64,000 nucleotides of DNA, taken from contig NZ_JAIMAV010000005.1 of NCBI RefSeq assembly GCF_023511815.1, forward strand, positions 1 through 64,000. Reading direction: 5' to 3'. Shown here one piece after another: positions 1 through 64,000 of the stretch (positions are counted from its first letter, which is position 1; each line of letters begins with the position of its first letter). The position numbers were made by a program, and so were the translations under genes. The notes beneath the pieces were generated by a model. It searched no databases and was not told the DNA's origin. It saw only the letters and a program-made list of their open reading frames with translations. This stretch comes from Alicyclobacillus sp. (lineage in GTDB: Bacteria; Bacillota; Bacilli; Alicyclobacillales; Alicyclobacillaceae).

Positions 1-1515
1 GTCCAATTTTTGTGGGACCAGATTGGGCTCACCGACATCATCCGCGATGCACTCAAAGACCGGGATGTCACGTTCGATGTCGCTCGCTACATTCAGGCCA
101 TGGTCATCGGACGTCTCGTAGACCCCTCGAGCAAACTTCACCTGTTTGAAACGCTGGAAGACCTGTATCTCCCCGATTCGGGTGAACCTTGGCAGCTGCA
201 GCACTTCTACCGGGCGCTGGACTACCTCATGGATATCAAGCCCGAGCTGGAGCGGGCTTTATATACCAGGCTGACGGACCTTTTAAGCTTTCGACTCAGC
301 CTGGTACTGTACGACGTTACCAGCACACATGTGACCGGGCACCACTGCCCCATCGCACATCATGGGTACTCCCGGACACATCGTCCTGATCTGGAACAGG
401 TTGAGCTAGGGCTCCTTGTCACGCCGGAGGGTTTGCCCATTACACATGAGGTGTTCCCCGGCAACGTAGCGGACAAGCAAACGGTACCTCAGATTCTGGA
501 GCGGCTAAGGCGTGAGTTTGCAGTCGATCAGTGCGTGTTCGTCGGCGACAGGGGCATGGTGACGGAGCGCAACATTTCTCTGCTTCGGGAAGCGGGCTTT
601 CCGTACATAGTGGGCTACCACAAGCGTGGCCGTATCGTCAGTGACCAGCTCCTCGAGAAGTTCCAGGACCTCAGCCGATTTGCAAGCATTCAGGACAACC
701 TGTGGTACCTGGAAGTCGCCGCGAGTGAGGTGGACGACGACGAGAAAGGGTCGGATACCCGGTACATCCTGTGCTACAACCCCGTCAAGGCAGAACAGGA
801 CGCAGCGTACCGTGAGTCGGCACTGGAAGAGGCCCAGCAAGCGTTGGACGAGCTAAACACTCGTCTGACACAGCCACGCCGGGGACGGAAGCTTACGATG
901 CAGGGCGTGATGCTGAAGGTGGCCGACATTCTGACGCGCCGAGGGGTGGAAGCGTTCTTCGAAGTGGAGTACGATGGCGGGCGCCTGCGCTGGACCCGCG
1001 TTGAAGAGACCATCCGGCGCGAGAAATTGAGGGATGGCAAGTTCATCGTGAAGACCAACACCACCCTGCCAGCCGATGAAGTGGTGCGCTCTTACAAGAC
1101 GCTGATGGGCGTGGAGAGAGCGTTTCGCGAAATCAAGAACTCGCTTGAAGTCGGCCCCATGTATCACTGGAACGAGCACCGTGTACGCGGCCATATCTTC
1201 GTATGTGTGCTGGCCTACTTGTTTGAACAAGAGCTGCAGGTCCTGCACCGGCGGTCTTTGGACGCCGAGATGCAGAGGGCACTGGACATCACCGACGAAT
1301 CACAACGACAGTCGAAGCTGCGTGATCTCGAGAAGAAGCGCTACACGGGAGCCAAGATTGTTCAGGAGATTGGTCGTTGGGGTGCCCTCAAGGCGAGCTT
1401 TCTCGGTAAGACGTTTCTCAGCGTGCCACCTGCACCGCCGATTGTGGCGGATGTCATGAAGCGCCTCGGTATCCCGCAACCCAGCAAGATAATGGAAATC
1501 ATGTCGACCAACTGA
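1..1515 (+). CDS. IS4/IS1634-family DDE transposase, 5' partial
   Basis: Transposase that cuts and joins the ends of its own element. The reading frame is open from base 1 (codons gtc caa ttt ttg), so the TTG at 10 is probably internal and the N-terminus is off the window. About 504 codons remain; IS1634 transposases are usually about 550 residues or more. The acidic triad is visible: Asp in LVLYDVTSTHVTGH, Asp in VFVGDRGMV, and Glu in the YREK-like block ERAFREIKNSLEVGP, followed by HRVRGHIFVCVLAYL, typical of the IS4 superfamily C-terminal RNase H fold. No frameshift is seen, so the visible part could be functional. Confidence 0.85.
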   Translation, partial: VQFLWDQIGLTDIIRDALKDRDVTFDVARYIQAMVIGRLVDPSSKLHLFETLEDLYLPDSGEPWQLQHFYRALDYLMDIKPELERALYTRLTDLLSFRLSLVLYDVTSTHVTGHHCPIAHHGYSRTHRPDLEQVELGLLVTPEGLPITHEVFPGNVADKQTVPQILERLRREFAVDQCVFVGDRGMVTERNISLLREAGFPYIVGYHKRGRIVSDQLLEKFQDLSRFASIQDNLWYLEVAASEVDDDEKGSDTRYILCYNPVKAEQDAAYRESALEEAQQALDELNTRLTQPRRGRKLTMQGVMLKVADILTRRGVEAFFEVEYDGGRLRWTRVEETIRREKLRDGKFIVKTNTTLPADEVVRSYKTLMGVERAFREIKNSLEVGPMYHWNEHRVRGHIFVCVLAYLFEQELQVLHRRSLDAEMQRALDITDESQRQSKLRDLEKKRYTGAKIVQEIGRWGALKASFLGKTFLSVPPAPPIVADVMKRLGIPQPSKIMEIMSTN

Positions 1516-1552
1516 CGCCTGGGCCACAACGCGGTAAGGTGCGAAATACGAA

Positions 1553-1590
1553 GACCAGCCTCATCGGACGATGGGGCTGGTCGTGTTGTA
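1553..1590 (+). terminator. Hairpin after the transposase gene
   Basis: A 13-bp stem (1553-1565 with 1570-1582, one G-U pair) closes a GGAC loop 37 bases after the transposase stop. The tail is only moderately T-rich, so it may be a terminator or a structure near the element end. Confidence 0.55.
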
Positions 1591-1725
1591 GTGCAAACTT
1601 GTATCCACAATCCCGCGCCACTACAAGGGTACTGTCAAACCTGGGGTGGAAGGCCGGAGCGGACGGGGGCATGGGCCTTGCCGGCGTCATCGGGATCGGA
1701 TATCATGACATTGGAGGGATCTGCG

Positions 1726-1956
1726 ATGTCCATTGAAGAACGGATTCAGGAGGCGCTGGCGGGCATCCGAGACGCCATTCAGATGGATGGCGGCGATGTG
1801 GAGTTCGTGTCCTACGACGACGAGACGAAGACGGTGTACGTCGCGTTGACCGGGAGCTGCGTGGGTTGCCCCGCGAGCGTGCTGACGCTCAAGATGGGTG
1901 TGGAACGGGCCATCAAGGCGCAGGTCCCCGAGGTGGAGTACGTCGAGGCGTATTGA
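1726..1956 (+). CDS. NifU C-terminal-domain Fe-S scaffold/carrier protein
   Basis: Small protein of 76 residues made of one NifU C-terminal (Nfu) domain, which carries a [4Fe-4S] cluster between two subunits and delivers it to target enzymes. The CxxC cluster ligand motif is GSCVGCPAS near residues 45-50. The DGGDVEF block near the start is also typical. The ATG at 1726 is chosen because GGAGGG at 1713-1718 lies 7 bases upstream; an earlier in-frame ATG at 1705 lacks a ribosome site. Similar in size to Bacillus YutI. A hairpin terminator follows at 1998, so it is probably transcribed alone. Confidence 0.88.
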   Translation: MSIEERIQEALAGIRDAIQMDGGDVEFVSYDDETKTVYVALTGSCVGCPASVLTLKMGVERAIKAQVPEVEYVEAY

Positions 1957-1997
1957 ACCCGTGCCCATCCGGCACTTGGGTTGACGGAGATCGCGTT

Positions 1998-2023
1998 CGC
2001 GGCCGGGCGACGGCCGCGTTTTT
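1998..2023 (+). terminator. Intrinsic terminator of the NifU-domain gene
   Basis: Perfect 8-bp stem CGCGGCCG/CGGCCGCG with a GGCGA loop, directly followed by TTTTT. It lies 42 bases after the NifU-domain stop and ends 18 bases before the chosen RluA start, so it separates the two genes and argues against RluA starts upstream of 2023. Confidence 0.85.
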
Positions 2024-2040
2024 CGTTTGGAGGGATGGAC

Positions 2041-2997
2041 GTGGACGTCGGGATCCACAAGGACGCCCTGGTCGCGGTGGTGCCGGCCGGGATGGCGGGG
2101 CAGCCCTGCCGGCATCTGCTGCGCGCGCTGTCGTTGCCCGATGCCTTGGTGGAGCGGCTGTTCCGCCAGGGGGCGGTGCGGCTCGGCCAGAGTCCGGTCC
2201 ATCCGGACCAACCCTTGGTCACCGGGGCCAGGGTCCATCTCCTCGGCGGGGTGGAGGAGCCGGAGCCTCTGTTGGAGGAGGGCGTCCCCGATGCGGGATG
2301 GCCCGCCGTCGATGTGCTGTACGAGGACGACCACCAGCTGGTGGTGAATAAACCTTCCGGCATCCTGGTGCATCCGGGTGGACCCGCGGACACGGACACG
2401 ATGGCGCACCGGGTGGCGTGGCACCTCTGGTGCGAGGGCCTCGCCCGGCGGGCTCGCCATGTTCACCGGTTGGACAAGGACACCACGGGGGCGCTCCTGT
2501 ACGCCAAGCACAGCTGGGCGGCACGGGCGCTGGATCGCCAGCTGGCCGAAGGACTCATCTCGCGGGTGTACTGGGCCATCGTGGTGGGGCGGCTGACGCC
2601 CGATGACGGCGTGATCGACGAACCCATCGGACGAGACCGGCACGTCGCGGGCCGGTTTCGCGTGTCGGCGACGGGCAAGCCGGCTCGGACCCGCTACACC
2701 ACCCTGGATGCGGCCAGGCAGGCGGGAGGGTGGGTGTCGTTGGTCGAATGCCGGCTGGACACCGGCCGAACGCATCAGATCCGCGTGCATCTGTCGCACC
2801 GCGGGTGTCCGGTGGTGGGCGACACCCTGTACGGAGGCGGGCGAGGCGCCGGTTCTCTTCCGTGGAACGAGGGGCACGCCCTGCACGCCCGCACGATTTC
2901 GTTTCGCCATCTGTACAGTGGCGATCCGCTGCAGGTGGAGGCGCCGCTGCCGCCGGCATTTCGGGCCGCCCTGGACGCCTGGGGGTTGACCGTATGA
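2041..2997 (+). CDS. RluA-family 23S rRNA/tRNA pseudouridine synthase
   Basis: Converts specific uridines in rRNA or tRNA to pseudouridine. 318 residues. The catalytic block HRLDKDTTGALLYAK carries the nucleophilic Asp (about residue 145), and the C-terminal block GRTHQIRVHLSHRGCPVVGD is the RluA signature. An N-terminal S4-like segment (LVERLFRQGAVRLGQS) suggests the RluC/RluD subgroup. GTG at 2041 is chosen since GGAGGG at 2029-2034 lies 6 bases away; ATG at 2035 touches that site, and earlier starts fall inside the terminator at 1998-2023. Overlaps the next gene by ATGA. Confidence 0.88.
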   Translation: MDVGIHKDALVAVVPAGMAGQPCRHLLRALSLPDALVERLFRQGAVRLGQSPVHPDQPLVTGARVHLLGGVEEPEPLLEEGVPDAGWPAVDVLYEDDHQLVVNKPSGILVHPGGPADTDTMAHRVAWHLWCEGLARRARHVHRLDKDTTGALLYAKHSWAARALDRQLAEGLISRVYWAIVVGRLTPDDGVIDEPIGRDRHVAGRFRVSATGKPARTRYTTLDAARQAGGWVSLVECRLDTGRTHQIRVHLSHRGCPVVGDTLYGGGRGAGSLPWNEGHALHARTISFRHLYSGDPLQVEAPLPPAFRAALDAWGLTV

Positions 2998-3878
2998 CGC
3001 GGCCGGCGGGCCGAGGGAGAGGGGCCTGGCTTCAAGGCGTCGGACGAGGGCTGTGGGCACTCGCGATGTCCGTGGCGCGGCACGACATCGCTTCCTTGGC
3101 GGCGGTCATCTCGTTCTACGCGTTCTTCTCCCTGTTTCCGCTGCTGGTGTTGATCATCTACACCGTGTCCCGGCTGGTGCCGGACGCGCAAATCGCGGGA
3201 TTGCTCACATCCCTGCTGCACTCCTATTTTCCCGCCATGCGCGAGGAGACGCAGGTCATCGAAGGCAACATCGGCTGGCTGTCCGCCGCCGGTGCGCGCG
3301 TGGGGGTGCTCAGCGCCGCGACCCTGCTGTGGTCGGCGACCAGCGGCTTCATCGCCGTCCAGCAGGCCATGGACGTGATCTGGGAGTGCCCGCAGCGCTC
3401 CTTTTTCGCCCGCCGCTGGATCGCGTTTCTGATGCTGTGCGTGTTGACGTGCCTCGGCTTGGGTTCGGCCCTGGTGATGACGCTGTATCCGGCGATGCGC
3501 CACTTCATCGCCGACAAACCGGCCCTGGCGGTTCCCCTGTCCGTCCTGCACGGGCTGTCGCGCGTCGTGTTCCCGCTGTCTCTGTTCCTCGCCTTCGCGA
3601 TCTCGTACCGCTATCTTCCTTCCCGCAAGCCGCCTTGGGTGGCCCTCGTCCCGGGGGCGCTGACCGCCGCCCTGCTGTTGGATCAGGGGCGGCAGCTGTT
3701 CGTGTGGTACGCCGGGTTGGCCATCGGCCGGTACCAGCTGGTGTACGGCACCCTGACGGCCGTCATGCTGTTTCTGCTGTGGCTGTACGTGGGCAGCATC
3801 GTGATGCTGTTCGGGGTGGAGGTGGCCTGCGCGATTGACCGCGCACTGGAAGATGAGGACGCGAAAGACGGCGTCTGA
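2994..3878 (+). CDS. YihY/BrkB-family (UPF0761) inner membrane protein
   Basis: Polytopic membrane protein of 294 residues with about six hydrophobic segments. It begins with a short basic N-terminus and then the family-typical region AAVISFYAFFSLFPLLVLI. The family was once linked to RNase BN and to serum resistance, but its real role is not settled. Start ATG at 2994 overlaps the RluA stop (ATGA), so the two are translationally coupled. A later conserved stretch (YRYLPSRKPPW, LLWLYVGSIVMLFGVEV) confirms the family. Confidence 0.85.
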   Translation: MTRPAGRGRGAWLQGVGRGLWALAMSVARHDIASLAAVISFYAFFSLFPLLVLIIYTVSRLVPDAQIAGLLTSLLHSYFPAMREETQVIEGNIGWLSAAGARVGVLSAATLLWSATSGFIAVQQAMDVIWECPQRSFFARRWIAFLMLCVLTCLGLGSALVMTLYPAMRHFIADKPALAVPLSVLHGLSRVVFPLSLFLAFAISYRYLPSRKPPWVALVPGALTAALLLDQGRQLFVWYAGLAIGRYQLVYGTLTAVMLFLLWLYVGSIVMLFGVEVACAIDRALEDEDAKDGV

Positions 3879-4033
3879 GACGGTGGCGCGCCGAATCCGG
3901 CCGTCTGTCTCCGCCAGCGTCCCGCGCACGGCCCCGGGCCGCGCGCCGGGCCGGTTTACAAGCGGCGGGCGAGTTGGCAAGATGGGATCGTTGTCTTGGA
4001 GGACCGGCGCACAGCGCAAGGACGGACAGGGCG

Positions 4034-5302
4034 GTGACGAGGGTGCGGTTCATCTGGAACAACGAGCGGTTGAGCATCGCCAACGGAAGTTTCGCAAACA
4101 TCAGCATGAGCATCGTGAACGGATTTGTGGCGATGTACCTGCTCGACAGCCTGCACGCCACCGACGGGGAGATGGGGTTGCTCAACTCCTTGCCGTCGCT
4201 CGTCAACCTGTTCGCGATGCTGGCGGCGGCGCTGGCGATGACAAAGGTGGTCAGCAAGAAGCGCTTCTGCGTCACCGCGACGGTGGTGTCGCGCACGTTT
4301 TACGTCTGGATGGCCCTGGTGCCGTGGTTGCCGTTGGCGCACCCGGCGCTGTGGGTGGTGTGGCTGGTGGCGCTCACCCGCGTGCCGCAGTCGTTCGGGG
4401 ATCTGTCGTGGCAGGCCCTCATCGGCGATTTGATTGCGCCGGAGCGGCGATCGGCGTTCTTCAGCGAGCGCTACCGGGTCCTGACCCTCGTCGGACTTGT
4501 CGCCACCTTCGCCACGGGGTGGGTGCTTCAGCAGTTCGACCGGCACTGGGCGCTCCCCTACCAGGTGGCGTTTCTGTCGACGGTGATCTTCTCGGCGCTG
4601 GAGATCTGGCTGTTGATCCGGCACGACGAGTCGAAGGCCGAGGGGATCGCCCCGGGATCGTCTCCGGCCGCCGCCCTGTTCAACCGGGCGGAGATCCGGG
4701 CGCTGCTCGGCGACCGGCGGTTCTGGCTCGTGGTCGGGGCGATGCTGTTGTTCAACTTCGGATGGCAGCTGTCCTGGCCGCTGTTCAACATCTATCAGAT
4801 CCGAACGGCGCACGCCCCCGCCTTCTGGCTCGGGTTGTTCACGGTGTTCAACCAGCTGACCCAGATTCTCACGTATCGCTGGTGGGGCCGGATGGCGGAG
4901 CGGCACGGCAACGGGCGCATGATGGCCATCGCCGCGCTGGGGATGTCGCTGGCGCCGGTGTTGACCATCGTCTCGACCAACCTGTACTATCTGTGCGCCG
5001 TCAATGTGATCACCGGAATTCCGATGGCGGGGACCAACCTTCTGCTGTTCAACTACCTGCTCGAGGTGAGCCCTCCGCAACGGCGCACGACCTGCATCGC
5101 GGTGTACAACGTGGTGCTCGCGGTGGTGGGGTTCGCGGCGCCCGAGTTCGGGATCTTCCTGCTCGAGCGGGCCGGCATGACCGCCGGCATGCTCACCTCC
5201 ACCGCGCTCCGGGCGCTCTCGGGGGCGGCGCTGTGGTGGGTGGCGATGTCCATTCACCGGTCCCGGATCCGCCCCGTGTCGCCGGTGTCGTTGGGAAGGT
5301 GA
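4034..5302 (+). CDS. MFS-type transporter
   Basis: Predicted secondary transporter of 422 residues with about 12 hydrophobic segments and a charged central loop (around RHDESKAEGIAPGSSPAAAL). Overall look is of a major facilitator drug/sugar-type permease. The substrate cannot be told from sequence. The GTG at 4034 (protein begins MTRVRFIWNNERLS) is favoured, since the basic-amphipathic stretch just before the first membrane helix then forms the N-terminus; an upstream TTG at 3974 would add 20 residues of low-quality sequence. Convergent with the OsmC gene. Confidence 0.8.
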   Translation: MTRVRFIWNNERLSIANGSFANISMSIVNGFVAMYLLDSLHATDGEMGLLNSLPSLVNLFAMLAAALAMTKVVSKKRFCVTATVVSRTFYVWMALVPWLPLAHPALWVVWLVALTRVPQSFGDLSWQALIGDLIAPERRSAFFSERYRVLTLVGLVATFATGWVLQQFDRHWALPYQVAFLSTVIFSALEIWLLIRHDESKAEGIAPGSSPAAALFNRAEIRALLGDRRFWLVVGAMLLFNFGWQLSWPLFNIYQIRTAHAPAFWLGLFTVFNQLTQILTYRWWGRMAERHGNGRMMAIAALGMSLAPVLTIVSTNLYYLCAVNVITGIPMAGTNLLLFNYLLEVSPPQRRTTCIAVYNVVLAVVGFAAPEFGIFLLERAGMTAGMLTSTALRALSGAALWWVAMSIHRSRIRPVSPVSLGR

Positions 5303-5337
5303 CCGGACCGACGGCCGCTGGGGGCGCACCGCCATGC

Positions 5338-5385
5338 GCGTTGCCGCGCGTGTTGCCGTGTGTGTGGCCACGGGCGTTGCCTTGC
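5338..5385. repeat. Four degenerate 12-bp tandem repeats
   Basis: Four consecutive 12-base units (gcgttgccgcgc, gtgttgccgtgt, gtgtggccacgg, gcgttgccttgc) sit in the gap between the convergent MFS and OsmC genes. The same 12-base periodicity is seen in an 11-unit array inside the YfhO-like gene at 18188-18319. Confidence 0.65.
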
Positions 5386-5458
5386 ATGTTCCGGAGCGCC
5401 GGCCGCCTTGGTGCCGGCCGCTGGGGCGGGCATTCCGCGGGATCGCCCGCCGGAGTGC

Positions 5459-5917
5459 TCACGGAGAGGAGGCCGCCCGGATCTCGACGCGGGGTTCGAC
5501 GCGCACCTCCACATTGCCGCGCAGGGCGCTGGAGACCATGCAGGCGTGCTCCGCGTGTTCGCACAGGATGCGCACGTGGTCGGCCTGCCCGGCGGCGTCG
5601 GGATGGAGCAGGACCAGCGGGCGGTGTTCAATTCTATCAAACCGCAGCCCGCGGTCGTTTTCCACAAACCCGCGCGATTCCAGGCGGATCTCGTCAAACG
5701 GGATGCGCCGGTTGCGCAACAGTTTGCCGAGCGTGATGAGGTAACAACCGGCGGCGGCGCCGAGCAGAAGCTCCTCCGGGTTGGTGCCGATGCCGGGCCC
5801 ACCCAGCTCGGCGGGGATGCTGAAGGAAACGGACAGGCCGTCTCCGGAAAGCTGTCCACCTTCGTCAAGATTGGACGGCAGATGGCCGGTGACCGCGAAT
5901 TCATGCATCTGGCTCAT
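5459..5917 (-). CDS. OsmC/Ohr-family peroxide-detoxifying protein
   Basis: OsmC-fold thiol peroxidase, 152 residues, which reduces organic peroxides in the cytoplasm. Both redox cysteines are present: one in LLLGAAAGCYLITLGKLL and one in EHAEHACMVSSAL, with NPEELLLGA just before the first, as in the family. ATG at 5917 follows GGAGGG. A sigma-A-like promoter with a perfect palindrome in its spacer lies upstream on the same strand (5971-5999), so the gene is probably regulated. Confidence 0.88.
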   Translation of the reverse strand: MSQMHEFAVTGHLPSNLDEGGQLSGDGLSVSFSIPAELGGPGIGTNPEELLLGAAAGCYLITLGKLLRNRRIPFDEIRLESRGFVENDRGLRFDRIEHRPLVLLHPDAAGQADHVRILCEHAEHACMVSSALRGNVEVRVEPRVEIRAASSP

Positions 5918-5970
5918 GTGCAGGAGTCCCTCCGGATGGTTGTGAATGGGGGAATCGAAATGTTAAGGCA

Positions 5971-5999
5971 ATTGTACACCGGCGCGCCGGTGATTTCCA
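5971..5999 (-). promoter_or_regulatory. Promoter of the OsmC gene with a 16-bp palindrome in the spacer
   Basis: On the minus strand, TGGAAA (5994-5999) and TACAAT (5971-5976) are separated by 17 bases. The spacer holds a perfect 16-bp palindrome, CACCGGCGCGCCGGTG (5977-5992), a good operator candidate for a dimeric repressor. The -35 matches consensus at 4 of 6 positions. Confidence 0.5.
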
Positions 6000-6021
6000 G
6001 CGCCAAAGCGGAGGACGCCGC

Positions 6022-6951
6022 ATGCATCGGGTGAGCGCCGTCATCGCCACAAAGGACCGGCTTGGGGAGCTCGCCGGATGCCTGTCGGCCATCGCGGCGC
6101 AGCGCTTCGATGGAGCGCTGGAGGTCATCGTCGTCAACGACGGCGGGGCCAGGGTGGACGAGGTGTGCCGCGCCTTCGCCGACCGGATGGAGATCCGTTG
6201 GATCAATCTGGACGAACCATGCGGGCAGGTGGCCGCCCGAAACCGGGCGCTGTCGCTCGCCACGGGCGATCTCGCCGCGTTCTGCGACGACGACGACCGC
6301 TGGCTGCCGGAGCACGTGGCGGCCCTGGTGGACGCGCTGGACGCGCACCCGGAGGCGGTGGCGGCCTTCACCGATGCGGAGCTGGTGGAGGTTGGCCCCA
6401 TGGATGGGCGGGGCCGCGCCGGCGGCGAGGCGCGGGAATCCGGGGACAGGGGAGCGTCGACATCCGGGCGGCGCGGCCCCGGTCCCTCCTTTGCGCCGGC
6501 GTCCGCCCAGCCTACGGCCGGGCGTGTGACGGGCGAGCGGCGCGTGTTCGCGTGGCGCGATCCACTGTCCCTGCTCACCCGGTACAATCCGATCATCCCT
6601 TCCAGCCTGATGTACCGCACCCGGGTGCATGGCGTCATCGGCGGGCTCGATGAAGCGATGTCCCACTACTGGGACTGGGACTTTGCGCTCCGGCTCGCGA
6701 AGGCGGGGACGCTTCTGCGGGTGCCGCGCTGCCTCACCCTGTACGCCGTGCACACCGGCGGAGAGAATCTGTCGGCGGACCCGGCGCGGATGGCCGATGC
6801 GCGCCGGGCGCTGTTCGCGAAACACGGTCTCGTGGACACGGGGCCGAGCAATTTCTGGCGCATGTGCGCGGATCCGCGCCTGGCGCCGGAGCGGGCCGAG
6901 AGCGAACGGGTCTGGGACGGGGACCCCGCCATCTTTCATCCGCCCGTCTGA
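6022..6951 (+). CDS. Family 2 glycosyltransferase
   Basis: GT-A fold glycosyltransferase of 309 residues that moves a sugar from a nucleotide-sugar. N-terminal nucleotide-binding block VSAVIATKDRLGELAGCLSA and VIVVNDGG, then the metal-binding acidic motif FCDDDDRWLP near residue 92. A low-complexity Gly/Ala/Arg insert (about residues 130-170) sits between the catalytic motif and the acceptor region (SHYWDWDFALRLAKAG). ATG at 6022 follows GCGGAGGA with 6-base spacing. No membrane segments, so it acts in the cytoplasm. Acceptor unknown. Confidence 0.85.
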   Translation: MHRVSAVIATKDRLGELAGCLSAIAAQRFDGALEVIVVNDGGARVDEVCRAFADRMEIRWINLDEPCGQVAARNRALSLATGDLAAFCDDDDRWLPEHVAALVDALDAHPEAVAAFTDAELVEVGPMDGRGRAGGEARESGDRGASTSGRRGPGPSFAPASAQPTAGRVTGERRVFAWRDPLSLLTRYNPIIPSSLMYRTRVHGVIGGLDEAMSHYWDWDFALRLAKAGTLLRVPRCLTLYAVHTGGENLSADPARMADARRALFAKHGLVDTGPSNFWRMCADPRLAPERAESERVWDGDPAIFHPPV

Positions 6952-6990
6952 CACCCGCCGCCCGCGTGGCGCGGCGAAGGAGGCTTTCAC

Positions 6991-7350
6991 GTGGATTCCA
7001 TCATCCTGCGCAACATGACGTTCTACGGCTATCACGGGGCGTTTCCGGAGGAAAAGGCCATCGGCCAGCGATTCTCGGTCAGCCTGACGCTGTATCTGGA
7101 TCTGCGCGAGGCCGGCGCGTCCGACAGGCTGGCGGACACCGTCAACTACGCCAAGGTGTACGAGGACGTCAAACGGATTCTGGAAGGTCCCGCGTACAAT
7201 CTGCTCGAGCGGGTGGCCGAGCGCGTGGCCGAAGAGGTTCTGACCCGCCATCCGCGTCTTTGCGGCGTTCGGGTGGCCATCGAGAAGCCATCGGCGCCGA
7301 TTCCGGGCGCCCTGGAGTCTGTCGGGATCGTGATCGAACGGTGGCGGTGA
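6991..7350 (+). CDS. folB: Dihydroneopterin aldolase FolB
   Basis: Folate pathway enzyme of 119 residues that splits 7,8-dihydroneopterin to 6-hydroxymethyl-dihydropterin and glycolaldehyde. The family start IILRNMTFYGYHGAFPEEK holds the substrate-binding Glu, the middle holds the VNYAKVYEDVK block, and the catalytic Lys lies in VAIEKPSAPIPGALE. GTG at 6991 follows AAGGAGG with 7-base spacing. It stands alone here, without folP or folK next to it, unlike the usual Bacillus fol operon; those genes must lie elsewhere. Confidence 0.92.
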   Translation: MDSIILRNMTFYGYHGAFPEEKAIGQRFSVSLTLYLDLREAGASDRLADTVNYAKVYEDVKRILEGPAYNLLERVAERVAEEVLTRHPRLCGVRVAIEKPSAPIPGALESVGIVIERWR

Positions 7351-7383
7351 AAGACGTCCGACGGGCCGGGGACCGCGACGCCA

Positions 7384-8442
7384 TCAGCGGACGCGCCGGT
7401 ACAGCAGGCACGCGCCGTAGTACGTCCAGGCCGTCGGGCCGAATCGCCACACCAAGCGCCGGACCGGCCGCACATCCGGTTGCCGGCCGGCCTTGGCGTC
7501 GGACAGGTACATGGCCAACAGGCCGTGCACCACATCCTGGTGGATGCGCGCGTCCGGCAACGCCCTGGCCGCCTCGCGACTGCGGCGGGCGAACCATTCG
7601 ATGCGGCGGCGCGCCTCCTCCAGGCTGGGGTAGCAGCGGACGAAGTTGAAGTCTCCTCCCTCCAGATCCTCCTCCAGGTCAATCAGGTAGTCGAGCAGGA
7701 TGTGCAGGCCGCAGATCCAGGGGAAGTACGCCTCCATGAGGACGGGGATGTCCCGCTCCGGGAGATCGGAGGCCGCGGCGAGAAAGAGCGCGAACACCCC
7801 GAGGGTCGATCCGGTGGCCGCCGCGAACTCCCACCAGTGCACCTCGGGAAAGCGCTTTTGATGGGGTTCCCACCAGGCCACCAGCCGATCCCGGCGCAGC
7901 GCCGGGTCCACGTGCTTGTGCACCTGCAGCTCGCAGTAGCGGTCCACCAGCCAGCGGGTGACCTCGAGGATCCGCCGGTGGCCGGGAAGCCGCGTGAGCG
8001 TCTCCTGGCAGGTGCGCACCAAGGCCGCCAGGTATCCGCCGTCATCCGGGTTGCCGCGCAGGCGGTAGTAGGCCCGCGGCGGCGCGCCGGGCTGGACGGC
8101 GTCCCGCATGGCCTGATGCAGCAGGGTGAAATCCGCGTCATCGTACCGTCCGCAGCGGTCGCACAGGTTGTCCAGGTAATCGCTGATGGTCTGCAGCGCG
8201 ACGATGAGGCGCACGAGCGCCGGGGTGAAGAGGGGATGGCAGGCCGCGTACACACACCCGCCGTCGGCGTGGAATCGCTTGTGGCGCAGGCTCTGCAGCG
8301 CCTGCTCGCGCAGGGTTTCGTCCGGAATGGCCCGGGCGCGGGCGGTCCACATCCGCAACTCCGCGCGCGCCAGCGGCATCACATGGCGAAAGAGGCGATA
8401 GAGGAATTGGGGCGCCGATCTCGGGGCGGCATCCGGTTGCAC
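7384..8442 (-). CDS. ytpB: Tetraprenyl-beta-curcumene synthase (YtpB family)
   Basis: Cyclises tetraprenyl diphosphate to tetraprenyl-beta-curcumene, the precursor of C35 sesquarterpenes found in spores and membranes of bacilli. 352 residues, close to Bacillus YtpB. Family blocks seen: RHKRFHADGGCVYAA, ISDYLDNLCDRCGRYDD, and HILLDYLIDLEEDLEGGDFN, the Asp-rich stretches thought to bind the diphosphate. GTG at 8442 is chosen because GGAGGT lies 5 bases upstream; a TTG at 8502 would overlap the previous gene and adds a poor-quality basic stretch. It is probably in one operon with the upstream gene at 8489-8926. Confidence 0.85.
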   Translation of the reverse strand: MQPDAAPRSAPQFLYRLFRHVMPLARAELRMWTARARAIPDETLREQALQSLRHKRFHADGGCVYAACHPLFTPALVRLIVALQTISDYLDNLCDRCGRYDDADFTLLHQAMRDAVQPGAPPRAYYRLRGNPDDGGYLAALVRTCQETLTRLPGHRRILEVTRWLVDRYCELQVHKHVDPALRRDRLVAWWEPHQKRFPEVHWWEFAAATGSTLGVFALFLAAASDLPERDIPVLMEAYFPWICGLHILLDYLIDLEEDLEGGDFNFVRCYPSLEEARRRIEWFARRSREAARALPDARIHQDVVHGLLAMYLSDAKAGRQPDVRPVRRLVWRFGPTAWTYYGACLLYRRVR

Positions 8443-8488
8443 GGGGCACCTCCAGCCCGGCGGACGCCGCGTTCGGCGCTCCGGCCGG

Positions 8489-8926
8489 TTATTTTTTGTC
8501 AATCAACAGCTGACTCAGCTCACCCGCCCACGTCAGCATCCGGCGCGCGTTCCTGCGGTTCACGTACCGGTTCCACGGGATGGGTGCGCCGAGCAGCGGC
8601 CCGGAAAACGGGTGAGGCGCCGGTGCGTGGCTCTTGGCCTGGCCGCCGGCTTTTTCGGACGAGGTCTTGCTCTTGCCGTCCGCCTCTTCCGCCTTGGCCG
8701 ATCCCGGCGCGAACGGGATGGGATGTCCGCCGTCGTCGTCTTTCTCGTCGTTCGCACCTGGGCCGCCCGGCGCGGCCTTTGCATTCCCCTTGGCCGCGGG
8801 AGGAGGCCCGATCCACCCGCGGCGCTTGGCGCCGCGGTGAATCATCGTCACCAGCTCCTGCACCTTCTCATCCTGGGCCACGTGAAACATCAGGGAACCA
8901 AATTTGGCCAGTGAGTTCCACTGCAT
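8489..8926 (-). CDS. Unknown protein with ordered ends and a disordered middle
   Basis: 145 residues. I do not recognise the family. The first 37 residues (MQWNSLAKFGSLMFHVAQDE onward) look helical and end in a basic patch KRRGW. Residues about 40-100 are Pro/Gly/Ala/Lys/Asp-rich and probably disordered. The last 40 residues (IPWNRYVNRRNARRMLTWAG onward) again look folded. It lies directly upstream of ytpB on the same strand, 46 bases from the chosen ytpB start, so co-transcription is likely. No signal peptide or membrane helix. Confidence 0.7.
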   Translation of the reverse strand: MQWNSLAKFGSLMFHVAQDEKVQELVTMIHRGAKRRGWIGPPPAAKGNAKAAPGGPGANDEKDDDGGHPIPFAPGSAKAEEADGKSKTSSEKAGGQAKSHAPAPHPFSGPLLGAPIPWNRYVNRRNARRMLTWAGELSQLLIDKK

Positions 8927-9203
8927 GGGACCACCCCCGGACGGACACCTTCTGCTCCACCGTATGCGCCGCGCGTCTGCCGCGACGCTGCGGATGTCCG
9001 GTGGGCGGCCGGCCGGGACGCGGCTTTGCGCCGCCTGTCGTCCTCCTCTAGCTTATCCGCCGGGGTGGACCCATAGTCCGGGAAACCAGGCGGCGCGCGA
9101 GCTGTCTCAAAACCGTGGAACCGCATGCCCACCTGTGCTACTGTAGGATGGAGGCCACCGTGTTCGCCGAACCGGGGCCATCGCAGGGGAGAGGAACGAC
9201 ATC

Positions 9204-10727
9204 ATGCACGAAGTTGTGGCCATGCATCACCCGAAGGTGCAAGCTCTGCGGAACCTGCGGGCGCGCATGGAAGCGGCGGGCGACGCCGACATCGCCTCCC
9301 GGCTGGCCGATCTGGCGGACCGGTTGGAGGCGGGCGATTCGCGGCCGCACATCGCGTTCTGCGGTCTGTTCTCCGCGGGAAAGTCGAGTTTGATCAACGC
9401 GATCGCCAGGACCCAGGCCCGCCCGACGGGGGCGGTGCCGACGACCGCGGCGGTTGAGAGTTTGGAATACGAAGGTCCCGAAGGAACGCTGATCCTGATG
9501 GACACCCCGGGGATTGACTCCACGGACCCGGCGCACCAGGCGGAGATGGAGGCGGCCCTGCACCGCGCGGACGGCGTGGTGCTGGTCATGGACTACCAGC
9601 ACGTGGAGGCCGAGGAGAATCTGGAGCTGGCGCACAGCCTCCTGGCGCAGGGCAAGCGGCTCCTTCTGGTGGTGAACCAGGTCGACAAGCACGTCGATTG
9701 GGAGCTGGATTTCTCCGAGTACCAGCGGCGCGTCGAGGAGACGTTGGAGGCGTACGACATCCGCTGCGAGGGGCTGTATTACACCTCGACACGCGCGTCC
9801 GTGTACAGCCAGCTGGATGACCTGCGCCGCCACCTGGACGAGTGGGCGGCGGGCGCCGACGACGTGGCGGAGGCGGGCCTCTGGAAGAGCGTGCGGGAAC
9901 TGGTGCGCCAGCACACCGCATCCCAATTCCGGCCGGCGGTGGACGAGGCGTGGCGGCGCGTGGAAGCCGTGCTCGGTTCGGCGCCCAACGCCGACGAGAT
10001 CCCAAAGCTTCGCGAGATGCTGGCGCAGGAGTGGGCGCGTGCGGCGGACGAGCGGGATCGGAAGTTGAAGGAGGTCGCCGCCGAACGCGAGGCGGTGCGC
10101 CAGTCCTTCCTCCGCATGATTGATCTCGCGCAGATTGCCCCGTACGAGACGACGGAGCGGGGACGGCTGTACGTCGAGAGCCTCCGGCCCGACTTTCGGG
10201 TGGGCTGGTTGGGTTGGCGCGAGAAGACGCAGCGCGAACGGGCCGGCCGCAAGGCACGGTTCGTCGCCGATTTGGCGGAGCGCACCGACAAATACCTCCT
10301 GGTGCCGCTGCAGAACGCGCTGCGGGAGTGGGTGAGGACCACCCCGTGGGCGGACGCCGCATGGCTGGAGGACATTCCGGGCATTCGGCTGACGGTCGAC
10401 GAGGCGCTGGTGGACGCTCAGGTCCGCCCGGGCGCCATCGGCTCCGACACGTATCCCTACCAGTACGTCAAGGACGTGGTGGCAGCCATCAAGCGTCAGG
10501 CGTACGGGGGGCTGACGCAGGTGTTGGAGACGTGGTGGAAGGCGGCCGACGCGGCCGTCCGGGCGGCGTTGGCGCCGGTGGAGGCGCGCATGAACGACCT
10601 GCAGACGCGGTTTGACGCCATCGCCGAGTGGCAGGGGCTCGTCGCCGAACAGGAAGCGTACGCCGATCGGGTCTGGCGCGAGGTTCTGGAGGATGCGGAA
10701 GGAGGGGTGGCGGATGTCGCGGGTTGA
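9204..10727 (+). CDS. Dynamin-like GTPase, first of a tandem pair
   Basis: Bacterial dynamin-family GTPase, 507 residues, expected to act on membranes with its partner gene. GTPase motifs: P-loop GLFSAGKSS (about residues 54-62), switch I Thr in PTGAVPTTAAVESLE, G3 DTPGID, and G4 NQVDK. The rest is helical and charged (KLKEVAAEREAVRQ), as in dynamin stalks. No transmembrane helix. ATG at 9204 has GGGGAGAGGA upstream. The 3' end overlaps the next dynamin gene by 14 bases. Together the two products (507 + 663 residues) match the length of the fused two-headed DynA/YpbR protein of Bacillus (about 1190 residues). Confidence 0.85.
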   Translation: MHEVVAMHHPKVQALRNLRARMEAAGDADIASRLADLADRLEAGDSRPHIAFCGLFSAGKSSLINAIARTQARPTGAVPTTAAVESLEYEGPEGTLILMDTPGIDSTDPAHQAEMEAALHRADGVVLVMDYQHVEAEENLELAHSLLAQGKRLLLVVNQVDKHVDWELDFSEYQRRVEETLEAYDIRCEGLYYTSTRASVYSQLDDLRRHLDEWAAGADDVAEAGLWKSVRELVRQHTASQFRPAVDEAWRRVEAVLGSAPNADEIPKLREMLAQEWARAADERDRKLKEVAAEREAVRQSFLRMIDLAQIAPYETTERGRLYVESLRPDFRVGWLGWREKTQRERAGRKARFVADLAERTDKYLLVPLQNALREWVRTTPWADAAWLEDIPGIRLTVDEALVDAQVRPGAIGSDTYPYQYVKDVVAAIKRQAYGGLTQVLETWWKAADAAVRAALAPVEARMNDLQTRFDAIAEWQGLVAEQEAYADRVWREVLEDAEGGVADVAG

Positions 10728-12705
10728 GGAGCGGCTGAACGAGGCCGCATCGCGCCAGGCGCTCGTCTCGACGCTGGAGGAGGCGGCCCGGCACCTGTCC
10801 GCGACCGGCGCGCCCGCGGCGTGGCGGCGGGAGGTCGAGGAGCTGCGGGATCGCATCCGGGCTGCGACCAAGATGGTCGCCGTCTTCGGCGCTTTTTCCG
10901 CAGGCAAGTCGTCCCTGATCAACGCCCTGCTCGGCGAGCCGGTGCTGGTGGTCTCGCCCAACCCGACGACCGCCGCCGTCACCCAGGTGGCCGGGCGGTT
11001 GCCCGACGGGGCCCAGGCGCGGGTTCACTTCAAGACGGCCGCGCAGGTGTGGGAGGACGTCGAACAGGCCATGCGCTTTCTCAGCCGGCCGGCCGCGGAC
11101 CTGGAGGACGCCCTGCGCCAGGCGCGGGCGTGGAAACTGCTCGAATTCGCTCCCTCCGCTCGCCGGCACGCCGCGTTCGTCAAGGCGGTCGCCGCCGGGT
11201 ACGCCGAGGTCGCGGACCGGCTCGGGTCGGTGTTGCCGGCCTCGCGCGAGGAGGTCGGCCGGTACACGGCGCAGGAGCGGTACGCCTGCTTCGTCCAGCG
11301 GGTCGATCTCGCCGAACCGGCGCCCATCCTCGCGTCCGGCGCGGTGCTGGTCGACACGCCTGGGGTGGACTCCATCCACCGCCGGCACACGGATGTGGCG
11401 TTCGGGTACATGCAGGCGGCCGACGCCATCGTGTTCGTCCTGTATTACACGCACGCCTTTTCCCGGGCGGACCGGGAGTTTCTGCGCGAGCTCGGGCAGG
11501 TGCAGGACATCCTCGGCACCGACAAGCTGTTCGTCGTGATCAACGCCGTCGACTTGGCCAGCGATGACGAGGAGCGCGCCGCCGTTCGGGAGCGGGTGCT
11601 GGAGGAGCTGCGGCGGCTGGGTGTGAGGCGCCCGCGCGTGCACGAGGTGTCGAGCCAACTGGCGCTGGTGGCGCTGCAGTGGGCGCGGCACCCGGAGGAC
11701 CCGCGCTTTGCCGGGTTGCTTCGACAACGCCTCGGGCTCTCCGAGGGCGACGCCCTGCCGGATGCGGAGCAAATCCTCGCGCAATCGGGCATCCCGGCGC
11801 TTGCGTCGGATCTGACCGCCTTTGTCGACGGGCAGTCGCTCGCCATCGCCCGCGACGCGGTCGGCCGTCTGCTTCGCACGCGCGCGGCGGACGTGCGGCG
11901 CACCGTGGCCGCCCTTCGCGACGCCCGGTCGGCCGACGAGGCCACCCGCGCCCGCTGGCGCACGGAACAGCAAGCTCTGGCGCAGGCGTGGCGGCAGGCC
12001 GCGGCGGACGTGGCGGCGGGGGACGATCCGGTGGAGCGGGCGCTCAAGGCCGAGTGGGATGAGCTGGCGTATCACATCGGGGAGCGCGTGCGCCTGCGGT
12101 TCGCCGAACTGTTCCGAGAGGCGTTCCATCCCGGCCGGCTCCGGCCGGGCGCCGGCCGAGGCGCGCTCGAGGAGGCGGCCGCGGAGCTGGCGGACGCCAT
12201 CGCCCGCCAGCTGTCCTCGGAGGTGCGCACCTTCGCCCTGCGCGTGCAGCGGCAGACGGAGCGGGCCCTGGCGGAGCAGCGGGAGCGGATGGGCAGGCGG
12301 ATGGAGGAGGCGCACGCCGACTTGAGTCGGCTCCCGGAGCCGGATCCCGTCCCCGCCGCCGAGGCGGCGCGGGCGCAGATCTCGCCGCAGCGGGCGTCAG
12401 GGGCATTCCGGCACTTCTCCAATCCGAAACAGTTTTTCGAGGGCAACGGTGCCCAACTGATGCTCGAGGAACTGGAGGGCCTGTTCGTCCCGGATGCCAG
12501 GGCGGAGGCGGTTTCGCTCACGGAGGCGGTGGCCGCCAAGGTGACGGCGGCCTACCGGGAGATCGCGGCGGCCCTGTACACCGGCGGGGCGGCGGCGCTC
12601 GAGGACGGCGCCGGCGCAAAGCCGGATGCCGGGGCGGACGCCCAGTACGCCGCCTGGGAGGCGGCCGACACCTGGTTCGGGAATTGGTTGCGCGACGAGG
12701 CGTGA
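10714..12705 (+). CDS. Dynamin-like GTPase, second of a tandem pair
   Basis: 663 residues. GTPase motifs: P-loop GAFSAGKSSLINALLG (from about residue 59), switch I NPTTAAVTQVAG, G3 DTPGVDSIH, and G4-like INAVDLA. A long helical arm follows (residues about 330-600, RARWRTEQQALAQAWRQAAA). ATG at 10714 follows GGAGGGG with 6-base spacing, inside the end of the preceding GTPase gene, so translation is coupled and a heteromer is likely. Bacterial dynamins tether or repair membranes under stress; the exact role here is not shown by sequence. Confidence 0.85.
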   Translation: MSRVEERLNEAASRQALVSTLEEAARHLSATGAPAAWRREVEELRDRIRAATKMVAVFGAFSAGKSSLINALLGEPVLVVSPNPTTAAVTQVAGRLPDGAQARVHFKTAAQVWEDVEQAMRFLSRPAADLEDALRQARAWKLLEFAPSARRHAAFVKAVAAGYAEVADRLGSVLPASREEVGRYTAQERYACFVQRVDLAEPAPILASGAVLVDTPGVDSIHRRHTDVAFGYMQAADAIVFVLYYTHAFSRADREFLRELGQVQDILGTDKLFVVINAVDLASDDEERAAVRERVLEELRRLGVRRPRVHEVSSQLALVALQWARHPEDPRFAGLLRQRLGLSEGDALPDAEQILAQSGIPALASDLTAFVDGQSLAIARDAVGRLLRTRAADVRRTVAALRDARSADEATRARWRTEQQALAQAWRQAAADVAAGDDPVERALKAEWDELAYHIGERVRLRFAELFREAFHPGRLRPGAGRGALEEAAAELADAIARQLSSEVRTFALRVQRQTERALAEQRERMGRRMEEAHADLSRLPEPDPVPAAEAARAQISPQRASGAFRHFSNPKQFFEGNGAQLMLEELEGLFVPDARAEAVSLTEAVAAKVTAAYREIAAALYTGGAAALEDGAGAKPDAGADAQYAAWEAADTWFGNWLRDEA

Positions 12706-12730
12706 CCGGTTGAGACGAGAGAGGCGGGGG

Positions 12731-14866
12731 ATGCGGGTGAAACGAAAGGTGACGGCGGAGGACCTCTTTCGCATCGCGCTGGTCGGCGATGTGGCGATGC
12801 ACCCCGGGGGCGGGCAGGTGGCGGTGACCCTGACGCGCCTCAACCCGGAGGACAACGAGTATCACACCCACATCTGGATGGTGGCCACCACCAGCGGGGA
12901 GGCCGTCCCGTTCACCGCGGGGCCCGGGTCGCAGACCAAACCGGCCTGGTCGCCGGACGGGCGCCACCTGGCGTTTCTCGCGAAACGCGGGTCGGACGCC
13001 GCCCAGGTGCACGTGATGCCCGCGGGCGGCGGCGAGGGCGTGGCGGTGACCCACCAGGCGGAGGGGGTGGAGGCGTTTCGCTGGAGCCCGGACGGGCGGC
13101 GGATTGCCTTCGTGTGCCGGACGGCGGAATGGGCCAAGGACACGGTGAACCCCGGTGACGAACGGATCGACCCATCGCCCCGCGCGCGTTTCACCGCCGA
13201 CGTGAAGACCATCCGGCGCCTGCACTGGCGCCTCGACGGGGTGGGGGCGTTCGAGGACCGGCGCCTGCACCTGTTTGTGGTGGATCTCGCGGATCTGATT
13301 GCCCATCGCCGGCACGTGGTCTGGTCGTTCGATCCCGACGGGCAAAGCCCCGCCGTCACGGTTCGCCGTCTGACGGAAGGGCCGTTTGACATCCACGGGT
13401 TCGACTGGACGCCCGACGGCTCGGCGCTCGTGGTTGCGACCAACCGGGAGCCGGACGCGGACCGGACCGGGGCGGTGTATCTGCACCGCGTGCCCGTGCC
13501 GGCGAATCTCGCGGGCTTCGCCCAACCGCACCCGCCGGAGGCGGTGGAGCGACTGCCGGGATCGCCCGCCTTTGTCGACGGCCCGCGCTGCGCACCGGAC
13601 GGACGCCTGGTCGCCTTTTTCGGACACAACTTCGAGCACGGCATGTACACCCAGGCCGGCGTGTGGCTGTACGACCTGGCCGAGGGCCGCGCCCGCAAGG
13701 CGGTCGACGGGACGGACGGGGACTTTGGAAACGAGGCCCTGACGGATACGCGGGCGGGCGGATCGGAGGGGCTGGTGTGGGCGGATCACGGCCGCTCCCT
13801 GTACACCCTCCTCTCACGGCGCGGCACGGTGCAATTGGCGCGCATCGACCTGCGCAGTGGACGCGTGACGCCCGTCACCGAAGGGGAACACGTGATCTTC
13901 ACCTATGCTATCAACCAAAAAGGGTCTGCGGCGGCGGTCGTCCGAGGCACCCCGGTGGAGCCTGCGAACGTGTTCTGGGTGGATCTGCCAGGCGCGGAGG
14001 ACGAACGCCCGGCGCTCAGGCGCCTGACCCAGTGGAACCACGACTGGCTGGCGGAGGTGGATCTCGCTGTCCCGCAACGTTTCCGGTTCACGTCGGACGG
14101 GATGGAGCTCGACGGTTGGGTGATGCTCCCGAACACCCCGCCGCCGCCCGGCGGCCACCCGGCGGTGGTGCAGGTGCACGGCGGGCCGATGGCGATGTAC
14201 GCCGACGCCTTCTTTTTGGAGTTTCAACTGCTGGCGGCAAGCGGAATGGCGGTCGTGTACAGCAACCCCCGCGGCAGCCGCGGCTACGGGCAGGACTTCT
14301 GCGCCTGCATCCGCGGCCGGTGGGGAACGCTCGACTTCGCCGACGTGGAGGCGCTCGCCGAGGCGGCGACGGCCCGGTTTGCCCTCAACCCGGCGCGCCT
14401 CGCCATCGCCGGCGGCAGCTACGGCGGGTTCATGGCCGCGTGGGCGGTTGGGCATACAAACAGGTACAGGGCCGCCGTTGTGATGCGCGCGTGTGTGAAT
14501 GAGTACAGCATGTTCGGGACGTGCGATGTGGGGTACTTCGATCTCGACGACATCGGCTGCGCCCCGTGGGAGGACCCGGGCCCCTACCTCGCCATGTCGC
14601 CGGTGCACTTCGCCGGCAACATCTCGGCGGACGTGCTGATCCTGCACAGTGAAAACGACCTGAGATGCCCCATCGAGCAGGCGGAACAGCTGTACACCGC
14701 GCTGAAGGTCCGCGGGGTGCCGGTGGAGTTCGTGCGCTTTCCGGGGGAGAGCCACGGCCTGTCGCGCAGTGGAAAACCGTGGCACCGCGTGGTTCGCTTG
14801 GAGAAAATCCAGTCGTTTCTGATCCGCACCCTGGAGCTGGAGCCTTGGGACGCGAAACGACGGTGA
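12731..14866 (+). CDS. S9 family peptidase (acylaminoacyl-peptidase type)
   Basis: Serine peptidase of 711 residues that removes N-terminal residues or dipeptides from short peptides. N-terminal beta-propeller repeats (WSPDGRHLAFLAKRG, WSPDGRRIAFVCRTAE) gate a C-terminal alpha/beta hydrolase. Triad: Ser in AIAGGSYGGFMAAW, Asp in ILHSENDLRCPIEQAE, His in FPGESHGLSRSG. No signal peptide, so cytoplasmic. ATG at 12731 has a GAGGCGGGGG purine run just upstream. It starts 25 bases after the dynamin pair and ends 12 bases before the HtrA gene, so all four are probably one operon. A paralogue lies at 51827-53932. Confidence 0.87.
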   Translation: MRVKRKVTAEDLFRIALVGDVAMHPGGGQVAVTLTRLNPEDNEYHTHIWMVATTSGEAVPFTAGPGSQTKPAWSPDGRHLAFLAKRGSDAAQVHVMPAGGGEGVAVTHQAEGVEAFRWSPDGRRIAFVCRTAEWAKDTVNPGDERIDPSPRARFTADVKTIRRLHWRLDGVGAFEDRRLHLFVVDLADLIAHRRHVVWSFDPDGQSPAVTVRRLTEGPFDIHGFDWTPDGSALVVATNREPDADRTGAVYLHRVPVPANLAGFAQPHPPEAVERLPGSPAFVDGPRCAPDGRLVAFFGHNFEHGMYTQAGVWLYDLAEGRARKAVDGTDGDFGNEALTDTRAGGSEGLVWADHGRSLYTLLSRRGTVQLARIDLRSGRVTPVTEGEHVIFTYAINQKGSAAAVVRGTPVEPANVFWVDLPGAEDERPALRRLTQWNHDWLAEVDLAVPQRFRFTSDGMELDGWVMLPNTPPPPGGHPAVVQVHGGPMAMYADAFFLEFQLLAASGMAVVYSNPRGSRGYGQDFCACIRGRWGTLDFADVEALAEAATARFALNPARLAIAGGSYGGFMAAWAVGHTNRYRAAVVMRACVNEYSMFGTCDVGYFDLDDIGCAPWEDPGPYLAMSPVHFAGNISADVLILHSENDLRCPIEQAEQLYTALKVRGVPVEFVRFPGESHGLSRSGKPWHRVVRLEKIQSFLIRTLELEPWDAKRR

Positions 14867-14878
14867 GGAGGGACGGGG

Positions 14879-16234
14879 ATGGCGAGGGGCTGGCGCCGAC
14901 ACGACGATGCCGACTGGAGTGAGGATTGGGGCCGGAGGGGGCGCGCGCCGCGCTGGCGCCGACACGTGGGTGCCGGCGCCGCCGTGTTCGTCATCGGCGC
15001 GGCGGCGGGCTGCGCCGGCACCGCCTGGTTGATGCAGGGAGGTGCGGGCCGGACGGCCGCGCAAACCGGTGCGCTTGGGCCGGCCGCGGCGGGGGTGGGC
15101 GGCAATCCCGGCGCGGGCACGACAGGGGACGGGGGTTCCGGAACCGGCAATCCGGCCGGCCTCCCGCCGCAGACGTCGACGCCATCGAATCCGGTGTGGC
15201 CGTCCACGCCGGGGTTTGCGCCCTCGCCGTCCGGCACCCTTCCCGGGGCCGCCGGGTGGGCCGGCGCGCCGGCCGGCGCGGATGTCACCGCCGTCTACCG
15301 GGCCGTCTCACCGGGCGTGGCGACCATCACCGCGGTGACGGCCGCGGGCAAGAGCGACAATCCGCAGGAGGACATCGGGACGGGGTTTCTCATCGACAAC
15401 CAGGGGGATCTGGCCACCAATGAGCACGTGGTCAGCGGCAAGAAGACGGTGGCCGTGAAGCTGGGCGGCAGGACCTACACCGGTCAGGTGCTGGGCACGG
15501 ACCCGATGGACGACCTGGCGGTCGTGCGGATCTCGCCTCCGCCGGACGTGCGTCCGCTCTCCCTGGGCAGCGCCGAGGGCCTTCAGCCCGGCCAGCCCGT
15601 GATCGCCATCGGGAACCCGTTCCAGCTGACCAACAGCGTGTCGGCGGGCATCATCAGCGGGTTGAACCGCTCCATGCCGACGGACAGCGGGCGTCTGATG
15701 AGCGGGCTGATCCAAATCGACGCCGCGCTCAACCCGGGCAACTCGGGCGGGCCTCTGCTGAACGCCAGCGGCCAGGTCATCGGGATCAACACCGCCATTG
15801 AGAGCCCGGTGGCGGGATTCGTCGGGATCGGCTTTGCGATTCCCATCGACCGGTTCGTCCACCTGCTCCCGAGCCTGCTGCAGGGGGCCGCGGTAGATCA
15901 CCCCTGGCTCGGCATTCGTGCGCTCGACATCGATCCGGCGGTGCAGCAGCAGTTCAAGCTGCCGGTCTCTCAGGGCGTGCTCGTGATCAGCACGGTGGCG
16001 GGCGGGCCGGCGGCGAAGGCCGGGCTGCACGCGGACAGCGGCGGCGCCGACAAGCCGGTCGGAGACGGGGACATCATCACCGCGATTGACGGAAAGCCGG
16101 TGGCGGATGTGGCGGAGCTGACCTCGGCCATCAACCAGGATCGGGTCGGCCAGACGGTGACGCTCAGCGTCCTGCGCCGGGGCAAGGCCATCTCGGTGCA
16201 GGTCACGCTCGGGCCTTGGCCGGACGGCCAGTGA
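14879..16234 (+). CDS. Membrane-anchored HtrA/DegP-type serine protease with PDZ domain
   Basis: Surface quality-control protease, 451 residues. The order is: cytoplasmic Arg-rich tail, one membrane helix (about residues 30-53, AGAAVFVIGAAAGCAGTAW), a Gly/Pro/Thr-rich linker to about residue 130, trypsin-like domain, C-terminal PDZ domain (LGIRALDI onward). The triad is His in LATNEHVVSG (about 183), Asp in DPMDDLAVVRI, Ser in LNPGNSGGPLL (about 289). ATG at 14879 has GAGGAGGGA upstream. Bacillus HtrA genes answer to two-component or sigma control, but no such operator was recognised here. Confidence 0.9.
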   Translation: MARGWRRHDDADWSEDWGRRGRAPRWRRHVGAGAAVFVIGAAAGCAGTAWLMQGGAGRTAAQTGALGPAAAGVGGNPGAGTTGDGGSGTGNPAGLPPQTSTPSNPVWPSTPGFAPSPSGTLPGAAGWAGAPAGADVTAVYRAVSPGVATITAVTAAGKSDNPQEDIGTGFLIDNQGDLATNEHVVSGKKTVAVKLGGRTYTGQVLGTDPMDDLAVVRISPPPDVRPLSLGSAEGLQPGQPVIAIGNPFQLTNSVSAGIISGLNRSMPTDSGRLMSGLIQIDAALNPGNSGGPLLNASGQVIGINTAIESPVAGFVGIGFAIPIDRFVHLLPSLLQGAAVDHPWLGIRALDIDPAVQQQFKLPVSQGVLVISTVAGGPAAKAGLHADSGGADKPVGDGDIITAIDGKPVADVAELTSAINQDRVGQTVTLSVLRRGKAISVQVTLGPWPDGQ

Positions 16235-16302
16235 CCGGGCCGGGAGATTGCTCGGGGCCGCTGGGACCGTGACCGAGGGGCGTTCGGGGTTTGGACGGTG
16301 AC

Positions 16303-16338
16303 CGGGCCGGCGGACTGCATGGGGCCGGCCCGTCGTCT
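16303..16338 (+). terminator. Hairpin between convergent htrA-like and yfhO-like genes
   Basis: 9-bp GC stem (16303-16311 with 16324-16332), 12-base loop, then tcgtcttc. The phrase gtgaccgggccgg occurs at 16231-16243 and again at 16298-16310, a direct repeat in the same gap. Confidence 0.5.
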
Positions 16339-19098
16339 TCAGCCTCGGCGCCGCCAGGTCCCCCACCAGGCGGCCCCTGCGGCCGCGCCGCCGATGGCGA
16401 GTCCGAGGCTGACGAACCAAAACGGCGGCCGGTAGGTCAACACCAACCGGTGGGTCCCGGCGGGCACCCGGATGGCGGTGAGGACATCGCCGTAACCGGA
16501 GCCCGCGGGCAGGACCTGTGCCCGTTGTCCGTCCACCGTCGCGCGCCAGCCGGGATCGTACGTCTGGGACAACACCATCCATCCGCCGGCATCCGAATGA
16601 ACCTGCCACACCTGCCGGTTGGGGCCCCACACCATCAACCTCACGGTCCCCGGGATGGGCGCCAGTCCCCCCAGATCCAGGGTCATCCATGCCGGACGAG
16701 CGGGGTCCGGGTTCTCCCACACTGTCTCCTTGCCATCCGCAAACACCTTTCGCCATGGTTTCGGCCCGATGGTCCGATCCACCTGAAGCGCGCCGCTTTG
16801 TTCCGCGTGTGGTCCGCCGACCCAATGCAGCAAATCCACGGTGAACGATCCACTCCACGCCTCGCTCCGGATGCTGATCCGGGTGGCGCGATCACGCGGC
16901 CAATCGGACGGCAGCGTGATGTAGTAATCCTGGGTCGGGTAGCTGTAGAGCCAGTGTGTCACCGACCGGTCCCCGGCGGCCAGGGTGATGGAGCACAGGG
17001 GCCGCCCGTCCGCGAGCGGGGCGGGTTCGGCAAGGTGCACGCGCAGGCCGATGGCGTCCGTCGGCACCGCGGGAACCCAGTGGCTGTAGGACGCGGTCGC
17101 CCCGGGGAGGCCGAACACCGGTTCATCGCCGGCGGGCGTGACGACGTAGCGGACGTCATACGCGTCGAGGATGGACTCGGGTTGGCTCTTGAGCACCTGA
17201 TCCGTCCAGGTCAGGGCGACGGACCGGTTGTACCAGTCCGGAACCAGCGAGTCGTATCCGTTCAGCGCCGGGACGGCGTGGGCCGCACCCTCGTCGAACG
17301 AGACGGAGGTCTCGCCGAAGCCGGCGGCGCGGACCAGCGGATTGTCCGCAGGCAGGTGCGCCGCAAGGAACCGGATGGCGCCACTGGGCGCTTCGTAGGA
17401 CGCCACGGGCACGAGGACGAACGGCGACAGAAGCGCCGCCTGGCCGACGCTGGTGGCCATGGCCGCGCCGCCGAGAAGGCCCGAGGCCAAGCGGGGGCTG
17501 CGGCCGCAGGCGAGGGCGGCGATGCCCGCCGCGGCGAACACCAGCATCGGGTGGGTGTACGCGGCCGCGGGTGCGTGCGCGAGCGGCCCCCGCCAGCGGG
17601 CGAGGGTCAGAAGGACGAGGAAGCCGAGGCACCAGGCGGCGGTGCAAAGGCGCACCCGCCGATCTCCGCTGGCGAGCCGATGGACGCCGATCCCGCTCAG
17701 GGCCGCAAGGCAAAACGCCGTGAGTCCCGTGTAGCGGGCCGGAAGGCGAAAGAGGTTGAACCCCGGGACGTGAACGAGCACCCAGTCGAGACACCCGTAC
17801 CCGCCGAGCGCCAGCCCGCCGCTCACCACGGCGATGACGGCGAGCCGCCCCACCTCCGGGCTGTGGCGAAACCGGGTGGTCATGGTGGCCAGCGCGATGG
17901 GCAGCGCGGCAATCCCCACGGCACATGTGAATTCCCAGAACAGGTCGCTGTGGTCGACCGGCATCAGGGTGGACCAGGAGATGGGCACGCCCGTGTCGCC
18001 CCCGCCGATGGCAAATGGGCTCAGCCACTGCAGCCAGGCGCTCGGGGCCATGGACCCCTCGAGCAGGAAGGCGGCCGAGGGGTGCTGGCGGTCCGAGTAG
18101 CGCATCAACCCGAGGGTCGGCAACCACTGCGGCGCGGACAGGAGCAGGCCGATGACCGCCGCGCCGGCGACCGCCGCCGGCCGCCGCCACACCTTGGGCC
18201 ACACGGGGCCCCATATGGGACGCCATTTCGGACGCCACATGCGACGGCGTGCTGGGCGCCGCACCTTGTCCCACACCTTGAGCCATACGGGATGCCGCTG
18301 CGGATGGCGCGGCGCATCGCCGGTGAGGGCGGGATTCGCGTCCGGATGCGCTCGGTCCGCGGGCGTGGGGGTTCGGCGGGATCGAGCGATTTCGACACCC
18401 CACAGCAGGAGATACAGGCCCAGATAGAGAAACGTGTAGAAGGTGACCTGCGGGTGTCCGGCGTACACCATCATGGCCAGTGCGGCGGCGAGAACCGCGG
18501 CGTGCCGGGGTCGACCGGCCCCGTGAAGCAGGCATCGCGCCGCCCACGCAATCCAGGGCAGCCAGGTCATGGCGTCGAACATCTGCGTGTGCACCTGGTG
18601 TCCGATGAAAAACCCGCTCGTGATGAACGCGACGGCGCCGCCGGCCGCACCGAACCGGCTGTTCACGAGGGACCACACGAACAGATACATCCCGGTGGCG
18701 CCCGCCAGTTCGTGCGCCAGATAGGACCATTTCATCGCGGCGGACGCGGGCCCGAGCAGGAAGAGCAGGTTCGGGAGGTACAGGGGACCGGATTGCCCGG
18801 CGGCGAGAAAGGGTTGTCCGCCGAAGCTGAACGGGTTCCACAGCGGCCACTGGTGATGCCGGAAGAACCACGACAAGAGGGCGCGCTGCGGGCCGTTCAG
18901 CCGGGAGAGGTCGTCATACCCCAGGGCGTCCGAGAAGGCCCACTGGGGATAGGCGACGAGCACCAGCGCAAAGATGCCCCCAAGCGCCAGGATGTGTGGC
19001 CACCGGCCCGACGCAGGGATGCAAGAGGGTTCGGCCGAAGTCGATGCATCGGCGGCGGGCGGTCGACGACGGAATTGAAGGAGATGCCAGATTGCCAC
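16339..19098 (-). CDS. YfhO-family polytopic membrane protein with a repeat insert
   Basis: Large membrane protein, 919 residues, with many hydrophobic helices and a C-terminal extracytoplasmic domain ending in a helix and basic tail. The family markers are the early loop NPFSFGGQPFLAAGQSGPLYLPN and the late VTYDPGWRATVDG-like block (here SQTYDPGWRATVDGQRAQV). YfhO proteins resemble GT-C glycosyltransferases and in bacilli act on lipoteichoic-acid decoration. GTG at 19098 is chosen because GGAGGGG lies 5 bases upstream. Residues about 260-303 are a Trp/Arg-rich tetrapeptide-periodic insert encoded by 12-bp tandem repeats (see 18188-18319). Confidence 0.82.
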   Translation of the reverse strand: MAIWHLLQFRRRPPAADASTSAEPSCIPASGRWPHILALGGIFALVLVAYPQWAFSDALGYDDLSRLNGPQRALLSWFFRHHQWPLWNPFSFGGQPFLAAGQSGPLYLPNLLFLLGPASAAMKWSYLAHELAGATGMYLFVWSLVNSRFGAAGGAVAFITSGFFIGHQVHTQMFDAMTWLPWIAWAARCLLHGAGRPRHAAVLAAALAMMVYAGHPQVTFYTFLYLGLYLLLWGVEIARSRRTPTPADRAHPDANPALTGDAPRHPQRHPVWLKVWDKVRRPARRRMWRPKWRPIWGPVWPKVWRRPAAVAGAAVIGLLLSAPQWLPTLGLMRYSDRQHPSAAFLLEGSMAPSAWLQWLSPFAIGGGDTGVPISWSTLMPVDHSDLFWEFTCAVGIAALPIALATMTTRFRHSPEVGRLAVIAVVSGGLALGGYGCLDWVLVHVPGFNLFRLPARYTGLTAFCLAALSGIGVHRLASGDRRVRLCTAAWCLGFLVLLTLARWRGPLAHAPAAAYTHPMLVFAAAGIAALACGRSPRLASGLLGGAAMATSVGQAALLSPFVLVPVASYEAPSGAIRFLAAHLPADNPLVRAAGFGETSVSFDEGAAHAVPALNGYDSLVPDWYNRSVALTWTDQVLKSQPESILDAYDVRYVVTPAGDEPVFGLPGATASYSHWVPAVPTDAIGLRVHLAEPAPLADGRPLCSITLAAGDRSVTHWLYSYPTQDYYITLPSDWPRDRATRISIRSEAWSGSFTVDLLHWVGGPHAEQSGALQVDRTIGPKPWRKVFADGKETVWENPDPARPAWMTLDLGGLAPIPGTVRLMVWGPNRQVWQVHSDAGGWMVLSQTYDPGWRATVDGQRAQVLPAGSGYGDVLTAIRVPAGTHRLVLTYRPPFWFVSLGLAIGGAAAGAAWWGTWRRRG
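18188..18319. repeat. Eleven degenerate 12-bp tandem repeats inside the yfhO-like gene
   Basis: Eleven in-phase 12-base units, for example cacaccttgggc, cacacggggccc, catatgggacgc, catttcggacgc, cacatgcgacgg, cgcaccttgtcc, cacaccttgagc, catacgggatgc. Most begin with CAC or CAT and end with C. On the coding strand this gives a four-residue periodicity (PVWL KVWD KVRR ... PIWG PVWP KVWR). The frame is kept, since 12 is a multiple of 3. Confidence 0.75.
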
Positions 19099-19217
19099 TC
19101 GTTCCCCTCCGTGAACCCTCGCACAGTTCATCCAAGCCCTCTCCGGCAGACGGATTGGAAGTCAGGGACGGTTCGCCCGGCGAGGGGGTGCTGTCCTTGC
19201 AACCGAGGAGTGTCGCC

Positions 19218-19757
19218 ATGGGGTGTTACGGTGTCGAATGTCACGAACCGTTTTGCGCCTACGGGTGCTTCCGTGAACACGCTGCCATGGTCCGCCACCT
19301 AGTCTACCACATCACGCGGGACCCGAATGACGTGGAAGACTTGACGCAGGAGATCATGCTCAAGGCGTACCGCTCTCTGGATGGTTACCGCGGCGGGAGC
19401 TTTCGTGCCTGGTTGGCGCGCATCGCCCGCAACCACTGTTACGATGTCCTGCGCCGGCGCCAGACGGACGATCTGCCGCTGGCCGACGAGGTGTTGGCGA
19501 CGGTCGAACCGGGACCGGAGGATGTGGTGGTGTGGCGGGAGGCGGTGTGGGAGGTGGCGCAGGCCATCAATCGGCTGCCGCCGGTGGATCGGGAGATTCT
19601 CCTGCTTCGTCATGTGCATCAGTTCAGCTACGACGAAATTGCGGCGGCGGTCAACATGCGGCCGGGGGCCGTCCGCACCCGGGTCGTCCGCGCCCGGCGA
19701 AAACTGGCCGATCTCGTGGACGGGAGGGAGATTCGTGAAACACCTGAGTTGGGATGA
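19218..19757 (+). CDS. ECF sigma factor with a cysteine-rich N-terminus
   Basis: RNA polymerase sigma-70 family ECF factor, 179 residues. Region 2 is DPNDVEDLTQEIMLKAYRSL with the RAWLARIARNHCYDVLRRR end; region 4 is LPPVDREILLLRHVHQFSYD followed by a helix-turn-helix. Unusual: the first 17 residues carry four Cys (C3, C8, C13, C17; C-x4-C-x4-C-x3-C), which could bind zinc or sense redox state. ATG at 19218 has GAGGAG 7 bases upstream; starting later would remove the Cys cluster but loses the ribosome site. Its end overlaps the anti-sigma gene by 23 bases. Confidence 0.87.
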   Translation: MGCYGVECHEPFCAYGCFREHAAMVRHLVYHITRDPNDVEDLTQEIMLKAYRSLDGYRGGSFRAWLARIARNHCYDVLRRRQTDDLPLADEVLATVEPGPEDVVVWREAVWEVAQAINRLPPVDREILLLRHVHQFSYDEIAAAVNMRPGAVRTRVVRARRKLADLVDGREIRETPELG

Positions 19758-21132
19758 GGCCTGGGAGATGGTGCAGGGCGCGGATCCCGGGGAGCGCCGG
19801 GCGCATGTGGCCGACTGCCCGGTGTGCGGGGAGCGGTTGCGGCGGTGCAACGACCTGCAGCGCGCCCTGGTGTGCGCCCTGACCGCGGGCGTCGGGGCGA
19901 CGGGTGGCGACGACGAGGCGCTGCTGGCCGCGCTTCGGCGGGAGTTGGGCCATCCGCCGATGGTGGGCGCGAGCGTGGCGGGCGCGGGCGCGGGTGCGAG
20001 CGTGGGCGTGGCCGGCGCGGGCGCGGCCGGCGTGAACGCGGCGGGGCGCCGTCGGGAACCGTTCGCCGGAGCGGCGCCGAGCACCGCGCCCGGGGCGAAG
20101 GCGGACGCCGGCCCGGTGCGTCCCGCGTCCAAGGTGTCGACCGCGCCCATTCGGGTGTCTCGACCGGGGGCCCGCCGTTGGGTTCGCGCGGCGGTCGGTG
20201 TCGGCGCCGCCGCGTGTGTGGCCGCAGGGGTGTCGTGGCCAATCCTGCAGGGGCGCCTCGGCGGACGGGACCTCGCATCGGCCATCGCCGTCGCCATCGG
20301 AGCGGGGGACGCGCGGGATGCGGGGAGTCCCGTACAGGGTGGCGCCCAGCGCACAGATGCGGGACATGGCGGAGAGCGAAATGGGGCGGCCGTGGCGCCG
20401 AGCGGTGAAGAGCGCGGGTCGGCGGGACTTCCCACCGCCGCGGCCGGCGCCCCCTCCGGGGATTCGGTTTCGCCAAGCGGCGACGCTTCTGCGGACGCCC
20501 TGCCGGCTTCACGGCGCGGCGCCGGCTTTGTGACCGGCGGTGCGGGCCATACCGGCACGGCCGACGGCCGCGGGGGCGGCACGAGCGGGAGCGAGGTTTC
20601 GACGGAACAGGTGTCCACGCGAGGCACCGCCGGCCACACGGGCTCTGGCATCGTCCACGGCAACGACAGCGATGCGTCCGGTGCGGGCGCGGGCGAGGCG
20701 GGATCGACCACGGTTCAGAAGCCCGTGGGTCCCGCGCGGGTAAAGGGGCAGGTCGAGGTCCGAGCCGCGGACGGAACCCCTCTCGCCGGCGCGACGGTGA
20801 CGCTTTCGGCGGGGGGCCGTGTGCTCGCCTCCGCCCGCACGCAGAACGACGGCCAAACGCCGGTTCTGGCGTTCACCGCCCCGGCCGACCCGATGCTCAC
20901 CGGATCCGATCCGGGAGCCGAAGGCCCGGGCGTGGCGGTCTTGACGGTGCAACTGGCGGGGTATCGGACGGCCGTGGTCTATCAGGTCGGCCTCGCCGAT
21001 GGGGCGTGGATCCACCCCGTGGTCACGCTGCAGCCCGCAGTGCGGGCCAATCCAGGCCGGGTCGTGCCGGGTCCCGTCCCCGGCGCGGCTCCGGCGCCCG
21101 GATGGACGCCCTCACCGACCCTGCAGGCGTGA
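19735..21132 (+). CDS. Zinc-type (ZAS) membrane anti-sigma factor
   Basis: Partner of the ECF factor just upstream, 465 residues. The cytoplasmic head has the ZAS motif HVADCPVC (H24-x3-C28-x2-C31). One membrane helix lies at about residues 150-170 (WVRAAVGVGAAACVAAGVSW). Outside the membrane a Gly/Ser/Thr/Ala-rich stalk of about 180 residues leads to a carboxypeptidase-regulatory/CnaB-like beta domain (VKGQVEVRAADGTPLAGATV). GTG at 19735 follows GGGAGGG within the sigma gene. Signal release probably needs cleavage or loss of zinc. It is not homologous in its outer part to common anti-sigmas I know. Confidence 0.82.
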   Translation: MKHLSWDEAWEMVQGADPGERRAHVADCPVCGERLRRCNDLQRALVCALTAGVGATGGDDEALLAALRRELGHPPMVGASVAGAGAGASVGVAGAGAAGVNAAGRRREPFAGAAPSTAPGAKADAGPVRPASKVSTAPIRVSRPGARRWVRAAVGVGAAACVAAGVSWPILQGRLGGRDLASAIAVAIGAGDARDAGSPVQGGAQRTDAGHGGERNGAAVAPSGEERGSAGLPTAAAGAPSGDSVSPSGDASADALPASRRGAGFVTGGAGHTGTADGRGGGTSGSEVSTEQVSTRGTAGHTGSGIVHGNDSDASGAGAGEAGSTTVQKPVGPARVKGQVEVRAADGTPLAGATVTLSAGGRVLASARTQNDGQTPVLAFTAPADPMLTGSDPGAEGPGVAVLTVQLAGYRTAVVYQVGLADGAWIHPVVTLQPAVRANPGRVVPGPVPGAAPAPGWTPSPTLQA

Positions 21133-21162
21133 ACCAACACGGCTGCGCATATCCCCTATGGA

Positions 21163-21193
21163 GAGAGCCGGGGTCCTAGGACTCCCGGCTCTC
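21163..21193. terminator. Bidirectional hairpin shared by anti-sigma and sigK genes
   Basis: Stem gagagccggg (21163-21172) with cccggctctc (21184-21193); the loop is itself a palindrome, gtcctaggac. It lies between the convergent anti-sigma gene and sigK and includes the last codons of sigK. T-tracts are poor on both sides. Confidence 0.55.
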
Positions 21194-21922
21194 GTCGGAC
21201 TTTCGCGTGTAGACGAACGGCTTTCGACGCCTGCGGCCCGCGTACGACTGGTGGAACATCTTCAGCAGCGCGCGCTTCTCGAGGCGGGAGACGTACGAGC
21301 GCGAGATGCCGAGCATATCGGCCACCTCGTTCTGCGTCCACTCCTGGCCGTCCGCGAGGCCGAACCGCAGTTCAATCACCCGCCGCTCCCGCTCGTCCAA
21401 CGTATCCATCAACTTCAGCACATGCCGGATCTCCATGCGCTTGCTGACCTCTTCCTCGGTGTCGTCGGCGTCGGTGCCGAGCACATCGCCGATGGTGATC
21501 TCGTTGCCCTCCTTGTCCGTCCCGATGGGACTGTTGAGCGAGACGTCCTTTCTCGTCTTCTTCAGGGCCCTCAGCTGCATCAGGATCTCATTTTGGATGC
21601 AGCGGGCCGCGTAGGTCGCGAACTTCGTGCCCTTGTCCGGTTGAAAGGTCTCGACGGCCTTGATGAGGCCGACCGTGCCGATGGAGATGAGATCGTCGTG
21701 ATCGATCCCGGAGGAGTCAAACTTCTTCGCCACATGCGCCACAAGCCGGAGGTTGTGTTCGATGAGCTCGTGGTAGGCGGCGCGATCGCCCTTCATCCAC
21801 CGTTCGAAACATTCGCGCTCCTGGTCTTTGTCCAGTGGCTGGGGAAAGGATTGGTGCATGTACCCGGTCACCAGGGTGATGTCCCGGAGGAGGGCCGCCA
21901 TGGCCATGGAAAGAGACAACAC
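21176..21922 (-). CDS. sigK: Sporulation sigma factor pro-sigma-K
   Basis: Late mother-cell sigma factor that drives spore coat and cortex genes. 248 residues in one uninterrupted frame, so there is no skin-type element splitting it as in Bacillus subtilis. Signature regions: NLRLVAHVAKKFDSSGIDHD, DLISIGTVGLIKAVETF, ATYAARCIQNEILMQLRALK, the sigma-K-specific KKTRKDVSLNSPIGTDKEGN, and the region 4 helix WTQNEVADMLGISRSYVSRL. A short hydrophobic pro-sequence precedes YMHQSFPQPL, matching the place where SpoIVFB cleaves sigma-K. GTG at 21922 has GGAGGT 9 bases upstream; ATG at 21907 is an alternative. Confidence 0.93.
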   Translation of the reverse strand: MLSLSMAMAALLRDITLVTGYMHQSFPQPLDKDQERECFERWMKGDRAAYHELIEHNLRLVAHVAKKFDSSGIDHDDLISIGTVGLIKAVETFQPDKGTKFATYAARCIQNEILMQLRALKKTRKDVSLNSPIGTDKEGNEITIGDVLGTDADDTEEEVSKRMEIRHVLKLMDTLDERERRVIELRFGLADGQEWTQNEVADMLGISRSYVSRLEKRALLKMFHQSYAGRRRRKPFVYTRKSDESRES

Positions 21923-22159
21923 TGCCGCTGCACCTCCGAACCGTGGAAAATGCACAGCATGTTGCAACGTATGCGGGCGGATGGGAAGTGTGCGGGCGGA
22001 TGGCGGGGCCGGTTGGGGAGCCGCCGATGCGTTGAAGCGGTAGAATGGAGATGCAAGCTTCCCATTATACGGAATCGGTGGCCACATCGAATGGACCGGT
22101 TCCTTTCGGGGGCGTGGCCATCGGCGACTCTCGACGGGGGGGGGCGGACTCCATATCCA

Positions 22160-22893
22160 ATGAATGTTGGGTTGGCGCAAGCGGATTGGATCGGCTGGTG
22201 CGGCTGGGCCGTCGCCGCGGTGTGGAGTGTCCTCGGATCGGAGGACACAGCGCCATTCGGCTCCGCCCCGACGACGACGCCGCGCTCGGCCGGATGCTTC
22301 GGCGGTGCGGCTGCCGCTCGTGTCTGGTATGGGCCGGGGATCGTGTGATGTTGCGCTGGTATTCGCAGGTGCGCGAGATGGTTCGGGGATTGGAGAAAAG
22401 CCCGCACGCGGCGTTTGGGTACCGGGCATGGGCGCTGTTCGGGGTCATTCCGCTGTTGCTCGGCCTGTACGAAGGGCCCCTGGTGGGCACCCTCCTCGGA
22501 ACCGGGCACCGCTGGGGTTGGGTGGCGGCGCTCGCCGCGGTGACCGGGTTGTCCGCCGTGGTGGCCGGGGGCCTGTTTCGGACGGGCGCGGTGCGCGTGG
22601 CGGCGGCAACCGCGTTGTGGCCGTTTGGCGTGGTCGTCCTCGCCATGGCGTATCCGCGGGCCTCCTGGCGCCTCGCGCGACGCGGCGGATTGGAATGGCG
22701 GGGGACGTTCTATTCGGCGACCATCCTTCGCCAGGGACTGCGCCCGCACGGCTGGGGACGCGAGGGCACCCTGCGCCAGAGCCTGCGGCGTCCGGGCACA
22801 GGCCCCCGGGGGCGGGGGCGCCGGGGTTCGGATCACCAGAACCTGGGTCCCGGCCCCGGTCCCCACGGACCGCGGGGACCCTCGTACCGCTGA
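22160..22893 (+). pseudogene. Remnant of a membrane GT2 glycosyltransferase, catalytic core missing
   Basis: The frame ending at 22893 carries the typical C-terminal part of a membrane GT2 enzyme: GGHSAIRLRPDDDAALGRML, then MLRWYSQVREMVRGLEKSPH, three hydrophobic segments, and the tail RRGGLEWRGTFYSA. The N-terminal part (ATG at 22160, MNVGLAQADWIGWCGWAVAA, like a first membrane helix) lies in another frame, and nothing between them encodes the nucleotide-sugar-binding half. This looks like an internal deletion with frameshift. A 182-residue product from the GTG at 22345 could still be made, but would not be a glycosyltransferase. It could also be annotated as a hypothetical membrane protein. 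Confidence 0.5.
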
Positions 22894-22898
22894 TCCTT

Positions 22899-23588
22899 TC
22901 ATTGAATGCCCAGGATGGGGCCCAGGTGACGTGCGATCACGCGGTGGCCCTCGTCGTTCGGATGCACGGGGAGGACGGGATCGGTGAGCACATCCTCCAG
23001 CCGCCCCGTTCGGTAGCCGCGGATGAGCAGCGCCTCGCGGCCCGCGAACCAGGTGTCGGCCGGGGCCAGAGCGGCGCCGAATTCGGCGGCGACGCTCCTG
23101 GTGGCCTGGTTGAGCTGCGCGATCGCCATGGCGGCCAGCGGGCTGTTGGGGAACGGGTTGTACTGGGTGCACACCACGAGCCGGGCGCGGCTCGTTTGGC
23201 GCAGATGGCGCAACAGATGCGCCAGGTGGCGGCGATGCGACGCGATGGCCGCCTCAATCAGCCGCGGCGCGGCCTGTCCGATGGCGGACCGGGGAACTCG
23301 GAGCAGCGCCAGACCCGCGGCCGCGAGATCGTCGCCCCCGATCCAGACCGAGATGGCGTCCGCCCGGGTCAGCCAAAGGGGATCCTGCTCCAGGACGGCC
23401 GCGTCCAGCGCCGCGGTGGTCCAGCCCGGTTCCGCGAGGACCGCCAGGCAATCAGCAAGTCCCGGACGGCGGGCGGCGGGAGAACGAGTCCGTGCTGAGG
23501 CCTCCAGAATGCGTGCGGGATACGCCCGATCGGGGCGGCTCGCCCCGGACCCGGCGGTGATGGAATCCCCGAGCGCGGTGTATCGCAA
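22899..23588 (-). CDS. SGNH/GDSL-type hydrolase
   Basis: Esterase or lipase-like hydrolase of 229 residues. Block I YTALGDSITAGSG carries the catalytic Ser, block V VHPNDEGHRVIARH carries the Asp-x-x-His pair. The block III motif, normally GxND, reads WIGGDDLAAAG, so Asp takes the place of the oxyanion-hole Asn. No signal peptide, so probably cytoplasmic. TTG at 23588 is favoured because GGAGGT is 7 bases upstream, while GTG at 23597 overlaps that site. Substrate unknown. Confidence 0.8.
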   Translation of the reverse strand: MRYTALGDSITAGSGASRPDRAYPARILEASARTRSPAARRPGLADCLAVLAEPGWTTAALDAAVLEQDPLWLTRADAISVWIGGDDLAAAGLALLRVPRSAIGQAAPRLIEAAIASHRRHLAHLLRHLRQTSRARLVVCTQYNPFPNSPLAAMAIAQLNQATRSVAAEFGAALAPADTWFAGREALLIRGYRTGRLEDVLTDPVLPVHPNDEGHRVIARHLGPILGIQ

Positions 23589-23759
23589 CCGAGTCACCTC
23601 CGCATCGGCGGCCCCGCCGTCCGTGGGGCGGCGGGGTCACCGATGCATCCGTATGTGACGTCCTCCGGCCCGGCCACGGCAAGGGTCCGCCCGTCCTGTC
23701 CCGAACTTCTCCCCGAGGGACGGGGGCCGGATTCCGAACGAGGATCGGGGCCTCTGGGC

Positions 23760-24629
23760 TCAGTCCCGCGGGGAGTCTTCCCCGGGCTCCGGATGGGTGG
23801 GCGGCGCGCCGCGCAGCGGTTCCTCGGTGCGGGGGCGGGTGGGATCGCACGCCGGCGCCGGGATGTTTGAACTCTCCGCCAGTTTCAGCAGGTAGTAGCA
23901 CTCCTCGCGGGCCATGTGGTCCGGCATCAGCGGCGAGAGGGCGCCGAGCAGGCGGTCGTCGAGTTCCATCTCCGCCAGCTCGTGGAGAAAGTCGCTGAAC
24001 AACCGGATCTCCAGGTTGACCTCCTGATTGAAACGGGCGAGGGCGGGGAATTCCTCCATTCGGGTGCGCAGATACCCCGCCAGTTCAACCGCCTTGAGGT
24101 AATACGCTTCGAACACCTGGGTGAAGCGATCGCTTTTTTCCATCACCCGTTTTTCCGTCGGATCGACCAGGTCGGACAGGGTGGCCGAATGGCCGGCGGC
24201 GTCGAGCAGCCACAACAGGTGGTGATGCACGGGGTGGACACGCGGCGGCATCCGTCCGGCCACCAGCGCCCGGAGGATGCGCAGGTATTCCTCCACCTCG
24301 TTGACCATGTGGTTGAGGAAGGTGGGCGGCAGCGACAGGGCGATCTCGCCGCGCAGATGCCGGCGCAGAAGGTGCAGTTTGTAGGCGCGGATCTGCCGGG
24401 CCATGTGCAGGGCCTGCTGGTTGAGGGCCGCGAGCGCGGCGCCGGATGGCGTCCGGCGGGCCTGCTCGAGCAGTTCGTCGAAGGCATCCATGAAGGCGCG
24501 CGCCCGCTGAATCTCCCGCGTCTCGCGGGAAGAGAGCGCGTCGTGGATGAAGCGGGCGTGATCGCCCAGGACCTGCAGCCAGAATCGGTGTTCGAAGCCT
24601 GCGGCCGATGCGAGGTCCACATCCGGCAT
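23760..24629 (-). CDS. DUF2935 family protein (helical, hemerythrin-like)
   Basis: 289 residues, nearly all helical. It consists of two similar halves rich in His and Glu placed as in four-helix metal-binding bundles (EHRFWLQVLGDHARFIHDAL in the first; MPDHMAREECYYLLKL in the second). DUF2935 proteins occur in spore formers; a metal-binding role is likely, but the function is not known. The C-terminal 35 residues are Pro-rich and look disordered. ATG at 24629 is chosen: GAGGTGAT at 24638-24645 on the coding strand pairs perfectly with the 16S tail at 8-base spacing. Divergent from the next gene. Confidence 0.8.
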   Translation of the reverse strand: MPDVDLASAAGFEHRFWLQVLGDHARFIHDALSSRETREIQRARAFMDAFDELLEQARRTPSGAALAALNQQALHMARQIRAYKLHLLRRHLRGEIALSLPPTFLNHMVNEVEEYLRILRALVAGRMPPRVHPVHHHLLWLLDAAGHSATLSDLVDPTEKRVMEKSDRFTQVFEAYYLKAVELAGYLRTRMEEFPALARFNQEVNLEIRLFSDFLHELAEMELDDRLLGALSPLMPDHMAREECYYLLKLAESSNIPAPACDPTRPRTEEPLRGAPPTHPEPGEDSPRD

Positions 24630-24819
24630 TCCCATCATCACCTCGTCGGGGCACCTTTCCCCGCGGGATGCCGGGGAATCGGGGCGGGTGCCCGGAATGG
24701 TCGCTGCCAGCGTATGCCTTCCAGCGGGCCGGCGTCACCGGCGGTGACGGCAGGAGACCATGATTCGGGTGTCGAAATGACGGGAGCGGATGGACATGAG
24801 GTGAAGGAGGCGGCGCTGG

Positions 24820-26871
24820 ATGATGGAACCGGGACGAGCGCCCGTGGTGGACAACTTCCACGGAACGCTGGTGGCGGACCCGTTTCGCTGGCTGGAGGAT
24901 CTCTCCAGCCCTCAGGTGCGGGCGTTCATCGCGCGACAGAACGAGCAAACGCGGGCGTATCTTGCGAACACCGGCACGCGGGAGCGCGTGCGGGCACGGA
25001 TGGCCGAACTGTGGGATTTCCCGAGGTTCTATGCGCCGCGAAAGAAGGCGGGCCGGCTGTTTTACATGGAACACGACGGCCGGCAGAATCAGCCGGTGCT
25101 GTGGGTGGAGCGAGACGGAGCACGGCGGGTGCTGGTGGATCCGAATCCGCTGTCGGCGGACGGTACGGTGGCGGTGATGACGACCTCCCCCAGTCCGGAC
25201 GGGGCGCGGGTCGCGTACTCCCTGTCGGAGAGTGGAGGCGATTGGCAGACCATCCGCGTCCGCCGGGTGGAGGACGGCGAAGATGAGCCGGATCGGGTGT
25301 GCTGGTGCAAGTTCACACAAATTGTGTGGCATCCGGACGGCAGCGGCTTTTTCTACACCCGGTTTCCGGAACCCGGGACGGTGGCGCCGGACGAGGAGAG
25401 CCGCCACGCCCGGGTGTGTTTTCACCGGCTCGGGACGCCGCAGGCGGACGATCCGGTGGTGTTCGAGCCGTCGGATCCGGATCTCAACCCGCACGTGTCG
25501 ATCACGGACGACGGCCGGTACCTTCTGGTCTCCCTGACGCGCGGCACCGACCGGAGAAACGGCCTCTTTGTGCGCTTGGCCGAGGCTCCGGTGACGGGGG
25601 AATGGACGGCGTGGTTTGAACCGGAACGGGCGACTTACGAGTTCATCGGATCCCTTGGGGACGTGTTGTACTTCATCACGACGGAGGGCGCGCCGAGGGG
25701 CCGGGTGGTGGCCGTCGACGCCCAGGCGCCCGCCGACTCCATGCGCGAGGTGGTGCCGGAGGGGCCGGACGCGCTGGCGTTCGGGCGCGTGGTCAACGGC
25801 GCTCTGGCGTTGGTGTGTCTGCACAACGCGCATCACGTGCTGCGAATTCACCACCCGGACGGGCGGTTGATGGACGAACCGCGGCTGCCCGCCCCCGGCA
25901 CCGTGCTGGCGCTCACCGGCGGGGCCGACGACGGGGAGCTGTTCGTCGAATTCACCTCGTATCTGCATCCCCAGCAGGTGTGGCGGTACGATTTCACCAC
26001 CGGGCGCCTCACACCGCATCGGGTCCCCGAGGCCGGCCTGGACCCGCAGGTGTACGAGACACAACAGGTGTGGTTCACATCGAACGACGGGACCCGCGTA
26101 CCGATGTTTCTCACGCACCGGCGTGGGATTGCCCGGGACGGAAAGCGGCCGGTGCTCCTGTACGGATACGGCGGGTTCAACCTGGCGCAGACCCCGCAGT
26201 ACCAGCCGGCGCACCGGATGCTGCTCGAGCGCGGCGGGGTGTTCGCCGTCGTGTCGCTGCGCGGCGGCAGCGAGTTCGGGGAGGCCTGGCATCGGGCGGG
26301 GATGCTGGAGAAAAAGCAGAATGTCTTCGATGACTTCCACGCGGCGGCCCGTTGGCTCATCGACAACGGCTACACCAACCCCGGGAGGTTGGGCATCATG
26401 GGGCGAAGCAACGGGGGCCTCCTGGTCTCCGCCGTGATGCTCCAACATCCGGAACTGTACGGCGCGGTGCTGTGCCAGGTGCCCGTGACGGATATGCTGC
26501 GGTACCACCGCTTCACGGTGGGGCGGTTTTGGGTGCCGGAGTACGGAAACGCCGAGGCGGATCCGGAGCACTTCCGCTTTCTGTACGCGTATTCGCCCTT
26601 GCACAACGTGCGGTACGGGCGGGTCTATCCCCCGATTCTCATCACGACGGGGGACAGCGACGATCGCGTCGCCCCGCTGCACGCCTACAAACTGGCGGCG
26701 ACCCTCCAGGCGGCATCTCCCGGGGTGCATCCCGTGCTGTTGCGGGTTGACGAACGAGCGGGGCACGGGCTGGGGAAACCGGTGGGAAAACTGGTGGACG
26801 AGTGGGCGGACATGTATACATTTTTATTCCACGCGTTGGCGATCCCATTGGAGGAAGACCCAACCGCGTGA
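24820..26871 (+). CDS. Prolyl oligopeptidase (S9A)
   Basis: Cytoplasmic peptidase that cleaves after proline in short peptides, 683 residues, the usual length. The N-terminus has the family motif VVDNFHGTLVADPFRWLEDL. A seven-bladed propeller covers about residues 70-390. The hydrolase domain follows, with RPVLLYGYGGFN, Ser in GIMGRSNGGLLVS, Asp in TGDSDDRVAPLHA and His in ERAGHGLGKP. ATG at 24820 has GAAGGAGG 9 bases upstream. It differs clearly from the two acylaminoacyl-type S9 enzymes in this window. Confidence 0.92.
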   Translation: MMEPGRAPVVDNFHGTLVADPFRWLEDLSSPQVRAFIARQNEQTRAYLANTGTRERVRARMAELWDFPRFYAPRKKAGRLFYMEHDGRQNQPVLWVERDGARRVLVDPNPLSADGTVAVMTTSPSPDGARVAYSLSESGGDWQTIRVRRVEDGEDEPDRVCWCKFTQIVWHPDGSGFFYTRFPEPGTVAPDEESRHARVCFHRLGTPQADDPVVFEPSDPDLNPHVSITDDGRYLLVSLTRGTDRRNGLFVRLAEAPVTGEWTAWFEPERATYEFIGSLGDVLYFITTEGAPRGRVVAVDAQAPADSMREVVPEGPDALAFGRVVNGALALVCLHNAHHVLRIHHPDGRLMDEPRLPAPGTVLALTGGADDGELFVEFTSYLHPQQVWRYDFTTGRLTPHRVPEAGLDPQVYETQQVWFTSNDGTRVPMFLTHRRGIARDGKRPVLLYGYGGFNLAQTPQYQPAHRMLLERGGVFAVVSLRGGSEFGEAWHRAGMLEKKQNVFDDFHAAARWLIDNGYTNPGRLGIMGRSNGGLLVSAVMLQHPELYGAVLCQVPVTDMLRYHRFTVGRFWVPEYGNAEADPEHFRFLYAYSPLHNVRYGRVYPPILITTGDSDDRVAPLHAYKLAATLQAASPGVHPVLLRVDERAGHGLGKPVGKLVDEWADMYTFLFHALAIPLEEDPTA

Positions 26872-26961
26872 CACCCGCCAGGCCCTGTGAGCCGTCTCCG
26901 CGCATGGATTGGAAAAGAAAGCCCTGGCGGTGGCGCGGGAGGACGATGGAGGTGAGGATGC

Positions 26962-27657
26962 GTGCTTCAACAGACGAATGGGCGGTGGGGGGACCGCCTT
27001 CCGCCGGGCCAGATCCGGACGGAGAAGTGGCCGGTGTTGCACGCCGGCACGGTGCCCCGCGTGGATCTGGCGACCTGGACCTTTCGCATCTTCGGCCTGG
27101 TCGACGCCGAGCGGACGCTGACGTGGCCGGAGTTTCTCGCCCTGCCGAAGTATGAGCACACCAGCGACATCCACTGTGTCACCACCTGGTCGAGATTCGA
27201 CAACCGCTGGGAGGGCGTGGCGTTTCGGGATGTGATGAACTTGGTTCGGGTGGCAACGGAGGCCCGGTACGTGATGGTGCACGCCGAGCAGGGATACACG
27301 ACCAACCTGCCGTTGGAAGACCTGCTGCAGGAGGGGGTGATGTTCGCGCTCCGGCATGACGGGCGCGACCTGACGCCCGAGCACGGCTGGCCGCTGCGCC
27401 TGGTGGTGCCGCATCTGTACTTCTGGAAAAGCGCCAAGTGGGTGCGGGGGATTGAGTTCATGGCGGAGGACCGGCCGGGCTTCTGGGAGCAGTACGGCTA
27501 CCATCTGTATGGGGACCCGTGGCAGGAACAGCGGTACCGGGACGATCCGGAGTGGCTCGGCACGGGCCCGACGACCGAGGATTACTACCGAACCATCAGG
27601 TCGCGCGTGCGGCGGGCGATGCGGGAATCGGATACGACCACAGATCAAAGGCCATGA
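26962..27657 (+). CDS. Molybdopterin-dependent oxidoreductase (sulfite-oxidase fold)
   Basis: 231 residues, a single molybdopterin-binding domain without a Tat or Sec signal, as in Bacillus YuiH-like proteins. The Mo-ligating Cys lies in HTSDIHCVTTWSRFDNRWEG; other family blocks are VMVHAEQGYTTNLPLEDLL and WPLRLVVPHLYFWKSAKWVR. The natural substrate is unknown. GTG at 26962 follows GGAGGTGAGG. The last 62 bases overlap the 3' end of the convergent RNase Z gene. Confidence 0.88.
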   Translation: MLQQTNGRWGDRLPPGQIRTEKWPVLHAGTVPRVDLATWTFRIFGLVDAERTLTWPEFLALPKYEHTSDIHCVTTWSRFDNRWEGVAFRDVMNLVRVATEARYVMVHAEQGYTTNLPLEDLLQEGVMFALRHDGRDLTPEHGWPLRLVVPHLYFWKSAKWVRGIEFMAEDRPGFWEQYGYHLYGDPWQEQRYRDDPEWLGTGPTTEDYYRTIRSRVRRAMRESDTTTDQRP

Positions 27658-28558
27658 CGGTGTCGGGGAAGACGGCGCGCGCCTCTTCAAGGAGGCGTTG
27701 TGCGCCGTCTTTGTCGTAACGGGCGCTGATGTGGGTGAGAATGAGCGCCCGGGCCCCCGCGTCGCGGGCCGTGCGGGCGGCGTCGGCGGCGGTGCTGTGG
27801 CCGAAGGCCGGAGCGAGATCGGCGCGGTCCGACCCGAACGTCGCCTCGTGCACGAGCACATCCGCGCCGCGGGCGAGCGATGCGGCGCCGGCGCACGGCC
27901 GGGTGTCTCCGAGCACGGTCAGGACGCGGCCGGGCGTGGGCGGATCCAGGACGTCGCGGGGATGGACCATCCCGCCGCCGGGGCGGGGGACGGGGCGGCC
28001 GCGTTTAAGGGCACCGTACAGCGGCCCGGGTGGGATACCGAGGGCCCGCAGGCGGTCGGTGCGAAGCCGCCCGGGTCGATCCCGCTCCACCACGCGATAC
28101 CCCAGCGACGGCAGGGTGTGATCCAGCCAGTCCGCGCGCACCTCGTACCGGTCGTCGCGGTGAATGACGCCTGCGTTACGGATTTCGATGATCTCCAGGG
28201 GATACGTCAGGTGCGTGCGGCTGACCTCGAGCGTCCATTCGAGGTAACGGCGGATGCCCTCGGGCCCGTAGACCGTGACGGGATCGACCGCACCCTGAAA
28301 GGAACGGGACCCCAACAGGCCCGGCAGGCCGAACAGGTGGTCTCCGTGCAGATGGGTGAGAAAGATCCGGCGCAGCTGGCGGGCGCGCACCCGCGCCCCG
28401 CCGCTGGTCCTGGCCTGTTGCAGGCGGTGTTGGGTGGCTTCCCCGCAGTCGAACAGCCACGCCTCGGGCCGCTCGGGCCACAGGGTGAGCGCGATGGCGG
28501 TGACGTTGCGCGCGGTGGTGGGCACTCCGGCGCCTGTTCCAAGAAACACCAGTTCCAC
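27596..28558 (-). CDS. rnz: Ribonuclease Z
   Basis: tRNA 3'-processing endonuclease of the metallo-beta-lactamase fold, 320 residues. Metal motif FLTHLHGDHLFGLPGLLGS (HxHxDH), N-terminal start VELVFLGTGAGVPTTARNVT, and late ligands in LVHEATFGSD and LTHISARY. GTG at 28558 is chosen because a GGAAGGGGG run lies just upstream. The 3' end overlaps the convergent molybdopterin oxidoreductase gene by 62 bases, so it must terminate within or beyond it. Confidence 0.92.
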   Translation of the reverse strand: MELVFLGTGAGVPTTARNVTAIALTLWPERPEAWLFDCGEATQHRLQQARTSGGARVRARQLRRIFLTHLHGDHLFGLPGLLGSRSFQGAVDPVTVYGPEGIRRYLEWTLEVSRTHLTYPLEIIEIRNAGVIHRDDRYEVRADWLDHTLPSLGYRVVERDRPGRLRTDRLRALGIPPGPLYGALKRGRPVPRPGGGMVHPRDVLDPPTPGRVLTVLGDTRPCAGAASLARGADVLVHEATFGSDRADLAPAFGHSTAADAARTARDAGARALILTHISARYDKDGAQRLLEEARAVFPDTVMAFDLWSYPIPASPAARAT

Positions 28559-28591
28559 GCGTTTTCCCCCTTCCGCTCGCAATCGTCGAGG

Positions 28592-29929
28592 TCAGCAGCA
28601 GTAGCGCCGGCGGCTTTTGCGCTGGCGTTCCGCGGGGTCGGGGAAGTCGTCGGGATCGTCCTCGTCGGGCGCCATCATGTGGCGGCCGCGCTCCGAGTCG
28701 ACCTTCCCCGCGGCCGCCTTGGCGTCGGGCGATCCCGGCACCTGCCCGACATTCTCAAACGTGCCGAAGACCGTCGGTTTTCCATCCTTCACCACCTGCC
28801 GGCCCTTCGCGAACACGTGTTGGATCTCGAACGCGTCGTTCGTCAGGACGAGGTCTGCGGCGAGCCCTTCCTGGATGCGGCCCTTGCGGCCGAGTTTGAG
28901 GACGCGGGCGACGTTGCGCGTCACCATCGCGACGGCCACCTCCACGGGCACCTCCTCCTCGACGATGGCGTCCCGGGTCTCCTCCCACAGGGTCGCGATG
29001 GACCCGATGCCCATGGCGACGAGTTTCCCGCGATCGTCGAAAATGGGCGAGCTGCCGTTGCTGTCGGAGCTCATGGTGATGTGTTTGGGATTCACGCCGG
29101 CGTCGAGCAGCTTCCGGATGGCCTGAGACGGTTTCACGGAGATGTGGTCGTGCGCGTCGGGCCGGATCCCGGAGGTCACGTCGACATAACCGCCCTCCTT
29201 GCCGTACCGGATGGCGTCCTGGAGCAGGTCCGGGTTGCGGTTGAGATGCGTGGGCGTGAACATCTCCCGCGGCAATTCGGTCCGCTTGAGCAGTTCGAAC
29301 AGGATGGACAGGCGCGTGTCGTCGTCTCCGACATGCAGGTGCAACACGCCCGCCTTGCCGGCCAGCAGTCCGCCGACGCGCGCCTCGCTCGCCAGCTCGG
29401 CCAGCTCCTGCTCGCTCGGGTGGCTGGACCGCGTGTCGGAGATGGCGATTTCGCCGACGCCAATCACCTTGTCAATCAGCACGATGTCGCTGCGCGGGGT
29501 GCCGGTGATGGTGCGCGTCGGGATCTGATAGGCGCCACAGTAGATGTAGGTGGTGACGCCCTCAAACTCCAGCCCGTTGGCCTTTGCGAGCAGCTCTCGC
29601 GTGTTTCGCGTCACCCCGTCGGTGCCGAGTACGCCGACCAGGGTGGTGACGCCCGCGGTGGTGATGTGGCTGAGGGAGATCTCGGGGGTCCGGTAGTGAA
29701 AGCCCCCTTCTCCGCCGCCGCCGGCCATGTGCACGTGTTGATCGATGAGGCCGGGGAACAGGATGAGCCCTCGCGCGTCGATCTCGCGCACGAGCGGCAC
29801 ACTTCCATGAAACGACAGGTCCTCGCCGATGGCGAGAATCTGGTCCTGGCAGAACAGGACGTCGCGCGATCCCAGGGGGTCCGGCGCGTAGATCCGCGCC
29901 CCTTTGATGAGCGTCAGCGGCGCTTCCAC
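28592..29929 (-). CDS. iadA: Isoaspartyl (beta-aspartyl) dipeptidase
   Basis: Amidohydrolase that splits beta-aspartyl dipeptides from damaged proteins, 445 residues. Metal ligands: LIDQHVHMAGGGGEGG, HLHVGDDD and PTHLNRN, and a late Asp in ITMSSDSNGS. The residue at the site of the carboxylated Lys of the Escherichia coli enzyme appears to be Glu (IGVGEIAISDTRSSHPS). Compared with the family the C-terminus is extended by about 55 residues, acidic then basic, ending RRRYCC. GTG at 29929 has GGAGGT upstream. rnz follows 33 bases downstream on the same strand. Confidence 0.88.
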   Translation of the reverse strand: MEAPLTLIKGARIYAPDPLGSRDVLFCQDQILAIGEDLSFHGSVPLVREIDARGLILFPGLIDQHVHMAGGGGEGGFHYRTPEISLSHITTAGVTTLVGVLGTDGVTRNTRELLAKANGLEFEGVTTYIYCGAYQIPTRTITGTPRSDIVLIDKVIGVGEIAISDTRSSHPSEQELAELASEARVGGLLAGKAGVLHLHVGDDDTRLSILFELLKRTELPREMFTPTHLNRNPDLLQDAIRYGKEGGYVDVTSGIRPDAHDHISVKPSQAIRKLLDAGVNPKHITMSSDSNGSSPIFDDRGKLVAMGIGSIATLWEETRDAIVEEEVPVEVAVAMVTRNVARVLKLGRKGRIQEGLAADLVLTNDAFEIQHVFAKGRQVVKDGKPTVFGTFENVGQVPGSPDAKAAAGKVDSERGRHMMAPDEDDPDDFPDPAERQRKSRRRYCC

Positions 29930-29996
29930 AGGGTATCCACCTCCGGTTCAGAACGTGGGCCGTGGATAGTGTTGCCAAACCCGGAGGAGGGAATCC

Positions 29997-31730
29997 CTAT
30001 GGGGCCGGCGGGAGCCCATTGGGGGTGAACCGGTACCAATTCATCTGTCCGCCCGGTTGAAACCACAGGTCGTCTCCGCGCGCCTGCGCCTGCTGGACCC
30101 AGTGGCCGAGCGCGATGGCATGGAGGCGATCGTCGGCCAGCGTGAACATGGCCTGGCGGCCGGAGAAGTTCGTCATGGCCGGCTCGACGAGGTGTCGGGT
30201 CTCGAAATAAACGACGTCCCACCCCACCGCGTACCAGCTGTACTGGCCATCCCCGTTGGTCAACCGGGCGATGGGCGTGAGGTGGTTTTCCCCCTCTCGC
30301 CAGTGGTACAGCCAGATCTCCTGGACGTCACCGGATTGGGGAATGGCGGATACGGCGATGACGGCGCCATCCGCAACACGGTAGAGGCCGAATGGATAGA
30401 GTTGATACGATCCGGTGGATGCCGCCCCATCGGGATGCGATCCGGCGGATGCCGCATCGCTCGTGCTCTTCGATCCGTCAGGCGGCGGACCACCCGGCTG
30501 CGCGTTCGCCGCGGTGTCGACGGTCTCTCCGGTCAACGCCACGCCGGCTTTGGATGCCTCCGTCACCCCCGTGGCGCCACCGCCGGAGGCGGCCCTGTTC
30601 GACTTCGCCCCATCCTGGGAAAGGGTTGGGTTCGCCGGTCCGGGTGCTTCGCTCCTGTCCCCGCTTCCGCTGGTGCCATTGCCGGGCGCGGTGGCGTCTG
30701 TGGACGCGGTGCCTCCGCCTGGCGGGGTTGCGTTTGCCGGTCCGGGTGCTTCGCTCCTGTCCCCGCTTCCGCCGGTGCCATTTCCGGGCGCGGTGGCGTC
30801 TGTGGACGCGGTGCCTCCGCCTGGCGGGGTGGCGTTCGTCGGTGCGGTGTCGCCGCCTGGCGGGGAGGCGTTTGTGGACGCGGTGCCTCCGCCCGGCGGG
30901 GTGGCGTTCGTGGACGCGGTGCCGCTGCCGGGCGGGCTACTGTTACCGGACGGAGTGGCGTCTGTGGACGCCGTCCCGTTTCCCGCGGCGTCGTGCGGGG
31001 TGGCGGCCGGGGACCACCGCGTCCAACCATCCTGTGCGGGGCCGGCCTTCCCAGGACTGCCGTACACCGGCAGCGTCGTCAGGGTCACCGCATCCTCGGT
31101 GAGGCTCGCGACCGGATGGCGAAACGGGGTGTATTCGAGGACCGCGGGGCTTCGGGCCGGACCACGCTGTCCGTCCGGGCGCATGAGCGTGGGCGGGATG
31201 GGCCACCACAGCACGCCGCGGCTGAGCGCAATGGCCAAAATCCTTCCGGGCAGCGCGGCCGGGACGGTGACCCGACCCTCGGCCGTGGTGAGGGTGCTCT
31301 GGTGGAAACTGGTGCGCGGATTGACGCCATATTGCAGCACCACCGCCGCGGATCCCGGTCCGGGGGCGGGCGGACCGCTGGCGGGGATGACTCGTCCGCC
31401 CTGCACAGGGCTGAAACCCACATCACGCGCGGGTGGCGGAGGTGGTGTGGCACCGGCGGACGGTCCCGTCGCATCGCCCGGCGGTTTCGTCGGCGATCCG
31501 GGCCCCTCCGCGGCTCCGGGCCCCGGTGTGGGTGAAGTGCCTCTTTGCGCCGCACCGGAGGTGCTTGTCCGGTTGGCCGGGGAGGAGACGGCCGACGTGG
31601 TGCCCGCGACCTCTGAGGCCGCTCGCCGGTCATGGATCCACACGGAGCCGCCGAGGATGACGGCGCTGGCGGCGGCGGTCAACAGGGGCGGCCACAGCGT
31701 GGAGAGTCGGAGCGGGTGTCGCAGAGGCAT
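29997..31730 (-). CDS. Unknown surface-anchored protein with Pro/Gly/Thr repeats
   Basis: 577 residues, family not recognised. It has an N-terminal signal or membrane anchor (residues about 12-32, WPPLLTAAASAVILGGSVWI), then a Gly/Pro/Ser-rich linker, a beta-rich segment (about 130-230), a long repeat region built from 12-residue units such as NATPPGGGTAST, and a C-terminal domain of about 130 residues (YPFGLYRVADGAVIAVSAIP onward) with aromatic-rich strands. ATG at 31730 has GAGGAGG upstream. Divergent from the LapA-like gene. The opposite strand is also open across the repeats, but lacks a ribosome site and natural composition. Confidence 0.72.
   Translation of the reverse strand: MPLRHPLRLSTLWPPLLTAAASAVILGGSVWIHDRRAASEVAGTTSAVSSPANRTSTSGAAQRGTSPTPGPGAAEGPGSPTKPPGDATGPSAGATPPPPPARDVGFSPVQGGRVIPASGPPAPGPGSAAVVLQYGVNPRTSFHQSTLTTAEGRVTVPAALPGRILAIALSRGVLWWPIPPTLMRPDGQRGPARSPAVLEYTPFRHPVASLTEDAVTLTTLPVYGSPGKAGPAQDGWTRWSPAATPHDAAGNGTASTDATPSGNSSPPGSGTASTNATPPGGGTASTNASPPGGDTAPTNATPPGGGTASTDATAPGNGTGGSGDRSEAPGPANATPPGGGTASTDATAPGNGTSGSGDRSEAPGPANPTLSQDGAKSNRAASGGGATGVTEASKAGVALTGETVDTAANAQPGGPPPDGSKSTSDAASAGSHPDGAASTGSYQLYPFGLYRVADGAVIAVSAIPQSGDVQEIWLYHWREGENHLTPIARLTNGDGQYSWYAVGWDVVYFETRHLVEPAMTNFSGRQAMFTLADDRLHAIALGHWVQQAQARGDDLWFQPGGQMNWYRFTPNGLPPAP
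30634..30837. repeat. Two 102-bp direct repeats in the secreted repeat protein gene
   Basis: Units 30634-30735 and 30736-30837 differ at only about 4 positions. Each encodes 34 residues on the minus strand (NATPPGGGTASTDATAPGNG and then TGGSGDRSEAPGPA). Shorter 36-bp derivatives continue to about 30940. Confidence 0.85.
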
Positions 31731-31872
31731 GCAAATCCTCCTCTCGTCCGGGAGGTCGCGTCGTCCGGTCGCGTGCGTCGGACCACTATGCTCGATTGTA
31801 ACCGAAATCTAGCGGGGTATGGTAGACTGTGGCCACACAGGAAGACAGATAGAGATACAGGGGGATGAAGGA

Positions 31873-32223
31873 ATGAGATGGAAAGTGTTGGGGCTCGCGG
31901 TGTTCGCCGTGGTGATTGCCGTGTTCACTCTGGTGAACGCCGAGACCGTGACCGTGAACTTCCTTTTCCGCCGTGTTGAGGTCAATCTGATTCTCGTGAT
32001 TCTCGTCTCGATTCTGGTCGGCATGGTCCTGATGGCTGGGCTGTGGTCCACGTGGGCCTGGCGGCTTCGCGGTGAGCGGAATGCCCTCCGCAGACGCGCC
32101 GAGGCGTTGGAGGCCCAGCTGCAGGAGGCGGTGTCATCCGGGGATGGCCCTTCTCCCGCCGATTCGGAGACCTCTCGTTCTGGGAGCGGGCAGGCGGCGC
32201 CGGACGAAACCGGACGGGAATGA
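31873..32223 (+). CDS. LapA-domain small membrane protein
   Basis: 116 residues with two membrane helices (about 5-22 and 40-62) joined by the family motif LVNAETVTVNFLFRRVEVNL, then a coiled coil (RLRGERNALRRRAEALEAQL) and a polar tail. LapA-like (DUF1049) proteins are common in Firmicutes, where their job is unclear. ATG at 31873 is chosen since AGGGGGA lies 7 bases upstream. Divergent from the repeat-protein gene. Confidence 0.82.
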   Translation: MRWKVLGLAVFAVVIAVFTLVNAETVTVNFLFRRVEVNLILVILVSILVGMVLMAGLWSTWAWRLRGERNALRRRAEALEAQLQEAVSSGDGPSPADSETSRSGSGQAAPDETGRE

Positions 32224-32302
32224 GGGCAGGGGGGCGTCGGAGCGCTTGGGGAGCGGGGGCGCTGAGGGAGCGGGGGCACCGTCCCAACCCGGAAAGAACA
32301 GA

Positions 32303-32334
32303 GGCGCCACCCAGCGCTGAGGCTGGGTGGCGCC
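32303..32334. terminator. 13-bp hairpin between convergent lapA-like and sodA genes
   Basis: Perfect 13-bp stem (32303-32315 with 32322-32334) and a six-base loop in the convergent gap. Tails on both sides are only weakly T-rich, so it could stop transcripts from either side. Confidence 0.65.
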
Positions 32335-32336
32335 TT

Positions 32337-32366
32337 GAGCAAAGGGTCCGAGGACATTGCGGACCC
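32337..32366 (-). terminator. Hairpin after sodA
   Basis: On the minus strand a 7-bp stem GGGTCCG/CGGACCC (32360-32366 with 32344-32350) is followed by TTTGCTC, starting 13 bases after the sodA stop. Confidence 0.6.
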
Positions 32367-32378
32367 TCCGAATCGCAA

Positions 32379-32990
32379 TCACTTCACGGCCGCTTCGTAG
32401 CGCTTGCCGACCTCCGCCCAGTTGACGACGTTCCACCAGGCCGCGATGTAGTCCGGGCGCTTGTTCTGGTACTTCAGGTAGTACGCGTGCTCCCAGACGT
32501 CCAGGCCGAGGATCGGCGTCTTGCCCTCCATGAGCGGGTTGTCCTGGTTCGGGGTGCTGGTGATGGCCAGCTTGCCGTTGTCCACCACAAGCCACGCCCA
32601 ACCGCTGCCGAACCGTCCGGCCGCCGCTTTGGAGAACTCGTCCTTGAACTTCTCGAAGCTGCCGAACGTGCTGTTGATGGCGTCCGCCAGCGCACCGGTC
32701 GGCTGTCCGCCGCCGTTCGGGCTCATGATCTCCCAGAACAGGCTGTGGTTGGCGTGCCCGCCGCCGTTGTTGCGCACCGCGGTGCGGATGGACTCCGGCA
32801 CGCTGTTGATGCCGCGCAACAGCTCGTCCAAGGACTTGGCCTGCAGATCCGCATGCCCCTCGAGCGCCGCGTTCAGGTTGTTGACATAGGTTCCGTGGTG
32901 ACGGTCATGGTGAATGCGCATCGTCTGCTCGTCGATGTGCGGCTCCAGCGCGTTGTAGTCGTAAGGAAGCGGTGGGAGTTCATGCGCCAT
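32379..32990 (-). CDS. sodA: Superoxide dismutase, Mn/Fe type
   Basis: Converts superoxide to oxygen and hydrogen peroxide in the cytoplasm. 203 residues. Metal ligands are H27 ([20 protein letters not shown] region), H82 ([14 protein letters not shown]), and the Asp and His of [20 protein letters not shown]. The G-rich GGGHANH and GSGWAWLV motifs fit the Mn-type of bacilli. ATG at 32990 follows GGAGGGA. Own promoter at 33035-33064. Confidence 0.96.
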
Positions 32991-33034
32991 GATGGATCCC
33001 TCCTATGTACTGTGGGATGGATTGACACAACCTC

Positions 33035-33064
33035 ATCTTAGCGCAATCGTTCCGCGATTGCCAA
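33035..33064 (-). promoter_or_regulatory. Sigma-A-like promoter of sodA
   Basis: On the minus strand TTGGCA (33059-33064), 18-base spacer, TAAGAT (33035-33040), 45 bases before the sodA start codon. Confidence 0.6.
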
Positions 33065-33106
33065 CCGGAGGGACCATCGCATGCCAAATCATCCCCGGCC
33101 CGAGGC

Positions 33107-34177
<1,071 letters not shown>

Positions 34178-34537
34178 GGCGATTCCTCCGATGCGTGCGT
34201 GGCAATGCTTGGACGTATTGCGCCGGGCGCGCGGTTGAACGGGGCTCAACCCGGCGCCCGGTGACTTGGAAGGTCGATGTCTCCGGGCCTTCGGGAGCCC
34301 GGTGGAATCGACGCGATCGTCACGACGTCTCTCTGGGAGTGTACCAGCTCGTCCGGAGGGAGGAAAGCGGGCGGGCGACGATTCGCGTAGCGGATGTTTC
34401 GCAGGGGACGATTTGATAAATGCGAAATTTTACCCGTCCGTGATAGTTTGATTTATTACGCCTGTGTCATATAATAAGTTTGACCCAGAGGCACCCAGGG
34501 GCTCTCTGGAGTTTTCCCAATAGAAAGGGGAGATGGT
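34178..34537. other. Intergenic region between pyrD and the permease
   Basis: 360 bases between divergent genes. The first part is GC-rich with a hairpin (ccgggc...gcccgg near 34287-34310). From about 34380 the sequence turns AT-rich and holds the permease promoter. The leader after the promoter has a short hairpin (ccagag...ctctgg, about 34484-34508) followed by tttt. No gene seen. Confidence 0.5.
34448..34475 (+). promoter_or_regulatory. Sigma-A promoter of the amino-acid permease gene
   Basis: TTGATT (34448-34453), 16-base spacer, perfect TATAAT (34470-34475), in an AT-rich patch 63 bases before the permease start. Confidence 0.75.
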
Positions 34538-36145
34538 ATGGAAGGGAAGTTCAAAAAGAAGCTGACCCTGCTCGACCTCACCTTCCTCGGGCTCGGGTCC
34601 ATCATCGGCTCCGGCTGGTTGTTCGCATCCATGAACGGGGCGCAATTCGCCGGGTCGGTGGCATGGTTGGCTTGGGTGGGCGGCGCCATCGCGGTCTTAT
34701 TGATTGGTCTTGTGTACGGTGAGTTGGCGGCCGCCATCCCGCGCGCGGGCGGATTCGTCCGCTATCCGGAGTACACCCACGGGTCGCTCGTCGGGTACAT
34801 GACCGGCTTCGCCTCCCTGATGGCGTACTCCAGCGTGGCGGGCATCGAGGTGGAGGCGGTGGTCAGCCACGCGTCCTACTATGCTCCTTGGTTGATGGGC
34901 GACAAGGGGCCCTCGTTGGCCGGGACCATCGTCGAAATTCTGTTGCTTCTGGTCTTCTTCCTGCTCAACTACTGGAGCGTCAACGTGTTCGGCAAGGTCA
35001 ACACCATCGTCACGGCGTTCAAGTTCATCGTGCCGACCTGCACCATCATCGCCCTGTTGATGTTCTTCAAGGGGTCGAACCTGTCCGTGGGCGGCGCGGC
35101 GCCGGGCGGCGCCGAGGGTGTGTTCACCGCCATCGCGGGCGGCGGCATCGTGTTCGCCTTCCTCGGATTCCGGCAGGCGGTGGACTTCGGGGCCGAGGCG
35201 AAGAATCCCCAGCGCGACATCCCGCGGGCCATCATCATCGCGGTTTTCCTGGGGACGGCGGTGTACATCCTGTTGCAGCTGGCGTTCCTCGGCGCGGTCC
35301 CCGCGGATGCGCTCGGCCAGGGCTGGGGCCATATCAAAGACGCCATGCCCAAGACGGCCAACTACCCGTTTGTCTGGGTGGCTTCGTCGCTCGGGCTGAC
35401 CTGGCTGTCGACCCTGCTCCTGATTGACGCGGTCATCTCGCCGGCGGGCACGGGGAACATCTACCTGTCCGGAACCGGGCGGGTGCTGTACGCTTGGTCG
35501 AACAACCGGCACTTCTACTCGTTTTTCTCCAAGGTACATCCGAAGACCGGTGTGCCGCGGGCCGCGCTGTGGCTGAGCTTCATCCTCGCCATCGTGTGGA
35601 TCCTGCCGGCGCAATTCGATACCTGGAGCAAGCTGGTGGACGCTGTCACCTCGGCGACGGTGATGACGTACATGGTCGGCCCCATCTCCATGATGTCCAT
35701 GCGTCGGACGCTGCCGAATATGAAGCGGCCATTCCGTCTGCCGGGCGGTCAGATCCTGGCGCCGTTGGCGTTCATCGCCGCCACCTGCATCATCTACTGG
35801 GCGGGATGGAACACCAACCGCTTCCTCATCGGACTGACGCTGGCCTCGCTCATCCTGTACTTCGCGTTCATGGACAAGAGCGACGAGACGCGCGGCCGTC
35901 TGGGCCGGGATTGGCGGGCCGGGGCGTGGCTGGTGGTGTACTACCTGTTCATCCTGGCGATGTCGTACATCGGGGCGTACGGACCGCTGAAAAACCCCTG
36001 GATCCCGGGACCGTATCTCGACACCATCGTCGTCGTGATCGGCGCCATCATTCTCTACTTCTGGGGGCTGAATTCCGCGCTGCCGGAGCCGTCCTTCGAG
36101 ACGGACACCGCGGGCGAGGCGCCGCCGGAGTTTGTCGAGGCGTGA
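34538..36145 (+). CDS. APC-family amino-acid permease
   Basis: Membrane transporter of 535 residues with about 12 helices. The first helix has the APC unwound motif LGLGSIIGSGWLFAS, and residues VYGELAAAIPRAGGFVRYPE and FAFLGFRQAVDFGAEAKNPQ are standard APC family blocks. The substrate is not clear; homologues are annotated as amino-acid or polyamine transporters. ATG at 34538 has GGGGAG upstream. Its own promoter and a strong terminator (36231) make it a single-gene unit. Confidence 0.87.
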   Translation: MEGKFKKKLTLLDLTFLGLGSIIGSGWLFASMNGAQFAGSVAWLAWVGGAIAVLLIGLVYGELAAAIPRAGGFVRYPEYTHGSLVGYMTGFASLMAYSSVAGIEVEAVVSHASYYAPWLMGDKGPSLAGTIVEILLLLVFFLLNYWSVNVFGKVNTIVTAFKFIVPTCTIIALLMFFKGSNLSVGGAAPGGAEGVFTAIAGGGIVFAFLGFRQAVDFGAEAKNPQRDIPRAIIIAVFLGTAVYILLQLAFLGAVPADALGQGWGHIKDAMPKTANYPFVWVASSLGLTWLSTLLLIDAVISPAGTGNIYLSGTGRVLYAWSNNRHFYSFFSKVHPKTGVPRAALWLSFILAIVWILPAQFDTWSKLVDAVTSATVMTYMVGPISMMSMRRTLPNMKRPFRLPGGQILAPLAFIAATCIIYWAGWNTNRFLIGLTLASLILYFAFMDKSDETRGRLGRDWRAGAWLVVYYLFILAMSYIGAYGPLKNPWIPGPYLDTIVVVIGAIILYFWGLNSALPEPSFETDTAGEAPPEFVEA

Positions 36146-36230
36146 ACGAACCGTCCAATCCCGCACCGGTTGCAGGACTCCTTCATCGCACCGGCTGGCG
36201 GAGAGGTTCGCGAAACAAAAATCGAAGACA

Positions 36231-36258
36231 AGGGCCGGAGGGGTCTCCGGCCCTTTTT
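36231..36258 (+). terminator. Strong intrinsic terminator after the permease
   Basis: 10-bp perfect stem AGGGCCGGAG/CTCCGGCCCT with a GGGT loop, directly followed by TTTTGT. Confidence 0.92.
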
Positions 36259-36322
36259 GTCACACGATGGGCCGTTGCGTCGTCAAGTTCTCCGGAGGGT
36301 TTGGCGGGAGGTGAGGGGGACG

Positions 36323-36871
36323 GTGGGACATCTTGCGGGATGCGGCACGGAGGACGCCCTCGCCACCCTGGAGGCCTGGATGGCCGCGTATGGAACGGAC
36401 GTGTTGAACGTGGCCTACTCATACGTTCGCAACTACCATCAGGCGCAGGACATCGCGCAGGACGTGTTTTTGCGGGCGCTCACCAAGATGGACTCGTTCC
36501 GCGGCGAGAGCAGTGTGAAGGCCTGGCTGCTATCCATCACCGTCAATCGCTGCAAGGATCACCTGCGGTCCTGGTCCGTCCGGCACGAGGTGCACGATGA
36601 AGAACAGGTGGCCTTGAGCCGGGCGGCATCCGATACGGAGGCCGAGGCGGTGGGCCGGCTGGAGCGCGAGCGGGTTTGGCAGGCGCTTCAACGGTTGCCG
36701 GTCAAATACCGGGAAGTGGTGGTGCTGTACTACATGCGCGGTCTCCCGGGCCATGAGGTGGCCAGGGTGTTGGGGATCTCGGAGCAGAATGTGCGCACGC
36801 GCCTGCATCGCGGGCGGGCCCTGTTGCGTGAGATGCTGGACGAGGGGGTGGACAGGCATGAACGACTTTGA
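36323..36871 (+). CDS. ECF sigma factor
   Basis: 182 residues, sigma-W/sigma-M-like. Region 2: NVAYSYVRNYHQAQDIAQDV followed by FLRALTKMDSFRGESSVKAW; region 4: LPVKYREVVVLYYMRGLPGH and VARVLGISEQNVRTRLHRGR. GTG at 36323 follows GGAGGTGA with 8-base spacing. The end overlaps the membrane anti-sigma gene by 14 bases, the normal arrangement for an ECF factor and its inhibitor. Confidence 0.9.
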   Translation: MGHLAGCGTEDALATLEAWMAAYGTDVLNVAYSYVRNYHQAQDIAQDVFLRALTKMDSFRGESSVKAWLLSITVNRCKDHLRSWSVRHEVHDEEQVALSRAASDTEAEAVGRLERERVWQALQRLPVKYREVVVLYYMRGLPGHEVARVLGISEQNVRTRLHRGRALLREMLDEGVDRHERL

Positions 36872-37841
36872 CGAGGAACTGAAACAGCGCCTGCGGGCAT
36901 TGCCCGAGCTGCCATTCACGCCCGAGCTGGCGGATCAGATTCGGCGGGAGGCCCGCCGGGCGTCCTCGCGCCGCTCGTCATCACGCCGCCGTGGGTCCAC
37001 CTGGTTGGTCGGGGCATCCGGGGTCGGTGTCGCCGCCGCGATGGCGTGGCTCGTGTGGGCAGGCATCGACGCCGACCACAGGGCGTTGCCAAAGCCCAAT
37101 CAGACGTTGTCCGCGTCGGCGAGCCGCGCGGTCTCACCGGCGGATGTCGGCCTGTCGACAGCGCCCATCAGTGTCGGGTTCATCGGGGTGACCGGATCCG
37201 GCGCGGGTCCGCGAGACACCGTGACCGCGACGCTGACCAATGTGGGCACCGTCCCGCTCGGACAGGAGGATGTCTTCGGGGTCCTGAGCTTTCAGTCCGA
37301 TGCGGACAAAGACCTGCTCGGGGCCACCCGCTGGGTCACGTTGGTCGACGCGCCGGCGCAGCCGATTCAGCCGGGGCAGACGGTGACCTGGACGTTCCGG
37401 CCCGTGGGAGCGCCGGCGGATGCACAGGGCAACTTGACTCTGTCACCACGGCTCGTATTCTTTAAGAAGGGACTGGCGCCCGCGGCGCAGGCCGACGTGG
37501 TGTGGCGGACGCCGCGATTGGCGACGGGGCGGATCGCGGTCGAACCGACCTCGCAGTGGCCGAACGGCGAAGCGTTCACGGTGCGCGTCCACGTGTCCAA
37601 CGTTGGTTCCACGCCCGTGCGGCTGCATGACCTGTTGGCCATCCTGTGGTTCACGGAGCCGGGGGCCTCGGAGGACTGGACGGATCACCGTGCGACCCGA
37701 TTCATGGCCCAGGTGGACCCGGATCCGGCCTCGGCGCGCCTGCTCGGCCCGGGGCAGGAGACGGACGTGGTGTTTCGGCTGATTGGGCCGCCCGTGGATT
37801 ACGCCTTGCTGTCCCCCCACGTTCAGTGGATTCTTCGGTAA
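36858..37841 (+). CDS. Probable membrane anti-sigma factor
   Basis: 327 residues. A short charged cytoplasmic head (MNDFDEELKQRLRALPELPF onward, without a zinc H-x3-C-x2-C motif), one membrane helix at about residues 52-70 (STWLVGASGVGVAAAMAWLV), and an outer part with two similar beta-sandwich-like domains (GPRDTVTATLTNVGTVPLGQ; GEAFTVRVHVSNVGSTPVRL). The role as inhibitor of the overlapping ECF factor is inferred from position and topology. ATG at 36858 has GAGGGGG 9 bases upstream. Confidence 0.75.
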   Translation: MNDFDEELKQRLRALPELPFTPELADQIRREARRASSRRSSSRRRGSTWLVGASGVGVAAAMAWLVWAGIDADHRALPKPNQTLSASASRAVSPADVGLSTAPISVGFIGVTGSGAGPRDTVTATLTNVGTVPLGQEDVFGVLSFQSDADKDLLGATRWVTLVDAPAQPIQPGQTVTWTFRPVGAPADAQGNLTLSPRLVFFKKGLAPAAQADVVWRTPRLATGRIAVEPTSQWPNGEAFTVRVHVSNVGSTPVRLHDLLAILWFTEPGASEDWTDHRATRFMAQVDPDPASARLLGPGQETDVVFRLIGPPVDYALLSPHVQWILR

Positions 37842-37854
37842 GGGAGAGAACGGC

Positions 37855-38124
37855 GTGACGACCCGGTTCAGCCTGGCTGAGTTGGCCGAGATGATGCACA
37901 CCGACGTGTCCGTGATCCGCCAGGCCGTCGACGCGCTGGCGGCGGAAGGGAAGCTGACCGCCGAGTCGTTCGTGTTCGGCGATCGCAACTGGCGGATTGC
38001 CCCGACGGACACCAAGCGGATTCAGGATTGGATAGAAGCGCAGCGCGCGGCGGGCCGTATTCCCGCCGAACCCCCGCGCAGACGGGTGGTCAAAAAGCTG
38101 GTGCGCGCCGATGAATCGGAGTGA
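37855..38124 (+). CDS. Small winged-helix protein
   Basis: 89 residues. The first 65 read as one winged helix-turn-helix: FSLAELAEMMHTDVSVIRQA (helix-turn-helix), AAEGKLTAESFVFGDRNWRI (wing). The tail is basic (PRRRVVKKLVRADE). Family not recognised; a DNA-binding role is inferred. GTG at 37855 follows AGGGAGAG with 6-base spacing, 13 bases after the anti-sigma gene, so it is likely the third gene of the ECF operon. A hairpin terminator overlaps its stop. Confidence 0.7.
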   Translation: MTTRFSLAELAEMMHTDVSVIRQAVDALAAEGKLTAESFVFGDRNWRIAPTDTKRIQDWIEAQRAAGRIPAEPPRRRVVKKLVRADESE

Positions 38125-38149
38125 GCCGCGGTCGATGGCCGCGGCTCAC
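38121..38149 (+). terminator. Hairpin at the end of the ECF operon
   Basis: Perfect 11-bp stem GTGAGCCGCGG/CCGCGGCTCAC with a 7-base loop. It includes the stop codon of the winged-helix gene; the tail is not T-rich. Confidence 0.6.
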
Positions 38150-38246
38150 GGCGTTCAATGAATTGCACCCGCACCGGCGGTGATCTACACTGAGGGCGGA
38201 GTGGACATCCTTTTGGATGGACAGGTGAGAAAGGAGTCATTCGAAC

Positions 38247-39362
38247 GTGATCATCGGGGTTCCGAAAGAGCTGAAGGACAACGAGAACCGGGTGGCCATC
38301 ACGCCGGCCGGCGTGCACGCCTTGGTGAGCGCCGGACACCAGGTGATTGTGGAAACCTCCGCCGGGGAGGGCAGCGGCTTTGGCGATGCCGCCTATGAGC
38401 AGGCGGGCGCAAAGATTGCGTCATCGGCGGCGGAGGTGTGGAACTCGGCCAACATGGTGATGAAAGTCAAGGAGCCGCTCCCGGTAGAATATGGATATTT
38501 CCGGAGCGACCTGACCCTGTTCACCTATCTGCACCTGGCGCCGGAGCCGGAGTTGACCAAGGCGCTCATGGACAGCGGCATGATGGCCATCGCGTACGAG
38601 ACGGTTCAATTGCCCGACGGGAGTCTTCCTCTGCTCACGCCGATGAGTGAGGTGGCGGGGCGCATGTCCATCCAGATCGGTGCGCATTTTTTGGAGAAGG
38701 CGCACGGTGGGCGCGGCGAGCTCTTGGGAGGCGTCCCGGGTGTTCCCCCGGCGCGCGTGGTGGTGGTCGGCGGCGGGATCGTCGGCACGAACGCGGCGCG
38801 CATCGCCCTCGGTATGGGCGCGCAGGTGACCATTCTCGACACGAACGTCAACCGGCTGCGCCAGTTGCAGGACATCTTCGGCAGCCAGCTGCGCACGGTG
38901 ATGTCGAACGCCTACAATCTCAGACAGGAGTTGGAAGGTTGTGACCTGCTCGTCGGTGCGGTGCTGATCCCCGGCGCCAGGGCGCCGAAGATCGTCACCG
39001 AAGAGATGGTCAAGGGAATGAATCCGGGGGCCGTGGTGGTGGACGTCGCGATTGACCAGGGAGGGTCGGTCGAGACCATCGACCGCATCACCACACACAG
39101 CGACCCCACCTATGTGAAGCACGGCGTGGTGCATTACGCGGTGGCGAACATGCCGGGCGCGGTCCCGCGCACCTCGACCCTGGCCCTGACGAACGTGACG
39201 GTGCCCTACGCGGTGCAGCTGGCGAATCTCGGACCCGAGGCGGCCGTCCGGGCCAACCCGGCGCTCGCCAAAGGGGTGAATGTCTTTAAGGGCAAGGTGA
39301 CCTACGAGGCGGTCGCGCGGTCCCTGAATCTGACGTACACGCCGTTGGCCGAGGTGGTCTGA
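38247..39362 (+). CDS. ald: Alanine dehydrogenase
   Basis: NAD-dependent enzyme that interconverts L-alanine and pyruvate plus ammonia; also important in spore germination and alanine use. 371 residues, full length. Active-site residues: Lys in [11 protein letters not shown], His in [12 protein letters not shown], Asp in [18 protein letters not shown]-binding loop [20 protein letters not shown]; substrate Arg near the start in [14 protein letters not shown] at 38247 has AAGGAG upstream. Confidence 0.96.
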
Positions 39363-39450
39363 GCATCCGAATGTGATGCGGTTCTCATCCGTGGACGCGG
39401 GGGCCGGGTACCCTAAGAGGAGAATCGCCCATGGGGAGGAGGAGTCTGGA

Positions 39451-39840
39451 ATGAAAGGTGTGTGGGTGGGGTTGAGCCTGCTCGCCGTGGCCGGTTTGGC
39501 CACCGGGTGCGGCGGGTCTGCCGACGGGGGGCAGAGCGGTAGCGGGTCGGTTCCCGCGAATGCGGTCAAGGTCAATGTGCAGGCATCGAACTGGAAGTGG
39601 ACCTTGGATCAGACGACGTTCAAGGTCGGGGTGCCCGTGGACTTCCGGGTGCAGGCGACGGAAGGCGCGCACGGTTTCTCCATCGCCGGGACGAACATCA
39701 ACCGGACCGTCGCGCAGGGACAGGATCCGGTCGATGTGGTGTGGACGCCGGATAAGCCGGGCACGTACACGATCCAGTGCAGTGTGTACTGCGGCACCGG
39801 ACATGGGACGATGCAGACCCAGATCACGGTGACGCCCTGA
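39451..39840 (+). CDS. Cupredoxin lipoprotein with a CuA-type site
   Basis: 129 residues. Lipoprotein signal: MKGVWVGLSLLAVAGLATGC with Cys20 as the lipid site, then a Gly/Ser linker. The fold is cytochrome-oxidase-subunit-II-like: NWKWTLDQTTFKVGVPVDFR, the upstream ligand His in EGAHGFSIAG, and CSVYCGTGHGTM, which matches the CuA pattern C-x3-C-x3-H-x2-M. It lacks the two membrane helices of true subunit II and has no oxidase genes nearby. ATG at 39451 has GGGGAGGAGG upstream. It could pass electrons or carry copper on the outer face of the membrane. Confidence 0.85.
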   Translation: MKGVWVGLSLLAVAGLATGCGGSADGGQSGSGSVPANAVKVNVQASNWKWTLDQTTFKVGVPVDFRVQATEGAHGFSIAGTNINRTVAQGQDPVDVVWTPDKPGTYTIQCSVYCGTGHGTMQTQITVTP

Positions 39841-39925
39841 CGCCGGAAGGCATTGACGGATGGCAGACGGGCGCATCGCAGCACGGGGCGGATGCGTGCG
39901 GACAAAGCTGGAGGAGGTTGACGCG

Positions 39926-40237
39926 ATGCCGGTGACGGAGGAGATGGTGCGCGGCGTTTTGACCGACGTGCTGGATCCGGAGATCCAGATTGACATCGTC
40001 AATCTGGGGATGGTCTACGGGGTCGACATCTCGGAGGACGGGAAAAAGGTGACGGTCACCATGACGTTGACCACCATGGGATGCCCGATTTTTGAGGACC
40101 TGAAGGACCAGATCATCGAGCGGGTCAAAGCGCTCCCTGGGGTCGAGGACGTCGAGGTGATCCTCACGTTCGATCCGCCCTGGGACAAAGAGATGATGTC
40201 CGAAGAGGCCAAGCTGGTGTTCAAGTACCTGTTCTGA
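39926..40237 (+). CDS. sufT: MIP18/SufT-type Fe-S assembly protein
   Basis: 103 residues of the MIP18 (DUF59) family, which helps maturation of Fe-S proteins. Blocks: VLDPEIQIDIVNLGMVYGVD, the conserved Cys in TLTTMGCPIFEDLKDQI, and VEVILTFDPPWDKEMMSEEA. ATG at 39926 follows GAGGAGG at 7 bases. Placed just upstream of sufC but separated from it by a strong terminator, so it is functionally linked but separately transcribed. The symbol is by family and context. Confidence 0.82.
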   Translation: MPVTEEMVRGVLTDVLDPEIQIDIVNLGMVYGVDISEDGKKVTVTMTLTTMGCPIFEDLKDQIIERVKALPGVEDVEVILTFDPPWDKEMMSEEAKLVFKYLF

Positions 40238-40267
40238 TGTGTCAATCGTTTCCAGTCATGAGCCGCG

Positions 40268-40316
40268 GCAATCGCGGCGGCACGCCCTGGGCGCGTTGCC
40301 GCGATTGCATTTTCTT
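40268..40316 (+). terminator. Terminator between sufT and sufC
   Basis: 11-bp stem GCAATCGCGGC/GCCGCGATTGC (40268-40278 with 40298-40308), then ATTTTCTT. Confidence 0.85.
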
Positions 40317-40345
40317 CGCGGTGTGATAAGCTTAGAGTTGAAACA

Positions 40346-40360
40346 TGACTTTTACAGTCA
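40346..40360. promoter_or_regulatory. IscR type I-like inverted repeat before sufC
   Basis: TGACT-TTTAC-AGTCA: perfect 5-bp arms around 5 bases, 42 bases before the sufC start. The core GACT-N5-AGTC fits the Escherichia coli IscR type I pattern (GACTRWWWYAGTC) at all but one position. The Rrf2 gene at 46067 is a natural candidate for the binding protein. Confidence 0.5.
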
Positions 40361-40401
40361 ACTTTGGATGCGACAACATTCACGGAAAGGTTGGTTCACG
40401 A

Positions 40402-41187
40402 ATGGCGGGTCCCGTGTTTGAGATTGAAGATCTGCGGGTGAGCGTGGAAGACAAGGAGATCGTCCGCGGTTTGAATCTGACCCTCAGAGGTGGCGAGATC
40501 CACGCCATCATGGGGCCGAACGGCACCGGAAAGAGCACCCTGGCGTCGGCTCTGATGGGACATCCGGCGTACGAGGTGACCGGCGGCCGGGTGACGTTGG
40601 ACGGGGAGGACGTCCTCGAGATGGCCGTCGATGAACGGGCGCGCAAGGGTATGTTCCTGGCGATGCAGTACCCGGCGGAGGTGCCCGGCGTCTCCAACGC
40701 CAACTTCATCCGGACGGCGTTGAACGCGCGCCTGGGTGAGGGCAACGAGGTGCCGGTGATCAAATTCCACCGGGAGCTGCAGGCCCAGATGAAGCGGTTG
40801 AACATCGATCCGGTGTTCGCCGAGCGCTATCTGAACGAGGGGTTCTCGGGCGGCGAGAAAAAGCGCAACGAGATCCTCCAGATGGTCATGCTCAAGCCGC
40901 GTGTGGTGATCCTGGACGAGATTGACTCGGGCCTGGACATCGACGCCCTGAAGATTGTCGCTGAGGCGGTCAACTCCATGCGCTCGCCCGAGGTGACGTT
41001 CCTCATCATCACCCACTATCAGCGGTTGTTGCAGTACATTGTGCCGGATCACGTGCACGTGATGATGCAGGGGCGCATCGTCCGTTCCGGCGGCCGTGAG
41101 TTGGCGGAGCGGCTGGAGGCGGAAGGCTACGACTGGCTCAAGCATGAGCTGGGCATCGAAGATGAGACCGTCGGAGCGCAGGCGTGA
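40402..41187 (+). CDS. sufC: Fe-S assembly ATPase SufC
   Basis: ABC-type ATPase of the SufBCD scaffold, 261 residues. Walker A MGPNGTGKSTLASALM, signature FSGGEKKRNEI, Walker B VVILDEIDSGLDIDAL, His switch FLIITHYQRLLQY. It powers cluster assembly on SufB-SufD. ATG at 40402 has GGAAAGG upstream; ATG at 40345 overlaps the operator candidate and has no ribosome site. First gene of the sufCDSUB operon, with 15 bases to sufD. Confidence 0.96.
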   Translation: MAGPVFEIEDLRVSVEDKEIVRGLNLTLRGGEIHAIMGPNGTGKSTLASALMGHPAYEVTGGRVTLDGEDVLEMAVDERARKGMFLAMQYPAEVPGVSNANFIRTALNARLGEGNEVPVIKFHRELQAQMKRLNIDPVFAERYLNEGFSGGEKKRNEILQMVMLKPRVVILDEIDSGLDIDALKIVAEAVNSMRSPEVTFLIITHYQRLLQYIVPDHVHVMMQGRIVRSGGRELAERLEAEGYDWLKHELGIEDETVGAQA

Positions 41188-41202
41188 GGAGGGAGTCGGA
41201 CG

Positions 41203-44136
<2,934 letters not shown>

Positions 44137-44233
44137 GCCGGTGAGCGCCGGTTGCACGGCGGACGCAAGGATGCGGGGCGAAAAGCCGAAGACAAGGTTT
44201 CCGGATTGAATATCCGATTTGGGAGGGATCACC

Positions 44234-45631
44234 ATGGCGAAGGTGCTGCCGGAACTGGAGGAGTACCAGTACGGATTTCGCGACCGGGACATCTCCATCG
44301 TGAAGTTCCAGAAGGGCCTGTCGCGCAAGGTCGTCGAGGAGATCTCGATGATGAAAAACGAGCCGGGGTGGATGACCGACTTCCGCCTGCGTGCGCTCGA
44401 CATCTTCTATCAGAAGCCGATGCCGACCTGGGGTGCGGATCTCGGCGAACTCGACTTTGACGACATCACGTACTACGTGAAGCCGACGGAGAAGAAGGGC
44501 AAGACCTGGGAGGAAGTTCCTCAGGAGATCAAGAACACGTTCGATCGCCTGGGCATTCCGGAGGCGGAGCAGAAGTTTCTGGCCGGGGTCTCGGCGCAGT
44601 ACGAGTCGGAGGTCGTGTACCACTCGATGCGCGCCGACCTGGAGAAGCTCGGGATTCTGTTCACCGACACCGACACGGCGCTGCGCGAGTACCCGGAGAT
44701 CTTCAAGGAGTACTTCGGGACCGTCATTCCGCCCGAGGACAATAAGTTCGCGGCGCTCAACAGCGCGGTCTGGTCGGGCGGCAGCTTCATCTATGTGCCG
44801 AAGGGCGTCAAGTGCGATGTGCCGCTGCAGGCGTACTTCCGCATCAATTCGGAGAACATGGGTCAGTTCGAGCGCACCCTGATCATCGCGGACGAGGACA
44901 GCTTCGTGCACTATGTCGAAGGTTGCACCGCGCCGATCTACAGCACCAACTCGCTGCACAGCGCCGTGGTGGAGATCATCGTCAAGGACCGGGCGCGCGT
45001 ACGCTACACGACCATTCAGAACTGGGCGCCGAACATCTACAATCTGGTGACCAAGCGCGCCGTGGCGCATCGGGATGCGACCATGGAGTGGGTCGACGGC
45101 AACATCGGATCGAAGGTGACCATGAAGTACCCGAGCGTGTACCTCATGGGCGAAGGTGCCAAGGGGATGGTGCTGTCCATCGCCGTGGCCGGCCGCAACC
45201 AGCATCAGGACACGGGGGCCAAGATGGTGCACATGGCGCCGAACACCACCTCGACCATCGTGTCCAAGTCCATCAGCAAGCACGGCGGCAAGACGACATA
45301 CCGCGGGCTGGCTAGCTTCGGGCCGAACGCGACCAACGCCAAGGCGAACGTCAAGTGCGACACCCTGATCCTCGACGATGATTCGACGTCCGACACCATC
45401 CCGTACAACGAGATCCGCAACGACGACGTCACCCTCGAGCACGAGGCGAGCGTGTCGAAGGTCAGCGAGGAGCAGCTGTTCTACCTGATGAGCCGCGGCA
45501 TCTCCGAGGAGGACGCGACGCGGATGATCGTCATGGGCTTCATCGAGCCGTTCACGCGCGAGCTGCCCATGGAGTACGCGGTCGAGATGAACCGGTTGAT
45601 CAAATTCGAGATGGAAGGGTCCATCGGCTGA
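44234..45631 (+). CDS. sufB: Fe-S assembly scaffold SufB
   Basis: 465 residues, the standard length; main scaffold on which clusters form. Blocks: [60 protein letters not shown] with the conserved Cys, [20 protein letters not shown], and the C-terminal [23 protein letters not shown] at 44234 follows GGGAGGGA. The stop abuts the ATG of the Rieske ferredoxin gene. Confidence 0.97.
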
Positions 45632-45937
45632 ATGGCGTGGGTGAAGGTCGCCCGGGTGGACGAGGTTCCGCTCGGGCGGATGGTGAAGGTGACCGTCGAC
45701 GAGGACGATATCGCGGTGTACCATACAGAGGAAGGGATCTTTGCGACGTCGGACGTGTGCACACACGCAACCGCCTCGCTCTCGAGCGGGAAGCTGGACG
45801 GTTGCATCGTGACCTGCCCCAAGCACGGGGGGAAGTTCGACGTGCGGACCGGCGCGGCCGTGACGTTGCCGTGCGTGTTCCCCGTCGAAACGTTTCCGGT
45901 CGAGGTGCGCGGCGACGAGATTTGGTTGGATGTGTGA
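45632..45937 (+). CDS. Rieske-type [2Fe-2S] ferredoxin
   Basis: 101 residues, soluble Rieske domain as in dioxygenase ferredoxins and the NirD small subunit. Cluster ligands: TSDVCTHATASLSSG (C-x-H) and GCIVTCPKHGGKFDVRTGAA (C-x2-H). It starts on the base after the sufB stop with no gap, so it belongs to the suf operon. It may supply electrons for cluster assembly or simply be an early client; this is inference. Confidence 0.9.
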   Translation: MAWVKVARVDEVPLGRMVKVTVDEDDIAVYHTEEGIFATSDVCTHATASLSSGKLDGCIVTCPKHGGKFDVRTGAAVTLPCVFPVETFPVEVRGDEIWLDV

Positions 45938-46066
45938 CGCACACCGGGCGGTCGCCCGGGTGGCCGCTGCCAATGCTGATCACGTGCACACGCGGATTCA
46001 GGCGAACTTCGCTCGGTCCTTTGCCGCGGTGGCCGGGGGCCGGGCCGTGACACTGGGGGTATGGCC

Positions 46067-46513
46067 GTGAAGGTGTCGAGGCGGACGGAGTACGGCCTGC
46101 GCGCGATGGTGGCGTTGGCGGAATTGGCGGGGGACCGTCGACCGGTGTCGCTGCCCACCATCGCCGAGGCGGAGGGAATCCCGGAGCAGTTCTTGGATCA
46201 GATTGTGGCAAAGTTGCGCAGGGCGGGTTTTGTGAAGAGTGTGCGCGGCGTCAACGGCGGTTACCTGTTGGCGCGCCCGGCGGAGGAGATCTCCATCGGC
46301 GCGTTGGTGCGCCTTCTCGAAGGGTCGCTCGCACCCATCGAATGCATCGGGGAAGACGTGCGCGATCCCGGCGCCATCTGCGGCCGGGCTGGCGCCTGCC
46401 ACACCCGCAACGTGTGGTTGCGGGTGATGAACGCCCTGACGGACGCGTTGGACTCGTTGACGCTGGCGGACGTCATGCGCGACGAGGTGACGGTGCACGA
46501 GGCCGCACCCTGA
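46067..46513 (+). CDS. Rrf2-family regulator with three cysteines
   Basis: 148 residues. Winged helix start MKVSRRTEYGLRAMVALAEL, PTIAEAEGIPEQFLDQIVAK, and KSVRGVNGGYLLARPAEEIS. A Cys group CIGEDVRDPGAICGRAGACH (C-x11-C-x5-C) sits where IscR-type members bind [2Fe-2S]. GTG at 46067 has GGGGGT 6 bases upstream, while ATG at 46061 would leave no spacing. It follows the suf operon by 129 bases and is the likely sensor for it (see the site at 40346-40360). Confidence 0.88.
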   Translation: MKVSRRTEYGLRAMVALAELAGDRRPVSLPTIAEAEGIPEQFLDQIVAKLRRAGFVKSVRGVNGGYLLARPAEEISIGALVRLLEGSLAPIECIGEDVRDPGAICGRAGACHTRNVWLRVMNALTDALDSLTLADVMRDEVTVHEAAP

Positions 46514-46595
46514 CTTGATGCGGCGGTTTGTGCGAAGCGGATGCAAACCGACGTGCCGCTGACCACGGGTGGGCGGCACGCGGCCCCAAACGGAT

Positions 46596-46635
46596 AATAG
46601 CCCGGGTGGACAGGTCCAAGTCCACCCGGGCTATT
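46596..46635. terminator. Bidirectional terminator after the Rrf2 gene
   Basis: Perfect 15-bp stem (46596-46610 with 46621-46635) and a 10-base loop, with AA/TT ends on both strands, between the convergent Rrf2 and small unknown genes. Confidence 0.85.
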
Positions 46636-46730
46636 TTCGCTGCCCGCGGTACCCGGTTTGCCGACCGAAGCCTCTGGCCGAGCGGGAGGACGCCCGCCCG
46701 GCCAAAGGCGACGCGGCGTTTTGGGAACCG

Positions 46731-47018
46731 TCAGTTGGCGTCGAAGCCGAGATCGATCTTCGGCAACTCCTGAATGCGCTGCACCGCGAGGCTGCGCTGC
46801 CGGCATGCCGCGACGTATTCGCGGTACACGGAGAGCAGCTGCGGGTGTTCGCGCAGCAACTGGTCATCCAGTCGGACGTGGTGCTCTTCGTGGTCGTACG
46901 CGAGGTGGTAGCTGGGGTTGTACCCCAGATCCCGCAACGTGTTCAGCAGGGCGGACAACAATTCATTCACACGGTGATGCGCGCGACTCCACTCCTCAGA
47001 CGACTGCATGAGGTCCAT
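46731..47018 (-). CDS. Small unknown helical protein
   Basis: 95 residues, rich in Glu, His, Leu and Arg; two long helices are likely (EEWSRAHHRVNELLSALLNT; LLSVYREYVAACRQRSLAVQ). No membrane helix or known motif. ATG at 47018 has a GGAAGGGGGAAA run upstream. Convergent to the Rrf2 gene and divergent from the peroxiredoxin gene. I do not recognise it. Confidence 0.65.
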   Translation of the reverse strand: MDLMQSSEEWSRAHHRVNELLSALLNTLRDLGYNPSYHLAYDHEEHHVRLDDQLLREHPQLLSVYREYVAACRQRSLAVQRIQELPKIDLGFDAN

Positions 47019-47086
47019 CCCATTTCCCCCTTCCCTATGCAGAGCGCGGGTTTGGGCCTACTCCATCGCTTCGGGTTGGCGCAAAT

Positions 47087-47116
47087 TTGAAACGTGTCCT
47101 GCCTCCATAGTATAAT
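47087..47116 (+). promoter_or_regulatory. Sigma-A promoter of the peroxiredoxin gene
   Basis: TTGAAA (47087-47092), 18-base spacer, perfect TATAAT (47111-47116), 66 bases before the start codon. Confidence 0.75.
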
Positions 47117-47182
47117 CCTTCATGTGCTTCACCGCCAGTCGCAGCCAAAGTTCACCAGATACAGTCACGAGGAGGGAACGAT

Positions 47183-47722
47183 ATGCCACTCGTCGGTCAA
47201 CCCGCTCCCGATTTTGACATGCTGAGCACCAAGAACATGAAGACGTTGGACGAGCACGTCCGCCTGTCCGACTATCGGGGTAAGTGGTTGGTGATGTTCT
47301 TCTATCCGGCGGACTTCACGTTTGTCTGCCCGACCGAGATCATCGCCATGAACGAGCGTCTGCAGGAGTTCAAGGACCTGGACGCGGAGGTTCTGGGTGT
47401 CAGCTGTGACTCCGTGCACAGCCACAAGGCCTGGATCAACACCCCGCGTTCCGAGAACGGCCTGGGCGGTCTGGATTATCCGCTGGCGGCGGACTTCACC
47501 AAGGAGGTCGCGCGCAAGTACGACGTTTTGGTGGAGGAATCCGGACAAGCCCTGCGCGGGCTGTTCATCATCGACCCGGAGGGCATCCTGCGCTACCAGG
47601 TCGTGCACGACATGAACATCGGGCGCAGCGTCGATGAGACCCTGCGCGTGCTGGAGGCGCTCCAGGCGGGCGGCATGTGCCCGGCCAACTGGAAGCCCGG
47701 CGACAAGCTGTTGGAAGTCTGA
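47183..47722 (+). CDS. 2-Cys peroxiredoxin (AhpC/Prx type)
   Basis: 179 residues, reduces hydrogen and organic peroxides. Peroxidatic Cys49 in YPADFTFVCPTEIIAM, resolving Cys166 in GGMCPANWKPGD. The HDMNIGRSVDETLRVLEALQ block is standard for AhpC-like typical 2-Cys enzymes. No ahpF lies beside it, so the reductant is probably thioredoxin. RBS GAGGAGGGA precedes ATG at 47183. Strong promoter and strong terminator flank it. Confidence 0.95.
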   Translation: MPLVGQPAPDFDMLSTKNMKTLDEHVRLSDYRGKWLVMFFYPADFTFVCPTEIIAMNERLQEFKDLDAEVLGVSCDSVHSHKAWINTPRSENGLGGLDYPLAADFTKEVARKYDVLVEESGQALRGLFIIDPEGILRYQVVHDMNIGRSVDETLRVLEALQAGGMCPANWKPGDKLLEV

Positions 47723-47795
47723 GCAGGCGGCCTGCCGAATGGCCGATTCAAGCGGCCGGCGGCGAAGGGCTCACGCCGGTGGCATCCGCCGGTGC

Positions 47796-47827
47796 GGCGC
47801 GAATCCTCCACGGGTTCGCGCCTTTTT
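47796..47827 (+). terminator. Terminator after the peroxiredoxin gene
   Basis: 11-bp stem GGCGCGAATCC/GGGTTCGCGCC (one G-U pair), TCCAC loop, then TTTTT. Confidence 0.9.
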
Positions 47828-47902
47828 CCCATCGGCGGCGTGATGCCATCCGCCAGGGCGGAGCGTCCGCGTGGGCCGAATTTCAGACGGGGGGATGATC
47901 CC

Positions 47903-48364
47903 ATGCCGATGCGGTTGGGCACGCCCATGCCGAGTTTGGAAGGCGCCACCGAGTGGTGGCACACGGACGGCGGGGCGCCGAAACTGGAACCTGGCAAGGT
48001 GACGCTGATTCACTTCTGGGCGGTGTCGTGCCACATCTGCCATGAGACGATGAACGACGTCATCGCCATCAAAGAGAAGTACGAGCCACAGGGCCTTCAG
48101 GTGGTGGCGCTGCACATGCCGCGCTACGAGGAGGACGCGGACGCCAAGCGGGTGAAGGAGGACGTGGAGACGTACCGGATCACGCAGCCGGTCGGATTGG
48201 ACCATCTGCACCGGATCGCCAACGCGTTTCAGAACGAGTACGTCCCGGCCTTCTTCGTGTTTGGGCGCGACGGAAATCTGATGTTCCGCGCCGCGGGCGA
48301 CAAGGGCTTTCAGAAGGTGGAACCGAAAATCCGGGAGGCGCTCGGGTTGCCGGCCGAGGCTTGA
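47903..48364 (+). CDS. Thioredoxin-fold (TlpA/redoxin-like) protein
   Basis: 153 residues. Redox motif in FWAVSCHICHETMNDVIAIK (C-x2-C), followed by VVALHMPRYEED and YVPAFFVFGRDGNLMFRAAG with the conserved cis-Pro. No signal peptide or anchor, so probably cytoplasmic, unlike exported TlpA/ResA proteins. ATG at 47903 has GGGGGATGAT upstream. It has its own terminator at 48401. Confidence 0.85.
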   Translation: MPMRLGTPMPSLEGATEWWHTDGGAPKLEPGKVTLIHFWAVSCHICHETMNDVIAIKEKYEPQGLQVVALHMPRYEEDADAKRVKEDVETYRITQPVGLDHLHRIANAFQNEYVPAFFVFGRDGNLMFRAAGDKGFQKVEPKIREALGLPAEA

Positions 48365-48400
48365 GACCTACGCGGCCGGGGATGAGGCGGGCGCCTGAGG

Positions 48401-48435
48401 TGAGGGGGTGTGCGGCGGTGCCGAACACCCCCTCA
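48401..48435 (+). terminator. Terminator after the redoxin gene
   Basis: Perfect 10-bp stem TGAGGGGGTG/CACCCCCTCA with a 15-base loop, followed by aacaattt. It ends just before the fadR promoter. Confidence 0.75.
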
Positions 48436-48441
48436 AACAAT

Positions 48442-48470
48442 TTGACATCCTCTCGCATATCTCGTACAAT
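48442..48470 (+). promoter_or_regulatory. Sigma-A promoter of the fadR-etfBA unit
   Basis: Perfect TTGACA (48442-48447), 17-base spacer, TACAAT (48465-48470). Near-consensus. The FadR operator starts 13 bases downstream. Confidence 0.9.
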
Positions 48471-48483
48471 GACGTCGTATAAA

Positions 48484-48501
48484 TGAATGACAATTCATTC
48501 A
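48484..48501 (+). promoter_or_regulatory. FadR operator
   Basis: TGAATGA-CAAT-TCATTCA, a perfect 7-bp inverted repeat. It matches the Bacillus FadR (YsiA) box TGAATGAMTANTCATTCA at all but one central position, recalled from the published consensus. Lying just past the -10, it would block initiation, giving autoregulation relieved by long-chain acyl-CoA. Confidence 0.85.
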
Positions 48502-48517
48502 GCGGGAGGGGCAGGGT

Positions 48518-49159
48518 ATCGCAAACCGGCGCGATGAAGCCAAGTATGACGCGATTCTGGCGGCAGCCGTCCAGGTCATGGCCGAGCACGGCTACCACCA
48601 CGCGCAGATCTCCCGCATCGCGCGGACGGCGGGTGTGGCGGATGGAACCGTGTATCTCTATTTCAAAAACAAGGAGGACATCCTGATCTCCTTGTTGCGG
48701 CAGGCCATCGGCCGCATCGTCGAAAAGCTCCAGCAACGGATCGCCGGCTTGGAACGGGCGGAGGATCAGCTGCGCGCGCTCGTCGAGCTGTATCTGCAGG
48801 AGCTCGGGGCCCATCCGCAGCTGGCGATGGTCACCCAGGTGCACCTTCGCCAGGTGGACGCGGGCATCCGGCGTGAAATCGGGGACATCATGAAACCGTT
48901 TTATCGTGCGCTCGACGACGTGATTGAGCTGGGCATGCGGCAGGGGGTGTTCCGGCCGAACATCAATCCGCGCATCGCCAGGCGGATGATCTTCGGGACG
49001 CTGGATGAGACGGTGACCGCGTGGGTGTTGCCGGGCGGCAAGTACGACCTGGCCAGTCTGGCGGAGGATGTCGTGGATGTGTTGTTGTACGGATTGTCCC
49101 GGACGCGGGCGGCGGAGGCACCCGGCCGCGGGGAGATCCCCCCGGCCGAGGTCATGTGA
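48518..49159 (+). CDS. fadR: TetR-family fatty-acid regulator FadR, ATC start
   Basis: 213 residues counted from an ATC at 48518. TetR helix-turn-helix ISRIARTAGVADGTVYLYFK and NKEDILISLLRQAIG are nearly identical to Bacillus FadR; the ligand domain keeps QLAMVTQVHLRQVDAGIRRE and MIFGTLDETVTAWVLPGGKY. The HTH needs the segment ANRRDEAKYDAILAAAVQVM before the first ATG (48578). In that frame, upstream to the stop at 48488, there is no ATG, GTG or TTG; ATC at 48518 lies 6 bases after GGGAGGGG. FadR represses beta-oxidation genes until acyl-CoA binds. etfB follows 32 bases on. Confidence 0.88.
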   Translation: MANRRDEAKYDAILAAAVQVMAEHGYHHAQISRIARTAGVADGTVYLYFKNKEDILISLLRQAIGRIVEKLQQRIAGLERAEDQLRALVELYLQELGAHPQLAMVTQVHLRQVDAGIRREIGDIMKPFYRALDDVIELGMRQGVFRPNINPRIARRMIFGTLDETVTAWVLPGGKYDLASLAEDVVDVLLYGLSRTRAAEAPGRGEIPPAEVM

Positions 49160-49191
49160 CCGTCGCCCAGATGGAGGAGAGGAGAGGGACC

Positions 49192-49962
49192 GTGAACATT
49201 CTGGTGTGCTTGAAGCAGACGTTTGACACCGAGGAGCGCATCGTGGTCGAGAACGGCCGCGTGAAGGAGGACGGGGTCAAGTTCATCATCAACCCGTATG
49301 ACGAGTACGCGGTTGAGGAGGCGCTCCGCCTGAAGGAGGAACACGGCGGCGAGGTGACGGTGGTCTCCGTCGGCCCGTCGCGTTTCGAGGAAGCGATTCG
49401 CACCGCGCTCGCCATGGGCGCCGATGAGGGCATTCTCGCGGATGACCCGGCGCTGTTCGGCGACGAGTACACGGTGGCCAAGGTTTTGGCGGCCATCATC
49501 CGGCAACGGCCGTACGACATCATCCTCGCCGGCAACCAGGCGATTGACGATGGCTCCGGCCAGGTGGCGGTCCGTCTGGCGGAGGAACTCGGCATCCCGC
49601 ACATCTCGACCCTGACCAAATTGGTCGTGGAGGGCAACCAGGTCACGGGCTACCGCGACGCCGAAGGCGACGTGGAGGTGGTCCAGGGCACCCTTCCGGT
49701 GGTGGTCACCGCGCAGCAGGGGCTGAATGACCCGCGTTACCCGACCCTGATTGGCATCCGCAAGGCGAGCAAGAAACCCATCACGCGCGTGACGGCGGCG
49801 GACCTCGGCCTCAACCCGGACGACATCCGGCCGCGCACCAAGGTCGTGGACACGTTTCTGCCGAAGCCGAAGCAGGCGGGCAAGATCCTGCAGGGCGAGC
49901 TGCAGGACCAGGTCCGCGAGTTGATCCAGTCGCTGCGCACGGTCGACAAGGTCATTGGTTGA
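49192..49962 (+). CDS. etfB: Electron transfer flavoprotein beta subunit
   Basis: 256 residues. Start MNILVCLKQTFDTEERIVVE, VEEALRLKEEHGGEVTVVSV, then the AMP-site region DIILAGNQAIDDGSGQVAVR and the C-terminal GIRKASKKPITRVTAADLGL. Forms the heterodimer with EtfA that carries electrons from acyl-CoA dehydrogenases to the membrane. GTG at 49192 has AGGAGAGG upstream. In one operon with fadR and etfA. Confidence 0.94.
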   Translation: MNILVCLKQTFDTEERIVVENGRVKEDGVKFIINPYDEYAVEEALRLKEEHGGEVTVVSVGPSRFEEAIRTALAMGADEGILADDPALFGDEYTVAKVLAAIIRQRPYDIILAGNQAIDDGSGQVAVRLAEELGIPHISTLTKLVVEGNQVTGYRDAEGDVEVVQGTLPVVVTAQQGLNDPRYPTLIGIRKASKKPITRVTAADLGLNPDDIRPRTKVVDTFLPKPKQAGKILQGELQDQVRELIQSLRTVDKVIG

Positions 49963-49985
49963 CAACGACGGGAGGGACCCGAGAC

Positions 49986-50963
49986 ATGGCGAAGAATGTG
50001 TTGGTGTTGGCGGATGTCCGCCGGGGCAAGTTGCGCAATGTGACCTTCGAGATGCTCGGCGCGGCGCATCGCATCGCGGACGGGGGCGAGGTGTCGATCG
50101 CGATCCTCGGCCATGGAGTGGAGGCGCTGGCGGAGGGCCTCGGCGCCCACGGCGCGGACCGGGTGTTCGTGGTGGACGCGCCGGAGCTTGAACACTACAC
50201 GCCGGACGCCCACAGGAAGGCGTTCATGGAGTGCGTGCGCGCGGCGAATCCGGACATCCTGCTGTTCGCACACTCCGCGGTGGGCAAGGATCTGGCACCG
50301 GTCATCGCGACGCGGTTGGGCGCGGGCCAGGTGTCGGACGTGGTGGACATCGAGGGCACCGGGGACTCGCTGACGTTCACCCGGCCGATTTACGCCGGGA
50401 AGGCGTTCACCAAGGTCCAGGTCACCGAGGGGAAGGTGGTTGTCACCGTACGCCCGAACAACCTGACGCCGGCGGAGGGAGACCTCGGAAAAGCCGGTCA
50501 GGTGGAGAAGCTGGCGGTGAGCTTCGGGCCGCAGGATTTGGCGACGGTGGTCAAGGAGATCGTCCAGAAGACGACATCGGGCGTGGACCTCACGGAGGCG
50601 AAGATCATCGTCTCCGGCGGCCGCGGCGTCAAGAGCGCGGAAGGATTCAAGCCGTTGTACGAGCTGGCGGCGGTGCTCGGCGCCGCCGTCGGGGCGTCGC
50701 GCGGGGCCTGCGACGCGGGGTACTGCGATTACGCGTTGCAGATTGGGCAGACCGGCAAGGTTGTGACCCCGGATCTGTACATCGCCTGCGGCATCTCCGG
50801 CGCCATCCAGCATCTGGCCGGGATGTCCAACTCGAAGGTGATTGTCGCCATCAACAAGGACCCGGAGGCGCCGATCTTCCAGGTGGCGGACTACGGCATT
50901 GTGGGCGACCTGTTCGAAGTGGTCCCGATGATGACCGAGCTGCTCAAGAAGGAGTTGGCCTGA
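49986..50963 (+). CDS. etfA: Electron transfer flavoprotein alpha subunit
   Basis: 325 residues. FAD-binding C-terminal domain: [83 protein letters not shown] at 49986 follows GGGAGGG with 9-base spacing, 23 bases after etfB. Last gene of the fadR unit; a GC-rich hairpin follows. Confidence 0.95.
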
Positions 50964-50989
50964 CCGAAGGAGTCGGCCCGACAAACCGT

Positions 50990-51016
50990 GGGGCGGGGTG
51001 TGATGCACCCCGCCCC
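50990..51016 (+). terminator. Hairpin after etfA
   Basis: Perfect 11-bp stem GGGGCGGGGTG/CACCCCGCCCC with a TGATG loop; tail atcgtctgt. May also serve the convergent small gene at 51032. Confidence 0.7.
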
Positions 51017-51031
51017 ATCGTCTGTGCGCCG

Positions 51032-51166
51032 TCAGTGGAGCAGATTCGCCGCCTGTGCGGTCACGAACGACGTGTCCACCTTCGGAAACGGCGGTTGCGG
51101 GCGGAAGGTCTCGATGGCCTCGATGACGAGCGCAATGACGAATAAGGCCAGGAAGAACCGACGCAT
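51032..51166 (-). CDS. 44-residue single-pass membrane peptide
   Basis: MRRFFLALFVIALVIEAIET then FRPQPPFPKVDTSFVTAQAA: a basic start, one membrane helix (residues about 4-20), and a Pro-rich outer tail. ATG at 51166 is preceded by AAAGGAGG at 9-base spacing, one of the best ribosome sites in the window, which is the main argument that it is real. Convergent with etfA. No known family. Confidence 0.6.
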   Translation of the reverse strand: MRRFFLALFVIALVIEAIETFRPQPPFPKVDTSFVTAQAANLLH

Positions 51167-51272
51167 CCTGAATGTCCTCCTTTGCAAGACCCCGGGCCTC
51201 GGCTGCGATGTGCCGTGTCCCCCGGGCGGTGTGCCGTAAACTCCCAACCCATTGTAGCAAAACCGCGTGCGC

Positions 51273-51380
51273 CCTGCACCGCGGCCGCCGGCGGGTCGAT
51301 GTTTCGCCTTCGGGTTGGTGCCGACCACGCGCGTGTGGCGGACGCCTGCACCGCGGCCGCTGGCGGGTCGATGTTTCGCC
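51273..51380. repeat. Two 36-bp direct repeats, 72 bp apart
   Basis: 51273-51308 and 51345-51380 (cctgcaccgcggccgc[c/t]ggcgggtcgatgtttcgcc) differ at one base. They lie in the 346-base gap (51167-51512) between the 44-residue gene and the S9 operon. The gap also carries GC-rich inverted motifs; no other gene seen. Confidence 0.85.
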
Positions 51381-51512
51381 GGGTGAAATTCCCCGGCCGG
51401 CACGGCTTGAACGCCGGGGACAACACCGCTACACTGAGACGTGTGAGAATCCGGCAAAGGGCCCGATTCGCGCGACATCGGCCGGCATCCGGCAGAAGGA
51501 GTCAGACATCGA

Positions 51513-51830
51513 GTGAACGCGTTCGATCCGCTGGATTGGATCCACCAATGGGATGATTTCGAGATGATGATGTACGCCCGCTCCGAACCGGACGAGCCCG
51601 GGATCTTCATGCAGGTCTCCCGCCGTGTGCAGCGCGAGGGTGCTGAGGAATGGGAAATTTTGTATGACCGCCGGATCGCGGACATTCCGGCGGGCATTGA
51701 CGAGGCGCCCGGGACCGATGCGTGGGAGGAACGGGTTCTGCGCCGCCATCTCACCGACCATCCACAGCTCGTCAACGAGGAGAAACGGTACTTGGCCGAA
51801 TTCCTGGCCGGCAGGGAGCGTGAACGATGA
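51513..51830 (+). CDS. Unknown 105-residue acidic protein coupled to an S9 peptidase
   Basis: Acidic, soluble, with beta-strand and helix content (WDDFEMMMYARSEPDEPGIF, EEWEILYDRRIADIPAGIDE, then a helical end). No known motif. GTG at 51513 has AAGGAG 10 bases upstream. The stop overlaps the S9 peptidase start (ATGA), so the two are translated together, hinting at a shared job that sequence does not reveal. Confidence 0.7.
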   Translation: MNAFDPLDWIHQWDDFEMMMYARSEPDEPGIFMQVSRRVQREGAEEWEILYDRRIADIPAGIDEAPGTDAWEERVLRRHLTDHPQLVNEEKRYLAEFLAGRERER

Positions 51831-53932
51831 GCAAGCGGAGAATCACCGCAGAGGACGTGCAGAAGTTCGAGTGGCCGGGCAATCCCGTCCTGTCGCCGGA
51901 TGGGCGGTGGGTCGTGTACGAGCGCACGGTGGCGAACGTCAAGGACGATGATTACGAGACGCATCTGGTGCTGGCGGCGGCCGACGGATCGACCAGCCGG
52001 ACGCTGACCAACTCCGGGAAGCGCAACTGGGGGGCCGTCTGGTCGCCGGATGGCAGGACGCTCGCCTTCTTGTCCAATCGGGCGTTCGGGACGCAGGTGT
52101 GGCTGCTCCCGATGGACGGCGGGGAAGCCCGCCGACTGACGCGGTTTCGCCGCGGGATCAGCGCCCTGACCTGGGCGCCGGACGGGAGCCGGCTGTACGG
52201 TCTGGTGCCGGTGCCGAAGGACGGCCAGGTGGAACTGTACGATGAGGGGCTGTCCGAAAAGGAAGCGAAGGAGCTGGCGGACAAGGACCGCGAGGAGTGG
52301 GAGAAGAACCCCAAGCGGTACGATTGGCTGTACTACAAGCGGGACGGCGGCGGCCTGACGCGCGGCTTCAAGAACCAGCTGGTGGCCGTGGACGTGGCGA
52401 CCGGCGCGGTGCAGCAGCTGACCAGCGGCCCCTACGACGTCGGCGAACCCGCCGTGTCGCCGGACGGCAAGTACGTGGCCTTCCCGTCGAACCGGGCGGC
52501 CAATCCGGAGACGGAGTTCCGGTCGGATCTGTACCGGGTGCCCGCCACGGGCGGAGAGCTGGAGCTGTTGTGCGACGACGCCATTGTCTATCAGCTCTCG
52601 TACTCGCCCGACGGCCGGACCATCGCGTTTTTCGGGAACCGCAACGAGTTCTGGTTCGCGACCCACACCCGGCTGTTCGTGGTGTCGAGCGAGGGCGGGG
52701 CGTCCACCGATCTCGGGGTGGACTTCCCGGATACGCTCGGCAACGAGTGCGTCTCCGATATGCGCAGCCACGAACACACCCCCGGCCCCCTGTGGTCCAG
52801 GGACGGCCGTGCCATTTACGCCCTGAGCACGCGCGAGGGCCGCTGCGAGGTGGTCCGGTTCACCCTGAATGAGGCCGGCGCGACGGGCGAGGTGGTCATC
52901 GGCGGGGATCGCGAGGTGTACGGGCTGTCGTACGATGGCGGGACGCGGTTTGCCATCGCGTACGCGACCCCGGTGCACCCCGGCCGCATCGCGGTGGTCG
53001 ACACCTCTGGCGGCGTGGTGCGCCCGCGGCGTCCTCGGGCGGTGACCGAGCGGATGGACGAGGAGCGGGTGGCACCCTTCCCGGCCGGAGAGGTCCGCCT
53101 GGACGACTGCAACGACCGGCTGTTGGCGGAGGTCGAGGTGGTGGAGCCGGAGGTGTTCTACTACACCTCGGAAGACGGCTGGCAGGTGCAGGGATTCGTC
53201 CTGCGGCCCGTGGGCTTTGAGCCCGGCAAGAAGTACCCGGTCATTCTCGAGATCCACGGCGGTCCGCACGCCATGTACGCCTACTCCTTCTTCCACGAGA
53301 TGCAGTGGTTTGCCGCGGAGGGATACGCGGTCGTGTACGTCAATCCGCGCGGCAGCTCGGGGTACGGGCAGGAGTTCGTGAACGCGGTGCGGCATCACTA
53401 TGGTGAAAAGGATGCGGCCGACATCCTCAACGGACTGGACGCGGCGCTGGAGCGGTTCGACTTCCTCGACGGAAGCCGCGTCGCCGTCACGGGCGGCAGC
53501 TACGGCGGCTTCATGACCAACTGGCTGGTGGGTCACACCGACCGCTTCTTTGCCGCCGCGTCGCAGCGGTCCATCTCCAACTGGATCTCGTTCTACGGGG
53601 TGTCGGACATCGGACCGCGGTTCACCGAGACCGAGGTGGGCGGGGACGTGCTGCATGACTTTGAAAAGCTGTGGAAGGCCTCTCCGCTGGCGTACGCGGC
53701 GAACGTGAAGACGCCGCTTCTGCTCAAGCACGGGGAGAACGACCTGCGTTGCCCGATTGAACAGGCGGAGCAGTTCTACACCGCCATCAAGCGCAACGGG
53801 GGCGAGGTCGAGCTGTTCAGGGTGCCCAACGCGAGCCACGACCTGTCGCGCACCGGCAAGCCGAAGCTCCGAGTGGCACGCCTGCAGGCCATTTTCAACT
53901 TCATCAACGACCGATTGCCAAAGCGGGGTTGA
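51827..53932 (+). CDS. S9 family peptidase (acylaminoacyl-peptidase type)
   Basis: 701 residues, a paralogue of the enzyme at 12731-14866. N-terminal propeller (NPVLSPDGRWVVYERTVANV, WSPDGRTLAFLSNRAFG). Hydrolase domain: VILEIHGGPHAMYAYSFFHE, Ser in VTGGSYGGFMTNWLVGHTD, Asp in LLKHGENDLRCPIEQAEQF, His in VPNASHDLSRTGKPKLR. No export signal. ATG at 51827 overlaps the upstream gene by ATGA; a DUF3886-like gene follows 33 bases on. Confidence 0.92.
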   Translation: MSKRRITAEDVQKFEWPGNPVLSPDGRWVVYERTVANVKDDDYETHLVLAAADGSTSRTLTNSGKRNWGAVWSPDGRTLAFLSNRAFGTQVWLLPMDGGEARRLTRFRRGISALTWAPDGSRLYGLVPVPKDGQVELYDEGLSEKEAKELADKDREEWEKNPKRYDWLYYKRDGGGLTRGFKNQLVAVDVATGAVQQLTSGPYDVGEPAVSPDGKYVAFPSNRAANPETEFRSDLYRVPATGGELELLCDDAIVYQLSYSPDGRTIAFFGNRNEFWFATHTRLFVVSSEGGASTDLGVDFPDTLGNECVSDMRSHEHTPGPLWSRDGRAIYALSTREGRCEVVRFTLNEAGATGEVVIGGDREVYGLSYDGGTRFAIAYATPVHPGRIAVVDTSGGVVRPRRPRAVTERMDEERVAPFPAGEVRLDDCNDRLLAEVEVVEPEVFYYTSEDGWQVQGFVLRPVGFEPGKKYPVILEIHGGPHAMYAYSFFHEMQWFAAEGYAVVYVNPRGSSGYGQEFVNAVRHHYGEKDAADILNGLDAALERFDFLDGSRVAVTGGSYGGFMTNWLVGHTDRFFAAASQRSISNWISFYGVSDIGPRFTETEVGGDVLHDFEKLWKASPLAYAANVKTPLLLKHGENDLRCPIEQAEQFYTAIKRNGGEVELFRVPNASHDLSRTGKPKLRVARLQAIFNFINDRLPKRG

Positions 53933-53965
53933 TCCCGACCGCGGCGCGGACGGAGGTGGGCTGGC

Positions 53966-54400
53966 ATGGGCAAGCAGCGCAGGGGGCGGGCGGTGGCGCG
54001 CGACCGGGATGACGACAAGCCGGCCTTTGCGGCGGACATCGTCCCGGAGCCGGCGAAACCGCGCGAAAAACGGGCGGACGGCCTGACCGGCATCACCGCC
54101 GCGGATCGATTTGGCCGGGATACCGCGGAGAAGCTGGCGAAACTGAAGGCGGCCATCCAGGCGGAGACGGAACGGGCCGCCAAGGAGGCGCAATCCGGCC
54201 GCTCGCCCCGGCGTGCCGACGGACCGGTGCGGCCGAGATCCGGGACGGCCGGCCGGACCGGGACCCGGCCGGAGGAGGCCGACGCCGAGCGCGAGGCGTC
54301 CTTCGCGGAACTGTTCGACCCGCAGCCGGGCGACGACGAGTCCTTTGCGGACCTGCTCGAGCGTTCCCAACTCGATTGGCGAAAATTTAAGGACGAATGA
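53966..54400 (+). CDS. YqkK/DUF3886-like small charged protein
   Basis: 144 residues, very rich in Arg, Lys, Asp and Glu, mostly disordered or coiled. The end FADLLERSQLDWRKFKDE resembles the C-terminal motif of Bacillus YqkK (SFEELL-x-DWK-x-FK pattern, from memory). Function unknown. ATG at 53966 has GGAGGTGGG upstream; third gene of the S9 operon, closed by a terminator. Confidence 0.65.
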   Translation: MGKQRRGRAVARDRDDDKPAFAADIVPEPAKPREKRADGLTGITAADRFGRDTAEKLAKLKAAIQAETERAAKEAQSGRSPRRADGPVRPRSGTAGRTGTRPEEADAEREASFAELFDPQPGDDESFADLLERSQLDWRKFKDE

Positions 54401-54403
54401 AAA

Positions 54404-54430
54404 GCGGGGGCCCTGGGCCCCCGCCTTTCT
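54404..54430 (+). terminator. Terminator of the S9 operon
   Basis: GC stem GCGGGGGCCC/GGGCCCCCGC (54404-54413 with 54415-54424), then CTTTCT, starting 3 bases after the stop. Confidence 0.75.
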
Positions 54431-54482
54431 GATCGGGGGGTGCGGCGGTCGCCCCCCTTGTTGTGCCGCCCATCCAGATGGC

Positions 54483-56072
54483 TCAGTCGCTGGTCTCTCC
54501 CGGCTCGCGGGCGGGCAGCGTGGCGTACCCGATCCACCCGTCGCTCGGACCCGCGTTGGCAGAGGTGACGGGTCGCGCGGCGGGTGCATCCGCGGATTCC
54601 GCCGGGGTCCGCGGGGGTGTGAACGACCGGGCGGCGGGCGGCGTCCGATGACCGGCCAGAGCCTCTCCTGATTCCGCCAGGGTCCGCGGCGTGACCAGCG
54701 ACAGCCGGTTGACGTCGAGCGCGCGCTGGAGCGCCGCCTCGTCGACGCCGAGCGCCCGGCCTGCCTCCAGCAGGCTGGTGTCGTGCGCGAGCGCGTGTTT
54801 GACCACCTTGGCGGCGGTGTCGTACCCGACGACGGTGTTCAGCGCGGTGGCCAGCGACAGGGACCGTTCGGCGTAGGCCCGGCACCGCTCTGCGTCCGCC
54901 GTGATGCCGCGGACGCAACGGTCCGTGAACACCCGCACCGCGTTGGTCAGGATGGCGATTTCGTGCAGGAGATTCGCGGCCATCACCGGCATCATCACAT
55001 TCAGTTCGAGCTGGCCCGCGCCCCCCGCCTGGGCGATGGTGGTGTCACACCCCAGGACCTGGAATACGACCATGTTCAGCATCTCGGCCATGACGGGGTT
55101 CACCTTGCCGGGCATGATGGACGATCCGGGCTGCACGGCCGGCAGGGTGATCTCCGCCAGCCCGGTGCGCGGCCCGGAGGACAGCAGGCGTAGGTCGTTC
55201 GCGATCCGCTGCAGCGCCAGGGCGAGGTTGCGCAACGCGGCGCTTACCCACACCACCTCGTCCGGATTCTGATTGAACGTGAAGGGATTGGCCGGCAGCC
55301 GGAACGAGAGGCCGGTGTATTCGGCCACATGGCGCACCGCCAGCTCGGCGAACCCGGGCGGGGTGTTGATGCCGGTGCCGATCGCGTTGCCGCCGAAGCC
55401 GATGGCCAACAGGTCCCCCGCCGCCTGTTCCACCCACCGCCGGTGGCGTGCGAGATTGTCCGCCCACGCGGCGAACTCGTCCCCCAGCCGCATCGGCACC
55501 GCGTCCTGCAGGTGCGTCCGCCCGGATTTCACGATGTCGCCGAACGCGGCGGCTTTCTCGCGCAGGGCCTGTTCCAGATCGGCCAGGGCCGGATCGAGAC
55601 GGTGCGCCAGTTCCTCGACGGCCGCGATGTTCATGGCGATGTGGATGGTGTCGTTGGTCGATTGGGACATGTTGACGTCGTCGTTGGGATGCACCAGGCG
55701 CGTGTCGCCGCGCGCGCCGCCCAGCAATTCCGCGGCCCGCGCCGCGATGACCTCGTTGGCGTTCATGTTCTGCGAGGTGCCGGCGCCGGCCTGGTACACG
55801 TCGACCCGGAACCAATCGTCGAGATCCCCGCGGATGACCTCCTCCGCCGCGCGGCAGATGGCGTCCGCCTTGCGCGCGTCCAGCGCGCCGAGTTGCGCGT
55901 GCGCCCGCGCGGCCGCCCACTTGACGATGCCCTGGGCGCGGATGAACGCCCGCGGCAGCCGCAGCCCGCTGATGGGGAAGTTGTCCATCGCACGGGCCGT
56001 CTGCGCCCCGTAGTACGCCTCGGCGGGCACCTCCAGTTCTCCCAGTGAATCGCGTACGATGCGCGTCTCCAA
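54483..56072 (-). CDS. Class II fumarase/aspartase-family lyase with C-terminal tail
   Basis: 529 residues; the core (to about 465) is full length. Family blocks: YYGAQTARAMDNFPISGLRL, AGAGTSQNMNANEVIA, NMSQSTNDTIHIAMNIAA, GRTHLQDAVPMRLGDEF, signature QPGSSIMPGKVNPVMAEM. It catalyses reversible addition to fumarate. Some blocks look aspartase-like (GLAEITLPAVQPGSS, GQLELNVM), so fumarase versus aspartase stays open. A Pro/Ala-rich tail of about 60 residues is added. TTG at 56072 is chosen because GGGAGGG lies 8 bases upstream; GTG at 56078 is too close to it. Confidence 0.85.
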   Translation of the reverse strand: METRIVRDSLGELEVPAEAYYGAQTARAMDNFPISGLRLPRAFIRAQGIVKWAAARAHAQLGALDARKADAICRAAEEVIRGDLDDWFRVDVYQAGAGTSQNMNANEVIAARAAELLGGARGDTRLVHPNDDVNMSQSTNDTIHIAMNIAAVEELAHRLDPALADLEQALREKAAAFGDIVKSGRTHLQDAVPMRLGDEFAAWADNLARHRRWVEQAAGDLLAIGFGGNAIGTGINTPPGFAELAVRHVAEYTGLSFRLPANPFTFNQNPDEVVWVSAALRNLALALQRIANDLRLLSSGPRTGLAEITLPAVQPGSSIMPGKVNPVMAEMLNMVVFQVLGCDTTIAQAGGAGQLELNVMMPVMAANLLHEIAILTNAVRVFTDRCVRGITADAERCRAYAERSLSLATALNTVVGYDTAAKVVKHALAHDTSLLEAGRALGVDEAALQRALDVNRLSLVTPRTLAESGEALAGHRTPPAARSFTPPRTPAESADAPAARPVTSANAGPSDGWIGYATLPAREPGETSD

Positions 56073-56529
56073 CCGCACCGCCCTCCCGTTCGTGCGCGGC
56101 GCCCCGAGTCGTGGACGAAGCGCCGCGAGGATGTGCAGGTATCCAAATCTGGCTGAGATTAGTATGGCCCACCGGCCTGCGGTTCGCAAGCCGCCCCGCC
56201 GCCGTGCCGTCTCGCCGCCCCGCCGTCTCGCCGCCCCGGCCACCGCACCTTGGCGGCCCGGGGGCCAGTGGCGCTCCAGCGCAGGAGGGCGGTGGCCGCG
56301 TGGCTCGTACCGCGACCGGAGGACGGCGGCCGCGGGACACCCGTCGGGGCTTGGTTGCGGTACAATGGCATCATGCGCAGTCCCCGTCCGCGCGGCGCTG
56401 GCCCGGGGTCGGCCGTGGGCTCGAACGTCCGCGGCGCATGGGTCGCGGGGACGGGGCCGCGGGCAAAGCGCCGGGGTGCGGTTGGCGCAGCCGGGTTCGG
56501 TCCGTTAAGATGAGACAGGAGTGTGAACG
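56073..56529. other. Intergenic region with a 16-bp tandem repeat
   Basis: 457 bases between divergent genes, very GC-rich. It contains two perfect tandem 16-mers (56206-56221 and 56222-56237, gccgtctcgccgcccc) preceded by a related partial copy. A TACAAT at 56361 could be a -10 but has no good -35. No convincing gene. Confidence 0.6.
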
Positions 56530-56853
56530 ATGATCTGGATTCATGCGCTGTTGGGGTGGGTGACGCTGCTGGCCGCGTTCGCGGTGTGCGTGTGGGCGTG
56601 GCTCGGGGCATCGGGACGCACCGGCGCCCGGTTGCCGTCGAGGGTTTTGATTGGGCTGATTGACCTTCAGATCCTGGTCGGCATCATCACCTGGGTGCTC
56701 CACCGGATGTGGAATCTGCATCCCATTCTCGGCATCGCGGCGGCGGTGGTCGCGCACGTCTGGCTGAAGGACAGGCGTTCGCGAACCACGCAGGCGTGGG
56801 CGGCCACCGCCGTGTTCATCCTGTTGGGAATCACCGCCTGGATCGGGCGGTGA
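56530..56853 (+). CDS. Small four-helix membrane protein, unknown
   Basis: 107 residues with four hydrophobic helices (about 5-25, 40-58, 65-80, 88-105) and His residues near helix ends (MIWIHALLGW, VLHRMWNLHPILGI, VVAHVWLKDR). The paired His in helices could ligate heme, but this is inference. ATG at 56530 has AGGAG upstream. 27 bases before the inositol-phosphatase gene, probably co-transcribed. Confidence 0.7.
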   Translation: MIWIHALLGWVTLLAAFAVCVWAWLGASGRTGARLPSRVLIGLIDLQILVGIITWVLHRMWNLHPILGIAAAVVAHVWLKDRRSRTTQAWAATAVFILLGITAWIGR

Positions 56854-56880
56854 TCCCGGACGTCGAAGGGGTCAGGGCGA

Positions 56881-57759
56881 TTGCAGACACAACATCTCAT
56901 GCAGTGTTTGGCGACCGCCGTCGAGGCGGCGCTGGAAGCGGGCGACTATTTTCGAGAACGTGTCGACTCCATCCGCGACATCAAGGCCAAGTCGTCCCCG
57001 AACGACCTGGTGACCGATGTCGATCCCGCCTGCGAAACGATGATCCGCCGGCGCATCGGCCTGCGCTTCCCGGATCACGAGGTGCTCGGCGAGGAGACGA
57101 CCGAACCCGGCGCCGCGGCGTCGGCGGCCGCCGCGGAGCGGGTCTGGGACCGGCCGCATCTGTGGATTGTCGATCCGATTGACGGCACCACCAACTTCGT
57201 CCATCACCTGCCGCTGTCCGTGGTGTCCATCGCGTACGCCGCGGACGGAAACACCCAGGTCGGGGTGGTGTACGATCCGTACCACCGCGAGGTGTTCTAC
57301 GCGGTGCGCGGCCAGGGGGCGCACCTGGCCGACGCGGCCGCCATGCGGGCGTGGGCCGGCGCCCCGTCCGATTTTCCCGTGGGGCGGCGGCTTGTGGCGT
57401 CGCCGGTGGAGGCGCTCCGGCGGGCCGTGGTGGCGTCCGGGTTTCCGACGCGATCGCGCACGTACGCCGAGACGACGGCGAACACGGCGCGGCTGTTCGG
57501 CCAGGTCAAGAGCATCCGCGCGCTGGGCAGCGCGGCTCTGCATCTGGCGTACGTCGCCGCGGGTCGCATCGATGGTTTTTTTGAATACGATCTCAACGCC
57601 TGGGACGTGGCCGCCGGAACCCTTCTGGTGGAGGAAGCCGGCGGATGTGTCGGGGAGCTCGGCGGGGGACGGTATCACCTTCGGGTCCGCGACATCGTCG
57701 CCGGCGGACGGGCGGAGCTGGTGAAGGCGATGGATCGGATCCTGACGGGGGAGGTGTGA
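56881..57759 (+). CDS. Inositol monophosphatase family protein
   Basis: 292 residues. Metal-binding motifs: SSPNDLVTDVDPACETMIRR, EVLGEETTEP, WIVDPIDGTTNFVHHLPLSV, and the late DLNAWDVAAGTLLVEEAGG. Dephosphorylates inositol phosphate or a related sugar phosphate or nucleotide. TTG at 56881 has AAGGGG 9 bases upstream; ATG at 56899 is the alternative. It is followed 3 bases later by the nicotinate phosphoribosyltransferase gene. Confidence 0.9.
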   Translation: MQTQHLMQCLATAVEAALEAGDYFRERVDSIRDIKAKSSPNDLVTDVDPACETMIRRRIGLRFPDHEVLGEETTEPGAAASAAAAERVWDRPHLWIVDPIDGTTNFVHHLPLSVVSIAYAADGNTQVGVVYDPYHREVFYAVRGQGAHLADAAAMRAWAGAPSDFPVGRRLVASPVEALRRAVVASGFPTRSRTYAETTANTARLFGQVKSIRALGSAALHLAYVAAGRIDGFFEYDLNAWDVAAGTLLVEEAGGCVGELGGGRYHLRVRDIVAGGRAELVKAMDRILTGEV

Positions 57760-57762
57760 ACG

Positions 57763-59295
57763 GTGGCGCAAGCGGACAGTGTGACGGCGTTGGACCAGCG
57801 GCACGAGCGGGCGCTCGCCCGCATCGAGGCGATCTCGCAGTTGCCGGTGTACCGCGGCCGGCCGGTCTCCCTGCTGACCGATCTGTACGAGCTGACGATG
57901 ATGTACGGGCATTTCCGAGCCGGGAAGCATCGCCAGCGCGTGGTCTTCGACCTGTATTACCGCAACAATCCTTCCGGGAACGGCTACGTGATCGCGGCGG
58001 GGCTGGAACAGGTGGTGTGGTACCTGCACAACCTGCGTTTCACCGATGACGACATCGCGTATCTGCGAAGCCTCGGCCTGTTCCCCGAAACGTTTCTGGA
58101 GTACCTTCGAACGTTTCGCTTCACGGGCGATCTGTACGCCGTGCCGGAGGGGACCATCGTGTTCCCGAACGAACCGCTGCTGCGGCTGGAGGGGCCCATC
58201 GACGAGCTGCAGTTGGTGGAGTCCGCGCTGATGACGTTCATCAACCACCAGAGCCTCATCGCGACCAAGGCGCAGCGCATCGTCGACGCGGCGGCGACGG
58301 CCCAGGGCGCACGCGGCCCGGTCATCGAGATGGGCCTGCGCCGGGCGCAGAACATGGACGCCTCCGTGTTCGGGGCGCGGGCGGCGTTCATCGGAGGATG
58401 CGTGGGGACGAGCAACGTGCTCGCCGGGCGCAGTTTCGGCATTCCGGTGTCGGGGACCATGGGTCACAGCTGGGTGCAGAGCTTTCCGACGGAACTCGAG
58501 GCGTTCCGCGCGTATGCCAGAGCGTTCCCGGACGACACCGTGCTTTTGGTCGATACGTACGACGTTTTGCGCAGCGGCGTGCCGAACGCCATCCAGGTGG
58601 GGCGGGAGCTCTTGGCCGAGGGACGGCGGTTGAAGGCCATCCGCATCGACAGCGGCGACATCGCCTATCTGTCCAAGCAGGCGCGGCGCATGCTCGACGA
58701 GGCGGGGCTGACGGAGGTCGGCATCATCGCCTCCTCGGACCTGAACGAGTGGACCATCCGGGATCTGATCATCCAGGGCGCGCGGGTGACCGGCTGGGGG
58801 GTGGGGACGAACCTCATCACCAGCTACGACCAGCCGGCGCTCGGCGCGGTGTACAAGCTCGCCGCGCAGGAGGAGGCGGGGGAGCTGCGCCCGCGCATCA
58901 AAATCTCGGAGAACGCGAACAAAATCACGAACCCCGGAAAGAAAAAGGTGTTACGATTCTATTTGAACGGGCGCGCATCGGCGGATCTGATCTGCCTCGA
59001 CGACGAGACGTTCAATCCGGCCGAGCCGTTGGAATTGTTCGATCCCGTTCACACCTACAAGCGCAAGGTGATCCAGGGCTACGAGATGGAGGCGTTGTTG
59101 CAGCCGGTCTTTGTCGGCGGACGTCTGGTGTATGAGCTGCCTGACCTGCCCGCGATCCGGCGCCACGTGGAGGCGGGCTTGGCACGCTTTTCACCGGAGA
59201 TCCTGCGCCACGTGAATCCGCACATCTATCACGTGGATCTGTCGCAACGGCTGTGGGATCTCAAGCAGCGTCTGCTGCACGAGTGGCGGCCATGA
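57763..59295 (+). CDS. pncB: Nicotinate phosphoribosyltransferase
   Basis: NAD salvage: joins nicotinate to PRPP. 510 residues. Blocks: SLLTDLYELTMMYGHFRAGK, phosphate-accepting His in SGTMGHSWVQSFPTELEAFR, LLVDTYDVLRSGVPNAI, IRIDSGDIAYLSKQARRMLD, ASSDLNEWTIRDL and VGTNLITSYDQPALGAVYKL. GTG at 57763 follows GGGGAGGT at 8 bases and sits 3 bases after the previous stop, so it is in one operon. Confidence 0.94.
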   Translation: MAQADSVTALDQRHERALARIEAISQLPVYRGRPVSLLTDLYELTMMYGHFRAGKHRQRVVFDLYYRNNPSGNGYVIAAGLEQVVWYLHNLRFTDDDIAYLRSLGLFPETFLEYLRTFRFTGDLYAVPEGTIVFPNEPLLRLEGPIDELQLVESALMTFINHQSLIATKAQRIVDAAATAQGARGPVIEMGLRRAQNMDASVFGARAAFIGGCVGTSNVLAGRSFGIPVSGTMGHSWVQSFPTELEAFRAYARAFPDDTVLLVDTYDVLRSGVPNAIQVGRELLAEGRRLKAIRIDSGDIAYLSKQARRMLDEAGLTEVGIIASSDLNEWTIRDLIIQGARVTGWGVGTNLITSYDQPALGAVYKLAAQEEAGELRPRIKISENANKITNPGKKKVLRFYLNGRASADLICLDDETFNPAEPLELFDPVHTYKRKVIQGYEMEALLQPVFVGGRLVYELPDLPAIRRHVEAGLARFSPEILRHVNPHIYHVDLSQRLWDLKQRLLHEWRP

Positions 59296-59353
59296 CGCCA
59301 GGCGGTTCGTGGATGCATCGGCCCGAGCCCTGCGCTGGAAGTGAGGGACCTGG

Positions 59354-60295
59354 ATGAAGGTGATCAAAATCGCGCCGCGCGGGTACTGTTACGGCGTGGT
59401 CGACGCCATGGTGATGGCCAAACAGGCGGCCGACGATCCCACGCTCCCGCGGCCGATCTATATTCTCGGCATGATTGTGCACAACCGGCACGTGGTCGAG
59501 GCGTTTGAACGGGAAGGGGTGATCACCCTCGACGGCGCCAATCGCCTGGAACTGTTGGAGCAGGTCCGGGAGGGCACCGTGATCTTCACCGCGCACGGGG
59601 TGTCCCCCGAGGTCAAGCGGCGCGCGGCGGAGCGAGGGTTGCACACGATTGACGCCACCTGCCCGGACGTGACGCGGACGCACGACCTGATCCGCGACCG
59701 GGTCGCCAAGGGATACGACATCATCTACATCGGGCGCAAGGGCCATCCCGAGCCGGAGGGCGCCATGGGCGTCGCGCCGGGGCGGGTGCATCTGGTGGAG
59801 AACATGGAGGACATCGAGGCGCTGACGGTGGCCAACGAGAAGATCGCGGTCACCAACCAGACCACCATGAGCCAGTGGGACACGGCGGATCTGATGCAGG
59901 CGGTCAAACGCAAGTATCCGCAGGCGGAGATCTACAACGAGATCTGCATGGCGACCCAGATGCGCCAGCAGGCGGTCGCAGAGCAGGCGAAAGAGGCGGA
60001 TCTGTGCATCGTCGTCGGCGATCCGCGCAGCAACAACTCGAATCGCCTGGCGCAGGTCGCCGAGGAGATCGCCAAGGTGCCCGCGCACCGGGTCGCGGAC
60101 GTCACCGAGATCAAACCCGAATGGCTTCGCGGGGTGCGAACCGTCGCCGTGACGGCCGGGGCGTCGACGCCGACGGCCATCACCAAAGAGGTCATCGAGT
60201 ACCTGGAGCAGTTTGATGAGAACAACCCGTCCACCTGGACGCCGAAACGTACGGCGGGACCGGACCGGATTCTTTTGACGTCGCGCCGCACGTGA
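59354..60295 (+). CDS. ispH: 4-hydroxy-3-methylbut-2-enyl diphosphate reductase
   Basis: Last step of the MEP isoprenoid pathway; makes IPP and DMAPP. 313 residues. The three [4Fe-4S] ligand Cys are in [31 protein letters not shown] and [16 protein letters not shown]. His in [16 protein letters not shown] and [15 protein letters not shown], Glu in [11 protein letters not shown]. It depends on Fe-S assembly by the suf system in this window. ATG at 59354 with GTGAGGGACCTGG upstream. Confidence 0.96.
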
Positions 60296-60319
60296 CGCAC
60301 CGCCGGAGGACGGGACTGG

Positions 60320-60526
60320 GTGGGGAGAGTGGCCGTGCAGGTCGGGATGCTGGTTGTGTTGCTGGCCATCGCGGTGCTGTGCAGCTGGCTGCGGCGAAGG
60401 GCCGTCCGGTGGCTGTTCACGTTGCTCGCGGTGGTGTTCTGGATCGCGTTTTTCGCGTTGCTCGGGTTCGTCATCGGATACAGCGCCGGAGAGCGCGGGG
60501 TGCACGTCCTGCACGCGCTCATGTAG
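60320..60526 (+). CDS. Small two-helix membrane protein, unknown
   Basis: 68 residues: two hydrophobic helices (MLVVLLAIAVLCSWL; WLFTLLAVVFWIAFFALLGF) joined by RRRAVR, with a short polar tail. GTG at 60320 has GGAGGA 10 bases upstream; GTG at 60335 with GGGGAG is equally possible. It sits between ispH and the proline dehydrogenase gene, 13 bases before the latter. Confidence 0.6.
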   Translation: MGRVAVQVGMLVVLLAIAVLCSWLRRRAVRWLFTLLAVVFWIAFFALLGFVIGYSAGERGVHVLHALM

Positions 60527-60539
60527 GGGAGGAAGCACG

Positions 60540-61451
60540 ATGGAGCAATGGATGCGGTCTGTGCTCCTGTCGATGGCGAAAAACCGCGCCGCGAACCGGT
60601 GGGCGAAGCGTTACGGGCTCCGGCTCGGCGCCCGCCGGTTTGTGGCCGGGGAGACGATTGAGGAGGCCGTCCGGGTGGTGGCGGACCTGAACCGGATGGG
60701 CATGTCCGCGACGCTGGATCACCTCGGGGAGTTTGTCGGCGACGCGCTGGAAGCCCGCGAGGCCGCGGACGCCTGCATCGAGGCGTTGATGGCCATCCGC
60801 CGGTCGGGGGTGGACGCGACCCTCTCCGTGAAGCTGACCCAGCTGGGGTTGGACATCGACCGGGACCTGTGCCTCGAGAACATGCGGCGCATCCTGGCGT
60901 GCGCGCGCGAGGGGGGCATCCGGGTGACCATCGATATGGAGGACTCGCCGCGCTGCGAGGCCACGTTGCGGCTGTTCGACGAGCTGCGCGCCGAGTTCGA
61001 CAATGTCGGAACGGTCATTCAGGCGTACCTGTACCGGAGCCTGGAGGACGTGCTTCGGCTAGCCCAGGACGGGGTGCACCTCAGGATCGTCAAGGGGGCG
61101 TACAAGGAGCCGCCGGAGGTGGCGTATCCGGACAAGGCGGACGTGGACGCGAACTACGTGAAACTCATGGAGGCGCAGCTGCTCAGCCCCGGATTCACGG
61201 CCATCGCGACACACGATGAGAAGATCATCGAGCACGCGAAGCGATTCATCGCCGAGCACGGCATCCCGCGCGATCGCTACGAGTTTCAAATGTTGTACGG
61301 CATCCGCACGAACCTGCAGCAGCAGCTGGTGCAGGAGGGGTATCCGCTGCGGTTGTACGTGCCCTACGGGGTGGACTGGTACGGGTATTTCATGCGCCGT
61401 CTGGCGGAGCGCCCGGCCAACGTCTGGTTCGTTCTGCGCGGTCTGCGCTGA
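60540..61451 (+). CDS. Proline dehydrogenase
   Basis: FAD enzyme that oxidises L-proline to pyrroline-5-carboxylate, 303 residues, the monofunctional form of bacilli (PutB/FadM group). Blocks: LSVKLTQLGLDIDRDLCLEN, VTIDMEDSPRCEATLRLF, VIQAYLYRSLEDVLRL, RIVKGAYKEPPEVAYPDKAD, FEFQMLYG-like YEFQMLYGIRTNLQQQLVQE, and RLYVPYGVDWYGYFMRRLAE for substrate carboxylate binding. ATG at 60540 follows AGGGGAGGAAG. Confidence 0.93.
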   Translation: MEQWMRSVLLSMAKNRAANRWAKRYGLRLGARRFVAGETIEEAVRVVADLNRMGMSATLDHLGEFVGDALEAREAADACIEALMAIRRSGVDATLSVKLTQLGLDIDRDLCLENMRRILACAREGGIRVTIDMEDSPRCEATLRLFDELRAEFDNVGTVIQAYLYRSLEDVLRLAQDGVHLRIVKGAYKEPPEVAYPDKADVDANYVKLMEAQLLSPGFTAIATHDEKIIEHAKRFIAEHGIPRDRYEFQMLYGIRTNLQQQLVQEGYPLRLYVPYGVDWYGYFMRRLAERPANVWFVLRGLR

Positions 61452-61518
61452 CCTGGCCGTTCGGATGCTCGCGCGGGGACGCGTTGGCGCGGCCTCGCAA
61501 CACAGGGAGGTGTCGCCG

Positions 61519-62142
61519 GTGGAGATCATCCCCGATTCGCTGGAGTGGCAGGCGTGTTACAAGCTGCTCGTCGGGTGCGTGGTGCCGCGCCCGATTGCGT
61601 TCGTGTCGACGCGAAGCGCGGACGGCGTGCGCAACCTCGCCGCCTTCAGTTTCTTCAACGGCGTGTGCCCGAAGCCGTTCATCCTGTCCGTGGCCCCGAT
61701 GTTCCGGGCGGACGGGCGTAAGAAGGACACGCTGCGAAACATCGAGGAGACCGGGCAGTTCGTGGTCAATGTCGTGGACGATCCCCTCGTCCAGCGGATG
61801 AACCTCACGGCGCCGGAATTTCCGCCCGAGGTCGACGAGTTTGAGATCTCCGGTTTGACGCCCATCCCCAGCCGCGCGGTGCGTCCGCCCCGGGTGGCGG
61901 AGAGCCCGATTCAGATGGAATGCGAGCGGGTGCAGATCCTCCAGTTCGGCGACGGACCGGGCGGCGGTTTTCTCGTGTTGGGCCGGGTGGTCTGTGTGCA
62001 CGTGCGCGACGAGCTGTGGGCGGGGGACCGCATTGACGGCGCCCGTTGGACGCCCGTCGGCCGCATGGCGGGGGACGAGTACACGCGGGCGACCGACCGG
62101 TTTCGCCTGCGCCGGCCGCCCCTGCCGGACACCTATCGCTGA
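61519..62142 (+). CDS. Flavin reductase-like FMN-binding protein
   Basis: 207 residues, split-barrel FMN fold. Blocks: LLVGCVVPRPIAFVSTRSAD, NLAAFSFFNGVCPKPFILSV, KKDTLRNIEETGQFVVNVVD, and the late VGRMAGDEYTRATDRFRLRR. Members reduce FMN for partner oxygenases; no partner is nearby. GTG at 61519 follows AGGGAGGT at 7 bases. It ends 10 bases inside the convergent glycosyltransferase gene. Confidence 0.88.
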   Translation: MEIIPDSLEWQACYKLLVGCVVPRPIAFVSTRSADGVRNLAAFSFFNGVCPKPFILSVAPMFRADGRKKDTLRNIEETGQFVVNVVDDPLVQRMNLTAPEFPPEVDEFEISGLTPIPSRAVRPPRVAESPIQMECERVQILQFGDGPGGGFLVLGRVVCVHVRDELWAGDRIDGARWTPVGRMAGDEYTRATDRFRLRRPPLPDTYR

Positions 62143-63236
62143 TCACCCGGGCACAGTTCCCGGTACACCTGCGTGAACGCCTCGGCCGAGCGCCGCCAGG
62201 AGAACGTCTGCGCGCGCCGCCGAGCGCCGTCGCTGAGGGCCTCCCAGCGGGCGCGGTCGGCCATCAGGGTGCGGATGGCCCGGGCGAAGGCGGCGGGATC
62301 GCGGTACTGTCGGACAAGGATGCCGCACGAGGCGTCGACGATTTCCGGGATGCCGCCCTGCCGGCTGGCGATGACCGGCACGCCGGCGGCCATCGCCTCC
62401 ACATTGACCAGGCCGAACGCCTCCGGCGCCTGCGAGGGGCAGACCAGGGCGTGCGCCCGCCAAAGACGGGGCGGCAGCTCGGCGGGCGGGACGAAACCCG
62501 TCCAGCGCACGGGCAACCCGCGCATCTGGATGCGCAGGCGGCGCTCGTACGCCGCTTCCCAGGGCGGGGTGCGGCCGACAAGGGTCAGGCGCACCGGGAT
62601 GTGCGTTTGCCTGAGCTGGCGCACGGCCTCGACCAGGACGTGCACGCCTTTTCCACGGATGACGCGGCCGACGTACAGGAGCCGGAACGGCGGCCACGCA
62701 CCGCGTTCACGGCCCTCGGGGAGGGCGAAGCGGGCCAGGTCCACGCCCGGGTGGATCACCACCGGGCGCCAATCCCCTCCATCCAACCGAAAGGTACGGG
62801 CGATCTCGCGCCGGAGGAAATCGCTGTTGAGGACCACCCGGTCCGCGTCACGCAGCACGCGGCGCGCCCGAGCGCGGTCGATGTGCCGCGGGCCGAGAAA
62901 CGTGGTGGAGTGCAGGTTGAGCAGCACCCGGGCGGAGGGCACGGCCCGCCGCACCCACGGCACGAAGTCCGGCCGGTTGTCCACCTGGACGACGTCGGGT
63001 TGCATCCGCCGCAACTCGGCCAGGCAGGCGCTGCGGTACGTCACCTTCTCCATCCCGGCCAGCCGGATGTGATTCCGGCAGGCGGCCTCTCCCGCCCCCG
63101 GCGACAGCAGGGTCGCGTCAATCCCCAGGCGATCCAATTCCCGAGCCAACGCCTCCAGGTAAATCTGAACCGAACCGCCGCGCACCGGCGGAATGGGCAA
63201 ACCCTCCGGCGCGACGAGCGCCACGCGCACGGCCAT
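62133..63236 (-). CDS. GT4-family glycosyltransferase (CotSA-like)
   Basis: GT-B fold glycosyltransferase, 367 residues. N-terminal Gly loop APEGLPIPPVRGGSVQIYLE, middle RLLYVGRVIRGKGVHVLVEA, and the EX7E donor motif in PEAFGLVNVEAMAAGVPVIA. This pattern, with the PPVRGG start, matches spore-coat CotSA-type enzymes, and a YheC/YheD gene lies divergently next to it, so a spore surface role is plausible. ATG at 63236 follows GGGGAGGG at 6 bases. Confidence 0.87.
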   Translation of the reverse strand: MAVRVALVAPEGLPIPPVRGGSVQIYLEALARELDRLGIDATLLSPGAGEAACRNHIRLAGMEKVTYRSACLAELRRMQPDVVQVDNRPDFVPWVRRAVPSARVLLNLHSTTFLGPRHIDRARARRVLRDADRVVLNSDFLRREIARTFRLDGGDWRPVVIHPGVDLARFALPEGRERGAWPPFRLLYVGRVIRGKGVHVLVEAVRQLRQTHIPVRLTLVGRTPPWEAAYERRLRIQMRGLPVRWTGFVPPAELPPRLWRAHALVCPSQAPEAFGLVNVEAMAAGVPVIASRQGGIPEIVDASCGILVRQYRDPAAFARAIRTLMADRARWEALSDGARRRAQTFSWRRSAEAFTQVYRELCPGDQR

Positions 63237-63345
63237 CGGTGTCCCTCCCCGAAACAACGCCCAGCGCCGCATTCGACACAGGGTATGCACGTTTCGCGGG
63301 GATGGTCACATAGCGTGTATCATCTGCGCGCGGGGAGGCGTTCGT

Positions 63346-64000
63346 ATGCTCATCACCATCACGGGGGCCGCACCGGCCACGGTGCGGCCGCGGCGCAGGC
63401 ACCTGTGGTTCCGGTCGCTCGGCGAGGCGGCCGCCGCCTGGGACATGCCGCTGGTGGTCACGCCGCCCGCGGTGGCGGTGAAAGGTCTTCCGGATCACGT
63501 GACGGGGTGGATGTATGCGGGCGAGGCGGGGTGGCAACGCCGGCGGCTGGTCGTCCCCGAACGGGCGGTCGTGTACGACGCCATGTACCTGGAGGACCTG
63601 CGGCATCACCGGCGCGCTCACCGCCGCCTGACGGAAACGCTGGCCGAGTGCGGGATCGCCGCCTTCAACCCCGTGCTTCCGCCCAAGGACGAGGTGTACC
63701 GCCTGATCCTGGCGGATCGCGCCGCGCGCGACGTCCTGCCCCCGACCCGGTTTCGCGTCACCCCACGGGCGTTTCTGCAGTTGGCGGAGGCGTGGGGGGC
63801 CGCGTGGTGGAAACCGGTGTACGGTTCCGGGGGGCGGAATATGCTGTTCGTCCGCCCATTGGCGCGCGGACGCTGGTATGTGGCCGGAGAGCGCTTCTTC
63901 GGCCGGGCCATCCGGCGGGAGATGGACCGGGAGGACCTGTTGCGCCTGCTGTCGTTCAGCCTTCGCCACCGCCGGTACATGGCGCAGGGACACATCCCCC
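63346..64000 (+). CDS. YheC/YheD-family spore-coat-associated protein, 3' partial
   Basis: First 218 residues of a protein cut by the window end. ATP-grasp-like family linked to endospore coat. Visible blocks: FNPVLPPKDEVYRLILADRA near residue 110, LPPTRFRVTPRAFLQLAEAW, and the nucleotide-binding AWWKPVYGSGGRNMLFV. ATG at 63346 follows GGGGAGG with 7-base spacing. Divergent from the GT4 gene, 109 bases between starts. Confidence 0.85.
   Translation, partial: MLITITGAAPATVRPRRRHLWFRSLGEAAAAWDMPLVVTPPAVAVKGLPDHVTGWMYAGEAGWQRRRLVVPERAVVYDAMYLEDLRHHRRAHRRLTETLAECGIAAFNPVLPPKDEVYRLILADRAARDVLPPTRFRVTPRAFLQLAEAWGAAWWKPVYGSGGRNMLFVRPLARGRWYVAGERFFGRAIRREMDREDLLRLLSFSLRHRRYMAQGHIP

Follow-up and report, generated by a model that had tools for sequence, protein, structure and literature searches.

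A species-specific, in-frame dodecamer array within a loop of a YfhO-like membrane protein of Alicyclobacillus sp.

Surveys of prokaryotic tandem repeats and satellites have described arrays with unit lengths that are multiples of three, which usually encode amino-acid repeats and are in many cases found only once (PMC6749651; PMC8161180). Here, we analysed a 64,000-nucleotide stretch of DNA from Alicyclobacillus sp. (contig NZ_JAIMAV010000005.1, positions 1 to 64,000; hereafter 'the window'), in which a short array of 12-base units is located inside a gene for a YfhO-like membrane protein. The window array shares several properties with the surveyed repeats, namely a short unit within coding sequence, a unit length divisible by three, occurrence in a single species, as is often the case for such repeats, and lack of relationship to the other arrays of its genome. 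It differs from them in being far more decayed (neighbouring units are ~58% identical), so that it would fail their regularity filters, and in occupying a loop within a polytopic membrane enzyme. A second group suitable for comparison are prokaryotic low-complexity regions (PMC6821194). The insert in the window protein likewise shows a bias in composition (W, R, P, V, K), is disordered and plausibly arose by DNA slippage; however, while that study stresses conserved functional regions, the window insert is conserved in no relative compared. Since accidental in-frame repeats are common, we regard the array as an ordinary case, which adds no new mechanism. It does illustrate clearly how, within one genus, repetition of DNA in frame has lengthened a loop of a membrane enzyme, with congeners keeping the empty loop.

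The host protein matches the Pfam family YfhO (PF09586) with an E value of 4.3e-15 (55.6 bits compared to a cut-off of 28.5 bits), and the placement of the array in a loop of such a protein, as given in the original prediction, was confirmed. An AlphaFold model computed with 25 homologues reached a mean pLDDT of 84.9 and a pTM of 0.84, and Foldseek matched it to AftD (E 1.5e-10) and ArnT (E 7e-6), which assigns it to the GT-C fold. A sequence profile search of the protein against solved structures returned no match. When we looked for the acidic DxD-like motif of the first external loop, we found Asp74 to be invariant in 26 sequences and to be located after the first helix of the model. Characterised YfhO proteins act together with CsbB and GtcA in the transfer of sugars to teichoic acids (PMC8035078). 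The window protein has the YfhO Pfam match and the GT-C fold in common with CsbB-GtcA-YfhO systems (PMC8035078, PMC5836110), but differs from them by its loop insertion. A weak match to DUF4816 over the repeat remained below the cut-off and was put down to composition.

Table 1 Positions of the YfhO-like gene, its loop insertion and the repeat units in the window
Feature	Coordinates	Strand	Evidence
Gene for 930-aa YfhO-like membrane protein, GT-C glycosyltransferase fold	16339..19131	-	ORF, Pfam, AlphaFold, Foldseek
Insertion of net 61 codons between two predicted helices, specific to this lineage; ~residues 252-313 (approximate edges)	18193..18378	-	alignments, AlphaFold
Remainder of the insertion, rich in Pro/Ala/Arg and without repeats (RRTPTPADRAHPDANPALTGDAPR)	18307..18378	-	codon listing, alignment; no other genome copy
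Nine degenerate dodecamers, one (RPAR) weak	18187..18294	-	codon listing, lag-12 statistics, unit table, repeat finder
Possible tenth unit, decayed, CAT CCG CAG CGG (HPQR)	18295..18306	-	visible only via the 72-base repeat (ungapped lag-72 match)

Eleven consecutive units had originally been proposed for positions 18188-18319. The underlying periodicity stood: identity at lag 12 amounts to 0.592 in this segment, compared to a mean of 0.280 (sd 0.041, maximum 0.425) in 2000 dinucleotide-preserving shuffles (z ~7.6). The lag-12 autocorrelation suggested as a check ranked the segment first in the whole 64 kb window, with lags 24 and 36 also raised, and of all 132-base windows sampled from 284 kb of the host genome, only 0.03% reach its value. 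The count of eleven did not hold, as we could delimit only about nine units and a possible tenth, with positions 18307-18319 lying outside the array. On the minus strand the units follow a consensus of approximately CGT CCC GTG TGG. Units 1-5, read from position 18294 downwards, are CAT CCC GTA TGG, CTC AAG GTG TGG, GAC AAG GTG CGG, CGC CCA GCA CGC and CGT CGC ATG TGG, followed by units 6-9, CGT CCG AAA TGG, CGT CCC ATA TGG, GGC CCC GTG TGG and CCC AAG GTG TGG, the last of which ends at 18187; the encoded tetrapeptides are HPVW, LKVW, DKVR, RPAR, RRMW, RPKW, RPIW, GPVW and PKVW. Tandem Repeats Finder (TRF), run at a minimum score of 30, listed nothing at this position because the units of the decayed array are too diverged. 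With head-to-tail copies above chance, in frame inside a coding sequence, the array is nevertheless a tandem repeat; the regularity demanded by standard detectors, which it lacks, is a practical survey criterion rather than part of the definition.

Is the four-residue pattern a property of the DNA or of the protein? The original prediction had argued for the DNA level as the period appears in all frames. This is not a valid test, since any 12-base period in DNA, of whatever origin, appears as a period of four residues in all frames. Duplication at the DNA level is nonetheless borne out by the relationships among the units, which reveal a higher-order repeat of 72/84 bases that had gone unmentioned in the prediction. 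The best ungapped self-matches of the 18188-18319 region occur at lags of 84 and 72 bases, and a repeat finder reported 48-nucleotide copies spaced by 12, 60 and 12 bases, with the copies at 18185 and 18257 (+72) being 73% identical. Accordingly, neighbouring units agree on average in 7.0 of 12 positions and units two to five steps apart in 5.6-6.0, compared to 8.7-9.5 for units at distances of six to seven. As units six to seven apart are more alike than neighbours, at least two rounds of DNA duplication took place, followed by decay. This pattern is expected from duplication of a block of six to seven units and would not be expected from a tetrapeptide kept by selection alone. The order of the duplications cannot be reconstructed because the units are too diverged.

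The array makes up most of a longer insertion of net 61 residues in one loop, which the original prediction had likewise not described; ~24 residues of the insertion are non-repetitive and not accounted for by the repeat model. The host falls within the Alicyclobacillus macrosporangiidus genus group. Both congeners (63-64% protein identity) have 61 residues fewer net at this site, with the loop reading ...ETRRSVRWRR... or ...ETRRSVPWRR..., and alignment to the two proteins showed that the frame is intact on both sides of the insert. The number of array copies in the congeners is zero (one genome per species compared). Conservation of the insert in distant YfhO homologues had been named as the observation that would speak against the original prediction; we found the insert in none of 18 family homologues, the two congeners included, and in none of 74 named homologues, in which the distance from anchor to anchor is 36-67 aa compared to 104 aa here. 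An alignment-based scan of genome contigs gave matches, a scan with the single sequence none. Given its absence in congeners, family homologues and named homologues, the insert is derived in the window lineage. Residues 267-311 mostly have pLDDT values below 50 in the AlphaFold model and are flanked by confident helices (227-253 and 313-331), so that the insert is predicted to form an unstructured loop between helices. Judged by helix counting and its Arg/Lys content, this loop would be on the cytoplasmic side. The congeners (L003, L004) carry a different insertion of 20-21 residues in another loop, near window residue 204, which is absent in the window protein; loops of the YfhO-like enzyme often change length.

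Taken together, the array can very probably be classed as a degenerate intragenic minisatellite that keeps the frame, is confined to one species and occupies a loop of a YfhO-like GT-C glycosyltransferase. We infer that a short GTG(CGG)TGG-bearing stretch of the ancestral loop was multiplied through slippage or unequal recombination into units of 12 bases, that a block of six to seven units would then have been duplicated again, and that the copies would afterwards have diverged through point mutation. The loop DNA of a congener reads CGA TCC GTG CGG TGG CGC CGC at the junction and thus already contains GTG...TGG CGS, as found at the end of a repeat unit. The array itself ends in GTG TGG CGG CGG, which resembles this junction and makes the native loop a plausible seed, although the resemblance comprises ~6 matching bases and could be due to chance. 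Since 12 and 72/84 are divisible by three, the duplications left the reading frame intact, and the enzyme presumably tolerated the insert because the loop joining the two membrane helices lacks structure and probably faces the cytoplasm. The insert probably serves no specific function.

Alternatively, selection could maintain the repeat as a cationic, Trp-rich cytoplasmic loop at the membrane interface that tunes the glycosyltransferase or binds a partner. Trp occupies position 4 in seven of the nine units and the array contains 11 Arg/Lys residues, in line with such a role. The ratio pN/pS between units is 0.70, compared to 1.02 in a neutral simulation (95% range 0.67-1.61; one-sided P 0.0495), a value which is marginal under this simple model and compatible with a possible weak constraint at the protein level without demanding it. 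However, periodic Trp needs no selection, as Trp is coded by TGG only and the DNA repeat bears TGG; moreover, the insert is missing from every relative compared and the loop is predicted to be disordered. We hence consider selection for such a loop unlikely, and even less credit is given to the idea that the Trp/Arg/Pro tetrapeptide loop, having arisen from a DNA repeat, was co-opted as a membrane-interface or partner-binding element in the YfhO enzyme of this one species. The insertion could also represent foreign DNA brought in by recombination, in which the repeat had formed beforehand at another place, and the non-repetitive Pro/Ala-rich stretch upstream of the array would fit such an event. 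Still, searches of the host genome for the array unit by DNA, pattern and peptide yielded no second copy, no ends of an element were apparent and the array is similar to the native loop at its 3' edge, which leaves this origin with very little probability.

The single site also bears on the assumption of a dispersed or mobile 12-bp element that inserts and expands at any site where the frame permits. The scan for the 12-bp consensus that had been proposed along with this idea returned only the array's own site, and comparison of the 40-aa array peptide with 41 family genomes gave chance-level matches (best E 0.006). With a looser TGG pattern we did find other 12-bp arrays across the order, some of them perfect, as the assumption would predict; their units and reading frames are, however, unrelated to those of the window array. 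In the long pieces of the host genome sampled for this purpose (554 kb), TRF detected 42 arrays (score >=60), corresponding to 76 per Mb, 26 of which have periods that are multiples of three. Densities in A. macrosporangiidus (G001) and in a further genome (G002) are 54 and 17.5 per Mb (pooled ratio 2.3, P 0.001, with only a small contrast to G001 alone), and tandem arrays are thus frequent in the Alicyclobacillus lineage of the window. Sampled host arrays consist of unrelated units with periods spread over 8-144 bases, and a preference for 12 as period was not present in sampled arrays of the host or of the relatives G022, G032 and G040. A mobile or dispersed 12-bp element is thereby largely refuted and has hardly any probability left. 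What remains of the originally proposed frame-sparing 12-bp expansion is a local, in-frame event, but not a general genome-wide repeat, given the single site and the many periods.

Further arrays were observed in the course of the analysis. Within the window, a strong tandem array with periods of 36/72/102 bases (TPPGGGTASTDATAPG-type repeat) is located at 30623-30936 in an ORF of 577 aa (29997-31730, minus strand), for whose protein product the two congeners contain no relative. Positions 1-20000 of locus L195 on host contig C98 contain eight arrays (score >=60) with unrelated units in 20 kb and constitute a local repeat hot spot. In the relative G032, a 41-base unit is repeated ~26 times (92% matches) at L280 14650-15712, accompanied by other arrays within the same 20 kb. 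Eleven identical copies of CTCCAACCAAAC are present in the relative G021 at L238 1504-1638; as the copies match by 100%, this array is a recent 12-bp expansion, and L239 harbours a similar, near-perfect array.
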